This document shows, piece by piece, positions 1-64,000 of a DNA stretch of 64,000 nt. The notes under the pieces were generated by a model. The model had not been told where the DNA came from, did not search any database, and worked only from the letters and a program-made list of their open reading frames with translations. Numbering within the stretch: position 1 is the first letter of the stretch; each line of letters opens with the position of its first letter. The stretch comes from Anthracocystis setariae (taxonomy: Eukaryota > Basidiomycota > Ustilaginomycetes > Ustilaginales > Ustilaginaceae): positions 434,001 through 498,000 of the forward strand of contig CAKMXJ010000004.1 of NCBI GenBank assembly GCA_928724745.1. Reading direction: 5' to 3'. The position numbers and the translations under genes are program-made.

Positions 1-3000
1 CCACCCAGCGGCCAGCGCCAATCTTGACCAACGATCGCAACGACACCTATCAGTACCCAGCATCCTCGCCAACTTCTTCCTCTTCTTCCCACACTGTCAT
101 TGGCTTTGATACTCCTCCTCAGTCCTCCAACGAGACGTTTTCGCATGATCGTCAGATCCTGTTCAAGGCTTACGACTCTTCCGAGACCGTCGTGGGTAGT
201 TTCATCTCGACGCACTTCCCCAGTCTCAAGAACAAGTTCCCCACCGTGCTAGGCAACTCGGACTACAAGCGTATCGCCAGCGACGAGCTTCGACACCGAT
301 CCAAGCGTATTGTCAGCAAGAAGAAAGCCATCTGCCTCCTTCTACTCGCCGCGCTTCTGGTAGGTGCTGGCGGTCGAGCCATTCGCAACGCCATCCTTGC
401 TGCCGAACAAGATCACGTCGACGAGAGATTCCAACCATCCCTGTACGATGAAGACTCGCTGCAGGATGCGTCCATCACGATCCCAACCATTCCACGTCCC
501 GATCAGCCCACGACGGCCGAAGACGTTTTGCCTTTCCACCTTCACCACGGTGTCGCCGCCATCCCACCGCCATCGGCACCTGCGGCATCGGCGCCAAATC
601 GAAGGCAGCTTTACACGATACCCTCTCAGGCTTATCTGTTTGACAAGTACCATTGTATCGATGCATGGATCACCGATGGTACGGTCTGCGACGATGTCGA
701 CGGGTATTTCCGCACGCGACCCGACCTCGCCGGCATCGATGTGCTCTACACGTGGGTCAACGGTTCCGACTGGCGTCACTCAGCCGCCAAATGGATGCAT
801 GGCTACCGAGCCCAAGGTCGTTGGCAAGAGTACGTCGAAGAAGATCTCTTCCCATCCTCGTCTGAACCTGAAGTATCCAATACAGAGATCGCCGCACCAT
901 CGACTCTGCGTCGTAGGGCTGTCATGGGATCTGGCAGCAGTCGAGGTACCAAGGGTGTCAATAAAGGTAGCACACCTGCTCCGAATCAAAACCGATTCCG
1001 CGACCACGAAGAGTTGCGCTTCTCGATGCGTTCCGCTGCCAAGCATCTTCACGGCTTGTATTCAATCCACATCGTCGCCCCGGACTTTTCCGCGCCCTAT
1101 CACATTCAGCCTGGAGCCAAACAACCGGAGGCGCCAAAGTCAACCAAGCTACGCCGTCTCATGGACAAGGCCACTTCCATCATCCAACGTCGCGCCATAC
1201 CGTCGTCCTTGCAGCTCAGTGTCCAGAGGCTTAAGGAAGGCTTCCTCGGCTTGCCTTCACAGCTTCGACGCGTTCAAGGTCTCGGCACCGATCGTTTTAC
1301 CACGGATGAGGGTCAGATCCGGGAGGGTCAGGTACCCCAGTGGCTTTTTGCGTCCTCGAACTCTTCCGTACTCGCAGGCCAGGCTGCGACTCGGGATACG
1401 CCAGAGTCGGGGTTCCTTGCAGAGTCGCTTTTGAAGGTGTTTTCATCGCGGGTCTCGACCGCTCTCGACGCAACTTCGCCGCTGGTGCGTCTGCATCACG
1501 ACTGGAATGCCTTCACCGACAATTGGCTGATTACCAAGCCGACCACGGCGGAGGAGACCCGAAAGCGTAGCGATTACCGCCGAGCCGCTTTGCCGACGTT
1601 CAACTCGATGGCAGCCGAGTCGATGCTCGGTGACGAACCTGGTCTTCATGACAACTTTATCTACGCCAACGACGACTTTTTCTTTACGGACGATGTCACC
1701 ACGGGCGACTTCCACTCTCCTCTGTTTGGCCCCGTGATGCGTATCGACTACAATCTGGTCGTGGCTGGAAGGCAATCGCCCGCGTCGACGGATGGAGAGT
1801 GGTCGTCGTTGTGGCATACCAACTGGCTGCTCGACCAGCGCTTTGGAAAGCGAACTCGTCCGTACATTCAGCATGTGCAGAAGAGCATGTCCAAGTCGCT
1901 GCTGCAAGAAGCTCGTGTCGGTTGGGCGCACGAGCATGCGCGACTGGGTCAGAATCGTTTCCGTAACGGTGGCGACAACATCGTGACGCATTTCCTTGCG
2001 TACTACAACATTGTGGAACGTCATCGTGAAGCGTTGCTGTGGACTTTCTTCATGCTGAGGTTGGACGAAGATGGTGATGGGTTGGTTTCGAAAAAGGAGA
2101 TGCTGTCTGCGTTGGTGCAGATGGGGTTGACACAGGAGCAGATTGGTTCGGCTTATCCCGAATTTCGCCAGACGTCGGTTGGTGTCAACGAGACGGCGTC
2201 CGAGCGTAATCTGACCGTCGCAGTGCATCTTCCCAGACGCCAGACGCTGGCTCAAGAGAACTACAATGCTGCCCTCGTCAAGGCGGGTTGGCCCGTTCCA
2301 CTCAAATCCCAGATCACTTTCAGCTCGCAAGATGGCTATCCGTTGGGCGAGCTCGCTCGCCAGGCCATCTTCCGTCGCGACGAGATTGAAACCAGGACTG
2401 TTGGTCGTCGACCGACACGACCCCCCTCACCTACGCGTGGCAAGAGTAGTTACTACGGTTGGCCGGATTTCGTGGATGACCGCACAAAGGGTAAGGATGA
2501 GCGGTATCTCGGTCGATTCGATCGTCCGGCTTGCGAGCTGCAGTTGGAGCAGTGTCTGTACCAGCCATTCAGGGAGATCGCAGCTGGGAAGGTGGAGTGG
2601 GAGAAGGTGTTCAAGTTCTTCACGTACACCCGGGTTCAATGTGGCGACTGTTTGATCCAGCACCTTGTTGGGCAGAGCGGAGAGAGGGGGTTGAGTGCGT
2701 TCCTGCCGCCGGCGGATCGCAAGCATATGGGTGCTACCGATGCCGATGCCAAGCTCCAGAGCGGTGTTCCGCATTTGCCGCTTTCGTCGGTTTGGAACGA
2801 GCCGCTTCGCACAGTTGAGGCTGCTTACGAAACCGAGCGACCGTGCTTTACGGTGGACTGCGTTCTGGCCAACTCGGGGTACGGTCAGGGAACTTCGCTT
2901 CGGACGTTTGCGAGCAAACTCATCCAGCGCTATGCTTACTCGTTCGCAGAAACCCCGTTGCAGTTCAACAGGCTCGAGACACAGTACACTACGATCAAGA

Positions 3001-3245
3001 CTTTGCGCGATGTAGGCAATGTGTTGGAGAAGGTTCCGTCGTCGCTGGAGGTGTTCAAGGAGAAGAAGAAGCAAGGTGAAGTGGCAGGGGCTTGGATGGC
3101 TAGTCAGCAGAATGTAGATCTACGAAGGCCTGCGTTGGTGTGTATCAACGATGATATCACGCCAAAGTGGGTGGATGTCGTAGGCGATCTCTTCAAGACT
3201 TGGTTGAACGAGATTTGGCCAGAGAAACAGCCGTGGGAGTTGTAG
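1..3245 (+). CDS. Stealth-family sugar-phosphate transferase, type II membrane protein (5' truncated)
   Basis: The frame is open to the window edge; the first in-frame ATG is well inside, so the N-terminus lies outside. A hydrophobic stretch (AICLLLLAALLVGAGG, about 100 residues in) fits a type II Golgi anchor. Stealth signatures follow in order: DVLYTWVNGSDW (CR1), LRFSMRSAAKHL...IHIVAPDF and LPTFNSMAAES...GLHDNFIYANDDFFF (CR2), then NRFRNGGDNIVTHFLAYY (CR3). After CR3 comes an EF-hand-like DEDGDGLVSKKEM. The family includes animal GlcNAc-1-phosphotransferase alpha/beta and microbial capsule enzymes, which move sugar-phosphate from a nucleotide sugar to a glycan. The substrate in this fungus is unknown. 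No intron is visible in the part seen. Confidence 0.85.
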   Translation, partial: TQRPAPILTNDRNDTYQYPASSPTSSSSSHTVIGFDTPPQSSNETFSHDRQILFKAYDSSETVVGSFISTHFPSLKNKFPTVLGNSDYKRIASDELRHRSKRIVSKKKAICLLLLAALLVGAGGRAIRNAILAAEQDHVDERFQPSLYDEDSLQDASITIPTIPRPDQPTTAEDVLPFHLHHGVAAIPPPSAPAASAPNRRQLYTIPSQAYLFDKYHCIDAWITDGTVCDDVDGYFRTRPDLAGIDVLYTWVNGSDWRHSAAKWMHGYRAQGRWQEYVEEDLFPSSSEPEVSNTEIAAPSTLRRRAVMGSGSSRGTKGVNKGSTPAPNQNRFRDHEELRFSMRSAAKHLHGLYSIHIVAPDFSAPYHIQPGAKQPEAPKSTKLRRLMDKATSIIQRRAIPSSLQLSVQRLKEGFLGLPSQLRRVQGLGTDRFTTDEGQIREGQVPQWLFASSNSSVLAGQAATRDTPESGFLAESLLKVFSSRVSTALDATSPLVRLHHDWNAFTDNWLITKPTTAEETRKRSDYRRAALPTFNSMAAESMLGDEPGLHDNFIYANDDFFFTDDVTTGDFHSPLFGPVMRIDYNLVVAGRQSPASTDGEWSSLWHTNWLLDQRFGKRTRPYIQHVQKSMSKSLLQEARVGWAHEHARLGQNRFRNGGDNIVTHFLAYYNIVERHREALLWTFFMLRLDEDGDGLVSKKEMLSALVQMGLTQEQIGSAYPEFRQTSVGVNETASERNLTVAVHLPRRQTLAQENYNAALVKAGWPVPLKSQITFSSQDGYPLGELARQAIFRRDEIETRTVGRRPTRPPSPTRGKSSYYGWPDFVDDRTKGKDERYLGRFDRPACELQLEQCLYQPFREIAAGKVEWEKVFKFFTYTRVQCGDCLIQHLVGQSGERGLSAFLPPADRKHMGATDADAKLQSGVPHLPLSSVWNEPLRTVEAAYETERPCFTVDCVLANSGYGQGTSLRTFASKLIQRYAYSFAETPLQFNRLETQYTTIKTLRDVGNVLEKVPSSLEVFKEKKKQGEVAGAWMASQQNVDLRRPALVCINDDITPKWVDVVGDLFKTWLNEIWPEKQPWEL

Positions 3246-3534
3246 TTCTAATCCACCCCTTTTGTGATTCGATGGACAATTGATTATTAATCTGGAGACA
3301 GAGGACAATGTGTGTAGTTTGTACAGTGAGGAGCAGTCGATAGGTTGGAAAGTGATATGAATGTCTGCGTCGAGCGTCTCGCGAGCGAGCAGATTCACAC
3401 ATCACTGACAGCACAATAATCTTTCGAACACCTGCCTGCAAAGCAAAATCAAAGTTGACGGTGGGACAACCCAAGACTGCGTACAAAGAGTGACGATCCG
3501 AAATGGGTCCCGCTGGCGAGAACCTTCCTAAACC
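3246..3534. other. Short intergenic region between convergent genes
   Basis: This holds the 3' ends of the Stealth gene and of the TAF-like gene, which face each other. I see no further gene. Confidence 0.5.
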
Positions 3535-5826
3535 TCATCCATCCTTCTCCAACGCCAACGGTCCTACACCTCTGATGCCTGGACCACGTACCTTTTTACC
3601 GGGCAAAACCGTATCGTAAGGATCCCTGGGCGTCCAATCCCACGTATGCACCATGGTGATATTTCCATTACGGATGCGACTTGCATAACTGTCTCCAATC
3701 AAACCCGACGAGATCGTCGCCGAGTCTTTACCACCACTGTTCTCGGAAGCCAAAGCTGCCTGGAGCTGAAGCTGCAACTCCTGCTGTCTCCTCTGCAACT
3801 CTTCCTTGTCTTCCTCCGGCAAGATCTCGGCTTCCTTTTCTCGCATCTGCAACACCAATTTCTCGAGCGCTGGTCGTAGAGTCGAATTACCACTCCCTGA
3901 TCCACCTCCACCATTGCTCCGAGTGGAAGAGATGTTGGACGACAGATCGCTGCTTGATCCTGAACCTCCAAGTAGGTCTCTTGACGCCGGCAGTCCATGG
4001 AAGAATCGCTCCGCATGCTTGTCGTCCAGAATAGGCACCGGATCGTCGTAGCGCGATACGCGCTTGAGCAGCTCGGCACTGGCTACCACCCTTGCTCCGA
4101 TGGTGAGGTGAGACGCATGTCTGTGACCCAGCGTTGGAACCAACGATCCTGACTGGGGGATCAATGCTGCTGGTCGGCCTTGTGGTCGCACTGGTGTCAG
4201 GACTGGCGCAGAGAGTGCATTCGTCACTTCGACATTGTCCTCGTACAGTGTAGGCGGAGGAAGCGTCGATACTAGCCAGCTGGGGCCTGGGGTGAAAGGT
4301 ATGATCGAAGGTCGAGCTGCAATGGCGGCGTACAGACTATCATTAGGCGAGTACCGCGAGGCATCAGCTAAAGCGTGCGCCAATCTGCGTCTCTTGGTTG
4401 CTGCATCCTGATGCGCAGGTCCCGATGGTGTCAAGTAGATACCTGCTGCGCCGCTTGACGATGCATCTTCCACCAGCGCCTCGAAGTCTGCTGCGAATGC
4501 CTGGAGAGACGATGTTGGCGGAGCTATGGAAACAACGGAAGGGTCGCTGAGCACTGCTGCGACGTTCTGTTCCAGGTTGCGAAGCTCGGTTTTCGAGTAG
4601 GTTGCTGCCAGGGTAGATGCATCATAGGAGACCGTCTCCCTCCAGCTGTCGCGCAGGATCCGGCGTGCCTGCAATGCTTCAAAGGCCTTTTCGGCTTCAG
4701 CAGCTCTTTCCTCGGCTGTTTTCTCCACCACAGGCGCTGCTTCGGCGCCATCTCCATTGACCGCCTCCATCTTGGCCGCCTCGGCAGCTTCAGCAGCCGC
4801 TGCTGCCGCTGCTTCTTCTGCTTTCCTGTGCGCGAGTTCTTTGCGTCGTTGCTCCTCCAACACATATTCTGGATCCACTTCGACAGGTACTGGAGCGTCG
4901 TTGTCCTCGCCCATGTCGACTATCTTGACGTCCTCGCCAAGCCGTGAAGCACTTGTAGGGTCTGTTTCGGAGATGTTTCCTGGGAAGAGTGGTAAATATG
5001 CTGGGACATAGTCAATGACAGTGCTGCCAAATCGTCTCTGTGTCACACATTCGCCCGCATCCGAGCGTTTACGCTTGCGGGAGGGAGAAGAATCGGACAT
5101 GGATTTGCCGCATACACCATCTCCCACTTCTGTCTCGTCGCTGACATCGTCTTCGACGTCTGAGAACAGAGCGGATTCATGATCATCAGATGAGCTTGAT
5201 CCTTGGGTGGAGCCCTCGGCGCCGTTGGAAGCGTTGGGAGCGTGGGAAGAGGATGGCCATACGAGTTGCTTAGCGCCATGATCTCGAAGGATGCCCTCGA
5301 CTGCAGCTTGCTCAAAGTCCTTGGAAGGTAAAGATCTGTAGTGTACTTCCACAATATCGGATGGAGATGGAGATACACGCCCGGACTTGAGAATGCGAAC
5401 CAGGTCTTTGCCGCGCATGGGATCTTGAAGTGCTGATGATGTGGCATTACTCGTTCGCGCTTCGGCGTGAGAGCCATTAAGACCATCTAGAAGCGCACTG
5501 GCTGCCTGTGCGTTGTTGTCCGGCAATAGGACCTTGCCTTCGTCTTGAGCCCATTCGAGCAGTTCTTCGATGGGGTCTCCCCCGAGAATGTGTTCAAAGG
5601 AAGCGCGCAGATCGTGAGGCGCAACAACGGTGCGACCGGCATGGTTGGCATGTTGAACACAAGTCGAGCCTATGAGCTGTATATATCTCTGCATGATCTC
5701 TGAGAGCATATCTGCTGCACTTGCTGAGGATCGCGAGAATCCAGCTGAAGACAACAGCGCCAAAACAGCAACCGACAAGTGTGAGGCCGAATAGGCCGTG
5801 GCCGTCGGCTTGGATCGCGCAACCAT
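3535..5826 (-). CDS. TFIID subunit TAF3/TAF8-like, Bromo_TP histone-fold protein
   Basis: The first ATG of the frame is at 5826 (763 aa). The frame stays open upstream to 5910 without another ATG, so an upstream exon is possible. The N-terminus (about residues 8-80: SASHLSVAVLALLSSAGF ... AADMLSEIMQRYIQLIG ... RTVVAPHDLRASFEHIL) is a bromodomain-associated histone fold as found in TAF3, TAF8 and Spt7. A DYVPAYLPLFPG motif further on resembles the Pro-rich motif after the fold in TAF8/TAF3. The middle holds acidic and Ala/Glu-rich coiled-coil segments. Expected role: RNA polymerase II preinitiation complex in the nucleus. I cannot separate TAF3 from TAF8 by eye. Confidence 0.7.
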   Translation of the reverse strand: MVARSKPTATAYSASHLSVAVLALLSSAGFSRSSASAADMLSEIMQRYIQLIGSTCVQHANHAGRTVVAPHDLRASFEHILGGDPIEELLEWAQDEGKVLLPDNNAQAASALLDGLNGSHAEARTSNATSSALQDPMRGKDLVRILKSGRVSPSPSDIVEVHYRSLPSKDFEQAAVEGILRDHGAKQLVWPSSSHAPNASNGAEGSTQGSSSSDDHESALFSDVEDDVSDETEVGDGVCGKSMSDSSPSRKRKRSDAGECVTQRRFGSTVIDYVPAYLPLFPGNISETDPTSASRLGEDVKIVDMGEDNDAPVPVEVDPEYVLEEQRRKELAHRKAEEAAAAAAAEAAEAAKMEAVNGDGAEAAPVVEKTAEERAAEAEKAFEALQARRILRDSWRETVSYDASTLAATYSKTELRNLEQNVAAVLSDPSVVSIAPPTSSLQAFAADFEALVEDASSSGAAGIYLTPSGPAHQDAATKRRRLAHALADASRYSPNDSLYAAIAARPSIIPFTPGPSWLVSTLPPPTLYEDNVEVTNALSAPVLTPVRPQGRPAALIPQSGSLVPTLGHRHASHLTIGARVVASAELLKRVSRYDDPVPILDDKHAERFFHGLPASRDLLGGSGSSSDLSSNISSTRSNGGGGSGSGNSTLRPALEKLVLQMREKEAEILPEEDKEELQRRQQELQLQLQAALASENSGGKDSATISSGLIGDSYASRIRNGNITMVHTWDWTPRDPYDTVLPGKKVRGPGIRGVGPLALEKDG

Positions 5827-6392
5827 CGCGTGTTGTCCTCCCTTGGCAGCTATAAATAGCCAAGGCGATTTGTCGGTGGATGGAGCTATGGAAGCAGAGG
5901 TGGAGGACACCCTGCAAGTGGATACCGCTTACAACATCTGTGATGGATGTGAGATTCTTGCGTTGATGGTCCGCGTCAAGTCGTTCAAGTTGATGCTGCA
6001 CGCCCGTATATGTACCTGATGTCTCGCTCCCTGAATGCGCGCCGTGGCAGATCGAACGGATGCAGCAATGATAGGATATGATGAGGGGATGCAGGAGTGG
6101 TGAGACGTTGAAGATGGAAGGGAGCAGATCGAGACAGTCCGAGCGAGTATCACGTGACCCTGGATGGGCAGCAAATTGTACGGGAAACGGAGAAATTATT
6201 CTCAGCGAGAAATCGGGTTCAGCGATGCTCCACTTGGCCAACTCAGGTCTCTTCTCGATTCTCATCCATCCTTCAACAGACGCACACGTCGTTATCGCAG
6301 GTGCTATCGGCCCTCTATCAAACATTGACCCTAGCAGTATACCGCAGACATCTCAAGAGATTGCTCCTGCATCTTCGATAGATAGGATCAAC
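5827..6392. promoter_or_regulatory. Divergent promoter region, TAF-like gene / PAB2
   Basis: This stretch of 566 bp lies between two divergent start codons and should hold both promoters and 5' leaders. The open frames here lack conserved motifs. I could not pick out a clear TATA box. Confidence 0.45.
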
Positions 6393-7095
6393 ATGGCATC
6401 ACACGAAGAAGAAGTCTCGCTCTCGGAGCCCGGTACCAGCGATTTGCACAATACCAACAATGCAGAAACCCAAGGCGCAGCAGCAGGCGCTGATGGTAAC
6501 GCCATGACCGATGAAGACGCCGAGATCGAAGCCATGAAGCAGAGAGTTGCAGAGATGGAGGCGGAAGCAGCCAAACTTCGAGAACTTCAACAAGCAGCAG
6601 GAGAAGCAGGCGGTGCCGGCCTCCATCCCACCGAAGAGGAGAGGGAGGAAGTAGACTCAAGAAGTATTTACGTTGGAAATGTCGACTACGGAGCAACACC
6701 AGAGGAGCTACAACAACATTTTCAGAGCTGTGGAACGATCAATCGTGTCACAATCCTGTGTGACAAGTTCACAGGGCATCCTAAAGGGTAAGTCCATTCC
6801 CGCGTGGCTTTCTCTCATCCACCCCACTTTGTCATGGCTAGATCACTCACACATTGACTTCTTCTTCGCTTCATCACTGCTCAATAGGTACGCATACGTC
6901 GAGTTTGCGGATCCATCTCTGGTCGCCAACGCAATGGTGCTTAACGAATCATTGTTCCGCGGCCGATTGATCAAGGTCACCGCGAAGCGCACAAACATGC
7001 CCGGTTTGGCTGCACGAGGTCGTGGACGTGGACGCGGTCGAGGACGTCCATTCCGAGGCCGTGGGCGCGGTCGAGGTCGTGGATACTACTACTAG
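6393..7095 (+). CDS. PAB2: Nuclear poly(A)-binding protein 2 (PABPN1 type)
   Basis: Two exons: 6393-6787 and 6888-7095 (intron 6788-6887, GTAAGT...AATAG), giving 200 aa. The junction restores GHPKGYAYVEF, the family's RNP1. Layout: acidic N-terminus, short coiled coil (about 40-68), one RRM (about 91-166) with RNP2 IYVGNV, and an Arg/Gly-rich tail ([17 protein letters not shown]) ending in YYY. This is the layout of PABPN1 and S. pombe Pab2, which bind nuclear poly(A) tails and act in polyadenylation and exosome-linked RNA decay. The RGG tail is a likely arginine-methylation site (family knowledge). The ATG at 6393 was chosen because the frame upstream has no family sequence. Confidence 0.92.
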
Positions 7096-7484
7096 GTGTG
7101 CCCCCAGCCCCAGTGAACTATACCTTGGATCTTTTCGAGGAACAAAAAGAGGCGAGGCCGCAGATGACGGGAAGTACTCTTCTTAGTGGTAGCTCGATCG
7201 TTGATTTACTCTAGCATCAACCGTTGAGCATTCGCTTGAATCACTGTTTGGTCTTGTTCTGTCTTATGACCCCATATATGTACTTTAGTCCAACATGACA
7301 AGCTCGAAGCCCTCTGACATCAAAATCATCGGCTCTAGCATTCTCAACATCTAGGCAACAAACGTTTCTGTGACGGATGGATTCCCAACGATTATACAGT
7401 GTGTCGAGACACAGTTTTGGAGCTAGACTATTTGGAGGCTCGTATCGAGTGAGCTGCATAGAATAATTTTGGCGAGTTTACGGG
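7096..7484. other. Intergenic region between convergent PAB2 and ISD11
   Basis: 389 bp holding the 3' untranslated regions of two convergent genes. No gene seen. Confidence 0.4.
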
Positions 7485-8072
7485 CTACGAGCTGGGAGGT
7501 GCGCCGCCGGAGCTTTGAGGGCCTGAAGTTGGTTGGCCGCCTCCACCGACAGCTGCTTCTTGACCAGCACCGCCTCCGCCAATGATGAGCCTTGGCTTCT
7601 CGACCACAAGCTTCTCGCCTTCGTACATGCGGTTCATGAGAGCCGACCTCTGAAGCACCTTGAGATCTTCCAGAGCTGTTTGGTAGAACTTGGAAAGCTT
7701 CTCCTCGTCCGTGAGCGATGCTGCCGAGACAGATTCGTTGCTACCAGCGGGCTGCTTGAGCGCCTCTGGCGACAGCAATGTTGATGGTGACACTTTGGCA
7801 GTGGTGGCACCTTGCTTGGAGAAGGGGGACGATTGCGCGGCTTGGGCAGAAGGCAGCAACGTAGAGCGGAACATGTCGCGCGAACGCCTCAAGAAGTATG
7901 TGCGGAAGTTGTACGAGGCCTGTAACAGCGTAGGAGGAAAAATGATGTCAGTGACGCCGTAAAGTTTGAGCGATTGCGAGAGTACAGCAATACTTACAAA
8001 CGATTGCGAGGTCCTCAAGTACTTGCGGTACAGCTGCAAGATCTGCGTCTTGGATGGAGTCGACACGGACAT
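7485..8072 (-). CDS. ISD11: ISD11 (LYRM4) LYR-motif protein of Fe-S cluster assembly
   Basis: Two exons on the minus strand: 7998-8072 and 7485-7919, giving 169 aa. The intron 7920-7997 is 78 nt, free of in-frame stops, with GTAAGT donor and TTACAG acceptor. Splicing joins SQSF to ASYNFRTYFLRRSRDMFR, which matches the family; leaving the intron in would put 26 foreign residues into the LYR helix bundle. LYR is at residues 14-16. DLKVLQRSALMNRMY followed by EKLVVE matches the ISD11 C-terminal core. A Gly-rich tail makes it longer than yeast ISD11. Role: stabilises the cysteine desulfurase Nfs1 in the mitochondrial matrix with acyl carrier protein. Confidence 0.9.
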   Translation of the reverse strand: MSVSTPSKTQILQLYRKYLRTSQSFVSIAVLSQSLKLYGVTDIIFPPTLLQASYNFRTYFLRRSRDMFRSTLLPSAQAAQSSPFSKQGATTAKVSPSTLLSPEALKQPAGSNESVSAASLTDEEKLSKFYQTALEDLKVLQRSALMNRMYEGEKLVVEKPRLIIGGGGAGQEAAVGGGGQPTSGPQSSGGAPPSS

Positions 8073-8526
8073 ATTGCAGTTTTGATATCGAGTGATCTTG
8101 CTATGAAGGAAGGCTACGTTGTTCACTAGAGTCCTACGTCCACAGCGGGGATAGATCCGAATTGATCGAAGTGTTGTAGAGTCGAGTATGGAAAAGGGTA
8201 AGTGATGGTGCCATTGTGTAATGTCGACTGCGCATTTGGAAGCCGTGGCCGGGCTTAAACTAAGCAAGCCTTCTCTCTGGTCGCCCACTTTCCGCCACAT
8301 CGGAATTGTCATCGTGACTAAGCCAGAATGCCTGTTTTTCTCTGAATTTCCTGCAGCTCCACTTTTTTTTCCCAGTTGGAGGACAAGGTCCCTGCCTTGT
8401 CAGGGTCGTAGTGGTCGAGCTGTAATTCACAACGTGTTCAGCAGCATCTTGCTCGACCTCCGTTCGTCTCATCTCGATCTGACCCAACATTCGAGTTGGG
8501 TGTTCGACGGACCTGAACATCAAAAG
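8073..8526. promoter_or_regulatory. Divergent promoter region, ISD11 / SEN2
   Basis: 454 bp between two divergent start codons. The SEN2 frame stays open upstream to 8221 but shows no family sequence there, so I treat it as leader. No TATA box was recognised. Confidence 0.4.
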
Positions 8527-10125
8527 ATGCCAAGGCAACGGAACACCACAGGCTGGTCGTACAACAATGCAGCCGAGTCCTCCAAGGCCGGTGCAAAGCG
8601 ACCTGTCGCCCGCGTGACAGGCGCTGGCAAGAAGGCGACCGCGCACAAGAATCAGATCTACTCGAAACCGATCCCGTTCTCACTCGAAGCTACAGAACAG
8701 GCGCAAGCTGCGCAGACACACACCGAGAGCTCTCTCTGGTCCACTTTCTGTAGCCTTCTGACATTAGGCTTCTACACTCCCTCTGCTTCCTCGAAAGGAC
8801 AGCATGGCCCAGAGGCGAATCGCAAGGAAACGGTTTCGGTATACTACGACCGACAGCTACACACAGTCTGGGTCGAAGATCTCGATGAAGGCATCAGGTT
8901 ACTCTGGCAGCGCGGTTTTTTCGGTAAAGGTAACTTGTCGCGATCCGAGCCGACGTGGCGCCAGCGCAAGGTCAACGAAATTGATGCTCTGCGGAAGGGC
9001 CGCATGACGGCGGAGCAGCTGACGCAGCAGAGGAGGGAAGAGCGAAAAGCCCTCAAGATCGAACGAGCCAGAGCTGCAGTCCGAGCGGGAACCCAGCTTC
9101 CGGATGGGATTCTTGCACTCGGAGGCGAGATCACCGATGCCGACCGTGCGCCTGGTGCTTCGCATGATCGGTTGATGGCTGATATCGAAAGACAGGTGGA
9201 GGAGCAGCTCGATGACGAGGATGCCGAAACAGTGCATCCAAGTACCACAAATGCGCAGGGCTTGTGGACAGGGCAGGAGGAAGTGCCCGACATCGTGCCC
9301 GGTGTGGCTCGTATCAAAGGTCTCAAATATTTCGCCGAAGAGGTCAAAGCCAACGAAGCTCGCAAAGCCGCACTTTCATCTCCTTCGCACGGTATTGAAG
9401 AGGCGACAACGGATGGAGCACCGCCGGCCGCAGAAGGCGATGGAGAGGATACAGCAGACATTGATGTTGTTGACGTTGAGCGGATGCAGCTTTCGCTGGT
9501 GGAGACCTTTTTCCTGTCGGCCATGTTCGGCTGCTTAGAGGTTCGATCTGACGATGCCACCTTCGGCGGAAATGTGCTCACTCTCGACGACTTTTACACG
9601 CTGTGTTTGCAATCGAGCTTGCCGCAGCCGCTACTCGAGCTTCGGGAACGGGGTTTAGCCGAGCGACACCTGACGAAGCTGTTTGCACGACCGGACAATC
9701 CGTTCCTGATCAACTACGTTGCATATCATCACTTTCGGTCGCTGGGCTGGGTGGTCAAGACGGGCATCAAGTTCTGTGCCGACTTGCTACTGTACAAGAG
9801 GGGCCCGGTGTTCTCTCATGCCGAGTTCGCGGTTGTCGTGATTCCATCTTACGAGGATCCGGAAGACGAGAAGAGCAGTCCGTTTTCGCCTCATCCGAAT
9901 GCAGGGCGGAAGGACTGGACGTGGTTCAATACGGTGAATCGCGTCCAGAGCCAGGTGCTCAAAACGCTGATTCTTGCGCATGTGTTTGTGCCATCGTTGA
10001 AACGATGCCCACCAGAAACGCTTGATTCGCCAGATGCATTCTTCGAATCGCTGCGCTTAGGAAACAGCTATTCTGTCACGGAGGTGGCTATTCGACGTTG
10101 GGTCCCTGCCAGGATGAAGCCATAG
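8527..10125 (+). CDS. SEN2: tRNA-splicing endonuclease catalytic subunit Sen2
   Basis: 532 aa from the ATG at 8527, no intron. A Sen2-specific block VWVEDLDEGIRLLWQRGFFGKG...LSRSEPTW is followed by an acidic linker and the C-terminal nuclease fold (ERMQLSLVETFFLSAMFGCLEV ... INYVAYHHFRSLGWVVKTGIKF). The tRNA-intron endonuclease triad is present: Tyr423 in DLLLYKRGP, His431 in FSHAEF, Lys479 in VLKTL. Sen2 cuts the 5' splice site of pre-tRNA in a complex with Sen34, Sen15 and Sen54 (family knowledge). The window also holds an intron-bearing tRNA-Met, a substrate type of this enzyme. Divergent from ISD11. Confidence 0.92.
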   Translation: MPRQRNTTGWSYNNAAESSKAGAKRPVARVTGAGKKATAHKNQIYSKPIPFSLEATEQAQAAQTHTESSLWSTFCSLLTLGFYTPSASSKGQHGPEANRKETVSVYYDRQLHTVWVEDLDEGIRLLWQRGFFGKGNLSRSEPTWRQRKVNEIDALRKGRMTAEQLTQQRREERKALKIERARAAVRAGTQLPDGILALGGEITDADRAPGASHDRLMADIERQVEEQLDDEDAETVHPSTTNAQGLWTGQEEVPDIVPGVARIKGLKYFAEEVKANEARKAALSSPSHGIEEATTDGAPPAAEGDGEDTADIDVVDVERMQLSLVETFFLSAMFGCLEVRSDDATFGGNVLTLDDFYTLCLQSSLPQPLLELRERGLAERHLTKLFARPDNPFLINYVAYHHFRSLGWVVKTGIKFCADLLLYKRGPVFSHAEFAVVVIPSYEDPEDEKSSPFSPHPNAGRKDWTWFNTVNRVQSQVLKTLILAHVFVPSLKRCPPETLDSPDAFFESLRLGNSYSVTEVAIRRWVPARMKP

Positions 10126-12421
10126 TATGTCGAAATCTCATTGCCGTAATGCCATCTTGTGCTCTGCTTAGGCTTGTCTGCAATTCACTGAGTCTCTCTA
10201 GCAGTCGGCAGTCAAATCCTGGACAGTGTGAGATCCTTTAAAGCAACATCTCTTTTTTTCGTGGCAGTGAATCTGAAGAGCTTTTTACGCGACGCGTCTT
10301 TGCGACGATAGACAAATCATTCATGTCATGCAGAAGGGGCTTGAGTGTGATTGCCCCACTTCTCGCCACTTGCTCCGCATCGAGATAGGTGCACCTTCAC
10401 CGTTGCCCTGAGGACACTGCAGCCAGGAGTAGCCTGGAAAAGATGAAAGCATGGGGTAGAAGATGGGCTCCGGACTGGGAGGGACTACGATGGTCCGAGC
10501 GCGTCTGGAGACTCGAACTGCCTTTTTTTCAGGACCCTTGAATATGTTGCAACACAGGCAGGAGCCAGGGCAAGTTGAAAGCAAAGAAAAACTCAAACTG
10601 GCGACCAAAAACAAAAAAAAAAAAAAAGAAAAAAAAGAAAAAAAAAGCGAGAAAACATGCGTAAATCCTTGTCTCGAAAGTCCCGTCGGAGAGAACAAAT
10701 GGGATGAGAGGAGCAAGCCTCCTGACCGCGATCGCAAGTGCCGATATCGAGTGATACCCGCACAATCTCGCCGTGAGCGGCCATTGAATGCAGGCCCAAG
10801 GGACTGGGCAGATGGGCTCAAGAGATGGCGTCCATGCAATTATAGGCGTTTAAAAAGGAAACTGCAAGGAATTCGCAAGCATGGACATCGGCGAGGTATG
10901 ACTTACTGTAAGACACGGCCGGGAGTGTCGGATTGCATGCGGGCATATGAAAGCGCAGCAACCGGGGAGGAAGCGGTGTTGCGTGCGGACCGACACAGGC
11001 TTCACAGCGAAGACAAGACACGGCAGCTCGGGCGTAAGCATTGCACGTTCATGAAACACCCAAGAAGGCCGAGCTTCGCATCGTATGGTACAGCAAAGAC
11101 TTAGTTGTCGGCGTACGTTGGTCAGTCTCGCATACCTTCATCACCTTCATCTCCTGGCAATAAACGTTGTGCTGATATTGAGAGGACGGTCAGATCGAGC
11201 AAGAGGATCGACGCTCCTTGGACCGGTGATGATCCCACACTACTTGAGGCCGCGCAAAATTTGCAACGATGTTGGTTATCAACTGTCTCCGATGCGTCGA
11301 CGCCTTGATTCGGATTGAGCCCGCGTCTGCTCGCTTCGGCGAGAGCTTTTGGCTGAGTTGACAGAGCCGCACCACACAGCACATTGACGCAGTTTGCAGT
11401 CGTTGCCCCTTACCGATGTGATTACACAGTGCGTGAGCTTTGCGTATCGAATCGCTGTGCTGTACAGTACAGTACCGTACCGTACAGTACAGTACGTTTA
11501 GGCTCTGTTGCAACATCAGCATCACACTGTCTCACGCTTCATAGAGGGAGGAGCTTCAATGCTATAGGCCAGTCCGCCAGGCTGTCCGTTGATGTGCTTC
11601 CTTGTTTGGCTCGCGTTGAGATTTGTGAAGGAGTGTGCTGTAGCTCGCTATGTGCTGTTCAAGCTCAGCCTGTGGTTGGGATTGGGTCATGCAGTGTCAA
11701 CATGCTTTTTGGTCACGAAGAAATGTCGGCTGTGATATGAATTTTATTCACGAGTAAAGTGTAGTCGAGTAGTAGTGCTGTAGGCTGTAGGCCGTGGCTC
11801 GACCACCTCGGCTGCAGAAGCGCGAGTGTCTTGCGCCGCGAAATTGTGCCCAACCGCTCCGCTCTCTATTCCTCAAACTGTCAAAGCATCTGTTGTAACC
11901 CTCTCAAGCGCAGTTGCATTGTCATTCCAACTCCCATCTCCCATTCACCTTTCCTCATCTCTTCTCAATCCACCCATTGGCGTCGACCGCTTTCGATCAG
12001 CCCACCACCACCATTGATTGCTGCCAGCGACACACTCTTGCTGTCTCCAAGCTGCCATATCCCCGTAGCTACTTCCACCCACCCACCCTGCCATCGCCCG
12101 CGTCCCCCCAGTGCGATACGCCGTCCAGCTGTTGCTGCAATTGCAACCAAGAACCCATCAGAGTGTCCGTCGTCAGCCTCCCTTGATCTGACACGCTGCC
12201 GAACGTACTCTGCGTCCGACCAACGTTGCGCAAATACCAACACGAATACCACAGCATCGCCTCTAGCCCCAGCACCTCTCAACGAACCACGAGGCCGGCA
12301 GCTTAACCACTCGACGAAGCTTCCTGGGCTGGTTCTTGTCGTCCGCCTTTTCCGCTCGCGCCCGCATCTTCACATTTCAGCAGCTCCACACTCGCTTAGC
12401 TCGTACGAGCCACTTGCAGCC
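10126..12421. other. Long intergenic region upstream of CAC2
   Basis: About 2.3 kb without a supportable gene. It holds an A-rich tract (about 10610-10650) and a GTAC-type repeat (about 11461-11494). The CAC2 frame is open upstream from 11831, but that part is low-complexity Ser/Pro/His-rich and unlike the family, so it is probably a C-rich leader. Open frames at 10463-11104 and 11384-11740 have no recognisable domains. Confidence 0.4.
11461..11494. repeat. Short GTAC/ACAGT simple repeat
   Basis: About 34 bp built from the units GTACA and CGTAC in tandem, in the CAC2 upstream region. Visible directly; no function inferred. Confidence 0.6.
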
Positions 12422-15244
12422 ATGGTTCGATCCGTCACCTTCGAGATTCGGTGGCATGACACTCAACCCATCTACAGTTGCTCTTTCCAACCCATTCCCG
12501 CCAATCATCTCAGGCGAGTGCTCGACCACAACATGGGTCAAGCTGCTGGCCTTGCTCCTGGAAAGGGCCTTTCCGACCTCGATTCGTCCGCTGCCGCAGC
12601 AATGACTTCCAATGCATCAACCCAAGCATCTTCATCAGCGCCAGTCGCTTCCTCGTCCAAGCTCAGCCAGCCACCCGTCATGGCCGGGGGTCAGAGTTGG
12701 AGGCTAGCCACCGCTGGTGGTGACAACAACGCACGCATCTGGATGGTCCATCCCAACATTCCATCCCCAGCTGCCATGGCGAGCGCCGCAGCTGTTTCGG
12801 GATCCAGCGTCGTGGCACCCCACCCTCCTCGCGTCGAATACCTCGCTACACTTCAGAGACACTCAGGTGTTGTCAATGTGGTACGTTTCTGTCCCAAGGG
12901 TGAACTTCTTGCTACAGCGGGTGACGATGGCAACGTACTCTTCTGGGTACCAAGCGATCGCAGCAAGCCCGGTTTTGGCGACGTCACATCCAGCCTGGAA
13001 GGCGAAAGCCAATTTGAGAAGGAATTCTGGCGTGTCAAGCTCATGTGTCGAGCAACACAGCAGGAGCTCTACGATATGGCATGGAGCCCCAACGGTGAGA
13101 CTCTTGCCGTCGGAGGAACCGATTTTGTCGCCCGCATCATCAATGTGCAAGACGGTCATGTCATTCGTGAAATCTCGGAGCACAACCACTACGTACAGGG
13201 CATCGCATGGGATCCGCTCAACGAGTTCATCGCCACCCAGAGCAGCGACCGTACAGTGCACGTGCACAATCTGCAGACACGGCGACACGATCGTGACCGC
13301 GAAGGAAACTCAAACGCGAGCTCAGACTCATCCCTCATCTCGTCTCAATTGGTCAGCAAGAATGCTAAGCTTGACTTGCATCGTAGGAACGGCAGCTCTG
13401 GCGGCCTCGTCTGGGATCAGCACTACACCAAACCCTCCTTGCCAAGGCGCACTAGCAGCCACGCCAGCCAAGCCAGCGACGGTGAAGGCGCACGTGAGAG
13501 CTTCGTTGCCAATCTTCGCGGTAGGTCTAAGCGCAGCAGCACCCCGATCGATCCATCCCATAACCCAGGTGCTGTCGGCAGGGCGAGTACTCCTTCTGCC
13601 GTTGTACCTTCAGCAGCTTCCGCATCCTCCGCGACAGCTGCACCTGCAGTCGGCCGCGCCAATACCCCCACTCCTGCCGCTTCGGTGCCGCCAAGTCCCT
13701 TTTCTGCCAACAGTGCAGCAGTCGCCACACATGCCATGAACCCACCACAAACCACACCATCCCGTCGCTCCAGCTTCAGTGGTAGCAACTTCGACATGGG
13801 CTCACCTCCCACCAGCACCACCTCCTTAGCCCCGGCTTCCATCATCCACGGCTCGCATGCCGCAAAGCCCGGCGCGAGCGCAGCGGAGAATTCCCTCTCT
13901 GTCGTAGGTGGAGCAGCAAGCGATGCCGGCCGCCGAGGCAGCAGTGTCAGCCGATCTGCTTCGCGCACGCGCAGCATCCGATCGCCTTCGCCCATCCCGC
14001 CTCTGCCTGCCATTCGTGCTCCTCCATCCCCCAAGCAGCGCATGCAAGCCGCTGCCGCCGCTTCGGGACTCGGTGGTCCTCTGGCCAAGGCATCGATGCG
14101 TTTGTATGGAGATGAAAATTTCAGCGGCTTCTTCCGACGTCTGTCGTTCAGCCCAGATGGTGGCTTGCTGGTGACGCCAAGTGGACTGTTTGACCCCCCT
14201 CCGCCTCCTGCTTCACCCACCGTCAACCTTTCGCCCCGAAAAAGCCCAGCAGCCTTGAACACCGCCGCTGCTGGCACGTCGGTTCATCCCCCATTGAGCC
14301 CTCAGGCAGGCCCGGTCAACAAGAGTGCCGTCTACCTGTATGCAAGAAGCAATCTTGCTCGCTCGAATGCTCCTATCGCTGTTCTGCCGGGACACAAGAC
14401 GGCAACACTTGTCGTCCGCTTCTCGCCCATCCTCTATGAGCTGCGCAAGACTCCCGGAGCAATGGGAATTGCCGACGACGAAGGCATGGCGCCTCATCCT
14501 ACCATTCCGCTCGAGGCTGGCAAGCAAAAGACGGTCTCGCTCCGCACCGAGCCAATTCACGCAGCTTGGTCGCCTCAGCTCGGCTCAGCTGGCTCTCCAT
14601 CGCGCGCAGAGAAGACGTCTCCTACCTCGTCGCGTCAAGATGCTCGCTCGCCTCCACGCGGCATCAGCGTGATCGGTCTACCGTACCGTATGGTGTATGC
14701 GGTTGCCACGCAAGACAGCGTGTGGATCTACGATACTCAGCAGACCGGTCCCATCTGTTGCTTTAGCAACATGCATTACGCCAGCTTCACCGATCTCACT
14801 TGGTCTCCGGACGGACAGACGCTCATGATGTCTTCTACCGATGGCTATTGTTCCGTCGTTGTGTTCGACTACGCTGAGCTTGGAACTCCTTACGCTTTCT
14901 CGGCGCAACCTGCTCTCAAGGCGCCGGCACCGGGCGTTCCAGCTCCGGCACACATTGCAGAAGGCAAATCTACCGGTTCGGCACCCAACACTCCCAAGAT
15001 GGTCAGCCCGGCAATGCTTGCGCCTGCACCTGCATCTGGTGGGGCCACCCTCGGTTCTGCTGCGGAAGCATACGCTTCGGCCATCGGCTCTGCAGCGGGA
15101 CTTGGTCTCGCTATGCCTGTGGGCGCCAAGGTCGCCTCGCCTCCCACGACTACAGCAACGCTGTCCTCGACGCCAGCAGATGGCGAGGCTCCAAAGAAGA
15201 AACGTAGGATCGCACTCACTCTGGAACGACCTCTTGGTTCTTAA
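12422..15244 (+). CDS. CAC2: Chromatin assembly factor 1 subunit B (p60/Cac2), WD40 protein
   Basis: 940 aa from the ATG at 12422. The start MVRSVTFEIRWHDTQPIYSCSFQP matches the CAF-1 p60 N-terminus (Trp-His then PVYS-type). WD repeats include WRLATAGGDNNARIW, VVNVVRFCPKGELLATAGDD, MAWSPNGETLAVGGTD, IAWDPLNEFIATQSSD, RRLSFSPDGGLLVTPSG and LTWSPDGQTLMMSSTDG. A long Ser/Pro/Ala-rich insert (about residues 320-550) interrupts the propeller. The tail KKKRRIALTLE resembles the B-domain-like end of the family. Role: deposits H3-H4 on replicated DNA with the p150 and p48 subunits and Asf1. Longer than the yeast and human proteins because of the insert. Confidence 0.9.
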   Translation: MVRSVTFEIRWHDTQPIYSCSFQPIPANHLRRVLDHNMGQAAGLAPGKGLSDLDSSAAAAMTSNASTQASSSAPVASSSKLSQPPVMAGGQSWRLATAGGDNNARIWMVHPNIPSPAAMASAAAVSGSSVVAPHPPRVEYLATLQRHSGVVNVVRFCPKGELLATAGDDGNVLFWVPSDRSKPGFGDVTSSLEGESQFEKEFWRVKLMCRATQQELYDMAWSPNGETLAVGGTDFVARIINVQDGHVIREISEHNHYVQGIAWDPLNEFIATQSSDRTVHVHNLQTRRHDRDREGNSNASSDSSLISSQLVSKNAKLDLHRRNGSSGGLVWDQHYTKPSLPRRTSSHASQASDGEGARESFVANLRGRSKRSSTPIDPSHNPGAVGRASTPSAVVPSAASASSATAAPAVGRANTPTPAASVPPSPFSANSAAVATHAMNPPQTTPSRRSSFSGSNFDMGSPPTSTTSLAPASIIHGSHAAKPGASAAENSLSVVGGAASDAGRRGSSVSRSASRTRSIRSPSPIPPLPAIRAPPSPKQRMQAAAAASGLGGPLAKASMRLYGDENFSGFFRRLSFSPDGGLLVTPSGLFDPPPPPASPTVNLSPRKSPAALNTAAAGTSVHPPLSPQAGPVNKSAVYLYARSNLARSNAPIAVLPGHKTATLVVRFSPILYELRKTPGAMGIADDEGMAPHPTIPLEAGKQKTVSLRTEPIHAAWSPQLGSAGSPSRAEKTSPTSSRQDARSPPRGISVIGLPYRMVYAVATQDSVWIYDTQQTGPICCFSNMHYASFTDLTWSPDGQTLMMSSTDGYCSVVVFDYAELGTPYAFSAQPALKAPAPGVPAPAHIAEGKSTGSAPNTPKMVSPAMLAPAPASGGATLGSAAEAYASAIGSAAGLGLAMPVGAKVASPPTTTATLSSTPADGEAPKKKRRIALTLERPLGS

Positions 15245-15431
15245 TACCCCATCTCCACACACAGTCGAGAGCATCATCATCTGTTGTAGTGAATCCAATC
15301 CCATTGTCTAGCAAAATTTCGTTTTAATCGATCACGTTGTTGCGCGCATCTCCACGCTGATGTTTGTGGGTGTAGGTTGTGTTGAGGCGGTTTAGTTGGG
15401 TGGGGTGGGTGGATTTAATTGGGAGGGGGTT
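15245..15431. other. Intergenic region between convergent CAC2 and METTL14-like genes
   Basis: Short region with the two 3' ends. Nothing else seen. Confidence 0.4.
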
Positions 15432-17231
15432 TTACTTTGTGGAATTGAAGTTTGCAGCGGTGGCTTGAGCGATGGCTTTTGCTTTGAGGACGTTTGCTTG
15501 GGGGCCACTCAAGGTGTCGCTTCCACTGGGGATGCTGACGGTTCTGGCGCCTCCTGCACCCAACCCGGACAGACCTGCTCCACCGGGGATAGTTCGTACA
15601 CCAGTCATCGTCGTTGTCGCCGTTGTCGTGGTTGGGTTATACTCTGAACCGATCTGCAATGCATCTGATTGCCCTGTGGAACGAAGAGCGGGATTGTTAC
15701 TCAGTCCACTGGGCATCATGAGCGCGAGATGGTATGCATCGCTGGATTGAGGTTCTTGAGCGCTCCTGCGCGGATAAAGATTCTTTCCGCCTCTCGGTGG
15801 CGGTGACTTGGGTCGTAGTTGATCAACTTCGTCGAGGAACGGCACAAGATTCGAACGATCCTTGAGATCGCACCCCGGACGATCCACACCGAAATTGCTA
15901 TCGTATTCGACCTTCTCATACGCCCGAGGAACCTGCAATCTCTCGAGAAACTCCTGCAATCGCTCATCACCACCTTGCTCCTGAAGAACGCTCAACCCAG
16001 CACTCGGTACAGCAATCTTGCCATCCTGAGGCCAGCCAGACGCATCAGGTCCCACTTCCAGACCAACGGTAAGCCAACCACGACGCAGATTGCGATTGCG
16101 TCCAAACAGTTCCAAGCGTCGTGTGCCCAGACAAAAGTTCTCAATCACCTGATACAGTTCCGGCGGCTTGCTGATCATATCGGGCAGTTTGGACACTGTC
16201 GTCTGCCGCGCAACGCTGTCGCGGCGTGGATGCGACTCGTCTTGACCGGACCACAGTATCACATCGGTGTCAATGTTGCAATGAACAAAGTGAGAGTCTG
16301 TGGATCGTCGTACGGTACCCCGAATGCCCATCAAGCAATGCTGACTGGACCTGGTGAAAGCAGAGCTGGTCGAAGGTTGCGCATAATGGCCGTCTGCATC
16401 TTGGCTCGGCGGATTGGTGCGAACAAAGACAATGTCCTCACATCTTCGATACCCCCACTTGGCGAGGACTTCTCTACCTCTCTCGAGCCCATCTCCTGCG
16501 CCTGAGCCAACCCATAGGAAGACAAAGCTCTCCTTCGCTGCGAGTTGTGGCACGGGTAGGGCTGCGATCTCTTCCCACGACCATGTGTTGATCTGTGTAT
16601 TGGAGCTGGACGAGGTGGAAGCAGAGGGCGTAGCCTCCCATTCGTACGCTTCGAGTGGTGGGTCTATGAGAACGACATCGTACTTGACGGGGATGAGGCT
16701 GCCGAGATGGAACTGGTCAGCAGAACGCGAAGGATTGCGAAACGGCTCAAGCGAGGGTCTTAGATCCGTTTGGAGATAGGTGGGAGGATGCGCGATTCGG
16801 GTGACGAGCGAATCTTTCAACTGAACGAGTCGTTTGAGCTTCGGATACTCGTCAAAGCGAGAGCTTGCGAAAGGATTGCGAACCGCATTACCTGGTAGTT
16901 GTCCAGCACCGGTATCGACGAAATGTTGCGAATAATCGTTGCGAAGCGTTTGCTCTTCCGAGCTGTAGTTTGGACCTAAAACCGAGGTGACGGTGGCGGC
17001 CTTGGACTTGCCCTTGGTATCGACTCGTGGCGGTGCAGCATCGGATTGCTTGTAATTGGGATGATGACCAACAGGCTGGCAGAGTCCGAAACGTTCTCTC
17101 AGCTGCTGGCGTCGCTGATTCTGCTGTAAGGCGCAAGTCTGCGGCGACTGAGCAGCGCCGTTGGGGAGATCCACGAGCGTACGCCAACGAGGATGATCTC
17201 GAGCGGATCTGAACGACGCCTCTGGAGCCAT
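15432..17231 (-). CDS. METTL14: METTL14/Kar4-type MT-A70 family protein
   Basis: 599 aa from the ATG at 17231, no intron. The MT-A70 fold starts near residue 185 with YDVVLIDPPLEAYEW and continues with WEEIAALPVPQL, SFVFLWVGSG, LAKWGYRRCEDIVFVRTN, HCLMGIRGTVRRSTD, IENFCLGTRRLELFGR and RRGWLTVG. The spacing and the PPLEAY variant of the catalytic PPW motif place it with METTL14/Kar4, the RNA-binding, non-catalytic partner of METTL3 in mRNA N6-adenosine methylation (family knowledge). The first position is Asp rather than the Glu of animal METTL14. A Gly-rich C-terminus recalls the METTL14 RGG tail. Kar4 also acts in mating and meiosis in yeast. Confidence 0.88.
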   Translation of the reverse strand: MAPEASFRSARDHPRWRTLVDLPNGAAQSPQTCALQQNQRRQQLRERFGLCQPVGHHPNYKQSDAAPPRVDTKGKSKAATVTSVLGPNYSSEEQTLRNDYSQHFVDTGAGQLPGNAVRNPFASSRFDEYPKLKRLVQLKDSLVTRIAHPPTYLQTDLRPSLEPFRNPSRSADQFHLGSLIPVKYDVVLIDPPLEAYEWEATPSASTSSSSNTQINTWSWEEIAALPVPQLAAKESFVFLWVGSGAGDGLERGREVLAKWGYRRCEDIVFVRTNPPSQDADGHYAQPSTSSAFTRSSQHCLMGIRGTVRRSTDSHFVHCNIDTDVILWSGQDESHPRRDSVARQTTVSKLPDMISKPPELYQVIENFCLGTRRLELFGRNRNLRRGWLTVGLEVGPDASGWPQDGKIAVPSAGLSVLQEQGGDERLQEFLERLQVPRAYEKVEYDSNFGVDRPGCDLKDRSNLVPFLDEVDQLRPKSPPPRGGKNLYPRRSAQEPQSSDAYHLALMMPSGLSNNPALRSTGQSDALQIGSEYNPTTTTATTTMTGVRTIPGGAGLSGLGAGGARTVSIPSGSDTLSGPQANVLKAKAIAQATAANFNSTK

Positions 17232-18429
17232 TGTCAGCCCAGGAATCGGTGTTTAGAAGGTGAGGTCATGGATGGTTCATGGTGAGGGTGGCGGTTTGGT
17301 CGAAGTGAGTGCCAGAAGGTGGCTTCGGGAGAAGCTGAGGTTGTCGAAAAATGAAGTGTGGTTTTGTGGAGGCGATTCATTTCGTTGCACGTCTCTCACG
17401 TCCCACACTGCAGTCTCATTTGTAGAGCAGTGTTGAGTCTTGTTCAACTAACAATGTATATTCTTTATTCTCGCCCACTCCAAGCCTCGCTGACGAGAAG
17501 TTCTGGCGAACGCTGGCTGCATTTCTTGTCTCGTGGCACTAAAAATTGAATTTCAGGGTGGTCCCGGTCCAAAAAAAAAAAAAAAAAAGAAAGATAGAGG
17601 CTAGAAAGGAGACAGTCCACGACTAAATTCAGGAGTCTCGGTGGCTGCCATGCACCACGCACCACGGACCACGCACGACTCGGACTTGGACATGACATGA
17701 CAGACAGACAGACAGACTACACGCTCTCACGCACGCACACATGCAAGCACGTAGCTTTTTTGGCAATTTTCCAAAGTGCGCGCACGCTTCGGTTGGCAGC
17801 CAGAACGCCATTGCAACACCGCTCCTCCGCCGGTGCTGTCCCCTTGTGCTGGTGCTTAAACTCTGTACAGTGCAACAGTACTTGGCCCTGAGACTGACTT
17901 GGATTTGAGTTGAGTTGAGTTGGCCTGGCCCGTCCCCGACTTGCGGGTTTTTTTCGCTTCCACGCTTCCAGATCCAGCCCGCCAGCTCCCTTTCATTAGC
18001 GTGCTTTCCACCACCGTCCTCAATCGTGTCCCCTTTGATCGCTTCTTTGTGATATACCCAAGCAGCCAGCCTCGCTCATTGGTGTTGAAGTCCAGAAAAG
18101 ACACACCATCTACACGATACCTTCGATCGAATCTGCCGCGCTACTGTCTTTGGTCTCACTTCTTCTGGGCTGATCTCCTCGGTGCGCTTCTTGGCTGACG
18201 GGTACGTTTCTTATCCCTCAACCCACGATCTCTCGGGTCCTCCACTTTGCTGACCTTGACTGTTCCTCTCTCCCCTCTTGCACTCTTGTGCTTATCCGCT
18301 CTATCGGTACAACACCATCGCCCTGTCGCTAAACTTGGAACTTCTCCTTCCATCTTGATTGCATCAATCAACTGGACGCTTCGTCTCTTCCAGTTGCCAC
18401 GCTTCGACGGACAGCAAGCCCTCACAATC
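17232..18429. promoter_or_regulatory. Divergent promoter region, METTL14-like / CLA4
   Basis: About 1.2 kb. It contains an A-run of nearly 20 (about 17571-17588), a GACA repeat (about 17700-17718) and C/T-rich stretches just upstream of CLA4 that look like a fungal leader. The CLA4 frame is open from 18247 but the family-like start is the ATG at 18430. No other gene was recognised. Confidence 0.45.
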
Positions 18430-20913
18430 ATGTCGGGTTTCCGCAGCGCGCCAAACGGTGCACCCAACGGTCCGCCAAATGGTTCGTTCGGTTCGCTTAC
18501 CCCCTCTCGACCTGCACCGCCTGTTCCCACTAGCAAGCACAACGACCCATTCCTGCCTCCCCTTTCCCAGTACAACTCGGCTTCCGCTTCGGTTGGCAGG
18601 GGTGCAGGTGGAGGCTCGTACACCGGTCCCCTCCGCCCTGCCGGTCCCGGCGCCACCCATCCCAGTGGAGCACCTGCAAACCATCTAGGTCAGAATGCCG
18701 GCTGGCAACAGGCTGGCCCGGGCGCAACAACCGGTGGCGCTGCTGTCGTTCGCAAGGGATGGATCAGCGTCAAGGAGGACGGTATTCGCTCCTGGATCTG
18801 GAGCAAGCGTTGGCTTGCCCTGCGCGAGCAGACGCTCACTTTCCACAAAAACGAGACCACCTACCAGGCAGTTGCCATCGTCTTTCTCAAGGACATTTCC
18901 AACGTGTCTCGAACCGATCTCAAACCATACTGTATCGAGGTCGAGACCAAAGATAAGACCTTCTACCTCCAGCTCAAGAGCGACGAGGAGCTCTACGGTT
19001 GGATGGATGACATCTACTCGCGCTCGCCTCTCATGGGCGTTTCTTCCCCTACCAACTTTGTTCATCAGGTCCACGTCGGTTTCGATCCCATCAGCGGCGC
19101 TTTTACCGGCCTGCCCGAGCAATGGTCCAAGCTGCTCACCACTTCCGCCATTACTCGCGAAGATTACGAAAAGAACCCACAGGCTGTACTCGACGTCCTC
19201 GAGTTCTACACCGACATTCAGAAGCGCGAGCGCGATGACTTTGGGCTTGGTGCGCCCACCATGAACCTTCAGGCTGGACGAAAACCCAACGAGGTCCCAA
19301 GCGCATCCTCAGCACCTCGCTTCAACGCCGGCACTGGGTTTGCTGGAAGTGCCGGTGCGGATTCGGGCGCCAATCTCAGCAAGGACGCGCATCAGTATCC
19401 CGGCGTCGTCAACAAGCCCCCATCGGATGCTTTCCGCAGCTCGCCTGCCGCCTCCACGTCGTCCTTGTCAGTACGCCCCGCACAACCCATGGCAAGGCAA
19501 CCATCCGACGATGGTCGACATCCCAGCATGCCCAGCCCAACATCCTCCCAGGCTTCTTCACGGATCGGTGGCTCGTCCAACGATTCCAAATATGGCCGAT
19601 CCACACCAGCAACAGCGGCCGCCTCTTCTTCCAATGCCCATCCCGACCTGGTTCCTTCGCGTAAAGCGCCTGCCGCCCCTGGCGCACCCAAGCCATCTGC
19701 TGCCGCCCCTTCGTTGGCTTCCACGCGTCCCGCACCTCCTCCGCCTTCGTCCCAACAAGCTTCTACCAGAAACAACAATGATGGTGGTGTTCAGGGCCTC
19801 AACGTCAAAACCAAGGAGCTCAAGCTCGGAAGCGACTCTGCCCGTGTTTCGCCTTCATCCTCGAGCGCAGCGGTAGCGGCCAAGGTAGGCGCCGCAAAGC
19901 AGCCGTCCGCTGAAACTCCCAGTTCTGCCAGTGCAGCCGCTCAGGTCAAGCCTTTGCAGATGGCCAAGAAGGATCCCAGCAAGACCGCACAGCAGAAGGA
20001 GGCTGAACGCCGTATCAGCACCATGTCGGAAGCGCAGATCATGGACAAACTGCGCTCCGTCGTCAGCCCCGAAGACCCCAACATGCTGTACAGCAAGATC
20101 AAGAAGGTCGGCCAGGGTGCCTCGGGATCTGTGTTTGTCGCCAAGACGCTTGCTACGGGGCAACGTGTGGCTATCAAGACCATGGATCTCTCACAGCAGC
20201 AGCGCAAGGAGTTGATTGTCAACGAGATTCTCGTCATGAAGGAGTCGCAGCATCCCAACATTGTCAACTTCCTCAACTCCTACCTCGTGCGCAACAGCGA
20301 GCTTTGGGTCATCATGGAGTATATGGAGGGAGGTGCGCTCACTGACGTCATTGATAACAACACGCTCGAGGAGGATCAGATTGCTGCCATCTGCTTCGAG
20401 ACTTGCAAAGGTCTGGAGCACTTGCACAGCCAGAGCATCATTCACCGAGACATCAAGTCGGACAACGTGCTGCTGAACGCCAGCGGTCAAGTCAAGATTA
20501 CCGACTTCGGTTTCTGCGCAAAGTTGACCGACCAGAAGTCGAAGCGTGCCACCATGGTGGGTACTCCTTACTGGATGGCGCCTGAGGTGGTCAAGCAGAA
20601 GGAGTATGGAGCCAAGGTGGATATCTGGAGTTTGGGTATCATGGCGATCGAGATGATCGAGAATGAACCGCCTTACCTGGATGAGGAACCGCTCAAGGCA
20701 CTTTATCTTATCGCCACTAACGGGACACCGACGTTGAAGAAGCCAGAGACGCTCTCCAAGAACCTCAAGAGTTTCCTTGCGGTTTGTCTCTGTGCGGATG
20801 TCAAGAGCCGTGCTTCGGCCGATGAACTGCTTCACCACCCTTTCTTGCAGTCCGCATGTCCGCTTTCGAGTCTGGCGCCCTTGCTCCGTTTCCGCAGCAA
20901 GCCTGACCGTTGA
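18430..20913 (+). CDS. CLA4: PAK-family kinase Cla4 (PH-CRIB-kinase)
   Basis: 827 aa from the ATG at 18430. Domain order: Gly/Pro-rich N-terminus; PH domain (about 107-200, [12 protein letters not shown] ... [18 protein letters not shown]); CRIB box (about 204-233, [17 protein letters not shown]); a Ser/Pro/Ala-rich linker; and a Ser/Thr kinase domain from about 551. Kinase motifs are intact: [45 protein letters not shown] domain before CRIB is the mark of Cla4 as opposed to Ste20. Cla4 is a Cdc42/Rac effector at sites of polar growth, needed for cytokinesis and filament growth in smuts (established for Ustilago maydis). Confidence 0.95.
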
Positions 20914-21227
20914 ATGGCATCGGCCGAAACGTGTGCTAGAGTACTTCCATCATCCTATCTCTTGTTTGCTTTAACGACATGGCATTGCAATCTGCTTATA
21001 CGACCAATCCTTCTCGTTCGTGTCCCGCCTCTTGTTGGTTGAATGTGTGAATAAGGTAACGTGACGGCTGTTGAGAGCGGTTTCAATGGTGCCAGAGAGC
21101 TACTGTGAATGTTGCGCATATTGTTCTCTGAGACAGGACATCTGTCTGTGTATGCTGGAAGGCAATCACAGTATGGGGAGAGAAAGCAGCAAGCCAAAAA
21201 GTCGACATAGGACGGGTTGAAAAAAGT
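20914..21227. other. CLA4 3' flank
   Basis: Non-coding stretch between CLA4 and the tRNA gene on the other strand. Nothing else recognised. Confidence 0.35.
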
Positions 21228-21356
21228 TGTCCTCGGCGAGAGTCGAACTCGCGATCTTAGGATATCTGAACATAACGTTCGTAGGTTTGCTCCTGCAGTG
21301 CAGGATCGTTGGTGTACGTATGAGACCTACGCCCTAACCAACTAGGCCACGAAGAC
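21228..21356 (-). tRNA. Elongator tRNA-Met (CAT) with 55-nt intron
   Basis: Read on the minus strand, the 5' exon is 21319-21356 and the 3' exon 21228-21263. The acceptor stem GTCTTCG pairs with CGAGGAC (one G-T wobble). The D arm is GCCT/GGGC, the T arm GCGAG-TTCGACT-CTCGC, the discriminator A. The anticodon loop is CTCATA+A, anticodon CAT. The anticodon stem TAGGT/TCCTA has a T-T at 31-39, as elongator tRNA-Met of yeast does. The intron (21264-21318) sits one base 3' of the anticodon, the canonical place, and would be removed by the Sen complex. Confidence 0.92.
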
Positions 21357-21863
21357 ATATTGTTGCTTGAAGGGAGCGCAAATGCGTTTATGATTGTACC
21401 TTGTAAAAAAAGGAAAGAGCAAGGACTTCGAAGAGGGGCACTTTACATCTACACATGAGAGTGAGCAAAATGGGAAACGCTGGCTTGTGCATGGCTTTTG
21501 GCTACTCGCTACTCCACCTCAACACTCTAGAAATTGCCATTTTGCAGGTTTCGAAAATTGGATTGCGGATCGCATTGCCATTCACAGCCGCACTCAATGC
21601 CCTGTGCTGCTAAGCTACTGTACTAAGCAGCTAACTTAGCCGGCGCGTGCACACATCTCAAATCGCCCAACGCGCATCCCAGTAGTACTATACAGTATCA
21701 TCGGTCGGCTCTAGTCTGCTCTGCTCTACTCTACTTTGCTCTCCTCTCACCACTCCCGACCACTCTGCTGCCACCCTTTTCATCCTCCACTCCATCTGCA
21801 TCACCGAATTTCGACAAGCTGCCGCAGTGAAAGGCTAGCTACGTCGACCAACGTTGTCGCACC
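21357..21863. promoter_or_regulatory. VPS35 upstream region
   Basis: About 0.5 kb between the tRNA gene and the VPS35 start. It ends in C/T-rich leader-like sequence with CTCTACTCTACTTTGCTCTCCTCTC-like runs. No other gene seen. Confidence 0.4.
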
Positions 21864-24800
21864 ATGGACGACTCAGCCAAGGTCCTCTCCGAGGCCCTTA
21901 ATGTGGTCAAGGTGCAACTCGTGCAGATGAAGAGATGTCTCGATGCGGATCAAGTCATGGATGCGCTCAAGAGTGCTTCGACCATGCTGTCTGAGCTCAG
22001 AACCTCGTCGCTCTCCCCCAAAAACTACTACGAGCTTTGTAAGTGTTTTGCCTCTCCTCAAACCTCCAGATCTATTGACCGGGCACCTTGCTAACACCCA
22101 AGCTCCCCGACTCTGACTCTGACTCTGACTCTCATTCGCTTATCATGACAGACATGGCCGTCTTTGATGCTTTGCGTCACCTCTCAATCTATCTCTACGA
22201 TGCCCACACAACCGGGAAACACCACCTCGCCGACTTGTACGAGCTCGTCCAGTACTGCGGAAACATCGTCCCTCGTTTGTACCTCATGATCACCGTCGGA
22301 AGCGTGTACATGTCGATACCCGACGCTCCCATCAAGGAGATCATGAAGGATGTCATGGAGATGAGCCGCGGTGTTCAGCATCCCACCCGAGGTCTCTTTC
22401 TCCGTCACTACCTCAGTGGTGCCACTCGTGACTACCTCCCCGTTGGTCAAGACATGGGGCCAGGAGGCAACTTGCAGGACAGCATTGGCTTTGTGCTTAC
22501 CAACTTCATCGAGATGAACAAGCTCTGGGTCAGGCTCCAACATCAAGGACACTCGAGAGATCGTGAGAAGCGCGAAATGGAACGAAAAGAGCTGCGCATC
22601 CTCGTTGGTACCAACCTCGTCCGCCTCAGCCAGCTCGAAGGAGTCGACCTTGAAATGTATCAGCGTACCATCCTTCCGTCCATCCTCGAACAGGTTGTCA
22701 ACTGCAAGGATGTCATTGCTCAAGAATATCTCATGGAGGTTGTCATTCAGGTCTTTCCTGACGACTTTCATCTGCGCACGCTCGGTCCTTTCCTCTCTGC
22801 TTGCGCCGCGCTACACCCCAAGGTCAACATCAAGCAGATCGTCATCGCCCTTATCGATCGTCTCGCTGCCTACGCAGCCCGCGAAGCCGAAAACGACAGC
22901 CCAGAAGAGATCAAGAGGCAGGAGGAGGAGGCGAGTCGACGTCTCGCTGACAAGACTCGCCAAATGAGGATGACTGGTCAGAGTGCCGGCCCAGGCTCCG
23001 TCTGGGACGAGGTCACCGCGCAAGGTGATCCCAAGGCCAAGGCCGCCGACATCGCTGAGCCCGCTTCACCTACTGCTGCTGACTTGAGCACCATGCCGCC
23101 ACCACCTGTCGAGCCTAGCGGATTCGCCATGTCATCTGCAGACCGCGACTCTGCCGCGGCACCCAACGTCGCAACCCACAGCTCAGAGGAACCTGTCTTC
23201 CGCAGCGTACCGGATGGTCTCGACGAGGATGCGTGGAGTTCAGCAGGCGGCAGCGGTGCTGGCGGCGTCTCTGCCACCGGCTCCAGCACATGGGCTTCCC
23301 AGACCCATACAGATGCCAGCAGCGCACAGCAATCCATCGACACGAGTGCCACCTCAACCGAAGCAGGCAAGGCGGAGAACAATGCTCGCGCTCAAGATTT
23401 CCCTTCCGCCGGCTTCGGCACAGGCAACGCCAACGGCACTGCGACCAACGGCGATGCCGAGAAGGCACCGGCACCGGCGCAAGCACAACCTTCTCGTCCA
23501 GCTGCGGTATCAGAGAAGCCCGTGGGCAAGTTCAGGGGCATCCCTGAGGATGTCCGCCTCTTTGAGGTCTTTTGGGAGCAAATCGTCCAGCTCATCCGCG
23601 CCCGACCCGATCTTTCTATTCAAGACATTACGGCTTTGCTTGTGTCGCTCGCCAACCTCTCGCTCAGTTGCTACCCAGACAAGCTCGAGTATGTTGACCA
23701 GGTGCTGGCCTTCGCACGCGAGAAGGTGGTTGAATTCGAGCAAAGTCCCGACCTTCACAGTCCAGCCACCACCACCAACCTCAACTCGCTGCTCCTCTCG
23801 CCGATCAACTCTTACCTGACCGTCTTGACGCTGCTAGCGCTGCCATCGTACCTTTCGCTCCTGTCGGTGCAGCCATACACAACCCGGAAGTCGATTGCCC
23901 AGGCCGTCGTCATGTCGGTATTGCGCAACGAGACCGTCATGTCCACACCCGAAGACGTCGGCGGTGTTCTCGATCTGTGTAGCCCCATCATTCGCGACCA
24001 CAAGGATGCCATCATGGGTGGTTTGCCGCATGGAGGCATCCACATGGGAGCAGGAGGATCCGGCAGTCAGGCTGGCTACGGCGGAGGCTACAACCACTAC
24101 GGCGGCGGAGACCCGAGGATGGCTCCAGGCATGTACGGCAGTGGTTCTCGCGGCATGGGGCGCCACCACATGATGCAGTACGACATGGAAGAGATGGCCG
24201 AGGAGCAGGGATGGATCGCGCGCATGATCCATCTGTTCCGCGCCGACGAGCTCGAAACCCAGTTCAGCTTGCTCCAAACTGCGCGCAAACACTTTGTTGA
24301 TGGCGGCGAGCGTATCAAATTCACGCTGCCGCCACTCATCACTTCGGCGATCAAGCTGGCGCGACGCTACAAGCTGCGCGAGAGGAACGAGCCCAACTGG
24401 GAAACCAAGATGCTGACGCTGTACAAGTTTATTCACCAGGTGATTTCCATTCTCTACAACAAAGTGGAATCTTCCGACATCTGCCTCAGGCTATTCTTGC
24501 TTGCCGCTCAATCGGCCGACGAGAGCGGCTTCGAGGAACTTGCCTACGAATTCTACGTGCAGTCCTTCACCATCTACGAAGAGTCCATCTCGGAATCCCG
24601 TGCACAGCTTCATGCCATTGGGCTCATCATCAGCACGCTGCAGACCGCCCGCGTCTTTGGAACCGACAACTACGACACGCTCATCACCAAAGCAGCACTG
24701 CATGGTGCCAAGCTGCTCAAGAAACCGCATCAGGCGGCTGCTGTCATGATGGCAAGTCATCTGTGGTGGCAGACCGAGGTGCCAGGTCAGCCGTCTGCAC

Positions 24801-25411
24801 TTCCTACCAGCTCTTCTTCGGCCACCGGCAACACGGCCGCGAACAACAGCGTGACAGCCAGTGGCAGCAACGGCAGTGGAGTCGGCAATGGCAAGGAGAC
24901 CAAACCGATCCTTCTCAAAGATGGCAAGCGGGTACTCGAGTGTCTGCAAAAGTCGCTGCGGATTGCCAACAGCTGCATCGACGAGCGAAGTACTGTCGAG
25001 ATCTTCTGCTCCGCCTTGGATCAGTACCTCTACTACTTTGAGCAGCAGGTCGAGGCTGTGGCGCCCAAGTATATCAACTCTTTGGTAGAGCTGATTTCGA
25101 ATGGGCTCGACTCACTCATGACTGCGGAAGCTGAAGGTGCACACGGTGGCGGTGGAGGGGGAGCGGCTGCAGCTTCTCATCCAGCCATCGTTGGGGGTGG
25201 ATTCCTGGAACTGCCTACGACACCGGATAGCTGTCTGAGACACTTCCGATCGCAACTGCAGTACATCAAAACGCGCAAGGAGGCTGCTGCGCTAGCGCTG
25301 GCCAACGCCAATCCGCAGGTGGGATCGGACGGTGGTGCCTCTTCTGCAAGTGGTCCTGACTGGGGTGCGGTTCAGATCGGTCCCAGTTTGTCCAAGTTTG
25401 GATTGAAATGA
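21864..25411 (+). CDS. VPS35: Retromer core subunit Vps35
   Basis: Two exons: 21864-22038 and 22152-25411 (intron GTAAGT...GACAG, 113 nt, with a CTCTGA-type repeat inside), giving 1144 aa. Splicing forms [19 protein letters not shown], the family sequence. The PRLYL motif known to bind Vps26 lies in [19 protein letters not shown]. The rest is alpha-solenoid (for example [49 protein letters not shown]). It is longer than the usual roughly 800 aa because of a low-complexity Ser/Ala/Thr insert (about 22980-23520) and a Gly/His-rich loop (about 24010-24170). Role: endosome-to-Golgi cargo retrieval. Confidence 0.95.
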
Positions 25412-26131
25412 TGAGAATGAGGTTATGTTTTCAGAATGTTGTAATGACGAGTGCCGTCTTTATTGGTTTGTTCATTTGTTTGTTTGTTTGTCTTGTAGCT
25501 TCTCTCGTCATGTTTGTGTGAGAGGTTGAAGTTGTTGTACGAAGGGGTCGAGTTTGGGCGAGTGTGGAGTCAAGCTTGTACCAATCTCGAGGGACCGTGA
25601 AGATTGCAAAGGTACTCGAGAAGTGGGGAGGGTTGCGGCGAGGTATAGAGTCAAGCTACGTGTAGCGACCTCGGAGGAACGGTTTGGGTTGAGATGGGAG
25701 GTAACTTAGTGGAGAAGCGAGAAGTCGACGTCGGCTCAACGCAACAGTTCGTTCTTGCGCTCAGCTCAGCATGAGTTCCTCGTTGCGGGGGAGGTATGGA
25801 TGTGTGTTTGTGAGTGGATGATTTGGGAGGGCTGTGTGCGATGCAAGGAACGGGATCTGGTTGTATTGATGTGCGCAACTTGAAGCTTCTCTCTGTGTGG
25901 CACGTCAAAGTTGTTGTACGAGGGGTCGAGATTTGGAAATTGGAGTCAAGCTTGTATCTACCTCGAGGAACGATTTGAGCCATGGAAAGTTACTCGAGAA
26001 GCGAAAAAGATCGCAGGAGGTATAGATGAGATTGCGAGTATGTGAGAGTGAGCTACGGTGTGTGAATTTGCGAGGCAAAATTTGGAGAGTTTGAGAATGT
26101 GGCAAATGGGACAGTATGCTTTGTAGTGGAC
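25412..26131. other. Intergenic region between convergent VPS35 and MCM10
   Basis: 720 bp of G-rich sequence carrying diverged repeats (see 25527-26030). No coding gene supported; it contains both 3' untranslated regions. Confidence 0.4.
25527..26030. repeat. Diverged repeat units downstream of VPS35
   Basis: Two units of about 125 bp (about 25527-25650 and 25907-26030) share AAGTTGTTGTACGA, GGGGTCGAG, GGAGTCAAGCTTGTA, ACTCGAGAAG and AGGTATAGA in the same order. A partial third copy (about 25648-25730) has GAGTCAAGCT, CCTCGGAGGAACG and GTGGAGAAGCGA. The match is visible by eye; the origin is unknown. Confidence 0.65.
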
Positions 26132-28996
26132 TCAGATGATTTCCAAGTCAGAATCGTCCTCCTCATCCGAACCTGTACATTGTTTCGATTGAGGAGTGGG
26201 TTCGTCGTCGAGATCGTGCTGCCAATCGTCGGTAAAGTCGTCGAGGTTGATCAATTCTCCACCGACGACTTTGTATTTCGACGGTTGCGCGGCAAGACGA
26301 AGTTTGGGTCGATGCGATTTTTTGATCTTCAAACTGGGTTCGTTGGTCGCCGCGCGGGAGGCGTTCTGCGCTAGCGAGAGGAGGTTGTTTCTGGAATCGG
26401 ACGTAGGACGTTGGGACGACGCTTGCACCGTATGGCGTGTAAGGCCCGCGATTGGGAGCACTCCCGCACTGGACGAGGCTCGGTGCGGGTTGGTTAGAGT
26501 CATGAATTTGAGCTGTTGCGCAGACGGAGTTTCCGAAGCGGATGTGGGTGTGGTGACGCCGGTGTATTTGCGTCGCTTTGCATCCGCCATCTTTTTATTC
26601 TGCTGCGCAACACGTTTGCGTTGGTCGAGTGTAGAGTACGCTGCTTTGATCATATCAGCCGTGCCATTCGGTAAGATCGGCAACGCCGGCGGTTCGTTCT
26701 TCTTTCCCCCTCCCCCCTCACCCTGTTCCGCATCATCCTGCGCGACCCCCTCATCCCCACCCCTAGAAGTGTCAACTGGACGCGGGGCAAATCTAGCTTC
26801 GATCTTCCGCATGAGCTGTTCCTCCTCGATCTGCTTCTTCAACCGAGTCTGCTTAGCAGTAACACTACGCCCATAACGACCAGATACATCGTACTTCCAA
26901 CTCGACGGATCCGACGACCGAACTTCAACATCCCCTCCCGCCTGAGACACATACACCTGTCCACCATTGTTATCCATCCCATCTCCCACCGTACCGAACG
27001 AAGAGTTGAGCTTCCTCGACAATGCAGCACGTGCAAACGCATTGCTCCCAGGCCCCCCGTACGACGTGGTGATCTTGTTGATCGCTGAATCCTCATCGGC
27101 ACCCCCGCCAGCTCTGCGACCGGGGAAATCCGACGCAGCTGAGCGCCCAGCTCTCGCCGCACCCCCCGCCCCGCCGAAACGCGAGGTCGAATTGGCCGCG
27201 AACTCAGGTCTTCCACGCGAGAGCTCATCCATATGGCGACTCAGGTGGAAGTCGCACGTTGTGGTACGTGTCTGCTTGCGCGCCTTGACGTCGACGAAAT
27301 TGGTACAACGCTGCCCATTAGCCTTGGTCGCTGAGCACCGCTTGTAGTCGGCTGCTTGTCCGATGATCAGACAGTCTTCGGCGGACCTGGGTGTGAGTCG
27401 GAGCATCTTTGTCTCGAGCGGATTCTTTGCGCCGGCAGTAAAAGGTCGAAGCACCTTGGGATTCATGATGGCGACGACCGTGCCTTCGGCTTGCTTGTAA
27501 AGCAACTCGAAGGCGCCTTTGGATCCGTTGACCCATTTCGTGGATGAGGCCGTCATGATTTCGGATACTTCGGTGCGCACGTTGGTGTTGCGTATATGGA
27601 TGGAGGCGTCAATCGCATCCGACTCGAAGGCGAGCAAAGACAGGTAGTTGTCACCTCGACCCGCACTGCCCTCGCCGTCTCCTCCGATACTGTCGACGCC
27701 GAGATCAACCAGTTTGAGCACCACGAATTTGCGCGGTCGAGTCGCTAATTTGGTTTCTTGGCGTCTACGCTCCATTTCGTCATCCAGCTCACCGTCTTTA
27801 GCATTGCGGCGTGACCTGCCCGACGAGCCCTTCGATGAGGAGGTTGTGTGGAAAGCGTCCGAGTTACCTGGTTCGAGATTGAGCTGAAGTTTACCGTCAT
27901 CGCGAGAGCTTGCATCTCTGAACAAGACGGGGTCGTCGTCGTTTGACGAGATCGGCTTGCGAGCCCATGCTGCGGCATGTGAGGTGCTCGATTCGGGGTC
28001 GAAGCCTTTGGTCATTAGAAGCTCACTTCGTTCGACAATGGTTGCAATGATGACAAAGTCACCGTCGACGGGCACCTCGTAGTCGCCATTTGCTTTGGTA
28101 TTGTAGTCGAGTCGTCCATCTGTGGTCATAGTGACGGTCGTAGGACGAGCGATGGAATACAGGAGGGAGGGGGGGATGTGATATCTTCCGCGTAGATGCT
28201 CTTTGAGTTGAGAATGCGGTATCGTCCTCTCGCGCAGCCTATGGCCTGAGAAGGGTTCCATCTTGAGCCACTTTGGATCTTCTGGGTTGGGAGGAATGGG
28301 TCGAGGCCCCGGACGCAGGCTCTCCACCAGTGCCAGATCTTGATCTCTGGCCACTGCATCGATCGAAGGCAGTAGCCCGTCATAGTCTGCATCATCTTCG
28401 GAGGCGTCTTGGTCCGATTCGGCATGGGCCGAAGAGGCACGCTGACTGGCACGAGCAAAGGGGCCCTGCGCGGACGAGTGCGTCGGATCGTCCGCAGGCA
28501 CAACACGGTCGTCGGCGAAGCCTGCACTTCTGTAGCTCTCCCTGAGAGCGGCTTGCTCTCTGAGCCTTTGAGCCTGTTCGGCTCGTTGCTGCTTGTCGAG
28601 CAAAGACTGCTGCACCTGCTTGGCCTTCTGCAAAAAGTTGCTCGGAGTACGCTGTTCGATCCTGTTCTTGATCTGCGCAAGAAGGCCACGTGCACTTTCA
28701 TCATCGCCATAGCCCGGAGGATATCGAAAGTCAGAATCGGAGCGATGACTGGCAGTCAAGGCCTTGGCACGCGAGTCTGCAAACTTGAGTAGCTCTGCTT
28801 CACGACGAGCTTCGGCATCAGCAAAGCCAGTCGAGTCTCTGCCAACAAATCGACCATGCTGGCTTTGATACTGAAGTGAAGTCTTGGACTTTGGTGGTGA
28901 GGAGGGAGCGACGATGTCGGGCTTGTGTCGTTTGGAGCGATCGAACGAATCGGTTGCAGCCCGTTGCGAGGTTGAAGCTGTCCTGTTGACCTCCAT
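26132..28996 (-). CDS. MCM10: DNA replication protein Mcm10
   Basis: 954 aa from the ATG at 28996, no intron. The N-terminal coiled-coil/Gln-rich part is followed by the OB-fold core (PFSGHRLRERTIPHSQLKEHL, GDFVIIATIVERSELL, KFVVLKLVDLG, GTVVAIMNPKVLRP). The conserved zinc finger comes near residues 550-590: C-x9-C (CSATKANGQRC), then C-x2-H (CDFH), matching the Mcm10 CCCH type. The C-terminus is basic (QRKRVAQQNKKMADAKRRKY). Role: binds Mcm2-7 and DNA polymerase alpha and activates the CMG helicase at origins. Longer than the yeast protein; the extra length is low-complexity. Confidence 0.92.
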   Translation of the reverse strand: MEVNRTASTSQRAATDSFDRSKRHKPDIVAPSSPPKSKTSLQYQSQHGRFVGRDSTGFADAEARREAELLKFADSRAKALTASHRSDSDFRYPPGYGDDESARGLLAQIKNRIEQRTPSNFLQKAKQVQQSLLDKQQRAEQAQRLREQAALRESYRSAGFADDRVVPADDPTHSSAQGPFARASQRASSAHAESDQDASEDDADYDGLLPSIDAVARDQDLALVESLRPGPRPIPPNPEDPKWLKMEPFSGHRLRERTIPHSQLKEHLRGRYHIPPSLLYSIARPTTVTMTTDGRLDYNTKANGDYEVPVDGDFVIIATIVERSELLMTKGFDPESSTSHAAAWARKPISSNDDDPVLFRDASSRDDGKLQLNLEPGNSDAFHTTSSSKGSSGRSRRNAKDGELDDEMERRRQETKLATRPRKFVVLKLVDLGVDSIGGDGEGSAGRGDNYLSLLAFESDAIDASIHIRNTNVRTEVSEIMTASSTKWVNGSKGAFELLYKQAEGTVVAIMNPKVLRPFTAGAKNPLETKMLRLTPRSAEDCLIIGQAADYKRCSATKANGQRCTNFVDVKARKQTRTTTCDFHLSRHMDELSRGRPEFAANSTSRFGGAGGAARAGRSAASDFPGRRAGGGADEDSAINKITTSYGGPGSNAFARAALSRKLNSSFGTVGDGMDNNGGQVYVSQAGGDVEVRSSDPSSWKYDVSGRYGRSVTAKQTRLKKQIEEEQLMRKIEARFAPRPVDTSRGGDEGVAQDDAEQGEGGGGKKNEPPALPILPNGTADMIKAAYSTLDQRKRVAQQNKKMADAKRRKYTGVTTPTSASETPSAQQLKFMTLTNPHRASSSAGVLPIAGLTRHTVQASSQRPTSDSRNNLLSLAQNASRAATNEPSLKIKKSHRPKLRLAAQPSKYKVVGGELINLDDFTDDWQHDLDDEPTPQSKQCTGSDEEDDSDLEII

Positions 28997-29360
28997 TGCG
29001 GCTAGGTGGCATGGATAAGTGGAAGGACGCCAGAGTGGGCTCCAGCGCTTGTCGGTGGGGGTTGTTTATCTGTCTCTACCTTGTATAACTGCATACGAGA
29101 CCTAGACTGATGCTGAGGGTTGAGGCGACAGCGATATGTTGGTGATGGTGACAAGAGAGGGAGGCGCTTTTTGCGGCAAAGCGCAAAGTGACAGATTTGG
29201 ACGCGTCTTCGTGTTGGTCTCGTCGGCGCCTGCTGTCGGCAAAGCCGTCGTGTAAAGTGGAGCACTCATCTTCCGCCACCAAATTCGCCGATGCACCAAC
29301 ACCAACTCACACTTTGCACAAGCACACAATAATATCGCTTTGACGACATACGCCAACAGC
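28997..29360. promoter_or_regulatory. Divergent promoter region, MCM10 / luciferase-like gene
   Basis: 364 bp between two divergent starts. No other gene was recognised. Confidence 0.4.
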
Positions 29361-29464
29361 ATGCAAGATCCACACGCTTCCTCGGCCCTGCAAGCCGCCG
29401 TAGCTACCTATCGAAAAGCTCCAGTAACATTCTCCCTCCTTGCTTCGTACTTTGTGTCGCATCT
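29361..29464 (+). pseudogene. Luciferase-like (Luz family) gene, 5' fragment, split by TE1
   Basis: The ATG at 29361 opens 34 codons plus 2 nt that end in the target-site copy CATCT at 29460-29464, directly before the TE1 left LTR. The reading frame continues without change after the right copy of CATCT (43299-43303), so both parts once formed one 363-residue frame. The N-terminal part includes a hydrophobic stretch (APVTFSLLASYFVSHL) that may be a membrane anchor, as in fungal luciferases. With nearly 14 kb inserted inside the coding region, no normal product is expected from this allele. Confidence 0.8.
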
Positions 29465-29627
29465 TGTCACGTGCCCGTAACCTGCACGCCACATTCCTCC
29501 ACTTCCTTGTTAGGTTCACTCGTTGGAGACTCTTGTATATATACAACGGTTTCCCCTTTCACGGGTTACCTCGGAATCACATCCTTCTTCAAGTCATACT
29601 GGCATACAAGCTTGTGCCCGTCTGACA
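29465..29627 (+). repeat. TE1 5' LTR
   Basis: 163 bp from TGTCACGTGCCC to GTCTGACA. It has a TATA-like TTGTATATATACAA near the middle that may drive the element. Same sequence as 43136-43298. Confidence 0.93.
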
Positions 29628-29628
29628 T

Positions 29629-29640
29629 TGGTAGCTTCTG
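29629..29640 (+). other. TE1 primer binding site, probably initiator tRNA-Met
   Basis: TGGTAGCTTCTG starts two bases after the LTR. The first seven bases complement the GCTACCA end typical of eukaryotic initiator tRNA-Met. The remaining five need the species' own tRNA sequence to test. Confidence 0.55.
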
Positions 29641-29956
29641 TTCGCCTTTCGACATCACCACCATACTTGTCTCACTTTTTCGCCACAGCGGCACTTTCGT
29701 CGTTTTCTTCGCCTCTTCATCGCCTTTCTTGGCAGCATTTAGTCACCCGTCATCGACTCACCGCATTCAACCGTCTCTTCCCTCGCTCAGCCTAGATCGC
29801 TTTCCTTAGCGGTTTAGCGCACCTTCTTCTCGCCTTACCATTCCTCATCGATACAGCACTCGTGCCCGAAGTGGCATTATTCGCCCTCAGGCCGATCCTT
29901 CTGACCGCATACAACCCGATATTGCTCTTCGTGAAGAGACTCCTGCTACTTCGATC

Positions 29957-31138
29957 ATGCCGGAAACTCCTGTTTCTTCTGGCTCTCCCGCCGCTCCAAC
30001 CCCGCCGTCCCCCGACGCCCTTCCTCCTTGGATGGCGGAGTTCATGCGCCTCCAACGTGAGCATAGCGATGCTCAGCTCGAGCGCATCCTCAAGGCCCTC
30101 GCTCCCAAAGCGCCTGCCTTCCATGCTGCTCCGGTTCCGGCCAGTGTTGTCTCCCAGGAAAGCGAGCGCCGCGCCTTTCCCCTTCAGGACGCGCGTTTCA
30201 GCCCATCCCCTCCTCTTCAGGATGATGTCGATGCTGGTTTCTCCCCTGTCGGACCCGACTCCAAGCGTCTTAAGCCCGATGATCTGGTCAAATTTGATCC
30301 GGCTACTGACGACGGTGACGTCGAGGTCCTTTGCCGCAGGATCCGCGATCTCGCCACTCTTCACGGCGCCAAGGCTGTATGCGCAGTCGTTCCTCAATGT
30401 CTTCGCGGTACGGCTTCCGACTGGTACTATAACCTTAATGATGCTCAACGCGCGATGCTGCAAGTCAGTTCCGACACTTGGATTCGCATGCTGCGTGAGC
30501 GTTTCAGCATGAGCGTCACCGAAGCCTTCGCTAAACTGAGTGCTTTGAAGTATGACCTCTCTCAGGATTATAACGCCTACCACGAAGGAAAACTTCGTCT
30601 CCTCCGCATTGCTGGCGTTCAGGACACAGCGCAAACCGCACAATGGATTTTCGAAGGGCTTCCCTTCTCCATGCGCAACGCGCTGGCTCACGTGCTCGAG
30701 GATAAGGATCTTGACCTGGACACCTTCCGCCGCAAGTGTGCCGCCCAGCGCGCTACACTGCAAGCTCAGGCCCGCCGCATGGAAAGTCGACCTTTCTCGA
30801 AGTCCCATTCCACGGCCCCTGCGAAGGGTTCTCCTGCTCCTCGTGCTTCGCCACCCGTGCGCGTTTTGGCCGACCGGCCGGCTGTCCGCCCTCCGCCTCG
30901 TCCCTGCAGGCATTGCCAGGGTTCTCATTGGGACAGCGACTGTCCCAAGAAAGCCTTTCCAGCCCGCCCTCCTGCCCCCGCCGTCGCGGCTCATCATGTT
31001 GATGTTGCCGACACGGCCACCGATCCTTCCTACAGCGACCTGGAGTATGCCTATATGGAAAGTGTCGCTCACGACGATACTCCGGATCTGTCGTTCTCAT
31101 CGGCCGACACGGAGGACAGCGCCAACGACGTTGATTAG
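29957..31138 (+). CDS. TE1 Gag
   Basis: 393 aa. It carries a Ty3-type capsid region (RIRDLATLHGAKAVCAVVPQCL ... ASDWYYNLNDAQRAML ... WIRMLRERF) and, near the C-terminus, a zinc knuckle CRHCQGSHWDSDC (C-x2-C-x3-H-x4-C, one residue shorter than the retroviral form). It ends at a single TAG (31136-31138); pol follows in the same frame. Role: forms the virus-like particle and binds element RNA in the cytoplasm. Confidence 0.88.
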   Translation: MPETPVSSGSPAAPTPPSPDALPPWMAEFMRLQREHSDAQLERILKALAPKAPAFHAAPVPASVVSQESERRAFPLQDARFSPSPPLQDDVDAGFSPVGPDSKRLKPDDLVKFDPATDDGDVEVLCRRIRDLATLHGAKAVCAVVPQCLRGTASDWYYNLNDAQRAMLQVSSDTWIRMLRERFSMSVTEAFAKLSALKYDLSQDYNAYHEGKLRLLRIAGVQDTAQTAQWIFEGLPFSMRNALAHVLEDKDLDLDTFRRKCAAQRATLQAQARRMESRPFSKSHSTAPAKGSPAPRASPPVRVLADRPAVRPPPRPCRHCQGSHWDSDCPKKAFPARPPAPAVAAHHVDVADTATDPSYSDLEYAYMESVAHDDTPDLSFSSADTEDSANDVD

Positions 31139-31150
31139 GAAGACGCGGAG

Positions 31151-31669
31151 ATGATTGCCGTGCATTCGTCTCCACTCAAACTCCCGCCGGATCGCCTTCC
31201 AGCCCTACCTATCGTCGACGCCCATGACCTTCCCACTCAATTCCTTCTTTCCCCTACCCACCTTCGTTTGCGCGTTTCCCCTCCTGACGGTACCGTCTTT
31301 CACGCCTGTTTGGATACGGGTGCGGCCCGTTCCCTCATCGCCGAAAGCACACTCCAGCTTTTCGAGCATTCTCTCTTCTCCGATTCCACGACCCTCAGTA
31401 CGGTCAGCACGCCTACTACGGCCGTTGGCCGTGCGGAATTCATCCTGCATATCCCTTGTCCTCCCCATGCCATTGCCCGTGCGACCGTCTCGTGTCTCGT
31501 CCTGAAGGCGCTGCCAGTTCCTCTTCTCCTGGGAATGGACTTCGTTCTGGCGCATGGCGTTCTTTACGACGCTGTCAAACAAATTGTCACCTTGCAGTCC
31601 AGTGGTTTACGCACCGCCGTTACCGCTGATCGATCCTCCCCTGTTCTGTCTCCTATGGTCGCTCATATC
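31151..31669 (+). pseudogene. TE1 pol, protease part, split by TE2
   Basis: Starts at an ATG 12 nt after the gag stop, in the gag frame. It encodes a retropepsin: active site CLDTGAARSLI, then LLLGMDFVLAHGV. TE2 interrupts it after 31669, the last base of its target copy ATATC. Past that point the apparent frame runs into the TE2 LTR. The rest of pol resumes at 39841 in frame. Confidence 0.88.
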
Positions 31670-32019
31670 TGTTATGAACATCAGTGCCGGGCAGGAACAT
31701 AATTGTGTGACAAGCGGGAGGGGGCTTTCCCGATCCGCGTTGTGGATCGGGGTCCAGGGTGGAACTGCGGCAATCTCCGGGAGGGGCTCCCGGAAGTCAT
31801 ACCGAAGATCCTCCCTGCAACTAACTCACGTTCAGACGTCGATTGTACTTTAGCTTACTCACTCTAGTAGGTGGAAATATCAGACCTTCTCCCGATCTCC
31901 CGCTCACCCGCTCCGCCATCTAGGCAACGATCCCGGGAGCAACACCCGGTACCACGCCCCTGGCCTCGATACAGACGCACCGCCACGTTCCGAGGTTCCC
32001 AGACCCCAGGAGCTTAACA
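31670..32019 (+). repeat. TE2 5' LTR
   Basis: 350 bp, TGTTATGAAC to AGCTTAACA. It contains two strong hairpins: 31729-31751 (CCCGATCC/GGATCGGG) and 31776-31794 (TCCGGGAG/CTCCCGGA). GTCGATTGTA at 31838-31847 is complementary to the sequence just after the LTR, which suggests the RNA 5' end lies there. Confidence 0.93.
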
Positions 32020-32020
32020 T

Positions 32021-32030
32021 TACAATCGAC
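32021..32030 (+). other. TE2 primer binding site, probable self-priming type
   Basis: The bases after the LTR (TACAATCGAC) do not start with TGG as tRNA-primed sites do. They are the perfect reverse complement of GTCGATTGTA inside the LTR (31838-31847). This is the arrangement of Tf1-type elements, whose own RNA 5' end serves as primer. Confidence 0.65.
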
Positions 32031-32066
32031 CTCCCCGTTGCCGTCAACGCGGAGACTCCAGCTACC

Positions 32067-35000
32067 ATGCAAACCCGTAGCCAGCATCGTCCCGGCTCCC
32101 CGGACTCTGTTACGAGCTCGGGCAGCCCTACCCCCGATTCGGGAGTCGACCCCGTCCAGGGACTAGTTGCCGCCGTGCAGAACCTAACCGCCCTGGTCGG
32201 AGGACTCGCCGACCAGATCCGGCTGCTCAACAGCGGCCGAGCCCCCGACCCCACCGTCCCGACCCCGGCAGAACCGGGCCTCCCGCCCATGGAGCACCCG
32301 GGAGACCTTTCTCCGGAACGCGAGACCTCGGAGGAAAGGTACGCCCGCGCTACTCGCCTTATGGGCGAGCGCGGGGCCAATCCCCAGCCGGTGCCCCCGG
32401 GAGCTCCCGTCGTAGCTACCAACTGGGACCCTACGGAGGACTACTCCTCCCGGGTCAAGGCCCCGGAAGTTAGCGTCGCCGCCCCTTCCTGGGACGGCAA
32501 GCGCGACGAGCTGGAGGCTTTCATCGAACAATGCACCCTCCACTTCGATCTTAACCCGGCACGTTTCCCCTCCGACCCCCGCCGGGTCTTATGGGCCCTA
32601 GCCCATATCTCGGGTGTACCCCGGGAGCGACTCCGCAACCTGCGCCAGGCCCGCCCGGAGATCAACCTATTCCACAAATGGGATACGTTCTGTGCCGATC
32701 TTCGCCGCACCTATGGGGATCCTAACCCGGGACACACCGCCCGGGTCAAGCTCCAGCGGCTGCGTCAATCGGGAAGCGTTAGCGCTCATGCTGCCGAGTT
32801 CTTGGCCTTAGCCACTAAGGCTAACGCTACCGACAATCAGCAATTGCTGACGACCTTCCAGCTTAGCCTCCGGGAGAGCCTCCGGCAGAAGCTCCTCCAC
32901 GTGGAGACCTACGACCTGCACGAGTACATTGACACCGCTATCCGAACCGAGCAGCGAATGTACGAAATCGGCCTGGTGACCCCGGGTCATTCGGACACCC
33001 CGGGTCGCCCGGAACGCCGCCCCGAACCTCGGGGTGGTCGCCCACCCAATTCGATGGCACCCCGTCGCGAGACCCCCAACAAGCGGGGTGATCCGCCCCG
33101 CCCCGGGCTGGCCAGCCGGGAGCTTCCCGACGAGGTCCGCAAGTACCGTCGGGAAAACAACCTCTGCTACGGGTGCGGGGGCCCTCACGCAGTCCGGGAC
33201 TGCCCAAAGGCCGCCCAGACTCGGCCCCTCCGGGCCAACGTGGCTATCCTGGACCCCGCCAACGGCGAGCTTTTGGTCCAACCCCTGGTCCCGGACGTCC
33301 CGGAGATCCGGTGGTCCGGTGAGGACGAAGCCACACCTATCAACGGCGAGGATGACCTACCCGATGACCGCTCCGTTCTTTCCTATGACCCGGAGTGGGA
33401 CCCCGAGTCCACCGACCATCCTCAGTCTCTCCCGGTGAGGGCCAACATTGCCCAACTTCGCCAGGACCCGGGACTCGTGGATCTCAGGAGCCATGTAGCG
33501 GCCCTCATCCCTCCCGCCGAGCCGGTGATCAGCGGGGACACCATCCGAGTACACCGACACCCCAGCATCCCGGTGTATGAGTGCTGGGTCACGCTGGCCG
33601 GGTGCCGTGCCCGGGCCCTCATTGACGGGGGCGCCACCGCGTCTTTTGTGGACAGGGCCATGCTGGATCGGGAGGTGGGCGTCCCGGAGGCCCTCCGGGC
33701 CCCGATGCGCACGGCAACCTTCGATTCCCATTCAGAGGACATCACCCACACCCTCCGGGCAACGGTCAGCCTCGCGGGCGTCCCGGTTACCCCGAATCAT
33801 CAATTCTACGTCGCACCCCGCATCTCCGATTATGATATCATCCTGGGAATGGATTGGATTGAGAAGACCGAACCGGTACTAAATTATCAAACCCAAACCA
33901 TGCACTTCCCGCTCCCGGGAGGAGGGGGCTACGCCACCACCCCGGTTCAACCTACCGGCCCTCCGCTGCTTACCAATGGACAGGATCCCGTCCCGGGGGA
34001 GAACTGTTTCGCTATCCACCCCAACCCTTTGGGGCCACCCCGGGCCCCAGGCCTCCCGGAAGAGTATCGGGACTTCTCGGACGTGTTCGATGAGGTCAAC
34101 GCCGACGTGCTCCCTCCTCGCCGGTCTCACGACCACCAGATTAACCTCCTTCCCGGAGCCCAGATCCCACATGGCGCACTATACTCCCTCTCCGGGAGAG
34201 AAATGGAGGAACTTAAGACCTATCTTGATAAGATGCTTGAGATAGGGTTCATCCGGCCGTCCAAGAGCCCGGCAGCCGCCCCTATCATCTTCGTCCCGAA
34301 GAAAGATGGCAAACTCCGCCTTTGCGTCGACTACCGGGCCCTCAACAGCATCACCGTCAAAGACAAGTACCCGATTCCCCTGATCTCCGAGCACCTGGAC
34401 TGCCTCTCCCGGGCTAAGATTTACACGAAATTAGATCTTAAGGGGGCCTACAATCTGGTCCGCATCGCGGAGGGCGACGAATGGAAAACAGCCTTCCGGA
34501 CCAGGTACGGGAGCTACGAATACTTAGTTATGCCCTTTGGACTATGTAACGCTCCGTCTACCTTCCAGCGTCTTATGAACCACGTCCTCCACGATCTCTT
34601 GGATGTTACCGTAATAGTATATTTGGACAATATCCTCATATTCTCGGTTGACCCCGCAGAACACACCTCTCACGTCCGGGAGGTGCTAAGGCGCCTCCGG
34701 GACCACAAGCTGTACTGTGCCCCGGAGAAATGCGACTTCAGGACCTCGTCTGTCGAGTTCCTCGGGTACCGGGTCAGTCCCGGGGGGATCAGCATGGACC
34801 CCGGCAAGGTAGACGCGGTGACGTCTTGGCCAGAACCGGTCACCGTCCGGGACATCCAGGTCTTCCTAGGATTTGCCAATTTCTATCGTCGTTTCATCCG
34901 ACACTACTCCCGGGTGGCGTCCCCGCTCACCGATCGGCTCAAGAACAAGGCCTCCGGTAAGATCAACTTGGAGCCTCGGGAGCGGGAGGCTTTCACCCGT

Positions 35001-36944
35001 CTCAAAGAAGCCTTCACTACCGCTCCAATCCTACAACACTTCGACCCCTCCCGGCTTACAGTGATCGAGACAGATGCTAGCGATTACGTCGTGGCGGCCG
35101 TACTCTCACAGTGGTACGCCATCCCGGGGACCGATCCCGGAGCCGTACCCCGGCCCTCGACCCACCGGCTCCATCCGGTAGCCTATTGGTCGCGGAAAAT
35201 GCAGCCCGCAGAACGTAACTACGAAATTCACGATAAAGAGCTGCTAGCAATCGTAGACGCGCTGCAGGAATGGAGACATTATCTCCACGGGCTCCAGGAG
35301 CCGTTTGAGGTGCTCACTGACCACCAGGCCCTCCAATATTTCCAAACGAAACGGCAACTTAACAGGCGGCAGGCCCGGTGGAGCATGGCCCTCGGGGAGT
35401 TCACGTTTACCATAACGTACCGACCCGGGACCCAGGCAACCCGCCCAGACGCTCTGTCCCGGCGCTCCGACGGTCACCCCAACACCACCACTACCAATCA
35501 TCAGCATGACCCCGCTAACGTCGCGACCCTACTACCTCCTTACCTGTTTCACGACCCCGGGATGGTGGAACAACAACTCCCAGCCGCTCACCGGGTATCG
35601 GACGCCGCCCCGCATCCCGACCCTCTTCCAGCCAATCCCGAGTCCCCCGCCGACGTGAAACGAATCCTAGAACGCTATCACGACCACCCGACGGCGGGCC
35701 ACCCGGGAGTGGCCGCTACCCTGGAACTGGTCCGCCGTCACCACTCCTGGCCCAATCTCAAGCACGATGTCACGGAGTACGTTCGGACCTGCGGGGCCTG
35801 TAAACGCGCTAAAGCGCCCCGGCACAAGCCTTACGGACTGCTGCTCCCGCTCGACGCCCCGACCCGGCCGTTCGGGACCATCACAATGGACCATATTGAA
35901 GGTCTCCCGGATTCCCGGATCGGTGGCCTCACGTTCGACTCCATCCTCGTCGTCGTCGATCGCCTCACCAAATACTCCCTCTTCCTCCCGGCCCGGAAGT
36001 CCGATACAGCTAAAGATCTCGCCCACGTACTGTTCTCCCGCGTCTTTGCCTATTTTGGACTCCCGGACACCATCGTGTCGGACCGGGGGCGCACTTTTGT
36101 AGCGTCCCTGTGGAAGGATATCTTAACGGCCCTCGGGACCACTCCGGCCCTCTCCACAGCCTATCATCCCCAAACAGATGGTCAAACCGAGCGTGTTAAC
36201 CAGAATCTGGAAGTTTTCCTCCGCTTCTATGTCAACTACCAGCAAGACGACTGGGCTGCCTGGCTGCCGTACGCCCAACTTACGCTTAACAATCGGGTGT
36301 CAGCTACTACCGGGCTCCCGGCCACCCTACCCTTGTTTGGATTCACCCCGAAAACCCTCCCCGGGTCACCAGCCCTTTCCCCGGATGGCATCCCGCCCTC
36401 CGATTCGGCTTTCCGGGAACTCATCCAGCACTGCCAGACCAACATTCACCACGCTGCCTCCCTGATGTCCAAATACGCAAACCGCTCCAGGATGGACCGG
36501 TCTTTTTCCGGGGGTGACATGGTGTTACTCCGTACCCGACATCTGCGTCAAGATCGACCATCCCGGAAGTTAGGGAACCCGTTAGCGGGACCGTTCCGCA
36601 TCCTCCAGACAATAGGCCCCCGGGCCTACAAGCTGGACCTCCCGCCCGCCTGGAAAATTCATCCGGTATTTCACGTCAGTCTCCTGGAACCATACTCCCG
36701 GGATACCCGGCCCTCCGAGCATGCCCCGACATCCCGGCGCCTGGAGGACGACCGACAAGATTTTGAAGTTGAAGGCATCCTAGCCTCCCGGGAGACGCGC
36801 CGGGGACGACAGTACCGGGTGAAATGGGTCGGGTACACCCAACCTACCTGGGAGCCAGCAGTTCATCTTGAAAACAGCCAAGAATTACTGCGGGAGTTCC
36901 ATGAGCAACAACCCGGGAGCCAGGAGGACCCTCCGGGCTACTGA
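32067..36944 (+). CDS. TE2 Gag-Pol polyprotein (RT catalytic site mutated)
   Basis: 1625 aa in one open frame with no gag stop or shift. Order: gag; zinc knuckle CYGCGGPHAVRDC (about 367-379); protease ALIDGGATASFVD (about 515); RT from about 740 (FVPKKDGKLRLCVDYRALN); RNase H (VIETDASDYVVAAVL); integrase with HHCC (HPTAGHPG ... CGACKRAK) and D-D-E (TMDHIEG, VSDRGRTF, TDGQTERVNQ); C-terminal chromodomain (VEGILASRETRRGRQYRVKW). The RT core motif reads YLDN (Asn codon 34629-34631, residue 855) where TE3 has YLDD. The second Asp is a metal ligand, so RT should be dead or very weak. Confidence 0.95.
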   Translation: MQTRSQHRPGSPDSVTSSGSPTPDSGVDPVQGLVAAVQNLTALVGGLADQIRLLNSGRAPDPTVPTPAEPGLPPMEHPGDLSPERETSEERYARATRLMGERGANPQPVPPGAPVVATNWDPTEDYSSRVKAPEVSVAAPSWDGKRDELEAFIEQCTLHFDLNPARFPSDPRRVLWALAHISGVPRERLRNLRQARPEINLFHKWDTFCADLRRTYGDPNPGHTARVKLQRLRQSGSVSAHAAEFLALATKANATDNQQLLTTFQLSLRESLRQKLLHVETYDLHEYIDTAIRTEQRMYEIGLVTPGHSDTPGRPERRPEPRGGRPPNSMAPRRETPNKRGDPPRPGLASRELPDEVRKYRRENNLCYGCGGPHAVRDCPKAAQTRPLRANVAILDPANGELLVQPLVPDVPEIRWSGEDEATPINGEDDLPDDRSVLSYDPEWDPESTDHPQSLPVRANIAQLRQDPGLVDLRSHVAALIPPAEPVISGDTIRVHRHPSIPVYECWVTLAGCRARALIDGGATASFVDRAMLDREVGVPEALRAPMRTATFDSHSEDITHTLRATVSLAGVPVTPNHQFYVAPRISDYDIILGMDWIEKTEPVLNYQTQTMHFPLPGGGGYATTPVQPTGPPLLTNGQDPVPGENCFAIHPNPLGPPRAPGLPEEYRDFSDVFDEVNADVLPPRRSHDHQINLLPGAQIPHGALYSLSGREMEELKTYLDKMLEIGFIRPSKSPAAAPIIFVPKKDGKLRLCVDYRALNSITVKDKYPIPLISEHLDCLSRAKIYTKLDLKGAYNLVRIAEGDEWKTAFRTRYGSYEYLVMPFGLCNAPSTFQRLMNHVLHDLLDVTVIVYLDNILIFSVDPAEHTSHVREVLRRLRDHKLYCAPEKCDFRTSSVEFLGYRVSPGGISMDPGKVDAVTSWPEPVTVRDIQVFLGFANFYRRFIRHYSRVASPLTDRLKNKASGKINLEPREREAFTRLKEAFTTAPILQHFDPSRLTVIETDASDYVVAAVLSQWYAIPGTDPGAVPRPSTHRLHPVAYWSRKMQPAERNYEIHDKELLAIVDALQEWRHYLHGLQEPFEVLTDHQALQYFQTKRQLNRRQARWSMALGEFTFTITYRPGTQATRPDALSRRSDGHPNTTTTNHQHDPANVATLLPPYLFHDPGMVEQQLPAAHRVSDAAPHPDPLPANPESPADVKRILERYHDHPTAGHPGVAATLELVRRHHSWPNLKHDVTEYVRTCGACKRAKAPRHKPYGLLLPLDAPTRPFGTITMDHIEGLPDSRIGGLTFDSILVVVDRLTKYSLFLPARKSDTAKDLAHVLFSRVFAYFGLPDTIVSDRGRTFVASLWKDILTALGTTPALSTAYHPQTDGQTERVNQNLEVFLRFYVNYQQDDWAAWLPYAQLTLNNRVSATTGLPATLPLFGFTPKTLPGSPALSPDGIPPSDSAFRELIQHCQTNIHHAASLMSKYANRSRMDRSFSGGDMVLLRTRHLRQDRPSRKLGNPLAGPFRILQTIGPRAYKLDLPPAWKIHPVFHVSLLEPYSRDTRPSEHAPTSRRLEDDRQDFEVEGILASRETRRGRQYRVKWVGYTQPTWEPAVHLENSQELLREFHEQQPGSQEDPPGY

Positions 36945-37268
36945 CTCCCGACTGCCACCGCACAGCCCCGGATGGGCAGGCCGGCACGTCGTCGGCCGTT
37001 CCCGCGACCCCCTCCGGAAGTAACCCTCGGACGGGGCGCGACAATCCGCCCCCGACCGGGACACGGGGTACACGTCGGGAACAGCTCACCCCGACCAGCG
37101 TTTTACGTCCAGGGTTATACCTCACCTCTCCACTCTCACCCGAAGGACAGAACACTCCTCAATCACACACACACACAGCACTCAGGGTTTCGGTGCGGAC
37201 ACAATTTCATTTTTACTCCCGGGGTCCTAATGACCCCGGACACGTTACACGACCAGGCTCCCGGGAGC
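36945..37268. other. TE2 spacer between pol and antisense gene
   Basis: About 320 bp including a short CA repeat (about 37160-37175). It would contain the 3' ends of the two converging transcripts. No gene supported. Confidence 0.4.
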
Positions 37269-39200
37269 CTACCGACGCCCCCTGCGAGAAGGAGTGCGGG
37301 GACGGGACTCGTACACATCCGAGTCCACCATCACCACATCCTCGTCGGAGTCCTCCCCGGACTCCCGGCTGCGATCCTCAGCTCCCGAGGACTCCTCGTC
37401 GCGGGAGTCTTCCCGGGAGCCTTCCCGAGAGCTGCCGCGACGGCGGGGTCGGATGGGGGCCCGCATGTCCCTCACCACCGCCTGAGCGCGGCGGCGCTGG
37501 GCACGCCTCTCCGGCTCGGGAGAGGCGGGGCGCAGCCCACCCAACGGAAGGCGCTTCCCCCCGGTCTGGAAGCTCCCCGGGAGGCGTTTCCCTCCCGTCT
37601 GGGAGCCCCCAGGCAGGCGCTTACCCCCGGTTTGGGGACGAGACCCTCCAGCCCGGGGGGGCCTTTCCCGCGTCGGGGTCCCGGGGCGCTGCCTTTTCGC
37701 GCGCGCCAACTCCGGGGTTGCCGGAGCATAACCCGGAGGAGAGACCCTCCGGGGGCGGGACGGCCCAGCCTCAGCACTGGGGCGGGGAGCAGCCGCCACG
37801 CGAGCAGGGACGGCGGCGGGAGCAGGGGCAGGGGCAGGGGCAGCGGGAGCCACTACCGGGGGCGGGGGAGGAGGCGGGACGCCAAGCTCCTGAGTGATGC
37901 CTCCAAAGGCATGACTCACACCCTCCACGTACCGGAGGATGTTCTCGTCCCGGTACGACCAGGCGAGACGGCGCTCCGCTCCCACGGCAGCGGTCCGGCG
38001 CAGCACTTGCACCAGGGCGGCAATGACGCCCGCCGCGTGCGAAGCGGCCTCCCGGGCCCCGGCCATATGTTGCTCCCCGGGAGCATCGAAGGGGCACATC
38101 TGGCGGAGGGCCAGGGGTGCGTCGTGCACGAGGGTGGTTTGTCTCCACCCCCGCTGGCCCCGGGGAGGCCGGGAGCTCGGGGCGCTGCTGCTCCCACCGG
38201 TGGACGGCCCAGCGGGAGACTCGGGAGCCCGGGGTCGACTCCCCGCCTTGGCTTGCCGCCGAGCCTCATACCGAGCACGCGCGGGGGCGTACTCGGCCGC
38301 CAGGTACTCCGGGAGGTCCGCCGCGGAGAAGGAGGTGAAAGGCATCCCGGGGTTAGGACGTTGTCCCCGGGATCGGAGAACAAGGTAAGCTTCCATAAGG
38401 AAGCCACCCTCCTGGCGCCCCGTGATGTCCGGGACGCGACCCTGCCAGTCGCAGGGATACCCCGCGGCATGGCACCTCTCACACGCGGCAGGCTGACCGT
38501 CCCGGGGGTCTCCCGAACCCCCGACGTCCCGGTGCGCAAATCCCAGGGAGCACTGCGGGTGGGGTTTTTTCTTGCTGTTGGCGCACGACCAACACTGCCC
38601 GTACCCCTCAGAAGCGGGAGGGGTACCCCGTGCTCGGACCTCCCGGACCAACTCTGCCAGCCTCCCGGGATCCCCGATCGTCACACCGACCCCGGCAGTT
38701 GGGGCGGCCACGTTCGAGGGCCCGGGGGTGACCCCACTGCGGGGGGCCACCGCGGCACTGGCATCCTGGCCCGGGAGCCCGGGAGCCTGCTGCCCATCTT
38801 CCCGGCGCGGAGATGTATTCCGCGCCGGGGACTCGTCCACAATCCTGGAAGCCGGGATCAATTCGGCTCCAGCTTCCCCGCCCTCCCGAGCGGGGGACTC
38901 GTCCGCATACAGGGAGACCACGTCTCCCTCTTGGGCCACGTACCGGCCCGACTCGTCCACGACCTCCGGGGCACTCACTCCCCGGGACTCGTCCACAACC
39001 TCCGGGGCACTAACGCCCCGGGACTCGTCCACGGCCATAGCTTGTTCGGGGGCGGGGGCAGAGCCTCCCGCTACCCCGGAGTCGGAGCCACCGCGCCGGG
39101 TGGAGGATCGTGTTGCTGCGTTCAAATGGGAAAGGCAAAAGATGTCAGTGATCCGTCCCCGCCTCGAACCTCGGGTCCCGGAACAGTACTTACTACGCAT
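37269..39200 (-). CDS. TE2 antisense accessory gene, spliced, Cys-cluster protein (unknown function)
   Basis: Minus-strand gene: exon 1 39194-39200 (ATGCGTA), intron 39116-39193 (78 nt; GTAAGT donor, CTGAC branch-like box, CGCAG acceptor), exon 2 37269-39115, giving 617 aa. A TATATAAG box lies about 80 nt upstream. The same intron layout is found in TE3. The product has acidic repeats (VDESRGVSAPEV twice), CWSCANSKKKPHPQC (about 175) and CERCHAAGYPCDW (about 215) that could bind zinc, a conserved central block (GGFLMEAYLVLR, FTSFSAADLPEYLAAEYAPAR), QTGGKRLPG repeats (about 494-525) and an acidic end (SGEDSDEDVVMVDSD). I recognise no known family. The sense strand is open too but looks unselected. 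Confidence 0.72.
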   Translation of the reverse strand: MRSKYCSGTRGSRRGRITDIFCLSHLNAATRSSTRRGGSDSGVAGGSAPAPEQAMAVDESRGVSAPEVVDESRGVSAPEVVDESGRYVAQEGDVVSLYADESPAREGGEAGAELIPASRIVDESPARNTSPRREDGQQAPGLPGQDASAAVAPRSGVTPGPSNVAAPTAGVGVTIGDPGRLAELVREVRARGTPPASEGYGQCWSCANSKKKPHPQCSLGFAHRDVGGSGDPRDGQPAACERCHAAGYPCDWQGRVPDITGRQEGGFLMEAYLVLRSRGQRPNPGMPFTSFSAADLPEYLAAEYAPARARYEARRQAKAGSRPRAPESPAGPSTGGSSSAPSSRPPRGQRGWRQTTLVHDAPLALRQMCPFDAPGEQHMAGAREAASHAAGVIAALVQVLRRTAAVGAERRLAWSYRDENILRYVEGVSHAFGGITQELGVPPPPPPPVVAPAAPAPAPAPAAVPARVAAAPRPSAEAGPSRPRRVSPPGYAPATPELARAKRQRPGTPTRERPPRAGGSRPQTGGKRLPGGSQTGGKRLPGSFQTGGKRLPLGGLRPASPEPERRAQRRRAQAVVRDMRAPIRPRRRGSSREGSREDSRDEESSGAEDRSRESGEDSDEDVVMVDSDVYESRPRTPSRRGRR

Positions 39201-39280
39201 GGTCTTGATGTTACGTTCCCGAGCTGTAGGACGTAGGATGTGGAAGAAGGGAAAGAACCAGGAACGGGAGAGGGGCGAGT

Positions 39281-39288
39281 CTTATATA
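39281..39288 (-). promoter_or_regulatory. TATA box of the TE2 antisense gene
   Basis: On the minus strand this reads TATATAAG, about 80 nt upstream of the antisense ATG. It is conserved at the same place in TE3 (61484-61491). It points away from the 3' LTR, toward pol. Confidence 0.65.
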
Positions 39289-39472
39289 CGGAAGAGAGGT
39301 TAGCGCTCAGCCCGCTGCGCACGCCCGGCCGCGCACGCCCCGCCAGGCACACAAAGCGTCCGTTCCTGACCCCTTTGTTTGCGGAGCGAGTTACGCGTGG
39401 TGGGGCCGGTACTCCCGCGTGGGCCCTAAGACCCGGGAGCGGGCAAAAGGCCACGGGGACGTCGGCCATCCC

Positions 39473-39482
39473 GGGGGGGGGG
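39473..39482 (+). other. TE2 polypurine tract (G10)
   Basis: Ten G followed by TAA, directly before the 3' LTR at 39486. This is the position of the plus-strand primer. TE3 has the same tract at 61677-61686. Confidence 0.6.
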
Positions 39483-39485
39483 TAA

Positions 39486-39835
39486 TGTTATGAACATCAG
39501 TGCCGGGCAGGAACATAATTGTGTGACAAGCGGGAGGGGGCTTTCCCGATCCGCGTTGTGGATCGGGGTCCAGGGTGGAACTGCGGCAATCTCCGGGAGG
39601 GGCTCCCGGAAGTCATACCGAAGATCCTCCCTGCAACTAACTCACGTTCAGACGTCGATTGTATTTTAGCTTACTCACTCTAGTAGGTGGAAATATCAGA
39701 CCTTCTCCCGATCTCCCGCTCACCCGCTCCGCCATCTAGGCAACGATCCCGGGAGCAACACCCGGTACCACGCCCCTGGCCTCGATACAGACGCACCGCC
39801 ACGTTCCGAGGTTCCCAGACCCCAGGAGCTTAACA
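39486..39835 (+). repeat. TE2 3' LTR
   Basis: 350 bp, matching the left LTR apart from T at 39664. It is followed by ATATC, the duplicated TE1 sequence. Confidence 0.93.
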
Positions 39836-39840
39836 ATATC

Positions 39841-42800
39841 ACGTCTCCTCCCTCCGATCCCCTCCTTGCCCCGGATATGCGCGCTCCCCCCGATATGGAC
39901 AAATATACGTTGCCTTTCACCATAGTGCCCGATCATTGCCATTCCGACGCTTTGCCGACCTTTGATGACGACATTTCTCCTTCAGTTCGCGACGCCTTCC
40001 TTCATGTGTTTAACGACTTTCCAGACGTCTGGCGCGATGGCTTAGGCATGCTCACCAATGGCGATGCGATGCGCTTACCCTCTAAGGTCTTGGACGCCAA
40101 CCCGCACAAATTCAAACCTCGCCTGTATCGAGTATCGCAGCGCGATCGTCAGGCTATTGACGAGGTTTTTGACGAGCTCACTCGCCAAGGTCGCCTCCGC
40201 AAAGCTCCTCCGGGTACTGCTTGTGGCTGGCCAGTGTTTGTCGTCTATCGCCATGGAAAGCCACGTCCCGTTGTCGACCTCCGCCAGCTCAATTCCGTGG
40301 TGGAACCTGATGCCTATCCTCTTCCCCATCCCGAAGAACTTCGCGAGCGCCTCGCTGGGGCGCAGTTCATCACTACCTTTGATTTGCGCAAAGCCTTCTA
40401 TCAAATGCCCTTGCATGAGGAAGATCGCTGGAAAGCCACGGTCCTCACTCATCGTGGCCAGGAAACGCTCTCTTGCACAATTATGGGTCAGTCTCGCTCT
40501 GTCGCTTTCCTCCAGCGTACCTTAACCGAAGCTTTTGCCGCAGCTGGTCTGGGCTCTTCCTCCTTCGTGTACGTGGACGATTTCGGTGTTCGTTCCGCAA
40601 CCATTGACGGTCACTTGCGCGACGTGCGCGCAGTTCTCACGGTTATTCAAAATCTTGGTTTAACGCTCGCTCGCGACAAGGCCCATGTCGCTCGGCGCGA
40701 GGTCCCTCTCCTCGGCCACCTTGTCTCCGGCACAGGCACTCGGACTCATCCTGCGAAGTGCGAGGCAATTCAAGCAATTTCCTTCCCTGCCACGTTGGAC
40801 CAGCTCGAGCATGTAGTAGGTTTCTTCACCTATTACAAGAATTTTGTCGCTCGCTTTGCGCAACTTATTGTGCCCTTGCAGCGCTTAAAAACCATGCTCC
40901 TCCGTGGCGCTCCGAAGGGAGGACAGCCTCGTAAGAAGCACTGCTCCTCGACGCCGGTGCCATCCGACCCCGCCGCGCAACAGTCGTTAATTGAGCTTAA
41001 AGCCATTTTGCAGGAACGCGTTTTGCATTTCCCAGACTACTCGCTACCGTTCCTGTTATACGTCGACGCCTCTCAACAAAACGGTTTCGCTCTCGCGCTT
41101 CATCAAAACCTTCCGCGTTCAGGAGTTTCCCCGTCTGAAACCGCAGAAGTGCCTATTTGGTTTGATTCACGAACTCTCCAGCCAGCCGAGCGCGCCTACT
41201 GGCCTACCGAGCTTGAGGCTGCCGCCGCTGTCTGGGCTCTTTTCCGGGTCAAGCGCTTTCTCGACGCCTCGCCGGGCCCTCACCTCCTCTTCACCGACCA
41301 TCAGGCCGTAACTTCCATTGCCGACGTCAAGCCATTCTCTACCACGCCCGCAGCTCGGAATCCACGACTCGTCCGTTTTGCCCTTCTCCTCGCTGAGTTC
41401 CGCCCGAAGCTGACCATCTTACATCGCAAGGGTATGTATATGACCCATGTCGATGCGCTCAGCCGGATTCAAGCAGCCGACCAGCACGCCGGCACGTTCC
41501 ACGCCGCGGAAGTGCAGCTTCAGCCCTCCCTGCGCGAAGCCATCTTGCAAAGCCAAGTCTCCGATACCGCATTTGCCCGTACGCGCGCAGATCTCTTAGC
41601 AGCCGCTGGTGCCAATCGTCCGTTCGTTTCTGGTTCCTTCGGCATCAAGGACGACGAATTACTTTATAAAGTGGATCCCGACCGCTGGCGGCTTTGCATT
41701 GGTCCGTCTGTCCTACCCCGCGTTATTGACCTGGCCCACTCTGGTCACTTGGGTGTTAAGGCCACTCTTGATCGATTTCGCCAAGTGGCATATGCTCCTC
41801 ACCTCCTCCGGCATGTCGAAGACTTTGTCCGCCGTTGTATCCACTGCCAGCAAACCGTTACCCACCGACATCGCCCTTATGGTGCTTTGCAGCCACTCCC
41901 AAAGCCGGAACAACCATTTGTCACCTTGTCCTGTGACTTTCTCGTTCGCCTACCGCCAGTACGCACTTCGTTTGATACGGATATCTTGGACACGATCCTG
42001 GTCATTACCGATACCGGGACTCGACGCATTTACCTTCTGGCTGGAGCTGCAACCTGGTCAGCTGAACGATGGAGTCTCCGCTTCGCCGATCGCCTGTTGC
42101 CTCACTTAGGTTGGCCTCAGAAGATCATTAGCGATCGCGATTCTCGTCTGACTTCTCAATTCTGGCGCTCCCTCAATGTGCGTTATGGATGCGAGCTTGT
42201 TTACTCTACGGCTCACCACAAGAGTGACGGGCAAAGCGAGCGCGCTATCCAATCGGTGGAATTGCTTCTACGGGGCCTTTGTAACGCATGGGCGGATGAT
42301 TGGGCAACTCACTTGCCTCTGGTGGAGCTTCTATTGGGTAATCGCGTGAACGCTTCATTGAACGTCGCCCCAAACGACCTCCTGTATGGCCTTCGTCTCC
42401 GTGATCCTTTCACATCCCTACAACCGGTTACTACTCTTGGTGATCTCTCTCTTCCTGATCGCCGCGTCGCTCTTAGGCAGGAAGCTCTCGACCACCTGGC
42501 CTCGGCCCAGGCCTATATGAAGCACCGTTATGATGGATCGCACGAACCTCCTCCGAGCCTTGCGGTTGGTGATTGGGTCTGGCTTAACCTCCATGATGGT
42601 TACCAGATCCCTAAGGGGCTTCTTCCTCCGGATCGCCGTATCGGTGTGCAGCGCATTGGCCCTTATCGTATCTGTCGCGTGGTCAGCAACCTGGCTTATG
42701 AACTCGCTCTCCCAGCCGGCTCTCGTCTGCATCCCGTGATCTCGATTCAACACTTGGAGCGGTATATTCCTTCGGATAAGCCGATTACCTCTGCTACAAT

Positions 42801-42963
42801 CACGGCCATTCTTCGTGAACGGCAAACTCGCACTCGTGGCCTCCAGTACCTTGTCCGCTTTGATCACGCTGGTCGTGATAAGTGGGTGCCGGAATCCACC
42901 GTCACCGACGCTACTGTTCTCCAAGCTTGGCGCTCGCGCCACTCCAATCCTTCTCCTGGATAA
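39841..42963 (+). pseudogene. TE1 pol, RT-RNase H-integrase-chromodomain part
   Basis: Continuation of TE1 pol after TE2, in frame with 31669. RT: PVFVVYRHGKPRPVVDLRQLN, DLRKAFYQMPL and intact YVDD (FVYVDDFGV). RNase H: LYVDASQQNGF, FTDHQAV. Integrase: HSGHLGV and CIHCQQ zinc-binding region, then D-D-E (SCDFLVRLP, ISDRDSRL, SDGQSERAIQ). A chromodomain follows (TRTRGLQYLVRFDHAGRDKWVPES). The chromodomain should guide integration to marked chromatin (family knowledge). The domain signatures look complete, but the gene is cut by TE2. Confidence 0.9.
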
Positions 42964-43135
42964 CTCCTTCTGTTTCGTCTCTTTCTCTCCGCCCCTGTCC
43001 TTCTCATGCCTTGCGCCCTGCCGTGTTGTTGTTCCCTGTTCCGTCCTTGTCCCTGTTGTCTCGTAGCCTGTAAGTTTTGACTTAGTCGGATCTTCGCTCC
43101 TCCTCGTCGCGGAGCGACGTCTTTAGGGGGGGCAG

Positions 43136-43298
43136 TGTCACGTGCCCGTAACCTGCACGCCACATTCCTCCACTTCCTTGTTAGGTTCACTCGTTGGAGA
43201 CTCTTGTATATATACAACGGTTTCCCCTTTCACGGGTTACCTCGGAATCACATCCTTCTTCAAGTCATACTGGCATACAAGCTTGTGCCCGTCTGACA
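43136..43298 (+). repeat. TE1 3' LTR
   Basis: 163 bp, identical by eye to 29465-29627. It is preceded by TTAGGGGGGGCAG, a short G-rich plus-strand primer tract, and followed by the target copy CATCT. Confidence 0.93.
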
Positions 43299-43303
43299 CA
43301 TCT

Positions 43304-44291
43304 CGTCTCCAAATTTTGGCTCGACTACCGCCTCTTCGTCGCTCTTCCAGGAGGTCCACTGCCCAAAAACGTCTTTGGCTGGTCCATTCACTACTTTGTG
43401 CTTTCTCCGCTGTCTCTGAATGGCTCTTGGACCAGCGCTAGACTCGTGCGAGCCTTCCTCCCTCGTACTCACGAGGTCCACCCTACTGGATCAAGTCCAG
43501 ACCAATTGACCACAGGCATCCCCTTGCCTTGTAGACGAGGTTCACTTCCCACATGTGTCGGCACCGTCCCACATCGTCAACTCGATCAATTTTGTAGCGA
43601 GTCAGATCAAACTGGGTCTGCGGAAGACAGCCCTGAAGCGCTCGAGCAAGCGCAACAAGCGGTCGACTACCTCCTCAAGCGTCTGTTCAAGTTATCACAG
43701 GCTCTGCCATCGCATCTACGCTCTGGATCCTCTCTGATCGAGTCACACTCCACAGCCCTGTTCGCTGTCTCCCACACCTTAGTGACGGGGAGCAACGGCG
43801 TATCTCGGTCCACCCGTTCGGCGCAGTTCCCTTCCACACTCTCGCGCCGCTTGCTTACCAACCTCAAAGGCGAATTCGTCCACCTCCACTGTACCCCTGC
43901 TCAGCTTTCGACGCAGACACCGAACACGTCGCCGATCGACGGCAGTATGCATGTGACACTTCATCCCAAAGATGCAGCTTTGGTCGTCGAACAAGGATGG
44001 GGCGTGCTCCACTCTCTTGCAGGCTTCCCGTCTTATTCTGGCTTTTGGATCGGATGGCCCGCTTGGTTAAGGCGCATGTGGCCTTCGACAACAACAAAGT
44101 CCGCTCGCTGGTGGTCTTCCAGCTCTATACCCACAGTCGAGGGTGCTACGGTCAACAAGGCCGCAGGACTCCCGCCCACGTATACACTCGTCTTTAGCCC
44201 AAGAGATATGCAAGAGGCCAAAATCATCGAGTCCATCATCGACGCTAGCATGGCTTTCGCAACAGGCTCCAACCTGTCTCTACCCAGCTAG
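43304..44291 (+). pseudogene. Luciferase-like (Luz family) gene, 3' fragment
   Basis: 328 codons continuing the frame that starts at 29361. Family-like features: LDYRLFVALPGGPLP followed by a hydrophobic stretch; GTVPHRQLDQF; the C-terminal core HVTLHPKDAALVVEQGWG with HSLAG; and TYTLVFSPRDMQEAKIIESIIDASM. The core pattern (His-x-Leu, Lys/Asp-Ala, Gly-Trp-Gly, then a Tyr/Phe-x-Pro-Arg-Asp strand and helix) matches the domain shared by fungal luciferase (Luz) and many related proteins of non-luminous fungi. Light production is not implied. No stop or shift has built up in this part, so the break is recent. Confidence 0.75.
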
Positions 44292-44418
44292 TTCCATCTC
44301 ATTTGAATCTGCCAATACCGTGATTGGATTGCGTTGACAGTCGAGCTTTCATCTTTGCTTGATTGATGGGGGTATGTGGTGCAGCAATTCATTTGTAATG
44401 TATGCTATGTGTGAGTTC

Positions 44419-45541
44419 TTAGCGCTTGCCGCCTTGCAAGTACGCCATCATGGCAGCCACTCCCTTGCTGACCTTTTCCACGTCTCTGAATGTCAGGCTC
44501 AGCCTTGTATCTCGCTGAAGGCTGGTCGGCTCGCTCTTCTCCATTGCCTTCTCAGAATCAGCTGATTTCGCCTTCTCCACTGTGGCTCGGAGTTCAGCGT
44601 CAGCCAGCAAGCTTGCATTCACTACCTGAGCCAGATGAGCAGCGGTGTCCTCTTTTCTCTCGGCAATGCCGTGTAGATAAGATCTGTCGACACGGAAAGG
44701 CAAATGAGTGTTCAAAGTCAGTGATGAGGTATGGCTCCGGCGAGTGAGAGGGTTGTACTCACTTGTATACGCGGCCAGTGGTGATGAGAAGGGAACGAGG
44801 CTCTTGCAAGATCGAAAAAACAGGCTCAGGCTCTCTAGCTCTGGCACCTCGAACGATCTTGACGTTGCCCTCGACTCTTTCCTTGGGTACGATTTTTGAC
44901 TTGGTCGAATCCGACTCTGCGTCGACTTCAGCAGCTTTTGCTTCCGCATTGCCTTTGGTAGCTCTTTCATCGTGCTCCTTCATCCTCTCATCAAAGTCCT
45001 TTTGTAAATCCTCATCGACGTATCGATAGATGTCAAGCAGAGTGTACGAGCCCAGACTGATCGTGGCCACTGCGGGGAAGTAAGCGGGCCCATCCTCGTG
45101 TGGCATGATGCCCTGACCGGCAAGGTATTCATTCACAAGACAGTGATTTGGCTCGCCATGCTTTGATGATTCAAACGCGCCAGTCTTGCCGAGACGCGTG
45201 ATGAGGTCCGGATAGGTGGTGAAGAAGTCTGGCATGGATTGCGGCATCAGCGTGTTGTTCCTGGCGTGCATCTGACCACCCCACTCCTGCAACCTTCTGT
45301 TTTGTAGTACCTTCCATTTCGGTTTGGGTGCTGAGAGTAGTGCCTCGGTGACGAAGCGCTCCTCGTCTTCGGTGATAAAGTTGGGAATGTAGAAGAACCC
45401 GCCTTCGTCTTGAGCACTGTGATTTGGCTGGTCGGAAGAGGCAGACTCAAACTGGCTTGGTCCTGCATTGGCAGGAATACTGATGCGATGCGCTTCGAGT
45501 TCCCACTCGTCTGGAGACGGATGCTCTAGGATGATTGACAT
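44419..45541 (-). CDS. ALKBH6: ALKBH6-like Fe(II)/2-oxoglutarate dioxygenase
   Basis: Two exons on the minus strand: 44763-45541 and 44419-44683 (intron 44684-44762, GTGAGT...GACAG, 79 nt), giving 347 aa. Splicing forms GRVYKSYLHGIAERKED. The AlkB iron site is visible: His148-x-Asp150 in MPHEDGPAYFP, a later His264 in YLHGI, and Arg in RLSLTFRDV for 2-oxoglutarate. FFYIPNFITEDEERF and LQEWGGQMH are typical of ALKBH6. An insert rich in Glu/Lys (about 180-225) makes it longer than the roughly 240-aa animal protein. The substrate of the family is poorly known; nucleic-acid demethylation is assumed. Its 3' end faces the luciferase-like gene. Confidence 0.88.
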
Positions 45542-45817
45542 GGTGAACAGACGGTGATTGTGACTACGGGGCTGTTGTAAGAGAAGCTGTCACGGCATTG
45601 CAAGACCCTGAACTTTTCGAGAAGAAACAGAGAAACAGTGCTTGGATGACTGCGCACTTGAAAGCGTTGATGTGGAGGGCGCACTTCCGCAACCAAATTG
45701 CGGATCCCGGGAAAATGTCACACGCCGGTTCAACTACCTCGTCCTTTTGCCTTCATCACAGCTCAGCACATCCCCACTCCGCTTCAATCTAAACGGACTC
45801 TATCATCGTCATCAGCC
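45542..45817. promoter_or_regulatory. Divergent promoter region, ALKBH6 / RING-CH gene
   Basis: 276 bp between two divergent starts. No other element was recognised. Confidence 0.4.
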
Positions 45818-47644
45818 ATGTCGGATCAGTCAAACGATCGAGCCTCAAATGACGACTCCAGCCCAACTCCTCGCACGACGACGCCTGTTGCCCTAGCTAG
45901 CTCCTCATCGACTACTCCGCAAGATGTTGCAAGGCTCGAGAACGACTTGATTCCGTCCCCTTCCGCCTCCGAGGCTGGTTTGCAAAATCACAATCCAGAC
46001 GCTACCCCTAACGCAAGCTATACCAATGTGGATGAATCCGCTCGCATCTACCGCTTCCCCAAGGAACTGCCTCCGAGATTTGGGGCTTCTAGCAACGATT
46101 CCAATCCGAACGAACGAGTGGTAACCGTCAGAGATCTCCGGACCAAATCATGCTGGATCTGCTCTGAGGAAGATGAAGATCCTCCTGCTCTTCAAAACCA
46201 GTCCTCCGCCTCCTCTGCAAGCGGCTCAAGACCAAAAAGATTCGTCCATCCTTGTAACTGCACGCTTGTAGCCCACGAGACTTGCCTCCTTCGCTGGATC
46301 GATCAGAGCAGACGAGACCACCCGCTGCAGGATCAAGTCACATGTCCACAATGCAAGGCTCCCTTCATCCTCATCAACGACAAGACAACCCTCCTCCGGG
46401 TTTTCGAGTTCTTCGACAAGCTCGTGACGCGAGTCGAACCAATCGGTGCTATAGCCCTCTTGGGTGGCTCGTTCTTGGTCGCATGCACCACTTATGGATG
46501 TGTAGCTATCCGTATGTTCCTGGGCAAAGATGCTGCTCGCAGGGCGCTGGCCTCTCCATGGCCTTGGCACTACTGGTTCGATATCCCACTCATCCCTTTC
46601 GCCCTGATCGCTTCAAGGCTCAATATCTTTGAGTCTGCGATGACCTGGGTGCCGACGTTGGTCGCGTTCCCCATCACCAGCATCCCCATCGCCACTGCAA
46701 CAGGTGCTCACGGTCGATTGTTTGACCACTATCTCGAGTCCGGCCTCTTCAACGCACGCGCATATCCGCCGGGCCCTGCGCTGACAGCGCTACTCGTACC
46801 TTGGATCCGCGTCTTCTATCTCACGCTCAAACGCCGCATCTATCGGGCTGTATTGAGCCCTTTCTACCGTAGCAGGAGGAACACCGGTTCGAACCAAATT
46901 CCGGGGCGAAGGAGACGCCGGGTGGTTATCATCGGCGAGCCTGATGGTGGTCTTCTGAACAGCGACTCGCTGGCCGATCCAGATGCAATTCTGGATGAGG
47001 AGAATGGAACGTTGCTGCAGGTGCAGGCGGCGATAAACAGGCCTGCAGCCGCAAACGAGGCTGGTGACGATGGGGGTACACAGACCGTCTATGTGTCTTC
47101 TCACTCCGTAGTGCGACTTTGTCTCGGTGCGCTGAGTCTGCCATTTGTAGCCAACCTCATGGGTCGTCTTCTTGCGCGTTTGGCACAATACTCACCCTTG
47201 CTGGCACGCTTCCTTGGAATGAATACCGGTGCCTCATCTTCGTCGTCGTCGATCCTGCGCTCCTTCTACACAACCAAATCAACACCGACACCGACATCGA
47301 CAGGTTCAACAGCATCGGTTTCACTATTTGGATCCATCTTCCGCGGTCAGCTTCCCATGCTGGACGGAAGCAACTCAGGTGCGTCCGAGGATGTCAAGGC
47401 GGACAGGGAGGGTGGAAATCCATCTCTGGTCCAACGACTCACGCTGTTGGGCTATTCGCCTCGCTACGACGACCTCGATCCTGTATGGTGGCGCAATGCG
47501 GTAGGAACGGGTCTGTACATTCTGCTGGTGGATGCAGGTGGGCTACTGTATCGCTACATGCGGCTGAGTCAGAGGAGAAAGACTTCGATCAAGGATCTGC
47601 CGTTCCAAGCAAGTCTCGTTTCGGGTCTTGATCTTCGTTCCTAG
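45818..47644 (+). CDS. RING-CH (MARCH-type) membrane E3 ubiquitin ligase
   Basis: 608 aa from the ATG at 45818, no intron. The RING-CH (C4HC3) finger starts at about Cys112: CWIC ... HPCNC ... HETCLLRWI ... CPQCKAPF. Several hydrophobic segments follow (GAIALLGGSFLVACTTYGCVAI, WFDIPLIPFALIASRL, ALTALLVPWIRVFYLTL, LCLGALSLPFVANLMGRLL, GTGLYILLVDAGGLLYRYM). This fits a membrane ligase that moves ubiquitin from an E2 to nearby membrane proteins. It is not the 14-TM Doa10 type by length. Targets are unknown. Confidence 0.85.
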   Translation: MSDQSNDRASNDDSSPTPRTTTPVALASSSSTTPQDVARLENDLIPSPSASEAGLQNHNPDATPNASYTNVDESARIYRFPKELPPRFGASSNDSNPNERVVTVRDLRTKSCWICSEEDEDPPALQNQSSASSASGSRPKRFVHPCNCTLVAHETCLLRWIDQSRRDHPLQDQVTCPQCKAPFILINDKTTLLRVFEFFDKLVTRVEPIGAIALLGGSFLVACTTYGCVAIRMFLGKDAARRALASPWPWHYWFDIPLIPFALIASRLNIFESAMTWVPTLVAFPITSIPIATATGAHGRLFDHYLESGLFNARAYPPGPALTALLVPWIRVFYLTLKRRIYRAVLSPFYRSRRNTGSNQIPGRRRRRVVIIGEPDGGLLNSDSLADPDAILDEENGTLLQVQAAINRPAAANEAGDDGGTQTVYVSSHSVVRLCLGALSLPFVANLMGRLLARLAQYSPLLARFLGMNTGASSSSSSILRSFYTTKSTPTPTSTGSTASVSLFGSIFRGQLPMLDGSNSGASEDVKADREGGNPSLVQRLTLLGYSPRYDDLDPVWWRNAVGTGLYILLVDAGGLLYRYMRLSQRRKTSIKDLPFQASLVSGLDLRS

Positions 47645-47850
47645 CCCTTTCTGTTAATCAAAATGGTCTTACAGTTGCTGGTGCTGGAGTGTCTCAAAAG
47701 AACATATGCATTGGGATGGCGGATGGTGTTTGCGATGTGGGGAGCTTGGTTTTGGCCGGTAGTGTACAGCTTGTGCAAAGTGAGAAACCGAGAACAAGCG
47801 CATGGTGCGCAGGAGCATGCTCGAGGAGTGAACTGGGTTGCGATGGGATT

Positions 47851-48273
47851 TTACTTCTTTCCCTTCTTCTTCTTTTTCTTTTTGTCTGCAGTGGATGAGG
47901 TTCCCGCTGCTGGCGTTGATGCTACGGTGGTGCTGCCGTTCGCTGCCGGTGTTGCTGAAGATGCTGCTGGATCTGCTGTTGGTGCTTGTGTAGACGTAGA
48001 TGGAGGTTGTGCTGCTTCTGGATTGGCATCCTGCAGAGGACGTTCTGAGCCAGCCATGGCGAGAGTCATGGCCTTGTTGAAAATCTCAAGACGGCCGAGA
48101 ATGGCGGAAGAGCGAGTTCGATACTTGATCGTGGTGGTGTCATCGGTGACTTTGAGCGTGAGGCTTTGGGTGGAAGGACGCGATTTGATAAGGTAGCGGG
48201 TCTTGTGAGGGTTTTGCTGGTACAGTTTGATGCTGCGTTGTTGGAACTCGGGCCAGTCTCTGATGTAGACCAT
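47851..48273 (-). CDS. SRP9: Signal recognition particle subunit SRP9
   Basis: 140 aa from the ATG at 48273. The N-terminal 75 residues match SRP9: MVYIRDWPEFQQRSIKLY, KTRYLIKSR, LTLKVTDDTTTIKYRT, NKAMTLAMAG. The C-terminal half is low-complexity Ala/Thr/Ser ending in a Lys run (KKKKKKGKK), a tail seen in fungal SRP9/SRP21 but not in the animal protein. Role: with SRP14 it binds the Alu domain of SRP RNA and slows translation during targeting to the ER. Confidence 0.9.
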   Translation of the reverse strand: MVYIRDWPEFQQRSIKLYQQNPHKTRYLIKSRPSTQSLTLKVTDDTTTIKYRTRSSAILGRLEIFNKAMTLAMAGSERPLQDANPEAAQPPSTSTQAPTADPAASSATPAANGSTTVASTPAAGTSSTADKKKKKKKGKK

Positions 48274-48867
48274 TTTGACGCAGGACTATCACAAAGGATG
48301 GAGCAAAAAGCAGACAAGAGGACGATGGGGAGGAGTATGGTGAAGATGCGAAGAAATCGTGAGACGGCGTGTATCGTCCTTGGAAAGTAGGATTGCTAGG
48401 CTCGGCGCGAGAAGTGTGCCTCGAAAACTGCTTCTGCTTGGATACGTGATAGTCCAGACTAAGTTTGTCGAGGGATGTGAAAGTAATCGCTGTCGCTGAT
48501 GATGGTCATGTACAAGGAGCCAACGTTATGACCAAGATGAAAGCTCCAACTTCTCGAGACAAAGTCAAGTTGCATAGCGTCACGTGTAGATGTCCCCAAA
48601 TTGGATTTTGCGTAACAAAATGTCGGTTTTGACGCTGTAACAAACAAACAAAATTGGAAGCGATAGCGGCTAGTCTCGGTGCCTTTCCGACCAGTTGAAA
48701 GCCTTTCAAGCTGCGTGGTTGCGACACTGTGGAATAAGTTTTCTTGGGCTGAGAACCAAGTCAGCAACCTGAGCTGGAACCTCTTCTTTCCTCACTCCCA
48801 CATTCGTGATCCGCCTCGATATACCGCCTCGGTATGCAACAGTGCCTCAGGGCTAACAATCTTCAAG
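48274..48867. promoter_or_regulatory. Divergent promoter region, SRP9 / CTP1
   Basis: 594 bp with both promoters. The CTP1 frame is open upstream to 48679, but the family-like start is the ATG at 48868. No additional gene seen. Confidence 0.4.
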
Positions 48868-49963
48868 ATGAGCAGCACAGCCTCTTCTTCCACGTCGCAA
48901 ATCACCGACGCCGCATCCTCGGCTTATAGCGCCGTCAAGGATGTCGCACCCGGACCTCGCAAGGCAGCTTCCACCCCCACACAGACCGCGCAGCGCAAAG
49001 ATAAGCCTCTCTACTCCCTCATAGCCGGTACCACCGCTGGAGCCGTCGAAGGATTCGCCACGTACCCCATCGAGTACACCAAGACCGTTTCGCAATTCGC
49101 TGCCAAGGCGGGTGAGAAGGCACCAGGTCCTATCACGATCGTTCGCAACACTATCGCCAAAGATGGCTTCATCGGTCTCTACTCTGGCTGCGGTGCCCTC
49201 GTCACCGGAAACGCTATCAAGGCGGGTGTACGTTTCCTCAGCTACGACCATTTCAAGACGATGCTCAAGGACGAAAACGGAAAGCTCTCGGGACCTCGCT
49301 CGTTATTGGCGGGTCTGGGTGCAGGAATGATGGAGGCCATCTTTGCTGTCACGCCATCCGAGACCATCAAGACCAAGCTCATTGACGATGGAAAGCGTGC
49401 TGTGCCCAAGTACCCGCGTGGCTTGATCCCCGGTACCGCTGCGATCGTCAAGGAGGAGGGCATTCGCGGTATCTACCGTGGACTGTTCCCCGTCATGCTG
49501 AGACAGGGTGCCAATTCAGCAGTCAGGTTCGGTACCTATTCGACGCTCAAGAACTTTGTCAGCGGTAGCGCTCGACCGGGCCAGTCGCTGCCAGGAGGAA
49601 TCACATTCGGAATCGGCGCTGTTGCCGGCATCGTCACGGTCTACGCCACAATGCCATTGGAGTAAGTTACCCCGATCTTCTCAATCACCACGACCACCTT
49701 CTTTAACAAACCCTAACTAACCCACACCCTCTTCCTCTTTCTGTGTTAACGACAGCGTGATCAAGACAAGGATGCAAACGCTCGAGGCACGTACAAAGTA
49801 TCGCAACACTTTCAACTGTGCCGCCGTCACTCTGCGCGAAGAAGGCATCTTCGCCTTCTGGCGTGGCGCAACCCCACGTCTCGCTCGTCTCGTCCTCTCA
49901 GGCGGTATCGTCTTCACCGTCTACGAGGAGATCATGAGCATCCTCGGCGCTAAAACAATGTAG
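48868..49963 (+). CDS. CTP1: Mitochondrial citrate (tricarboxylate) carrier Ctp1
   Basis: Two exons: 48868-49661 and 49756-49963 (intron GTAAGT...GACAG, 94 nt), giving 333 aa. Three mitochondrial-carrier repeats carry the P-x-[DE]-x-x-[KR] signatures: YPIEYTKT, TPSETIKTK and, formed at the splice junction, MPLDVIKTRM. Sequence such as GGITFGIGAVAGIV and the citrate-carrier pattern GNAIKAGVRFLSYDHFK support Ctp1 over other carriers. An N-terminal extension of about 50 residues is Ser/Thr/Ala-rich. Role: exchanges matrix citrate for malate across the inner membrane, feeding cytosolic acetyl-CoA. Confidence 0.92.
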
Positions 49964-50319
49964 ATTCCCCATCCCCGCCCGCAACAATCCTCCATTATCC
50001 CCGCCAAAAACCGTCCCAAGTCGACATTTGAAAACACCTGGCTGACACTCGGATGGCAAATACACGCGCACAGCATGCCTTGAGAAGAAGGGAAACAAAA
50101 AGGGCGGAAGGGGCTCTGATCATAGTACAAATGGTTTGTGGGTCGACTGGGTCGCAACTAGTTCAACAAGCATAGCTACGCCAGAGCGTCCAACACATCG
50201 GAGGGATAGAATAGAGAGTACACTACCAAAGCCGGAAGTGGGATATCACAGGAACAAGCTCGAGAGGCAACAAGGAAAAAGGCGAGGAACAGGAGGAACA
50301 GGAGAAACCGTCTGTACAA
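49964..50319. other. Intergenic region between convergent CTP1 and NHP6
   Basis: 356 bp with two 3' ends. No gene seen. Confidence 0.4.
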
Positions 50320-50619
50320 TCATCGACGCTTGTTGTAGGCAGCCTTCTCGGCCTCGGCACGCGCCTTGTCACGGTTCGCCATGTCAAGGTAGGGCTTCTT
50401 CTCGGCATCCGACATCTCCTTCCACTTGGCACCGAGCAGACGGCCGACGTCACCGAAACCGGCCTCGGGGTTGGCAGCCTTGACGCGCTCACGGTGGTCT
50501 TGCGAGAAGAACATGTAGGCCGAGAGGGGTCGCTTGGGGGCAGCGGGGTCCTTCTTGGACTTGGTGGTGCGCTTCTGCGTCGAAGTCGACGACTTGGTCT
50601 TGGTATCGGCCTTGGCCAT
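50320..50619 (-). CDS. NHP6: HMG-box protein Nhp6
   Basis: 99 aa from the ATG at 50619. A basic N-terminal arm ([16 protein letters not shown]) is followed by one HMG box: [49 protein letters not shown]. Length and layout equal yeast Nhp6. Role: bends DNA and assists FACT and transcription in the nucleus. Confidence 0.95.
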
Positions 50620-51708
50620 ACTGTTTAGAGTCTATGGCGGAGGCGAGTGTGGCACGGTAACGGTCGTTAATTGAGGTGAGCCAGGAGCAGAATCAGCGCA
50701 ATGACAATTGCGGAAGAGGATACGATTGGTTAGGAATGGCGGCCGGTGACATATGGCGGAAGCGGGATGAGAAAGTGGAGGAAAGCAACAAGCGGGACGA
50801 GGTCAGTGGTGCGGTCGCGAAGTGAATGCGATGTCGGCCAAGAAGAAATGCGGAATGCGACTTAAATTTCCCAAGCCAGACGCGAGTCGAGACGCGTAGC
50901 CGGCACTGCCGAGAACAGTGTTGCTTCTCGCGAGCAGCGACTTGCGATGATGGCAGTATTGGGCCGATCTGAGCCGCGCTGATGACGACGACCATATCGT
51001 ATCAAGGCCAAACCTGCACCGCTGCAACGGCGACCAGCCCGTCAGAACGCCTTCGTTGCGCCCGTGACCTGCTCAGGTAGTAACGCTTGGCCCCCCACCT
51101 CTGTCAACGCCGCCGTGTTCGCCAACAACAAATTGATGGTTGGCTGGCTGGCTGGCTGGATGGATGGATGGGAGCCCATTACTCATGATCGCGAGCAGAA
51201 CAGGTTGAACGATGGCGTTGAGAGTGATTGGCAATGCTGCGTGTGCAGTGACGATGTCATAGAGGGGCAATGTCACGTCTCGACGCGTCTGTGTGTAGCG
51301 CACGCAGCGTTTGGAATATGCTTACCTGTATGAGGAACTGGCGGGTGTGTGGTGTGGGTGAGAGAGTTGGCGGAGGAAAGCAAAGGGGGCGTTTTGGGTG
51401 AGCGACGATTTTGGCGGGGGGTTTTGAGTGAGCCAGCCAGCCAAGTCGAGCCAGCCAGCCAGAGCGGTGCCTGGTCCCCTGGTTTTTCTTTTTGCGGCAG
51501 TGGGCCAGTCAAATTCGTTTGGCCCGTCTGCGAGTCAGTCAGCGATACTGTAGAGTAAATTCAAGGCAGCACACCAGTCAAATTCGAATTGGCAAGCTTT
51601 GGCTCGACGCGCGAGCACGCAGTTTCGATGAACCACACGCTTAGACTCTATCTAGCTTTTCCCGGCAGCAGAACAGCACCCAACGACGCGACTGCAAAAA
51701 CACACACA
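50620..51708. other. Intergenic region between NHP6 and the DNA transposon
   Basis: About 1.1 kb. It includes a GGCT/GGAT simple repeat (about 51140-51172) and, some 290 bp on, an inverted-sense GCCA repeat (about 51428-51465). No gene supported. The transposon starts at 51709. Confidence 0.4.
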
Positions 51709-51753
51709 AGGGGGTATCACTTTGGCGAGTTTATTATTTACACGTGTTTTTTT
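51709..51753 (+). repeat. Left terminal inverted repeat of the DNA transposon
   Basis: 45 bp. It is complementary to 62999-63043 with one mismatch near its base 18 (G versus A). It contains ACACGTGT. Confidence 0.9.
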
Positions 51754-51988
51754 GTGGCTCGAGTTTTTTTTTTCCTCAACTGCTTATGTAAGCCCCGCCA
51801 AATTGCAAAAACTCGTGAGAAATCAAAAACCCGGCCCAGGACCTGGTTTTGCAAGAAACTCGGTTTGTGGTTGCTTCCGCATTGGTGGTCAAAGCGCGCT
51901 TTGGTGGTCAAAGCGTCTCCTTCTTCTTCTTCTTCTTCTTCTTCTTCTCTAACACTTCCTTCGGCCCAGGTGTACACCAAATTTTGTA

Positions 51989-53381
51989 ATGTCCAGCATC
52001 AATACCAACGCTGACGACCTCAGCAGTCAGCCAACTCCCTCTCATGGCGCTCGTTTGCCTCTCTCAAGCCAATATGAAGCTGCGCGGGTCGCATCTGGTC
52101 AATCAACTGCCCAATCTACCAGCGCTTCTGGACTTCACTCTCGCACTCGCTCTCACCAACCTTCGTCTACAGCTCGTAGCAGTACAGCCAAGAAAAATTT
52201 TGTCTGGAAGAAAGATGATACTATGCGCCTTGTCAACATCCTTTTCAACAACGAGGCTTACCAGCGCGTTCTGTTGCCTGGTCGGGACGACACTGCCAGC
52301 GAGCAAGGTGCAAAGCTGCGCAAGGATCCAATTCTACGAGAGATCTTCTCACAGATCTGGCCTGGGACTCCTGTTGCCGAGAAGAGGATCAAGCAAAAGA
52401 TTCGCTGGATGCAAGCTACGTACAGAGAGGAAAAGAAGAAGCTCTCGTTCACGGGTGCCGGAAGCTTGCTTGAGCACATCGATGCCTCCCATCCAGTAAG
52501 TGGTGCTCCCCTTCGGCATGACATAAGTAAGTCATTTGATGTAAGTCGATTGTTTCTGACAGCATCATCCTTATGTTTCTCTTGTCATTGCGCAGGAATT
52601 CATCTCTCGTAAGGCCCTATTAGAGAAGCATCCTTGGTTCGACAAGATGCATCAAATGATGAATGGACGCTTCACTGGTGACCCTCCTGTCATGCTGACA
52701 ACTCCTGGTATCGACGATGGTAGCGACAATCAATCTGATCACGATCAATGTGATCTCAGCGTGTCAAGCACTCACCACGATCAATCGGATTTCAACATGT
52801 CAAGCACTCAAGGCGACTTTGACGAAGATATGCTGGATTTCTTGGATCATGGTCCCCATGGACGTGGTCTTCCTAACATGCTTGATATGGTCGACTCCAA
52901 CAGACGCGACATAGATCCAATCACTCCTACTCGACCCCCCCACCACATGCTTTGCCGTCCACTTCCCTCCGACAACATCGACACAAGCATCTCGCCCTTG
53001 TCCAGTCAGGCTTCTGCTTCCGGAAGCAAACGCAAGCGAAGCTCCGTTGACGCAAAAAAAGACTCAGTTGCAGACGCTTTCTACCGAAGTTCGATTGATG
53101 GGCTTGGCATCAAGCTTCAGCTTGAACAGGAAAAGACCAAGCGCGAAGAGATGCGCATCAAGTACAAGAAGGACAAGCATCAGGCTCGAGAACGCCGTCG
53201 AGATCAAGAGCAGAGTCTACAAGCTCAGCAGCAGGCTCTGCAGCTTCAGCAGAACAACACGATGATTGAGCTCATGAAGTTGCTCAACAACATGAATCGT
53301 GCGGCACAAGACCAGTCTCGAGGATCAGCTGTACATCAACCCTCTTCGCACAGCTCCATTACCGATGATGCGGCTCAGTAG
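51989..53381 (+). CDS. Myb/SANT-like DNA-binding protein of the DNA transposon
   Basis: Two exons: 51989-52495 and 52596-53381 (intron 52496-52595, GTAAGT...CGCAG), giving 430 aa. An N-terminal trihelix/Myb-like block (KKNFVWKKDDTMRLVNILF ... REIFSQIWPGTP ... RIKQKIRWMQATYREEKKK) is followed by HPWFDKMHQMM, an acidic middle with DQ/DH repeats, an NLS-like GSKRKRSS and a Gln-rich coiled coil (QSLQAQQQALQLQQNN). In Harbinger elements a Myb-like protein binds the transposase and the element ends and brings the transposase into the nucleus. That role is inferred from family and position. The frame is intact. Confidence 0.78.
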
Positions 53382-53709
53382 ATTGCTGCTTGTTTTCAAG
53401 TAGATTTGTCCACCCTGTTTTCGGCAATTTGCACACAACATTCCGTCGTCTTACAAATACCCCAACTCTCTAGCATACCTAGCCAGATGTTACACAGTGT
53501 ATCTTCATCGGCATCAATGAATTCAATAGCAAGCAGAACGTGTTGAAAGAGATGATTGAGAGCAGCGTGTGGTTTGGTCACATTGAGAATGCATTTTAGT
53601 GAATCGATCACAGCGCAGCACTGGTTACAGAAAGACAACGCGTCAGTGAGATACTCTATCTTTTACACCACCACCATTCAACATAATTCAACTTCTATAG
53701 ACCGCAGTG

Positions 53710-53860
53710 ATGGTGCGCATTAGCTCGAAACAGGCTCTACTTATGGACATTGTAGATGCACTTGAGCTCAGTCTAGCGCGCAAGCTGGAACACAATCAAG
53801 AACGTCGACAAAGTTTGGATTCAAACAGCCCGCCTTCGGATGTCTCATCAACCAGCTCGT
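53710..53860 (+). pseudogene. Harbinger-type transposase, N-terminal fragment
   Basis: The ATG at 53710 starts about 50 codons (MVRISSKQALLMDIVDALE ...) that run into the TE3 LTR at 53861. It has no recognisable motif itself. It is assigned by position between the Myb gene and the transposase C-terminus. Confidence 0.5.
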
Positions 53861-54210
53861 TGTTACGAACATCAGTGCCGGGCAAGAATATAGTAGTGTG
53901 ACAAGCGGGAGGAGGCTTTCCCGATCCAGGTCAGGAATCGGGGTCCAGGGTGGAACTGCGGCAATCTCCGGGAGGGGCTCCCGGGGGTCACACCAAAGAT
54001 CCTCCCCGCAACTAACTCACGTCAGGACGTCGATTGTATTTTAGCTTACTCACTATAGTAGGTGGAAATATCAGACCTTCTCCCGATCTCCCGCTCACCC
54101 GCTCCGCTATCTAGGCAACGATCCCGGGAACAACACCCGGTACCACGCCCCTGGCCTCGATACAGACGCACCGCCACGTTCCGAGGTTCCCAGACCCCAG
54201 GAGCATAACA
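53861..54210 (+). repeat. TE3 5' LTR
   Basis: 350 bp, TGTTACGAAC to GCATAACA. The two hairpins of TE2 are kept with changes. GTCGATTGTA at 54029-54038 again matches the site after the LTR. Confidence 0.93.
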
Positions 54211-54211
54211 T

Positions 54212-54221
54212 TACAATCGAC
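54212..54221 (+). other. TE3 primer binding site, probable self-priming type
   Basis: TACAATCGAC, reverse complement of 54029-54038 within the LTR. The offset from the LTR start (168) is the same as in TE2. Confidence 0.65.
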
Positions 54222-54257
54222 CTCCCCGTTGCCATCAACGCGGAGACTCCAGTCACC

Positions 54258-57200
54258 ATGCAAACCCGTAGCCAGCCTTGTCCCGGTTCCCCGGACTCCG
54301 TTCCGAGTTCGGGCAGCCCTACCCCCGAAAGCCCCGGCTCGGGAGGCGATCCCGTCCAGGGACTGGTCGCCGCCGTCCAGAGCCTCACCGCCCTGGTCGG
54401 AGGATTGGCCGACCAGATCCGGGCGCTCAACAGCGGCCGGGTCCTCGACCCCGCCGCCCCGACCCCGGCAGAGCCGACCCTCCCGCCTCCCCGCGAGCCG
54501 GGAGGAACCACGGGTTACCCGGGAGACTTCCTCCCTGAGCGCGAGACCTCGGAGGACAGGTACGCCCGTGCGACCCGTTTGATGGGCGAGCGAGAGGTCA
54601 CCCAGCAGCCGGGTCCCCCGGGAACCCCTGCAGTGGCTCCCAACTGGGACCCCTCGGAGGATTACTCCTCCCGGGCTAAGGCCCCGGAAGTTAGCGTTGC
54701 CGCTCCTTCCTGGGACGGTAAGCGCGACGAGCTGGAGGCTTTCATCGAACAATGCACCCTCCATTTCGATCTTAACCCGGCACGCTTCCCCTCCGACCCC
54801 CGCCGTGTCCTATGGGCCCTAGCCCATATCTCGGGTGTACCCCGGGAGCGACTCCGCAACCTGCGCCAGGCCCGCCCGGAAATCAACCTGTTCCACAAAT
54901 GGGATACGTTCTGTGCCGATCTTCGCCGCACCTATGGGGATCCCAACCCGGGACACACCGCCCGGGTCAAGCTCCAGCGGTTGCGTCAATCGGGAAGCGT
55001 TAGCGCTCACGCTGCCAAGTTCTTGGCCCTAGCCACTAAGGCTAACGCTACCGACAATCAGCAATTGTTGACTACCTTCCAGCTTAGCCTCCGGGAGAGC
55101 CTCCGGCAGAAGCTCCTCCACGTGGAGACCTACGATCTGCACAAGTACATTGACACCGCCATCCGAACCGAGCAGCGAATGTACGAGATCGGCCTGGTGA
55201 CCCCGGGTCACCCGGACACCCCGGGTCGCCCGGAACGCCGCCCCGAAGGTCGGGGCGGCCGCTCACCCAATCCGATGGTACCCCGTCGCGAGCCCCCCAA
55301 CAAGCGGGGTGATCCGCCCCGCCCCGGGCTGGCCAGCCGGGAGCTTCCCGACGAGGTCCGCAAGTATCGTCGGGAAAACAACCTCTGCTACGGGTGCGGG
55401 GGCCCCCACGCAGTCCGGGACTGCCCAAAGGCCGCCCAGACTCGGTCCCTCCGGGCCAACGTGGCTATCCTGGACCCCGCCAACGGCGAGCTTTTGGTCC
55501 AACCCCTGGTCCCGGACGTCCCGGAGACCCGGTGGTCCGGTGAAGACGAAGCCACACCTATCAATGGCGAGGATGACCTACCTGATGACCGTTCCATCCT
55601 GTCCTATGACCCGGAGTGGGACCCCGAGTCCACCGACCATCCTCAATCTCCCCCGGTGAGGGCCAACATCGCCCAACTTCGCCAGGATCCGGGACTCGTG
55701 GATCTCAGGAGCCATGTAGCGGCCCTCATCCCTCCCGCCGAGCCGGTGATCAGTGGGGACACCATCCGGGTACACCGGCACCCCAGCATCCCGGTGTATG
55801 AGTGCTGGGTCACGCTGGCCGGGTGCCGGGCCCGGGCCCTAATTGACGGGGGCGCTACCGCTTCTTTTGTGGACAGGGCCATGCTGGAGCGGGAGGTGGG
55901 CGTCCCGGAGGCCCTCCAGGCCCCGGTGCGCACGGCAACTTTCGATTCCCGCTCAGAGGCTATCACCCACACTCTCAGGGCATCGGTCAGCCTTGCGGGA
56001 GTCCCAGTTACCCCGAATCATCAATTCTATGTCGCACCCCGCATCTCCGATTATGATATCATCCTTGGAATGGATTGGATTGAAAGGACCGAACCGGTAC
56101 TCAACTATCAAACCCAAACCATGCACTTCCCGCTCCCGGGAGGAGGGGGTTACGCCACCACCCCGGTTCAACCTACCGGCCCTCCGCTGCTTACCAATGG
56201 ACAGGATCCCGTCCCGGGGGAGAACTGTTTCGCTATCCACCCTAGTCCCTTGGAGCCACCCCGGGCCCCAGGCCTCCCGGAGGAGTACCGGGACTTCTCG
56301 GACGTGTTCGATGAGGCCAACGCCGACGTGCTACCGCCTCGCCGGCCTCACGACCACCAGATTAACCTCCTTCCCGGAGCCCAGATCCCCCATGGCGCGC
56401 TATACTCCCTCTCCGGGAGAGAAATGGAGGAACTTAAGACCTATCTTGATAAGATGCTTGAGATAGGATTCATCCGGCCATCCAAGAGCCCGGCAGCCGC
56501 CCCTATCATCTTCGTCCCGAAGAAAGATGGCAAACTCCGCCTTTGCGTCGACTACCGGGCCCTCAACAGCATCACCGTCAAAGACAAGTACCCGATTCCC
56601 CTGATCTCCGAGCACCTGGACTGCCTCTCCCGGGCTAAGATTTACACGAAATTAGATCTTAAGGGGGCCTACAATCTGGTCCGCATCGCGGAGGGCGACG
56701 AATGGAAAACAGCCTTCCGGACCAGGTACGGGAGCTACGAATACTTAGTTATGCCCTTTGGACTATGTAACGCTCCGTCTACCTTCCAGCGTCTTATGAA
56801 CCACGTCCTCCACGACCTCTTGGATGTCACGGTGATAGTGTATTTGGACGATATCCTCATATTTTCGGGTGACCCCGCAGAACACACCTCTCACGTCCGG
56901 GAGGTGCTAAGGCGCCTCCGGGACCACAAGCTGTACTGTGCCCCGGAAAAATGCGACTTCAGGACCTCGTCCGTCGAATTCCTCGGGTACCGGGTCAGCC
57001 CCGGAGGGATCAGCATGGACCCCGGTAAAGTGGACGCGGTGACGTCCTGGCCAGAACCGGTCACCATCCGGGACATCCAGGTTTTCCTAGGGTTTGCCAA
57101 CTTCTATCGTCGTTTTATCCGCCACTACTCCCGGGTGGCGACCCCGCTCACCGATCGGCTCAAGAACAAGGCCGCCGGGAAGATCATCTTGGAGCCTCGG

Positions 57201-59165
57201 GAGCGGGAAGCTTTCACCCGTCTCAAAGAAGCCTTCACTACTGCCCCAATCCTACAACACTTCGACCCCTCTCGGCTCACGGTGATCGAGACAGATGCCA
57301 GTGATTACGTCGTGGCTGCCGTACTCTCCCAGTGGTATGCCATCCCGGGAACCGACCCCGGGACCGTACCCCGGCCCTCGACCCACCGGCTTCACCCGGT
57401 AGCCTATTGGTTGCGGAAAATGCAGCCCGCAGAGCGCAATTACGAAATACACGATAAGGAGCTCCTAGCGATCGTGGACGCGTTGCAGGAATGGAGACAT
57501 TATCTCCACGGGCTCCAGGAGCCGTTTGAGGTGCTCACCGACCACCAGGCCCTCCAATATTTCCAAACGAAACGGCAACTTAACAGGCGGCAGGCCCGGT
57601 GGAGCATGGCTCTCGGGGAGTTCACGTTCACCATTACGTACCGACCCGGGACCCAGGCCACCCGCCCGGACGCTCTGTCCCGGCGCTCCGATGGTCATCC
57701 CAACACCACCACTACCAATCATCAGCATGACCCCGCTAACGTTGCGGTCCTCCTACCCCCCTACCTGTTCCAAAATTCCGGGCTGGCGGAACAGCAAACC
57801 CCGGCTGCGCACCGCATATCTGACGCAGCCCCGGCCCCCGACCCCCTTCCGGCCAGTCCCGTGTCCCCCACCGAAGTTAAGCAAATCCTAGAACGTTATC
57901 ACGACCACCCAACGGCGGGACACCCGGGAGTGGCCGCGACCCTCGAATTAGTCCGTCGTCACCATTCCTGGCCGACCCTCAAGCATGATGTTACGGAGTA
58001 CGTCCGGACCTGCGGAGCCTGTAAGCGCGCTAAGGCACCCCGGCATAAGCCTTATGGACTGCTACTCCCGCTTGAGGCCCCGTCCCGGCCGTTCGGGACC
58101 ATCACCATGGACCATATCGAAGGTCTCCCGCCTTCCCGGGCCGGTGGTCTCACATTCGACTCCGTTCTCGTTGTCGCCGATCGCCTCACCAAATACTCAC
58201 TTTTCCTCCCGGCTCGGAAGTCCGATACAGCTAAAGACCTCGCCCACATGCTGTTCTCCCGTGTCTTTGCCTACTTTGGACTCCCGGACACTATCGTCTC
58301 GGACCGGGGGCGCACTTTCATATCATCCCTGTGGAAAGACATATTAACCGCCCTCGGGACCACCCCGGCTCTTTCCACAGCTTATCATCCCCAAACCGAT
58401 GGCCAAACGGAGCGGGTCAACCAAAACTTAGAAGTTTTCCTCCGTTTTTACATCAATTACCAACAAGACGACTGGGCCACCTGGTTGCCCTACGCCCAGC
58501 TTACGCTCAACAATCGGGTGTCAGCCACGACCGGGCTCCCGGCCACCCTCCCCCTGTTTGGCTTCACCCCGCGTACCCTCCCCGGTTCGCCGGCCCTCTC
58601 CCCGGGTGGTAGGCCACCCTCCGAATCTTCTTTCCACCAACTCCTTTGCCAATGCCAAGCCAACATTGACCGGGCCTCCCTGACCATGTCCAAATACGCG
58701 AACCGTTCCAGGATGGACCGGTCTTTTTCCGGGGGTGAAATGGTACTGCTCCGCACCCGGCACCTCCGACAGGACCGTCCGTCCCGGAAGTTAGGGAACC
58801 CGCTGGCGGGACCGTTTTGCATCCTCCAAGCAATAGGCCCCCGGGCCTACAAGCTAGACCTCCCACCCGCCTGGAAAATTCACCCGGTATTTCACGTCAG
58901 TCTCCTGGAACCATACTCCCCGGATACCCGGCCCTCTGAGCACGCCCCGACGTCCCGGCGCCTGGAGGACGACCGACAAGACTTTGAAGTTGAAGGCATC
59001 CTAGCCTCCCGGGACACGCGCCGGGGACGACAGTACCGGGTGAAATGGGTCGGTTACACCCAACCTACCTGGGAGCCAGCAGTTCATCTTGAAAACAGCC
59101 AAGAATTACTGCGGGAGTTCCATGAGCAACAACCCGGGAGCCAGGAGGACCCCCCGGGCTACTGA
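54258..59165 (+). CDS. TE3 Gag-Pol polyprotein
   Basis: 1635 aa in one frame. It has the same domains as the TE2 product: capsid, CYGCGGPHAVRDC knuckle, protease ALIDGGATASF, RT with YLDD (second Asp codon 56850-56852, residue 865), RNase H ETDASDYVV, integrase HHCC and D-D-E, chromodomain VEGILASRDTRRGRQYRVKW. All key residues I can check are present, so this may be an active polyprotein. The gag N-terminus is ten residues longer than in TE2. Confidence 0.95.
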   Translation: MQTRSQPCPGSPDSVPSSGSPTPESPGSGGDPVQGLVAAVQSLTALVGGLADQIRALNSGRVLDPAAPTPAEPTLPPPREPGGTTGYPGDFLPERETSEDRYARATRLMGEREVTQQPGPPGTPAVAPNWDPSEDYSSRAKAPEVSVAAPSWDGKRDELEAFIEQCTLHFDLNPARFPSDPRRVLWALAHISGVPRERLRNLRQARPEINLFHKWDTFCADLRRTYGDPNPGHTARVKLQRLRQSGSVSAHAAKFLALATKANATDNQQLLTTFQLSLRESLRQKLLHVETYDLHKYIDTAIRTEQRMYEIGLVTPGHPDTPGRPERRPEGRGGRSPNPMVPRREPPNKRGDPPRPGLASRELPDEVRKYRRENNLCYGCGGPHAVRDCPKAAQTRSLRANVAILDPANGELLVQPLVPDVPETRWSGEDEATPINGEDDLPDDRSILSYDPEWDPESTDHPQSPPVRANIAQLRQDPGLVDLRSHVAALIPPAEPVISGDTIRVHRHPSIPVYECWVTLAGCRARALIDGGATASFVDRAMLEREVGVPEALQAPVRTATFDSRSEAITHTLRASVSLAGVPVTPNHQFYVAPRISDYDIILGMDWIERTEPVLNYQTQTMHFPLPGGGGYATTPVQPTGPPLLTNGQDPVPGENCFAIHPSPLEPPRAPGLPEEYRDFSDVFDEANADVLPPRRPHDHQINLLPGAQIPHGALYSLSGREMEELKTYLDKMLEIGFIRPSKSPAAAPIIFVPKKDGKLRLCVDYRALNSITVKDKYPIPLISEHLDCLSRAKIYTKLDLKGAYNLVRIAEGDEWKTAFRTRYGSYEYLVMPFGLCNAPSTFQRLMNHVLHDLLDVTVIVYLDDILIFSGDPAEHTSHVREVLRRLRDHKLYCAPEKCDFRTSSVEFLGYRVSPGGISMDPGKVDAVTSWPEPVTIRDIQVFLGFANFYRRFIRHYSRVATPLTDRLKNKAAGKIILEPREREAFTRLKEAFTTAPILQHFDPSRLTVIETDASDYVVAAVLSQWYAIPGTDPGTVPRPSTHRLHPVAYWLRKMQPAERNYEIHDKELLAIVDALQEWRHYLHGLQEPFEVLTDHQALQYFQTKRQLNRRQARWSMALGEFTFTITYRPGTQATRPDALSRRSDGHPNTTTTNHQHDPANVAVLLPPYLFQNSGLAEQQTPAAHRISDAAPAPDPLPASPVSPTEVKQILERYHDHPTAGHPGVAATLELVRRHHSWPTLKHDVTEYVRTCGACKRAKAPRHKPYGLLLPLEAPSRPFGTITMDHIEGLPPSRAGGLTFDSVLVVADRLTKYSLFLPARKSDTAKDLAHMLFSRVFAYFGLPDTIVSDRGRTFISSLWKDILTALGTTPALSTAYHPQTDGQTERVNQNLEVFLRFYINYQQDDWATWLPYAQLTLNNRVSATTGLPATLPLFGFTPRTLPGSPALSPGGRPPSESSFHQLLCQCQANIDRASLTMSKYANRSRMDRSFSGGEMVLLRTRHLRQDRPSRKLGNPLAGPFCILQAIGPRAYKLDLPPAWKIHPVFHVSLLEPYSPDTRPSEHAPTSRRLEDDRQDFEVEGILASRDTRRGRQYRVKWVGYTQPTWEPAVHLENSQELLREFHEQQPGSQEDPPGY

Positions 59166-59489
59166 CTCCCGGCTGCCACCGCGCAGTCCCGGATGGGCAG
59201 GCCGGCAGGTCGTCTGTCGTTCCCACGACCCCTTCCTGTAGTGACTCGCGGGCGGGGCGTGACAATCCTCCTTTGCCCGGGACACGGGGTGCACGTCGGG
59301 AACAGCTCCCCCCGACTGCCGCTTTACGTCCAGGGTTATGCCTCACCTCTCCATTCTCACCCGAAGGACAGAACACTCCTCAGTCACACACACACACAGC
59401 ACTCAGGGTTCCGTTACGGACACATTTTCATTGTTATTCCCGGGGTCCTAATGACCCCGGACACACTACACGGCCGGGCTCCCGGGAGC

Positions 59490-61403
59490 CTACCGACGCC
59501 CCCTGCGAGAAGGAGTGCGGGGACGGGACTCGTACACATCCGAGTCCACCATCACCACATCCTCGTCGGAGTCCTCCCCGGACTCCCGGCTGCGGCCCTC
59601 AGCCCCAGAGGACTCCTCGTCGCGGGAGTCGTCCCGGGAGTCCTCCCGAGAGCTGCCACGGCGGCGGGGTCGGATGGGGGCCCGCATCTCCCTCACCACC
59701 GCCTGGGCGCGGCAACGCTGGGCACGTCTCTCCGGCTCGGGAGAGGCGGGGCGAAGCCCACTCAACGGGAGGCGCTTTCCCCCGGTCTGGAAGCTCCCCG
59801 GGAGGCGTTTCCCTCCCGTCTGAGAGCCCCCAGGCAGGCGTTTCCCCCCGGTTTGGGGACGAGACCCTCCAGCCCGGGGGGGCCTTTCCCGCGTCGGGGT
59901 CCCTGGGCGCTGCCTTTTCGCGCGCGCCACCTCCGGGGTGGCCGGAGCGTATCCCGGAGGAGAGGACCTCCGGGGTCGGGACGGCCCAGCCTCAGCGCTG
60001 GGGCGGGGAGCAGCCGCCACGCGAGCAGGAACGGCGGCGGGAGCAGGGACAGGGGCAGGGGCAGCGGGAGCCCCAACCGGGGGCAGGGGAGGAGGCGGGA
60101 CGCCGAGCTCCTGGGTGATACCCCCGAAGGCATGGCTCACACCCTCCACGTAGCGGAGGATGTTCTCGTCCCGGTACGACCAGGAGAGACGTCGGTCCGG
60201 CGAAGGACCTGCACCAGCGCGGCGATCACTCCCGCCGCGTGGGATGCCGCCTCCCGGGCCCCGGCCATATGTTGGTCCCCCGGAGCATCGAAGGGACAAA
60301 CTTGGCGCAGGGCCAAGGGAGCATCGGGGATGAGGGTGGTCTGCTTCCACCCCCGTTGACCCCGAGGAGGCCGGGAGCCCGGGACACTGCCGCCAGCACC
60401 GGACAACGTCCCAGCGGGAGACTCGGGAGCCCGGGGACGACTACCCGCCTTGGCCTGTCGACGAGTCTCGTACCGAGCACGCGCAGGGGCGTACTCGGCC
60501 GCCAGGTAATCCGGGAGGTCTGCCGCGGAGAACGAGGTGAAGGGCATCCCGGGGTTTGGACGTTGACCCCGGGCCCGGAGGACAAGATAGGCTTCCATAA
60601 GGAAGCCGCCCTCCTGACGTCCCGTGATGTCCGGGACGCGCCCCTGCCAGTCGCAGGGATACCCCGCGGCGTGGCAACGCTCGCATGCGGCATGCTGACC
60701 GTCCCGGGGGTCCTCCGGACCCCCGACGTCCCGGTGCGCATAGCCCAGGGAGCACTGCGGGTGGGGCTTCTTTTTGCTGTTGGCGCAAGACCAACAGTGC
60801 CCGTACCCCTCAGAAGCGGGAGGGGTACCCCGTGCTCGCACCTCCCGGACCAACTCCGCCAGCCTCCCGGGATCCCCGATTGCTACGCCAACCCCGGGAG
60901 TCGGGGCGGCCACGTTCGAGGGCCCGGGGGGTGACCCCACTACGGGAGGCCACCGCGGTGCTGGCATCCTGGCCCGGGAGCCCGGGAGCCTGCTGCCCAT
61001 CTTCCCGGCGCGGAGATGTGTCCTGCGCCGAGGACTCGTCCACAACCCTGGGAGCCGGGATCAATTCGGCTCCAGCTTCCCCGCCCTCCCGAGCGGGGGA
61101 CTCGTCCGCGTACAGGGAGACCACGTCTCCCTCTTGGGCCACGTACCGGCCCGACTCGTCCACGACCTCCGGGGCACTCACTCCCCGGGACTCGTCCACA
61201 ACCTCCGGGGCACTAACGCCCCGGGACTCGTCCACGACCATTGCTTGTTCGGGGGCGGGGGCAGAGCCTCCCGCTACCCCGGAGTCGGAACCACCGCGCC
61301 GGGTGGAGGATCTTGTCGCTGCATTCAAACGGGAAGAACAAAAGATGTCAGCGACCAGTCCCCGCCTCGTACCTCGGATCCCGGGACCGTACTTACTACG
61401 CAT
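59490..61403 (-). pseudogene. TE3 antisense accessory gene, two frameshifts
   Basis: Counterpart of the TE2 antisense gene. Exon 1 61397-61403, intron 61319-61396 (78 nt, GTAAGT donor, CTGAC box, TGCAG acceptor), then exon 2 in three frames: 61318 to about 60925, about 60925 to 60200, about 60200 to 59490. The first shift is one extra G in a G run near 60925. The second is a loss of roughly 19 bp near 60195 relative to TE2. Between the shifts the sequence is highly like TE2, including both Cys clusters (CWSC...C and CERC...C). As read, the full protein cannot be made. Confidence 0.7.
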
Positions 61404-61483
61404 TGTCTTGATATCTTGTCCCGAGAGTTAGAACGTGGAAATGTGGGAGAAGGGAAGGAACCAGGAACGGGAGTGAGGCGAGT

Positions 61484-61491
61484 CTTATATA
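61484..61491 (-). promoter_or_regulatory. TATA box of the TE3 antisense gene
   Basis: TATATAAG on the minus strand, about 80 nt upstream of the antisense ATG, as in TE2. Confidence 0.62.
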
Positions 61492-61689
61492 CAGAAGAGA
61501 GGTTAGCGCTCAGCCCGCTGCGCACGCCCCACTGCGCACGCCCCGCCAGGCACACAAAGCGTCCGTTCCTGACCCCTTTATTCGCGGAGCGGGTTACGCG
61601 TGGTGGGGCCGGGGCTCCCGCGTGGGGCCCTAAGATCCGGGAGCGGGCAGAAGGCCGCGGGGACGTCGGCCATCCCGGGGGGGGGGTAA

Positions 61690-62039
61690 TGTTACGAACA
61701 TCAGTGCCGGGCAAGAATATAGTAGTGTGACAAGCGGGAGGAGGCTTTCCTGATCCAGGTCAGGAATCGGGGTCCAGGGTGGAACTGCGGCAATCTCCGG
61801 GAGGGGCTCCCGGGGGTCACACCAAAGATCCTCCCCGCAACTAACTCACGTCAGGACGTCGATTGTATTTTAGCTTACTCACTATAGTAGGTGGAAATAT
61901 CAGACCTTCTCCCGATCTCCCGCTCACCCGCTCCGCTATCTAGGCAACGATCCCGGGAACAACACCCGGTACCACGCCCCTGGCCTCGATACAGACGCAC
62001 CGCCACGTTCCGAGGTTCCCAGACCCCAGGAGCATAACA
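61690..62039 (+). repeat. TE3 3' LTR
   Basis: 350 bp, matching the left LTR apart from one base (61751). Preceded by the ten-G tract at 61677-61686 and TAA. Confidence 0.93.
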
Positions 62040-62728
62040 GGCTATACTTGGACGAGGATGAATTTATTTGGGTCGATGGAGGCTATGGCCATTCACCGTT
62101 CACTGTAGGGCCCTTCTCGCACATTGCCGCCGATAAAAGTCGAGACCTCAAGCACTTCAACTACACTCTTTCGAAGGTAAGAGTTCGAGTAGAGCATGCA
62201 ATTGCTTATCTCAAGAACCGATTTCAGTGTCTTGGAGGTTATCGAGGAAACATCTATCGAGTGGAAGACCAAGCCACAGCCGCCTTAACGATCCAAGCAT
62301 GTATTATTGCTCACACCTTTGCAAGTAAGTACGACCGGTCAGACGAAATCGCCGAACTTCTTCTACCATCTTTCCCTGAAGAGGAGGTGAACGATGTCGT
62401 ACAGACTCTTCAAGCAACGACTGTTCCAGCCGAAGAGATCAGGAGAACCCGGCGAGCAAACCAGCGGCAATATGAGGAGGAACTGGCATCTTCAACGCAA
62501 AATCTCTCACCTTTTGCTGTCTCAAGACTTCGAAGTTCTCAATCACACAGTCTCCGCGAGCGACTCTTTCAGTCTTTATTCAGGTCAACTGGTAGGCAGG
62601 AGGAGGATACAAATGCTTTGTCAAGACGTCACGAAAAGACAGTAACCGACTACAATGCAATGATGCATAGAAGACTGGATAGGCGCGATCAGGCAAACAG
62701 TTATGCCGATGAGGATCATCATCAATAA
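62040..62728 (+). pseudogene. Harbinger-type DDE transposase, C-terminal fragment
   Basis: About 228 codons after the TE3 LTR. FIWVDGGYGHSPFTVGPF carries the second catalytic Asp region (the LLGDSGYP-like motif of the family). LSKVRVRVEHAIAYLKNRFQCL carries the catalytic Glu in the typical R-x-x-x-E-x-x-x-x-x-L-K-x-R-F pattern. The region with the first Asp (usually a DGTH-like motif) and the helix-turn-helix is absent from both fragments, so the middle of the gene, perhaps 200 codons, is missing. Confidence 0.82.
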
Positions 62729-62998
62729 ACAAAACGTTTGTCATCATCAACATCGCATGTACATCTTCTTCTAACCCTAGCCAGCAATACAAAGCACCGA
62801 CATTAACCCTTTGACCTCTGAGCATAGTGTGATAATAACATGTCTATATCATTGTGGTCAACCACGACGAGGAGGAGGAGGAATACATGGAGGTGTTAGA
62901 CTGCTACCCTGTCACGTGAACGGTCACGTGCCTTGCAAAAAAACTCAGTTTTGTGGGTTTCTTTTGGGGCGTTCAGTTTTGTCCAAGAAACTCGCCAA

Positions 62999-63043
62999 AA
63001 AAAAACACGTGTAAATAATAAACTTGCCAAAGTGATACCCCCT
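62999..63043 (-). repeat. Right terminal inverted repeat of the DNA transposon
   Basis: 45 bp, inverted copy of 51709-51753. Just inside it, at 62913-62930, two CACGTG boxes lie 12 bp apart. Confidence 0.9.
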
Positions 63044-64000
63044 ACACTCTACTACGACTACTACTCTACTACTCACACTACACAGTATACAGCCCCGTAC
63101 ATTCCGGTACTTTAAAGTTGGCCTCTGAGCGCGATGTGACGCTTACAGCCGCCGACAGGCACACACTCAGATAGGCACAGTATGCATGCCACTGCAGGCC
63201 TCTGTCCAGATTCGACCAGCTACAGTCAAAGAAAAGAGTTCAGTACAATACGCGATGCTGATGGGTGATGGTGGATGGACCTCAATGACGCCCGGTTCTG
63301 GACCGCGCAGAGGCGAGAATGCAAGTGGTACGAGATTGCCACATCTTACGGCAGAAGCCATTCACTGCACCAGGTGCACGCTGTCTTGTGAAGCCTCGTC
63401 AGCACTTAATGAGCTTCGACCAGGTAACATGTATAACCAACAGAGCTTGACAAAATGGTCCTAATATTTCATCTAGCGGCTCCAGCGATCCAGTACAGTT
63501 TAGCGCTGCATGTCGCGACATGAGGACTACTGCAGATGCCGGGACCCTGACCTTGTTTGCATGCTTCTATCGTACTGCGCTTCCGCACCGTCATGTATAT
63601 ACATGCCACACAGACTGGTCCCCAGGCTGATGAGGCTTCTGTTCTGTCGTTCATTCATCTCGACGTCTATACAAGGTCATCGTATACAGTGCCGTACAAA
63701 GGATAGCGTTGAGCTACAGTGAACTGCAACAAGCTGGAGCTGGTCCGTGCTTGGCTGGCGGCAAAGTATTGATCTCTCAGGTCCAGAGAATTGGAACGGG
63801 ATTTCGAATGGGAGACAAGAAGACAGCTGTGCACGCGATTTTCTGTGCCAAATTCGCACTTTACTCTTCGAAATACGTCGCTTTAACATATCAGTTCCAA
63901 ATCAAACCGATTCGATATCGCTGCCCTGCTCCCCGCGCTGCGTTCAATCATGCAGCCTGGTGATGTCAGACCCCTGAGTGAGAGCACGAACCGGCGGCGG
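63044..64000. other. Right-hand flank without supportable gene
   Basis: About 0.96 kb. It starts with a CTACTA-type simple repeat (about 63048-63090). Short open frames on both strands show no domain or family sequence. It may be the upstream part of a gene outside the window. Confidence 0.4.

Follow-up and report, generated by a model that had tools for sequence, protein, structure and literature searches.

The window analysed here is a 64,000-nucleotide stretch of an Anthracocystis setariae contig (CAKMXJ010000004.1, positions 434,001 to 498,000 of the forward strand; assembly GCA_928724745.1), and all coordinates below are window positions. It contains an LTR retrotransposon, TE2, bounded by two plus-strand LTRs of 350 bp each (5' LTR, 31670..32019; 3' LTR, 39486..39835; 99.7% identity) and flanked by a 5-bp target duplication, ATATC, at 31665-31669 and 39836-39840. 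The plus-strand gag-pol frame of TE2 (32067..36944, 1,625 aa) encodes Gag, protease, reverse transcriptase, RNase H, integrase and a chromodomain, and ends in a TGA at 36942-36944 whose next bases are CTC. Pfam matches occur in the order RVT_1, RNase H and rve, followed by Chromo (PF00385) at residues 1566-1613 (E = 5.6e-10); with this Ty3 domain order and a chromodomain C-terminal to the integrase, TE2 is a chromovirus (chromodomain Ty3/Metaviridae). A second element, TE3 (53861-62039), has the same chromodomain Ty3 arrangement by Pfam and is young, since its LTRs are 99.7% identical to each other.

TE2 is itself nested inside another Ty3-type element (29465-43298), which is delimited by identical 163-bp repeats at 29465-29627 and 43136-43298. 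This outer element has a Ty3-type pol frame downstream of TE2 (39877-42963) and two upstream frames, 29957-31138 and 31151-31702, at the expected place of gag and protease, the first of which gave no Pfam match. Only ~170 nt separate its pol from its 3' repeat, leaving no room for an antisense gene. Beside the nested elements, a long minus-strand frame (26132-28993), presumably a host gene, contains a primase-type zinc finger (PF09329), as Mcm10 does.

Between pol and the 3' LTR, in the placement known as aORF-3R, the minus strand of TE2 carries a further gene (39200-37269). A TATA box, TATATAAG, at 39281..39288 precedes an ATG at 39200, which opens a 7-nt first exon (ATGCGTA, 39194..39200); a 78-nt intron (39116..39193) with donor GTAAGT, branch site CTGAC (39148-39144) and acceptor CGCAG follows, and then exon 2 (37269..39115). 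The earlier note had proposed this succession of box, ATG, short exon, intron and long frame, and its coordinates were verified, with a spliced product of 617 aa; the unspliced frame is open as well and would yield 643 aa. The same box, first exon, intron length and splice signals had been reported for TE3, and they are present in that copy (locus L017), where the spliced antisense frame ends after 171 codons, a broken gene in a young element. Since the TE2 intron is a multiple of three and contains no stop codon, TE2 and TE3 by themselves are no proof of splicing.

A DNA search of the window's own genome returned at least 42 matches, representing at least about 38 copies, and 37 copies (TE2 and 36 further loci) were read as family I. 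The ATG, donor, branch site and CAG acceptor are present in 36 of the 37, the donor being GTAAGT in 30, GTGAGT in 5 and GTAGGT in 1, and the branch site CTGAC in 30 and CTAAC in 6; a TATA box of the form [T/C]ATATAA[A/G] likewise stands 87-90 nt upstream of the ATG in 36/37. The sole exception, L044, is without the 5' part of the gene. Introns are 75-82 nt long. A full-length frame with the family C-terminus is kept in 21/37 copies; in the other 16 the frame is lost, cut or altered (L010 and L022, with altered C-termini, are not counted as intact). In 11 of the 21 intact copies, all from subfamilies other than that of TE2, the unspliced frame stops after 16-62 codons, as against 602-614 aa for the spliced product, so splicing is needed there and the intron is real. 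No intron loss was found among the 36 family I copies that contain the region, in keeping with a genomic RNA of the opposite sense: it carries the intron backwards, so the intron would not be removed and would survive retrotransposition. One further Pol copy (C27:83227) has no antisense gene within the 3 kb read downstream of pol; its match stops 38 nt past the pol stop, and it therefore looks truncated rather than cleanly deleted.

A search of a 5.8-billion-protein database (7,990 scored candidates) gave a single relative of the antisense protein, P0001, at 37% over half of the query (E = 7.4e-38); neither an alignment query nor a query with the family III protein returned protein relatives beyond it. 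When P0001 was used to search the genome, family II emerged as a weaker group beside a second set of Pol matches. Pol is ~77% identical in family II and ~57% identical in family III. Eight family II loci were sampled, of which seven match a two-intron antisense gene (introns of 89-90 nt and 82 nt); six are full-length, encoding 563-567 aa, and the seventh, L047, has a broken frame, while L050 did not fit the intron-2 pattern and was left out of the family II counts. The unspliced frame stops after 19-25 codons in all seven matching copies. In family III, a 68-74 nt intron divides the cysteine motif in 5/6 loci, with products of 505-522 aa spliced versus 340-357 unspliced; for the sixth locus, L054, the sequence examined did not include the gene. 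The antisense cores of families I and II align at 31% over 153 residues (75.5 bits, pairwise E = 1e-18), and the kinship of family III with these two is drawn from position, strand, splicing and cysteine pattern, there being no significant alignment. In one family III locus, tandem repeats (CATCTTCCAGCCGCTGTGAGCTCGTCTGCG-like) lie directly upstream of the antisense start (L055:1-180) and are possibly promoter or regulator binding sites.

Substitution patterns in the antisense frame indicate purifying selection. For family I we compared 8 chosen subfamily representatives out of the 21 intact copies (28 pairs) and obtained antisense dN/dS values of 0.139-0.290 (mean 0.22); in these 8 copies the Pol tail gives 0.12. 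The corresponding ranges are 0.14-0.28 in family II (15 pairs, 6 intact copies of 8 loci, with L047 omitted for its broken frame) and 0.17-0.22 in family III (10 pairs, 5 copies of 6 loci). Between TE2 and L026, changes at the three codon positions number 56, 59 and 170, an enrichment at the third. Along the protein, 50-codon windows give 0.10-0.11 in a conserved, cysteine-rich core (38268..38678, minus strand in TE2), two later windows are lower still (0.07 and 0.09), and the N-terminal part is looser, at 0.30-0.97 across the first 150 columns. Gene structure, conserved splice sites, the need for splicing in some subfamilies and purifying selection, recurring in three families, make it nearly certain, as far as sequence can speak, that the antisense gene is a real spliced protein-coding gene. 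Comparison across copies and families thereby lends strong support to the earlier note's view that the accessory gene is real, spliced and convergent with gag-pol.

Six cysteines in the core (38594-38451, minus strand) are invariant across a nine-sequence alignment of families I and II with P0001. Their spacing is CX2CX10CX22CX2CX6C in family I, and in family III it is CX2CX6C-X19-CX2CX6C. The canonical fungal Zn2Cys6 cluster reads CX2CX6C-linker-CX2CX6-8C, which the family III spacing fits save for a longer linker, whereas families I and II deviate from it. Pfam, including Zn_clus and TRP28 (PF04195), gave no match for the TE2, family III or P0001 proteins, and for the family II protein it gave only a chance-level match to a family other than TRP28 (E = 0.68); without a Zn_clus match, we do not file the protein under Zn2Cys6 despite the resemblance. 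Outside the cysteine core the protein is low-complexity and charged, and its AlphaFold model has a pLDDT of 39.5, too poor for a fold search. The cysteine pattern is consistent with a zinc-cluster-like nuclear regulator, which would bind zinc and act in the nucleus.

The region past the antisense stop codon has candidate 3'-end features of an antisense transcript. A hairpin at 37218..37240 (minus strand), in the predicted 3' UTR, is preserved across the 21 intact copies: G-C, G-U and A-U states occur, and each can pair on the antisense strand, while the sense strand would have an A-C mismatch in place of G-U. Downstream of the hairpin lies an A-rich stretch, accompanied in TE2 by a TG repeat. 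The hairpin is possibly an RNA 3'-end element, and the A-rich stretch and TG repeat would be in keeping with a 3' UTR and poly(A) region.

Such a transcript could matter as RNA, pairing with the genomic RNA to form dsRNA or causing transcriptional interference, with the frame incidental. Since the whole antisense unit sits in the interval from pol to the 3' LTR, the sense genomic RNA would span it, and dsRNA has been raised as a possibility for plant antisense ORFs (excerpts of PMC7264820). An RNA-only role would nevertheless need neither strong amino-acid constraint in three families nor conserved, frame-keeping introns, and we consider it improbable.

The sense strand opposite the antisense gene is also open. 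In TE2, the frame continuing pol past its UGA (36945..39233, plus strand) is open for 763 codons and is a candidate readthrough extension. The pol stop reads TGA-CTCC in 35/35 family I copies that have the Pol tail (L010 and L019 lack it, hence 35 of 37 scored) and TGA-CGG in 8/8 family II copies. The sense frame in continuation of pol, spanning antisense exon 2, is open for 731-860 codons in 19/21 intact family I copies, the exceptions being L012 (315 codons) and L014 (26 codons), both with a frame-shifted spacer; in family II it is open for 856-951 codons in 6/6 full-length copies, so that 25/27 intact copies of the two families have 731-951 open codons. An extension starting instead at the ATG at 36972 was rejected, that ATG not being conserved in other subfamilies. 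Spacer length, taken from one stop codon to the other, is divisible by three in 19 of the 22 family I copies measured (318-351 nt), with L012, L014 and the frame-broken L022 off register, and in L009 the alignment shows a one-base gain and a one-base loss that cancel out. In the six full-length family II copies all spacers (357-477 nt) are multiples of three; they differ by 45 and 75 nt (L046 is an example), and their sense translations contain repeated segments, so that frame-keeping tandem repeats seem to drive the length change. The two remaining sense frames of the spacer average only ~2 stops, and one of the two is likewise stop-free in 4/11 family I copies, which makes an open spacer weak evidence by itself.

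Codons of the open sense frame and of the antisense gene fall in the same register, and a sense stop therefore corresponds to an antisense TCA, CTA or TTA codon. These three codons are absent from the antisense genes of the 21 intact family I copies. We compared alignment columns, treated as independent and restricted to those common to at least 80% of copies: A occurs in 0/54 Ser-TCN/Leu-CTN columns versus 69/301 other fourfold columns in family I (Fisher P = 6e-6), and in 0/54 versus 24/241 in family II exon 3 (P = 0.011). Family II has two TCA columns, both upstream of exon 3, which on our reading are explained by the register shift that the intron upstream of that exon introduces. TCA and CTA together are already half as common as other A-ending codons in long frames that lie outside the elements and were presumed to be host genes, and this host bias weakens the signal: after correction for it, P = 0.0014 in family I, 0.063 in family II and 0.0009 combined, while with Pol as the baseline the combined P is 8e-7.

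Selection on the amino acids of the sense frame presents a different picture. For the sense register, dN/dS is 1.38 over the 28 pairs of family I and ranges from 0.50 to 1.89 over the 15 pairs of family II. Within the spacer, 9 family I copies give a ratio of 0.72 for the sense frame, against 0.93 and 0.89 for the other sense frames, and 5 family II copies give 0.95, against 0.76 and 0.87. Neither the register comparison nor the spacer ratios revealed amino-acid constraint on this frame in either family, and the sense extensions of the two families are not similar to each other (best E = 3.0). An origin of the antisense frame as a by-product, whether of GC-rich sequence or of a gene on the sense strand, was rejected on the register dN/dS and the cross-family similarity.

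These data also bear on the converse reading, in which the true third gene lies on the sense strand, as an env-like extension, and the antisense frame only mirrors it. The long open sense frame of TE2, with its counterparts across families I and II, is what such a gene would predict. Against it stand the dN/dS of 0.22 in the antisense as opposed to the sense register, antisense proteins that are alike between families I and II where the sense extensions are dissimilar, splice signals on the antisense strand, and family III, in which the antisense gene is present but the sense frame is closed; we regard this reading as very improbable indeed.

The combination of stop context and open frame nonetheless suggests that, in families I and II, the strand facing the antisense gene encodes a readthrough extension. 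A UGA-C stop and an open sense frame occur together in both, while family III has, in the one copy checked, a UAA pol stop with a second stop two codons on, and a closed frame with 7-10 antiphase stops in the antisense gene of five copies, though its GC3 is lower. In family II, a predicted stem-loop has its core beginning 8 nt past the UGA in 8/8 copies, with extra pairs at the foot from 3-5 nt in shorter (54-nt) folds, a z of -1.37 and no compensatory change; RNA folding downstream of the UGA-CUC in family I gave no consistent stem. Families I and II may thus code on both strands in the same codon register, for a spliced cysteine-rich antisense protein and for a Gag-Pol extension of ~730-950 residues reached by leaky UGA-C readthrough, the latter basic, low-complexity and selected only to stay open, not for its sequence. 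Given the unconserved sense amino-acid sequence and the missing stem in family I, we hold translation of the sense frame to be tentative, its chances falling somewhat short of even.

Taken together, we favour, with rather more confidence than doubt, a model in which the TE2 family comprises chromodomain Ty3 elements whose third gene, on the antisense strand in the interval from pol to the 3' LTR, encodes a cysteine-rich regulator of the element. The conserved TATA box suggests that this gene may have its own promoter, internal to the element and just inside the 3' LTR, from which it would be transcribed and then spliced; the transcript would end at signals in the spacer adjoining pol. The product would consist of the conserved cysteine-rich core, with its Zn2Cys6-like spacing, and low-complexity charged tails. 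Its likeliest role may be nuclear DNA-binding control of the element's transcription or integration, exerted in trans for all copies, and we give a nuclear DNA-binding regulator an even chance. Copy-number control and chromatin targeting, the two functions raised in the earlier note, would both be conceivable outcomes. A self-limiting repressor that controls copy number, as opposed to a helper of transposition, has a precedent in p22, the element-encoded inhibitor of Ty1 (excerpts of PMC4599808), and a repressor binding to element DNA would fit with the clustered cysteines. Nothing in the data, however, separates repressor from activator, and with dozens of copies present, selection for a costly self-repressor would be harder to sustain; we rate self-repression as unlikely, if far from negligible.

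What the antisense accessory genes of LTR retrotransposons do is not settled, and this system, in a small fungal genome, combines numerous copies from three families with clear splice sites and selection that can be measured, making transcription, splicing and function directly testable. An intron whose antisense orientation lets it persist through retrotransposition provides a clean, naturally occurring marker for expression of the minus strand. Should the sense extension be translated as well, both strands of a single stretch of DNA would be coding in codon register, under two different kinds of selection.

The earlier note was right that antisense ORFs are known in plant retrotransposons, but it mentioned neither the two further families with such genes, nor the sense frame left open past the UGA, nor a fungal precedent: Boty-like retrotransposons of Botrytis cinerea carry the antisense gene brtn (Zhao et al. 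2011; excerpts of PMC7264820, PMC8365987, PMC4227169 and PMC5987419). As in TE2, the excerpts describe a fungal element with a chromodomain in Gag-Pol (PMC4227169) and an additional gene, antisense and placed between pol and the 3' LTR (PMC7264820). Set beside that description, the smut gene needs splicing and has clustered conserved cysteines, and families I and II additionally keep an open sense frame past the UGA. Among plant elements, maize Grande gene23 and other aORF-3R genes are antisense, lie between pol and the 3' LTR and occur in most copies, and their own promoter and a nuclear protein without clear similarity to other proteins have been reported (excerpts of PMC7264820); the word "intron" is absent from the text of that review. 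In Retand, which has TRP28 antisense ORFs, 97% of clusters carry an antisense ORF with a putative DNA-binding domain, and tandem repeats occur in the same region (excerpts of PMC11963269, a paper whose text likewise does not contain the word "intron"). TRP28 (PF04195) was not found in the antisense proteins described here, and Retand is not a chromovirus. The HBZ gene of HTLV-1 is spliced and encodes a bZIP-type factor. In the excerpts consulted it is an antisense, regulatory nuclear gene of a retroelement (PMC11963269), and the HTLV antisense promoter lies in the 3' LTR (PMC7264820); here the TATA box lies inside the element instead, and the protein is cysteine-rich. For the sense frame, the nearest parallel is type II readthrough of plant viruses, whose signal is a UGA with CGG or CUA directly after it and, in many cases, a stem-loop some 6-12 nt further on (excerpts of PMC11166343). 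Both families share the C after UGA, and family II has UGA-CGG and a predicted stem core at 8 nt; the differences are that readthrough would here extend Gag-Pol and overlap an antisense gene, and that family I has UGA-CUC without a consistent stem. Among the open-access literature matches listed and the excerpts drawn on, we found no antisense accessory gene from a smut or other basidiomycete, none in any LTR retrotransposon that was described as spliced, and none overlapping a readthrough extension. Antisense accessory genes as such are already known from Grande gene23, Retand and Botrytis brtn; relative to that literature, the smut elements add splicing and the pairing of a UGA-C stop with an open sense frame.
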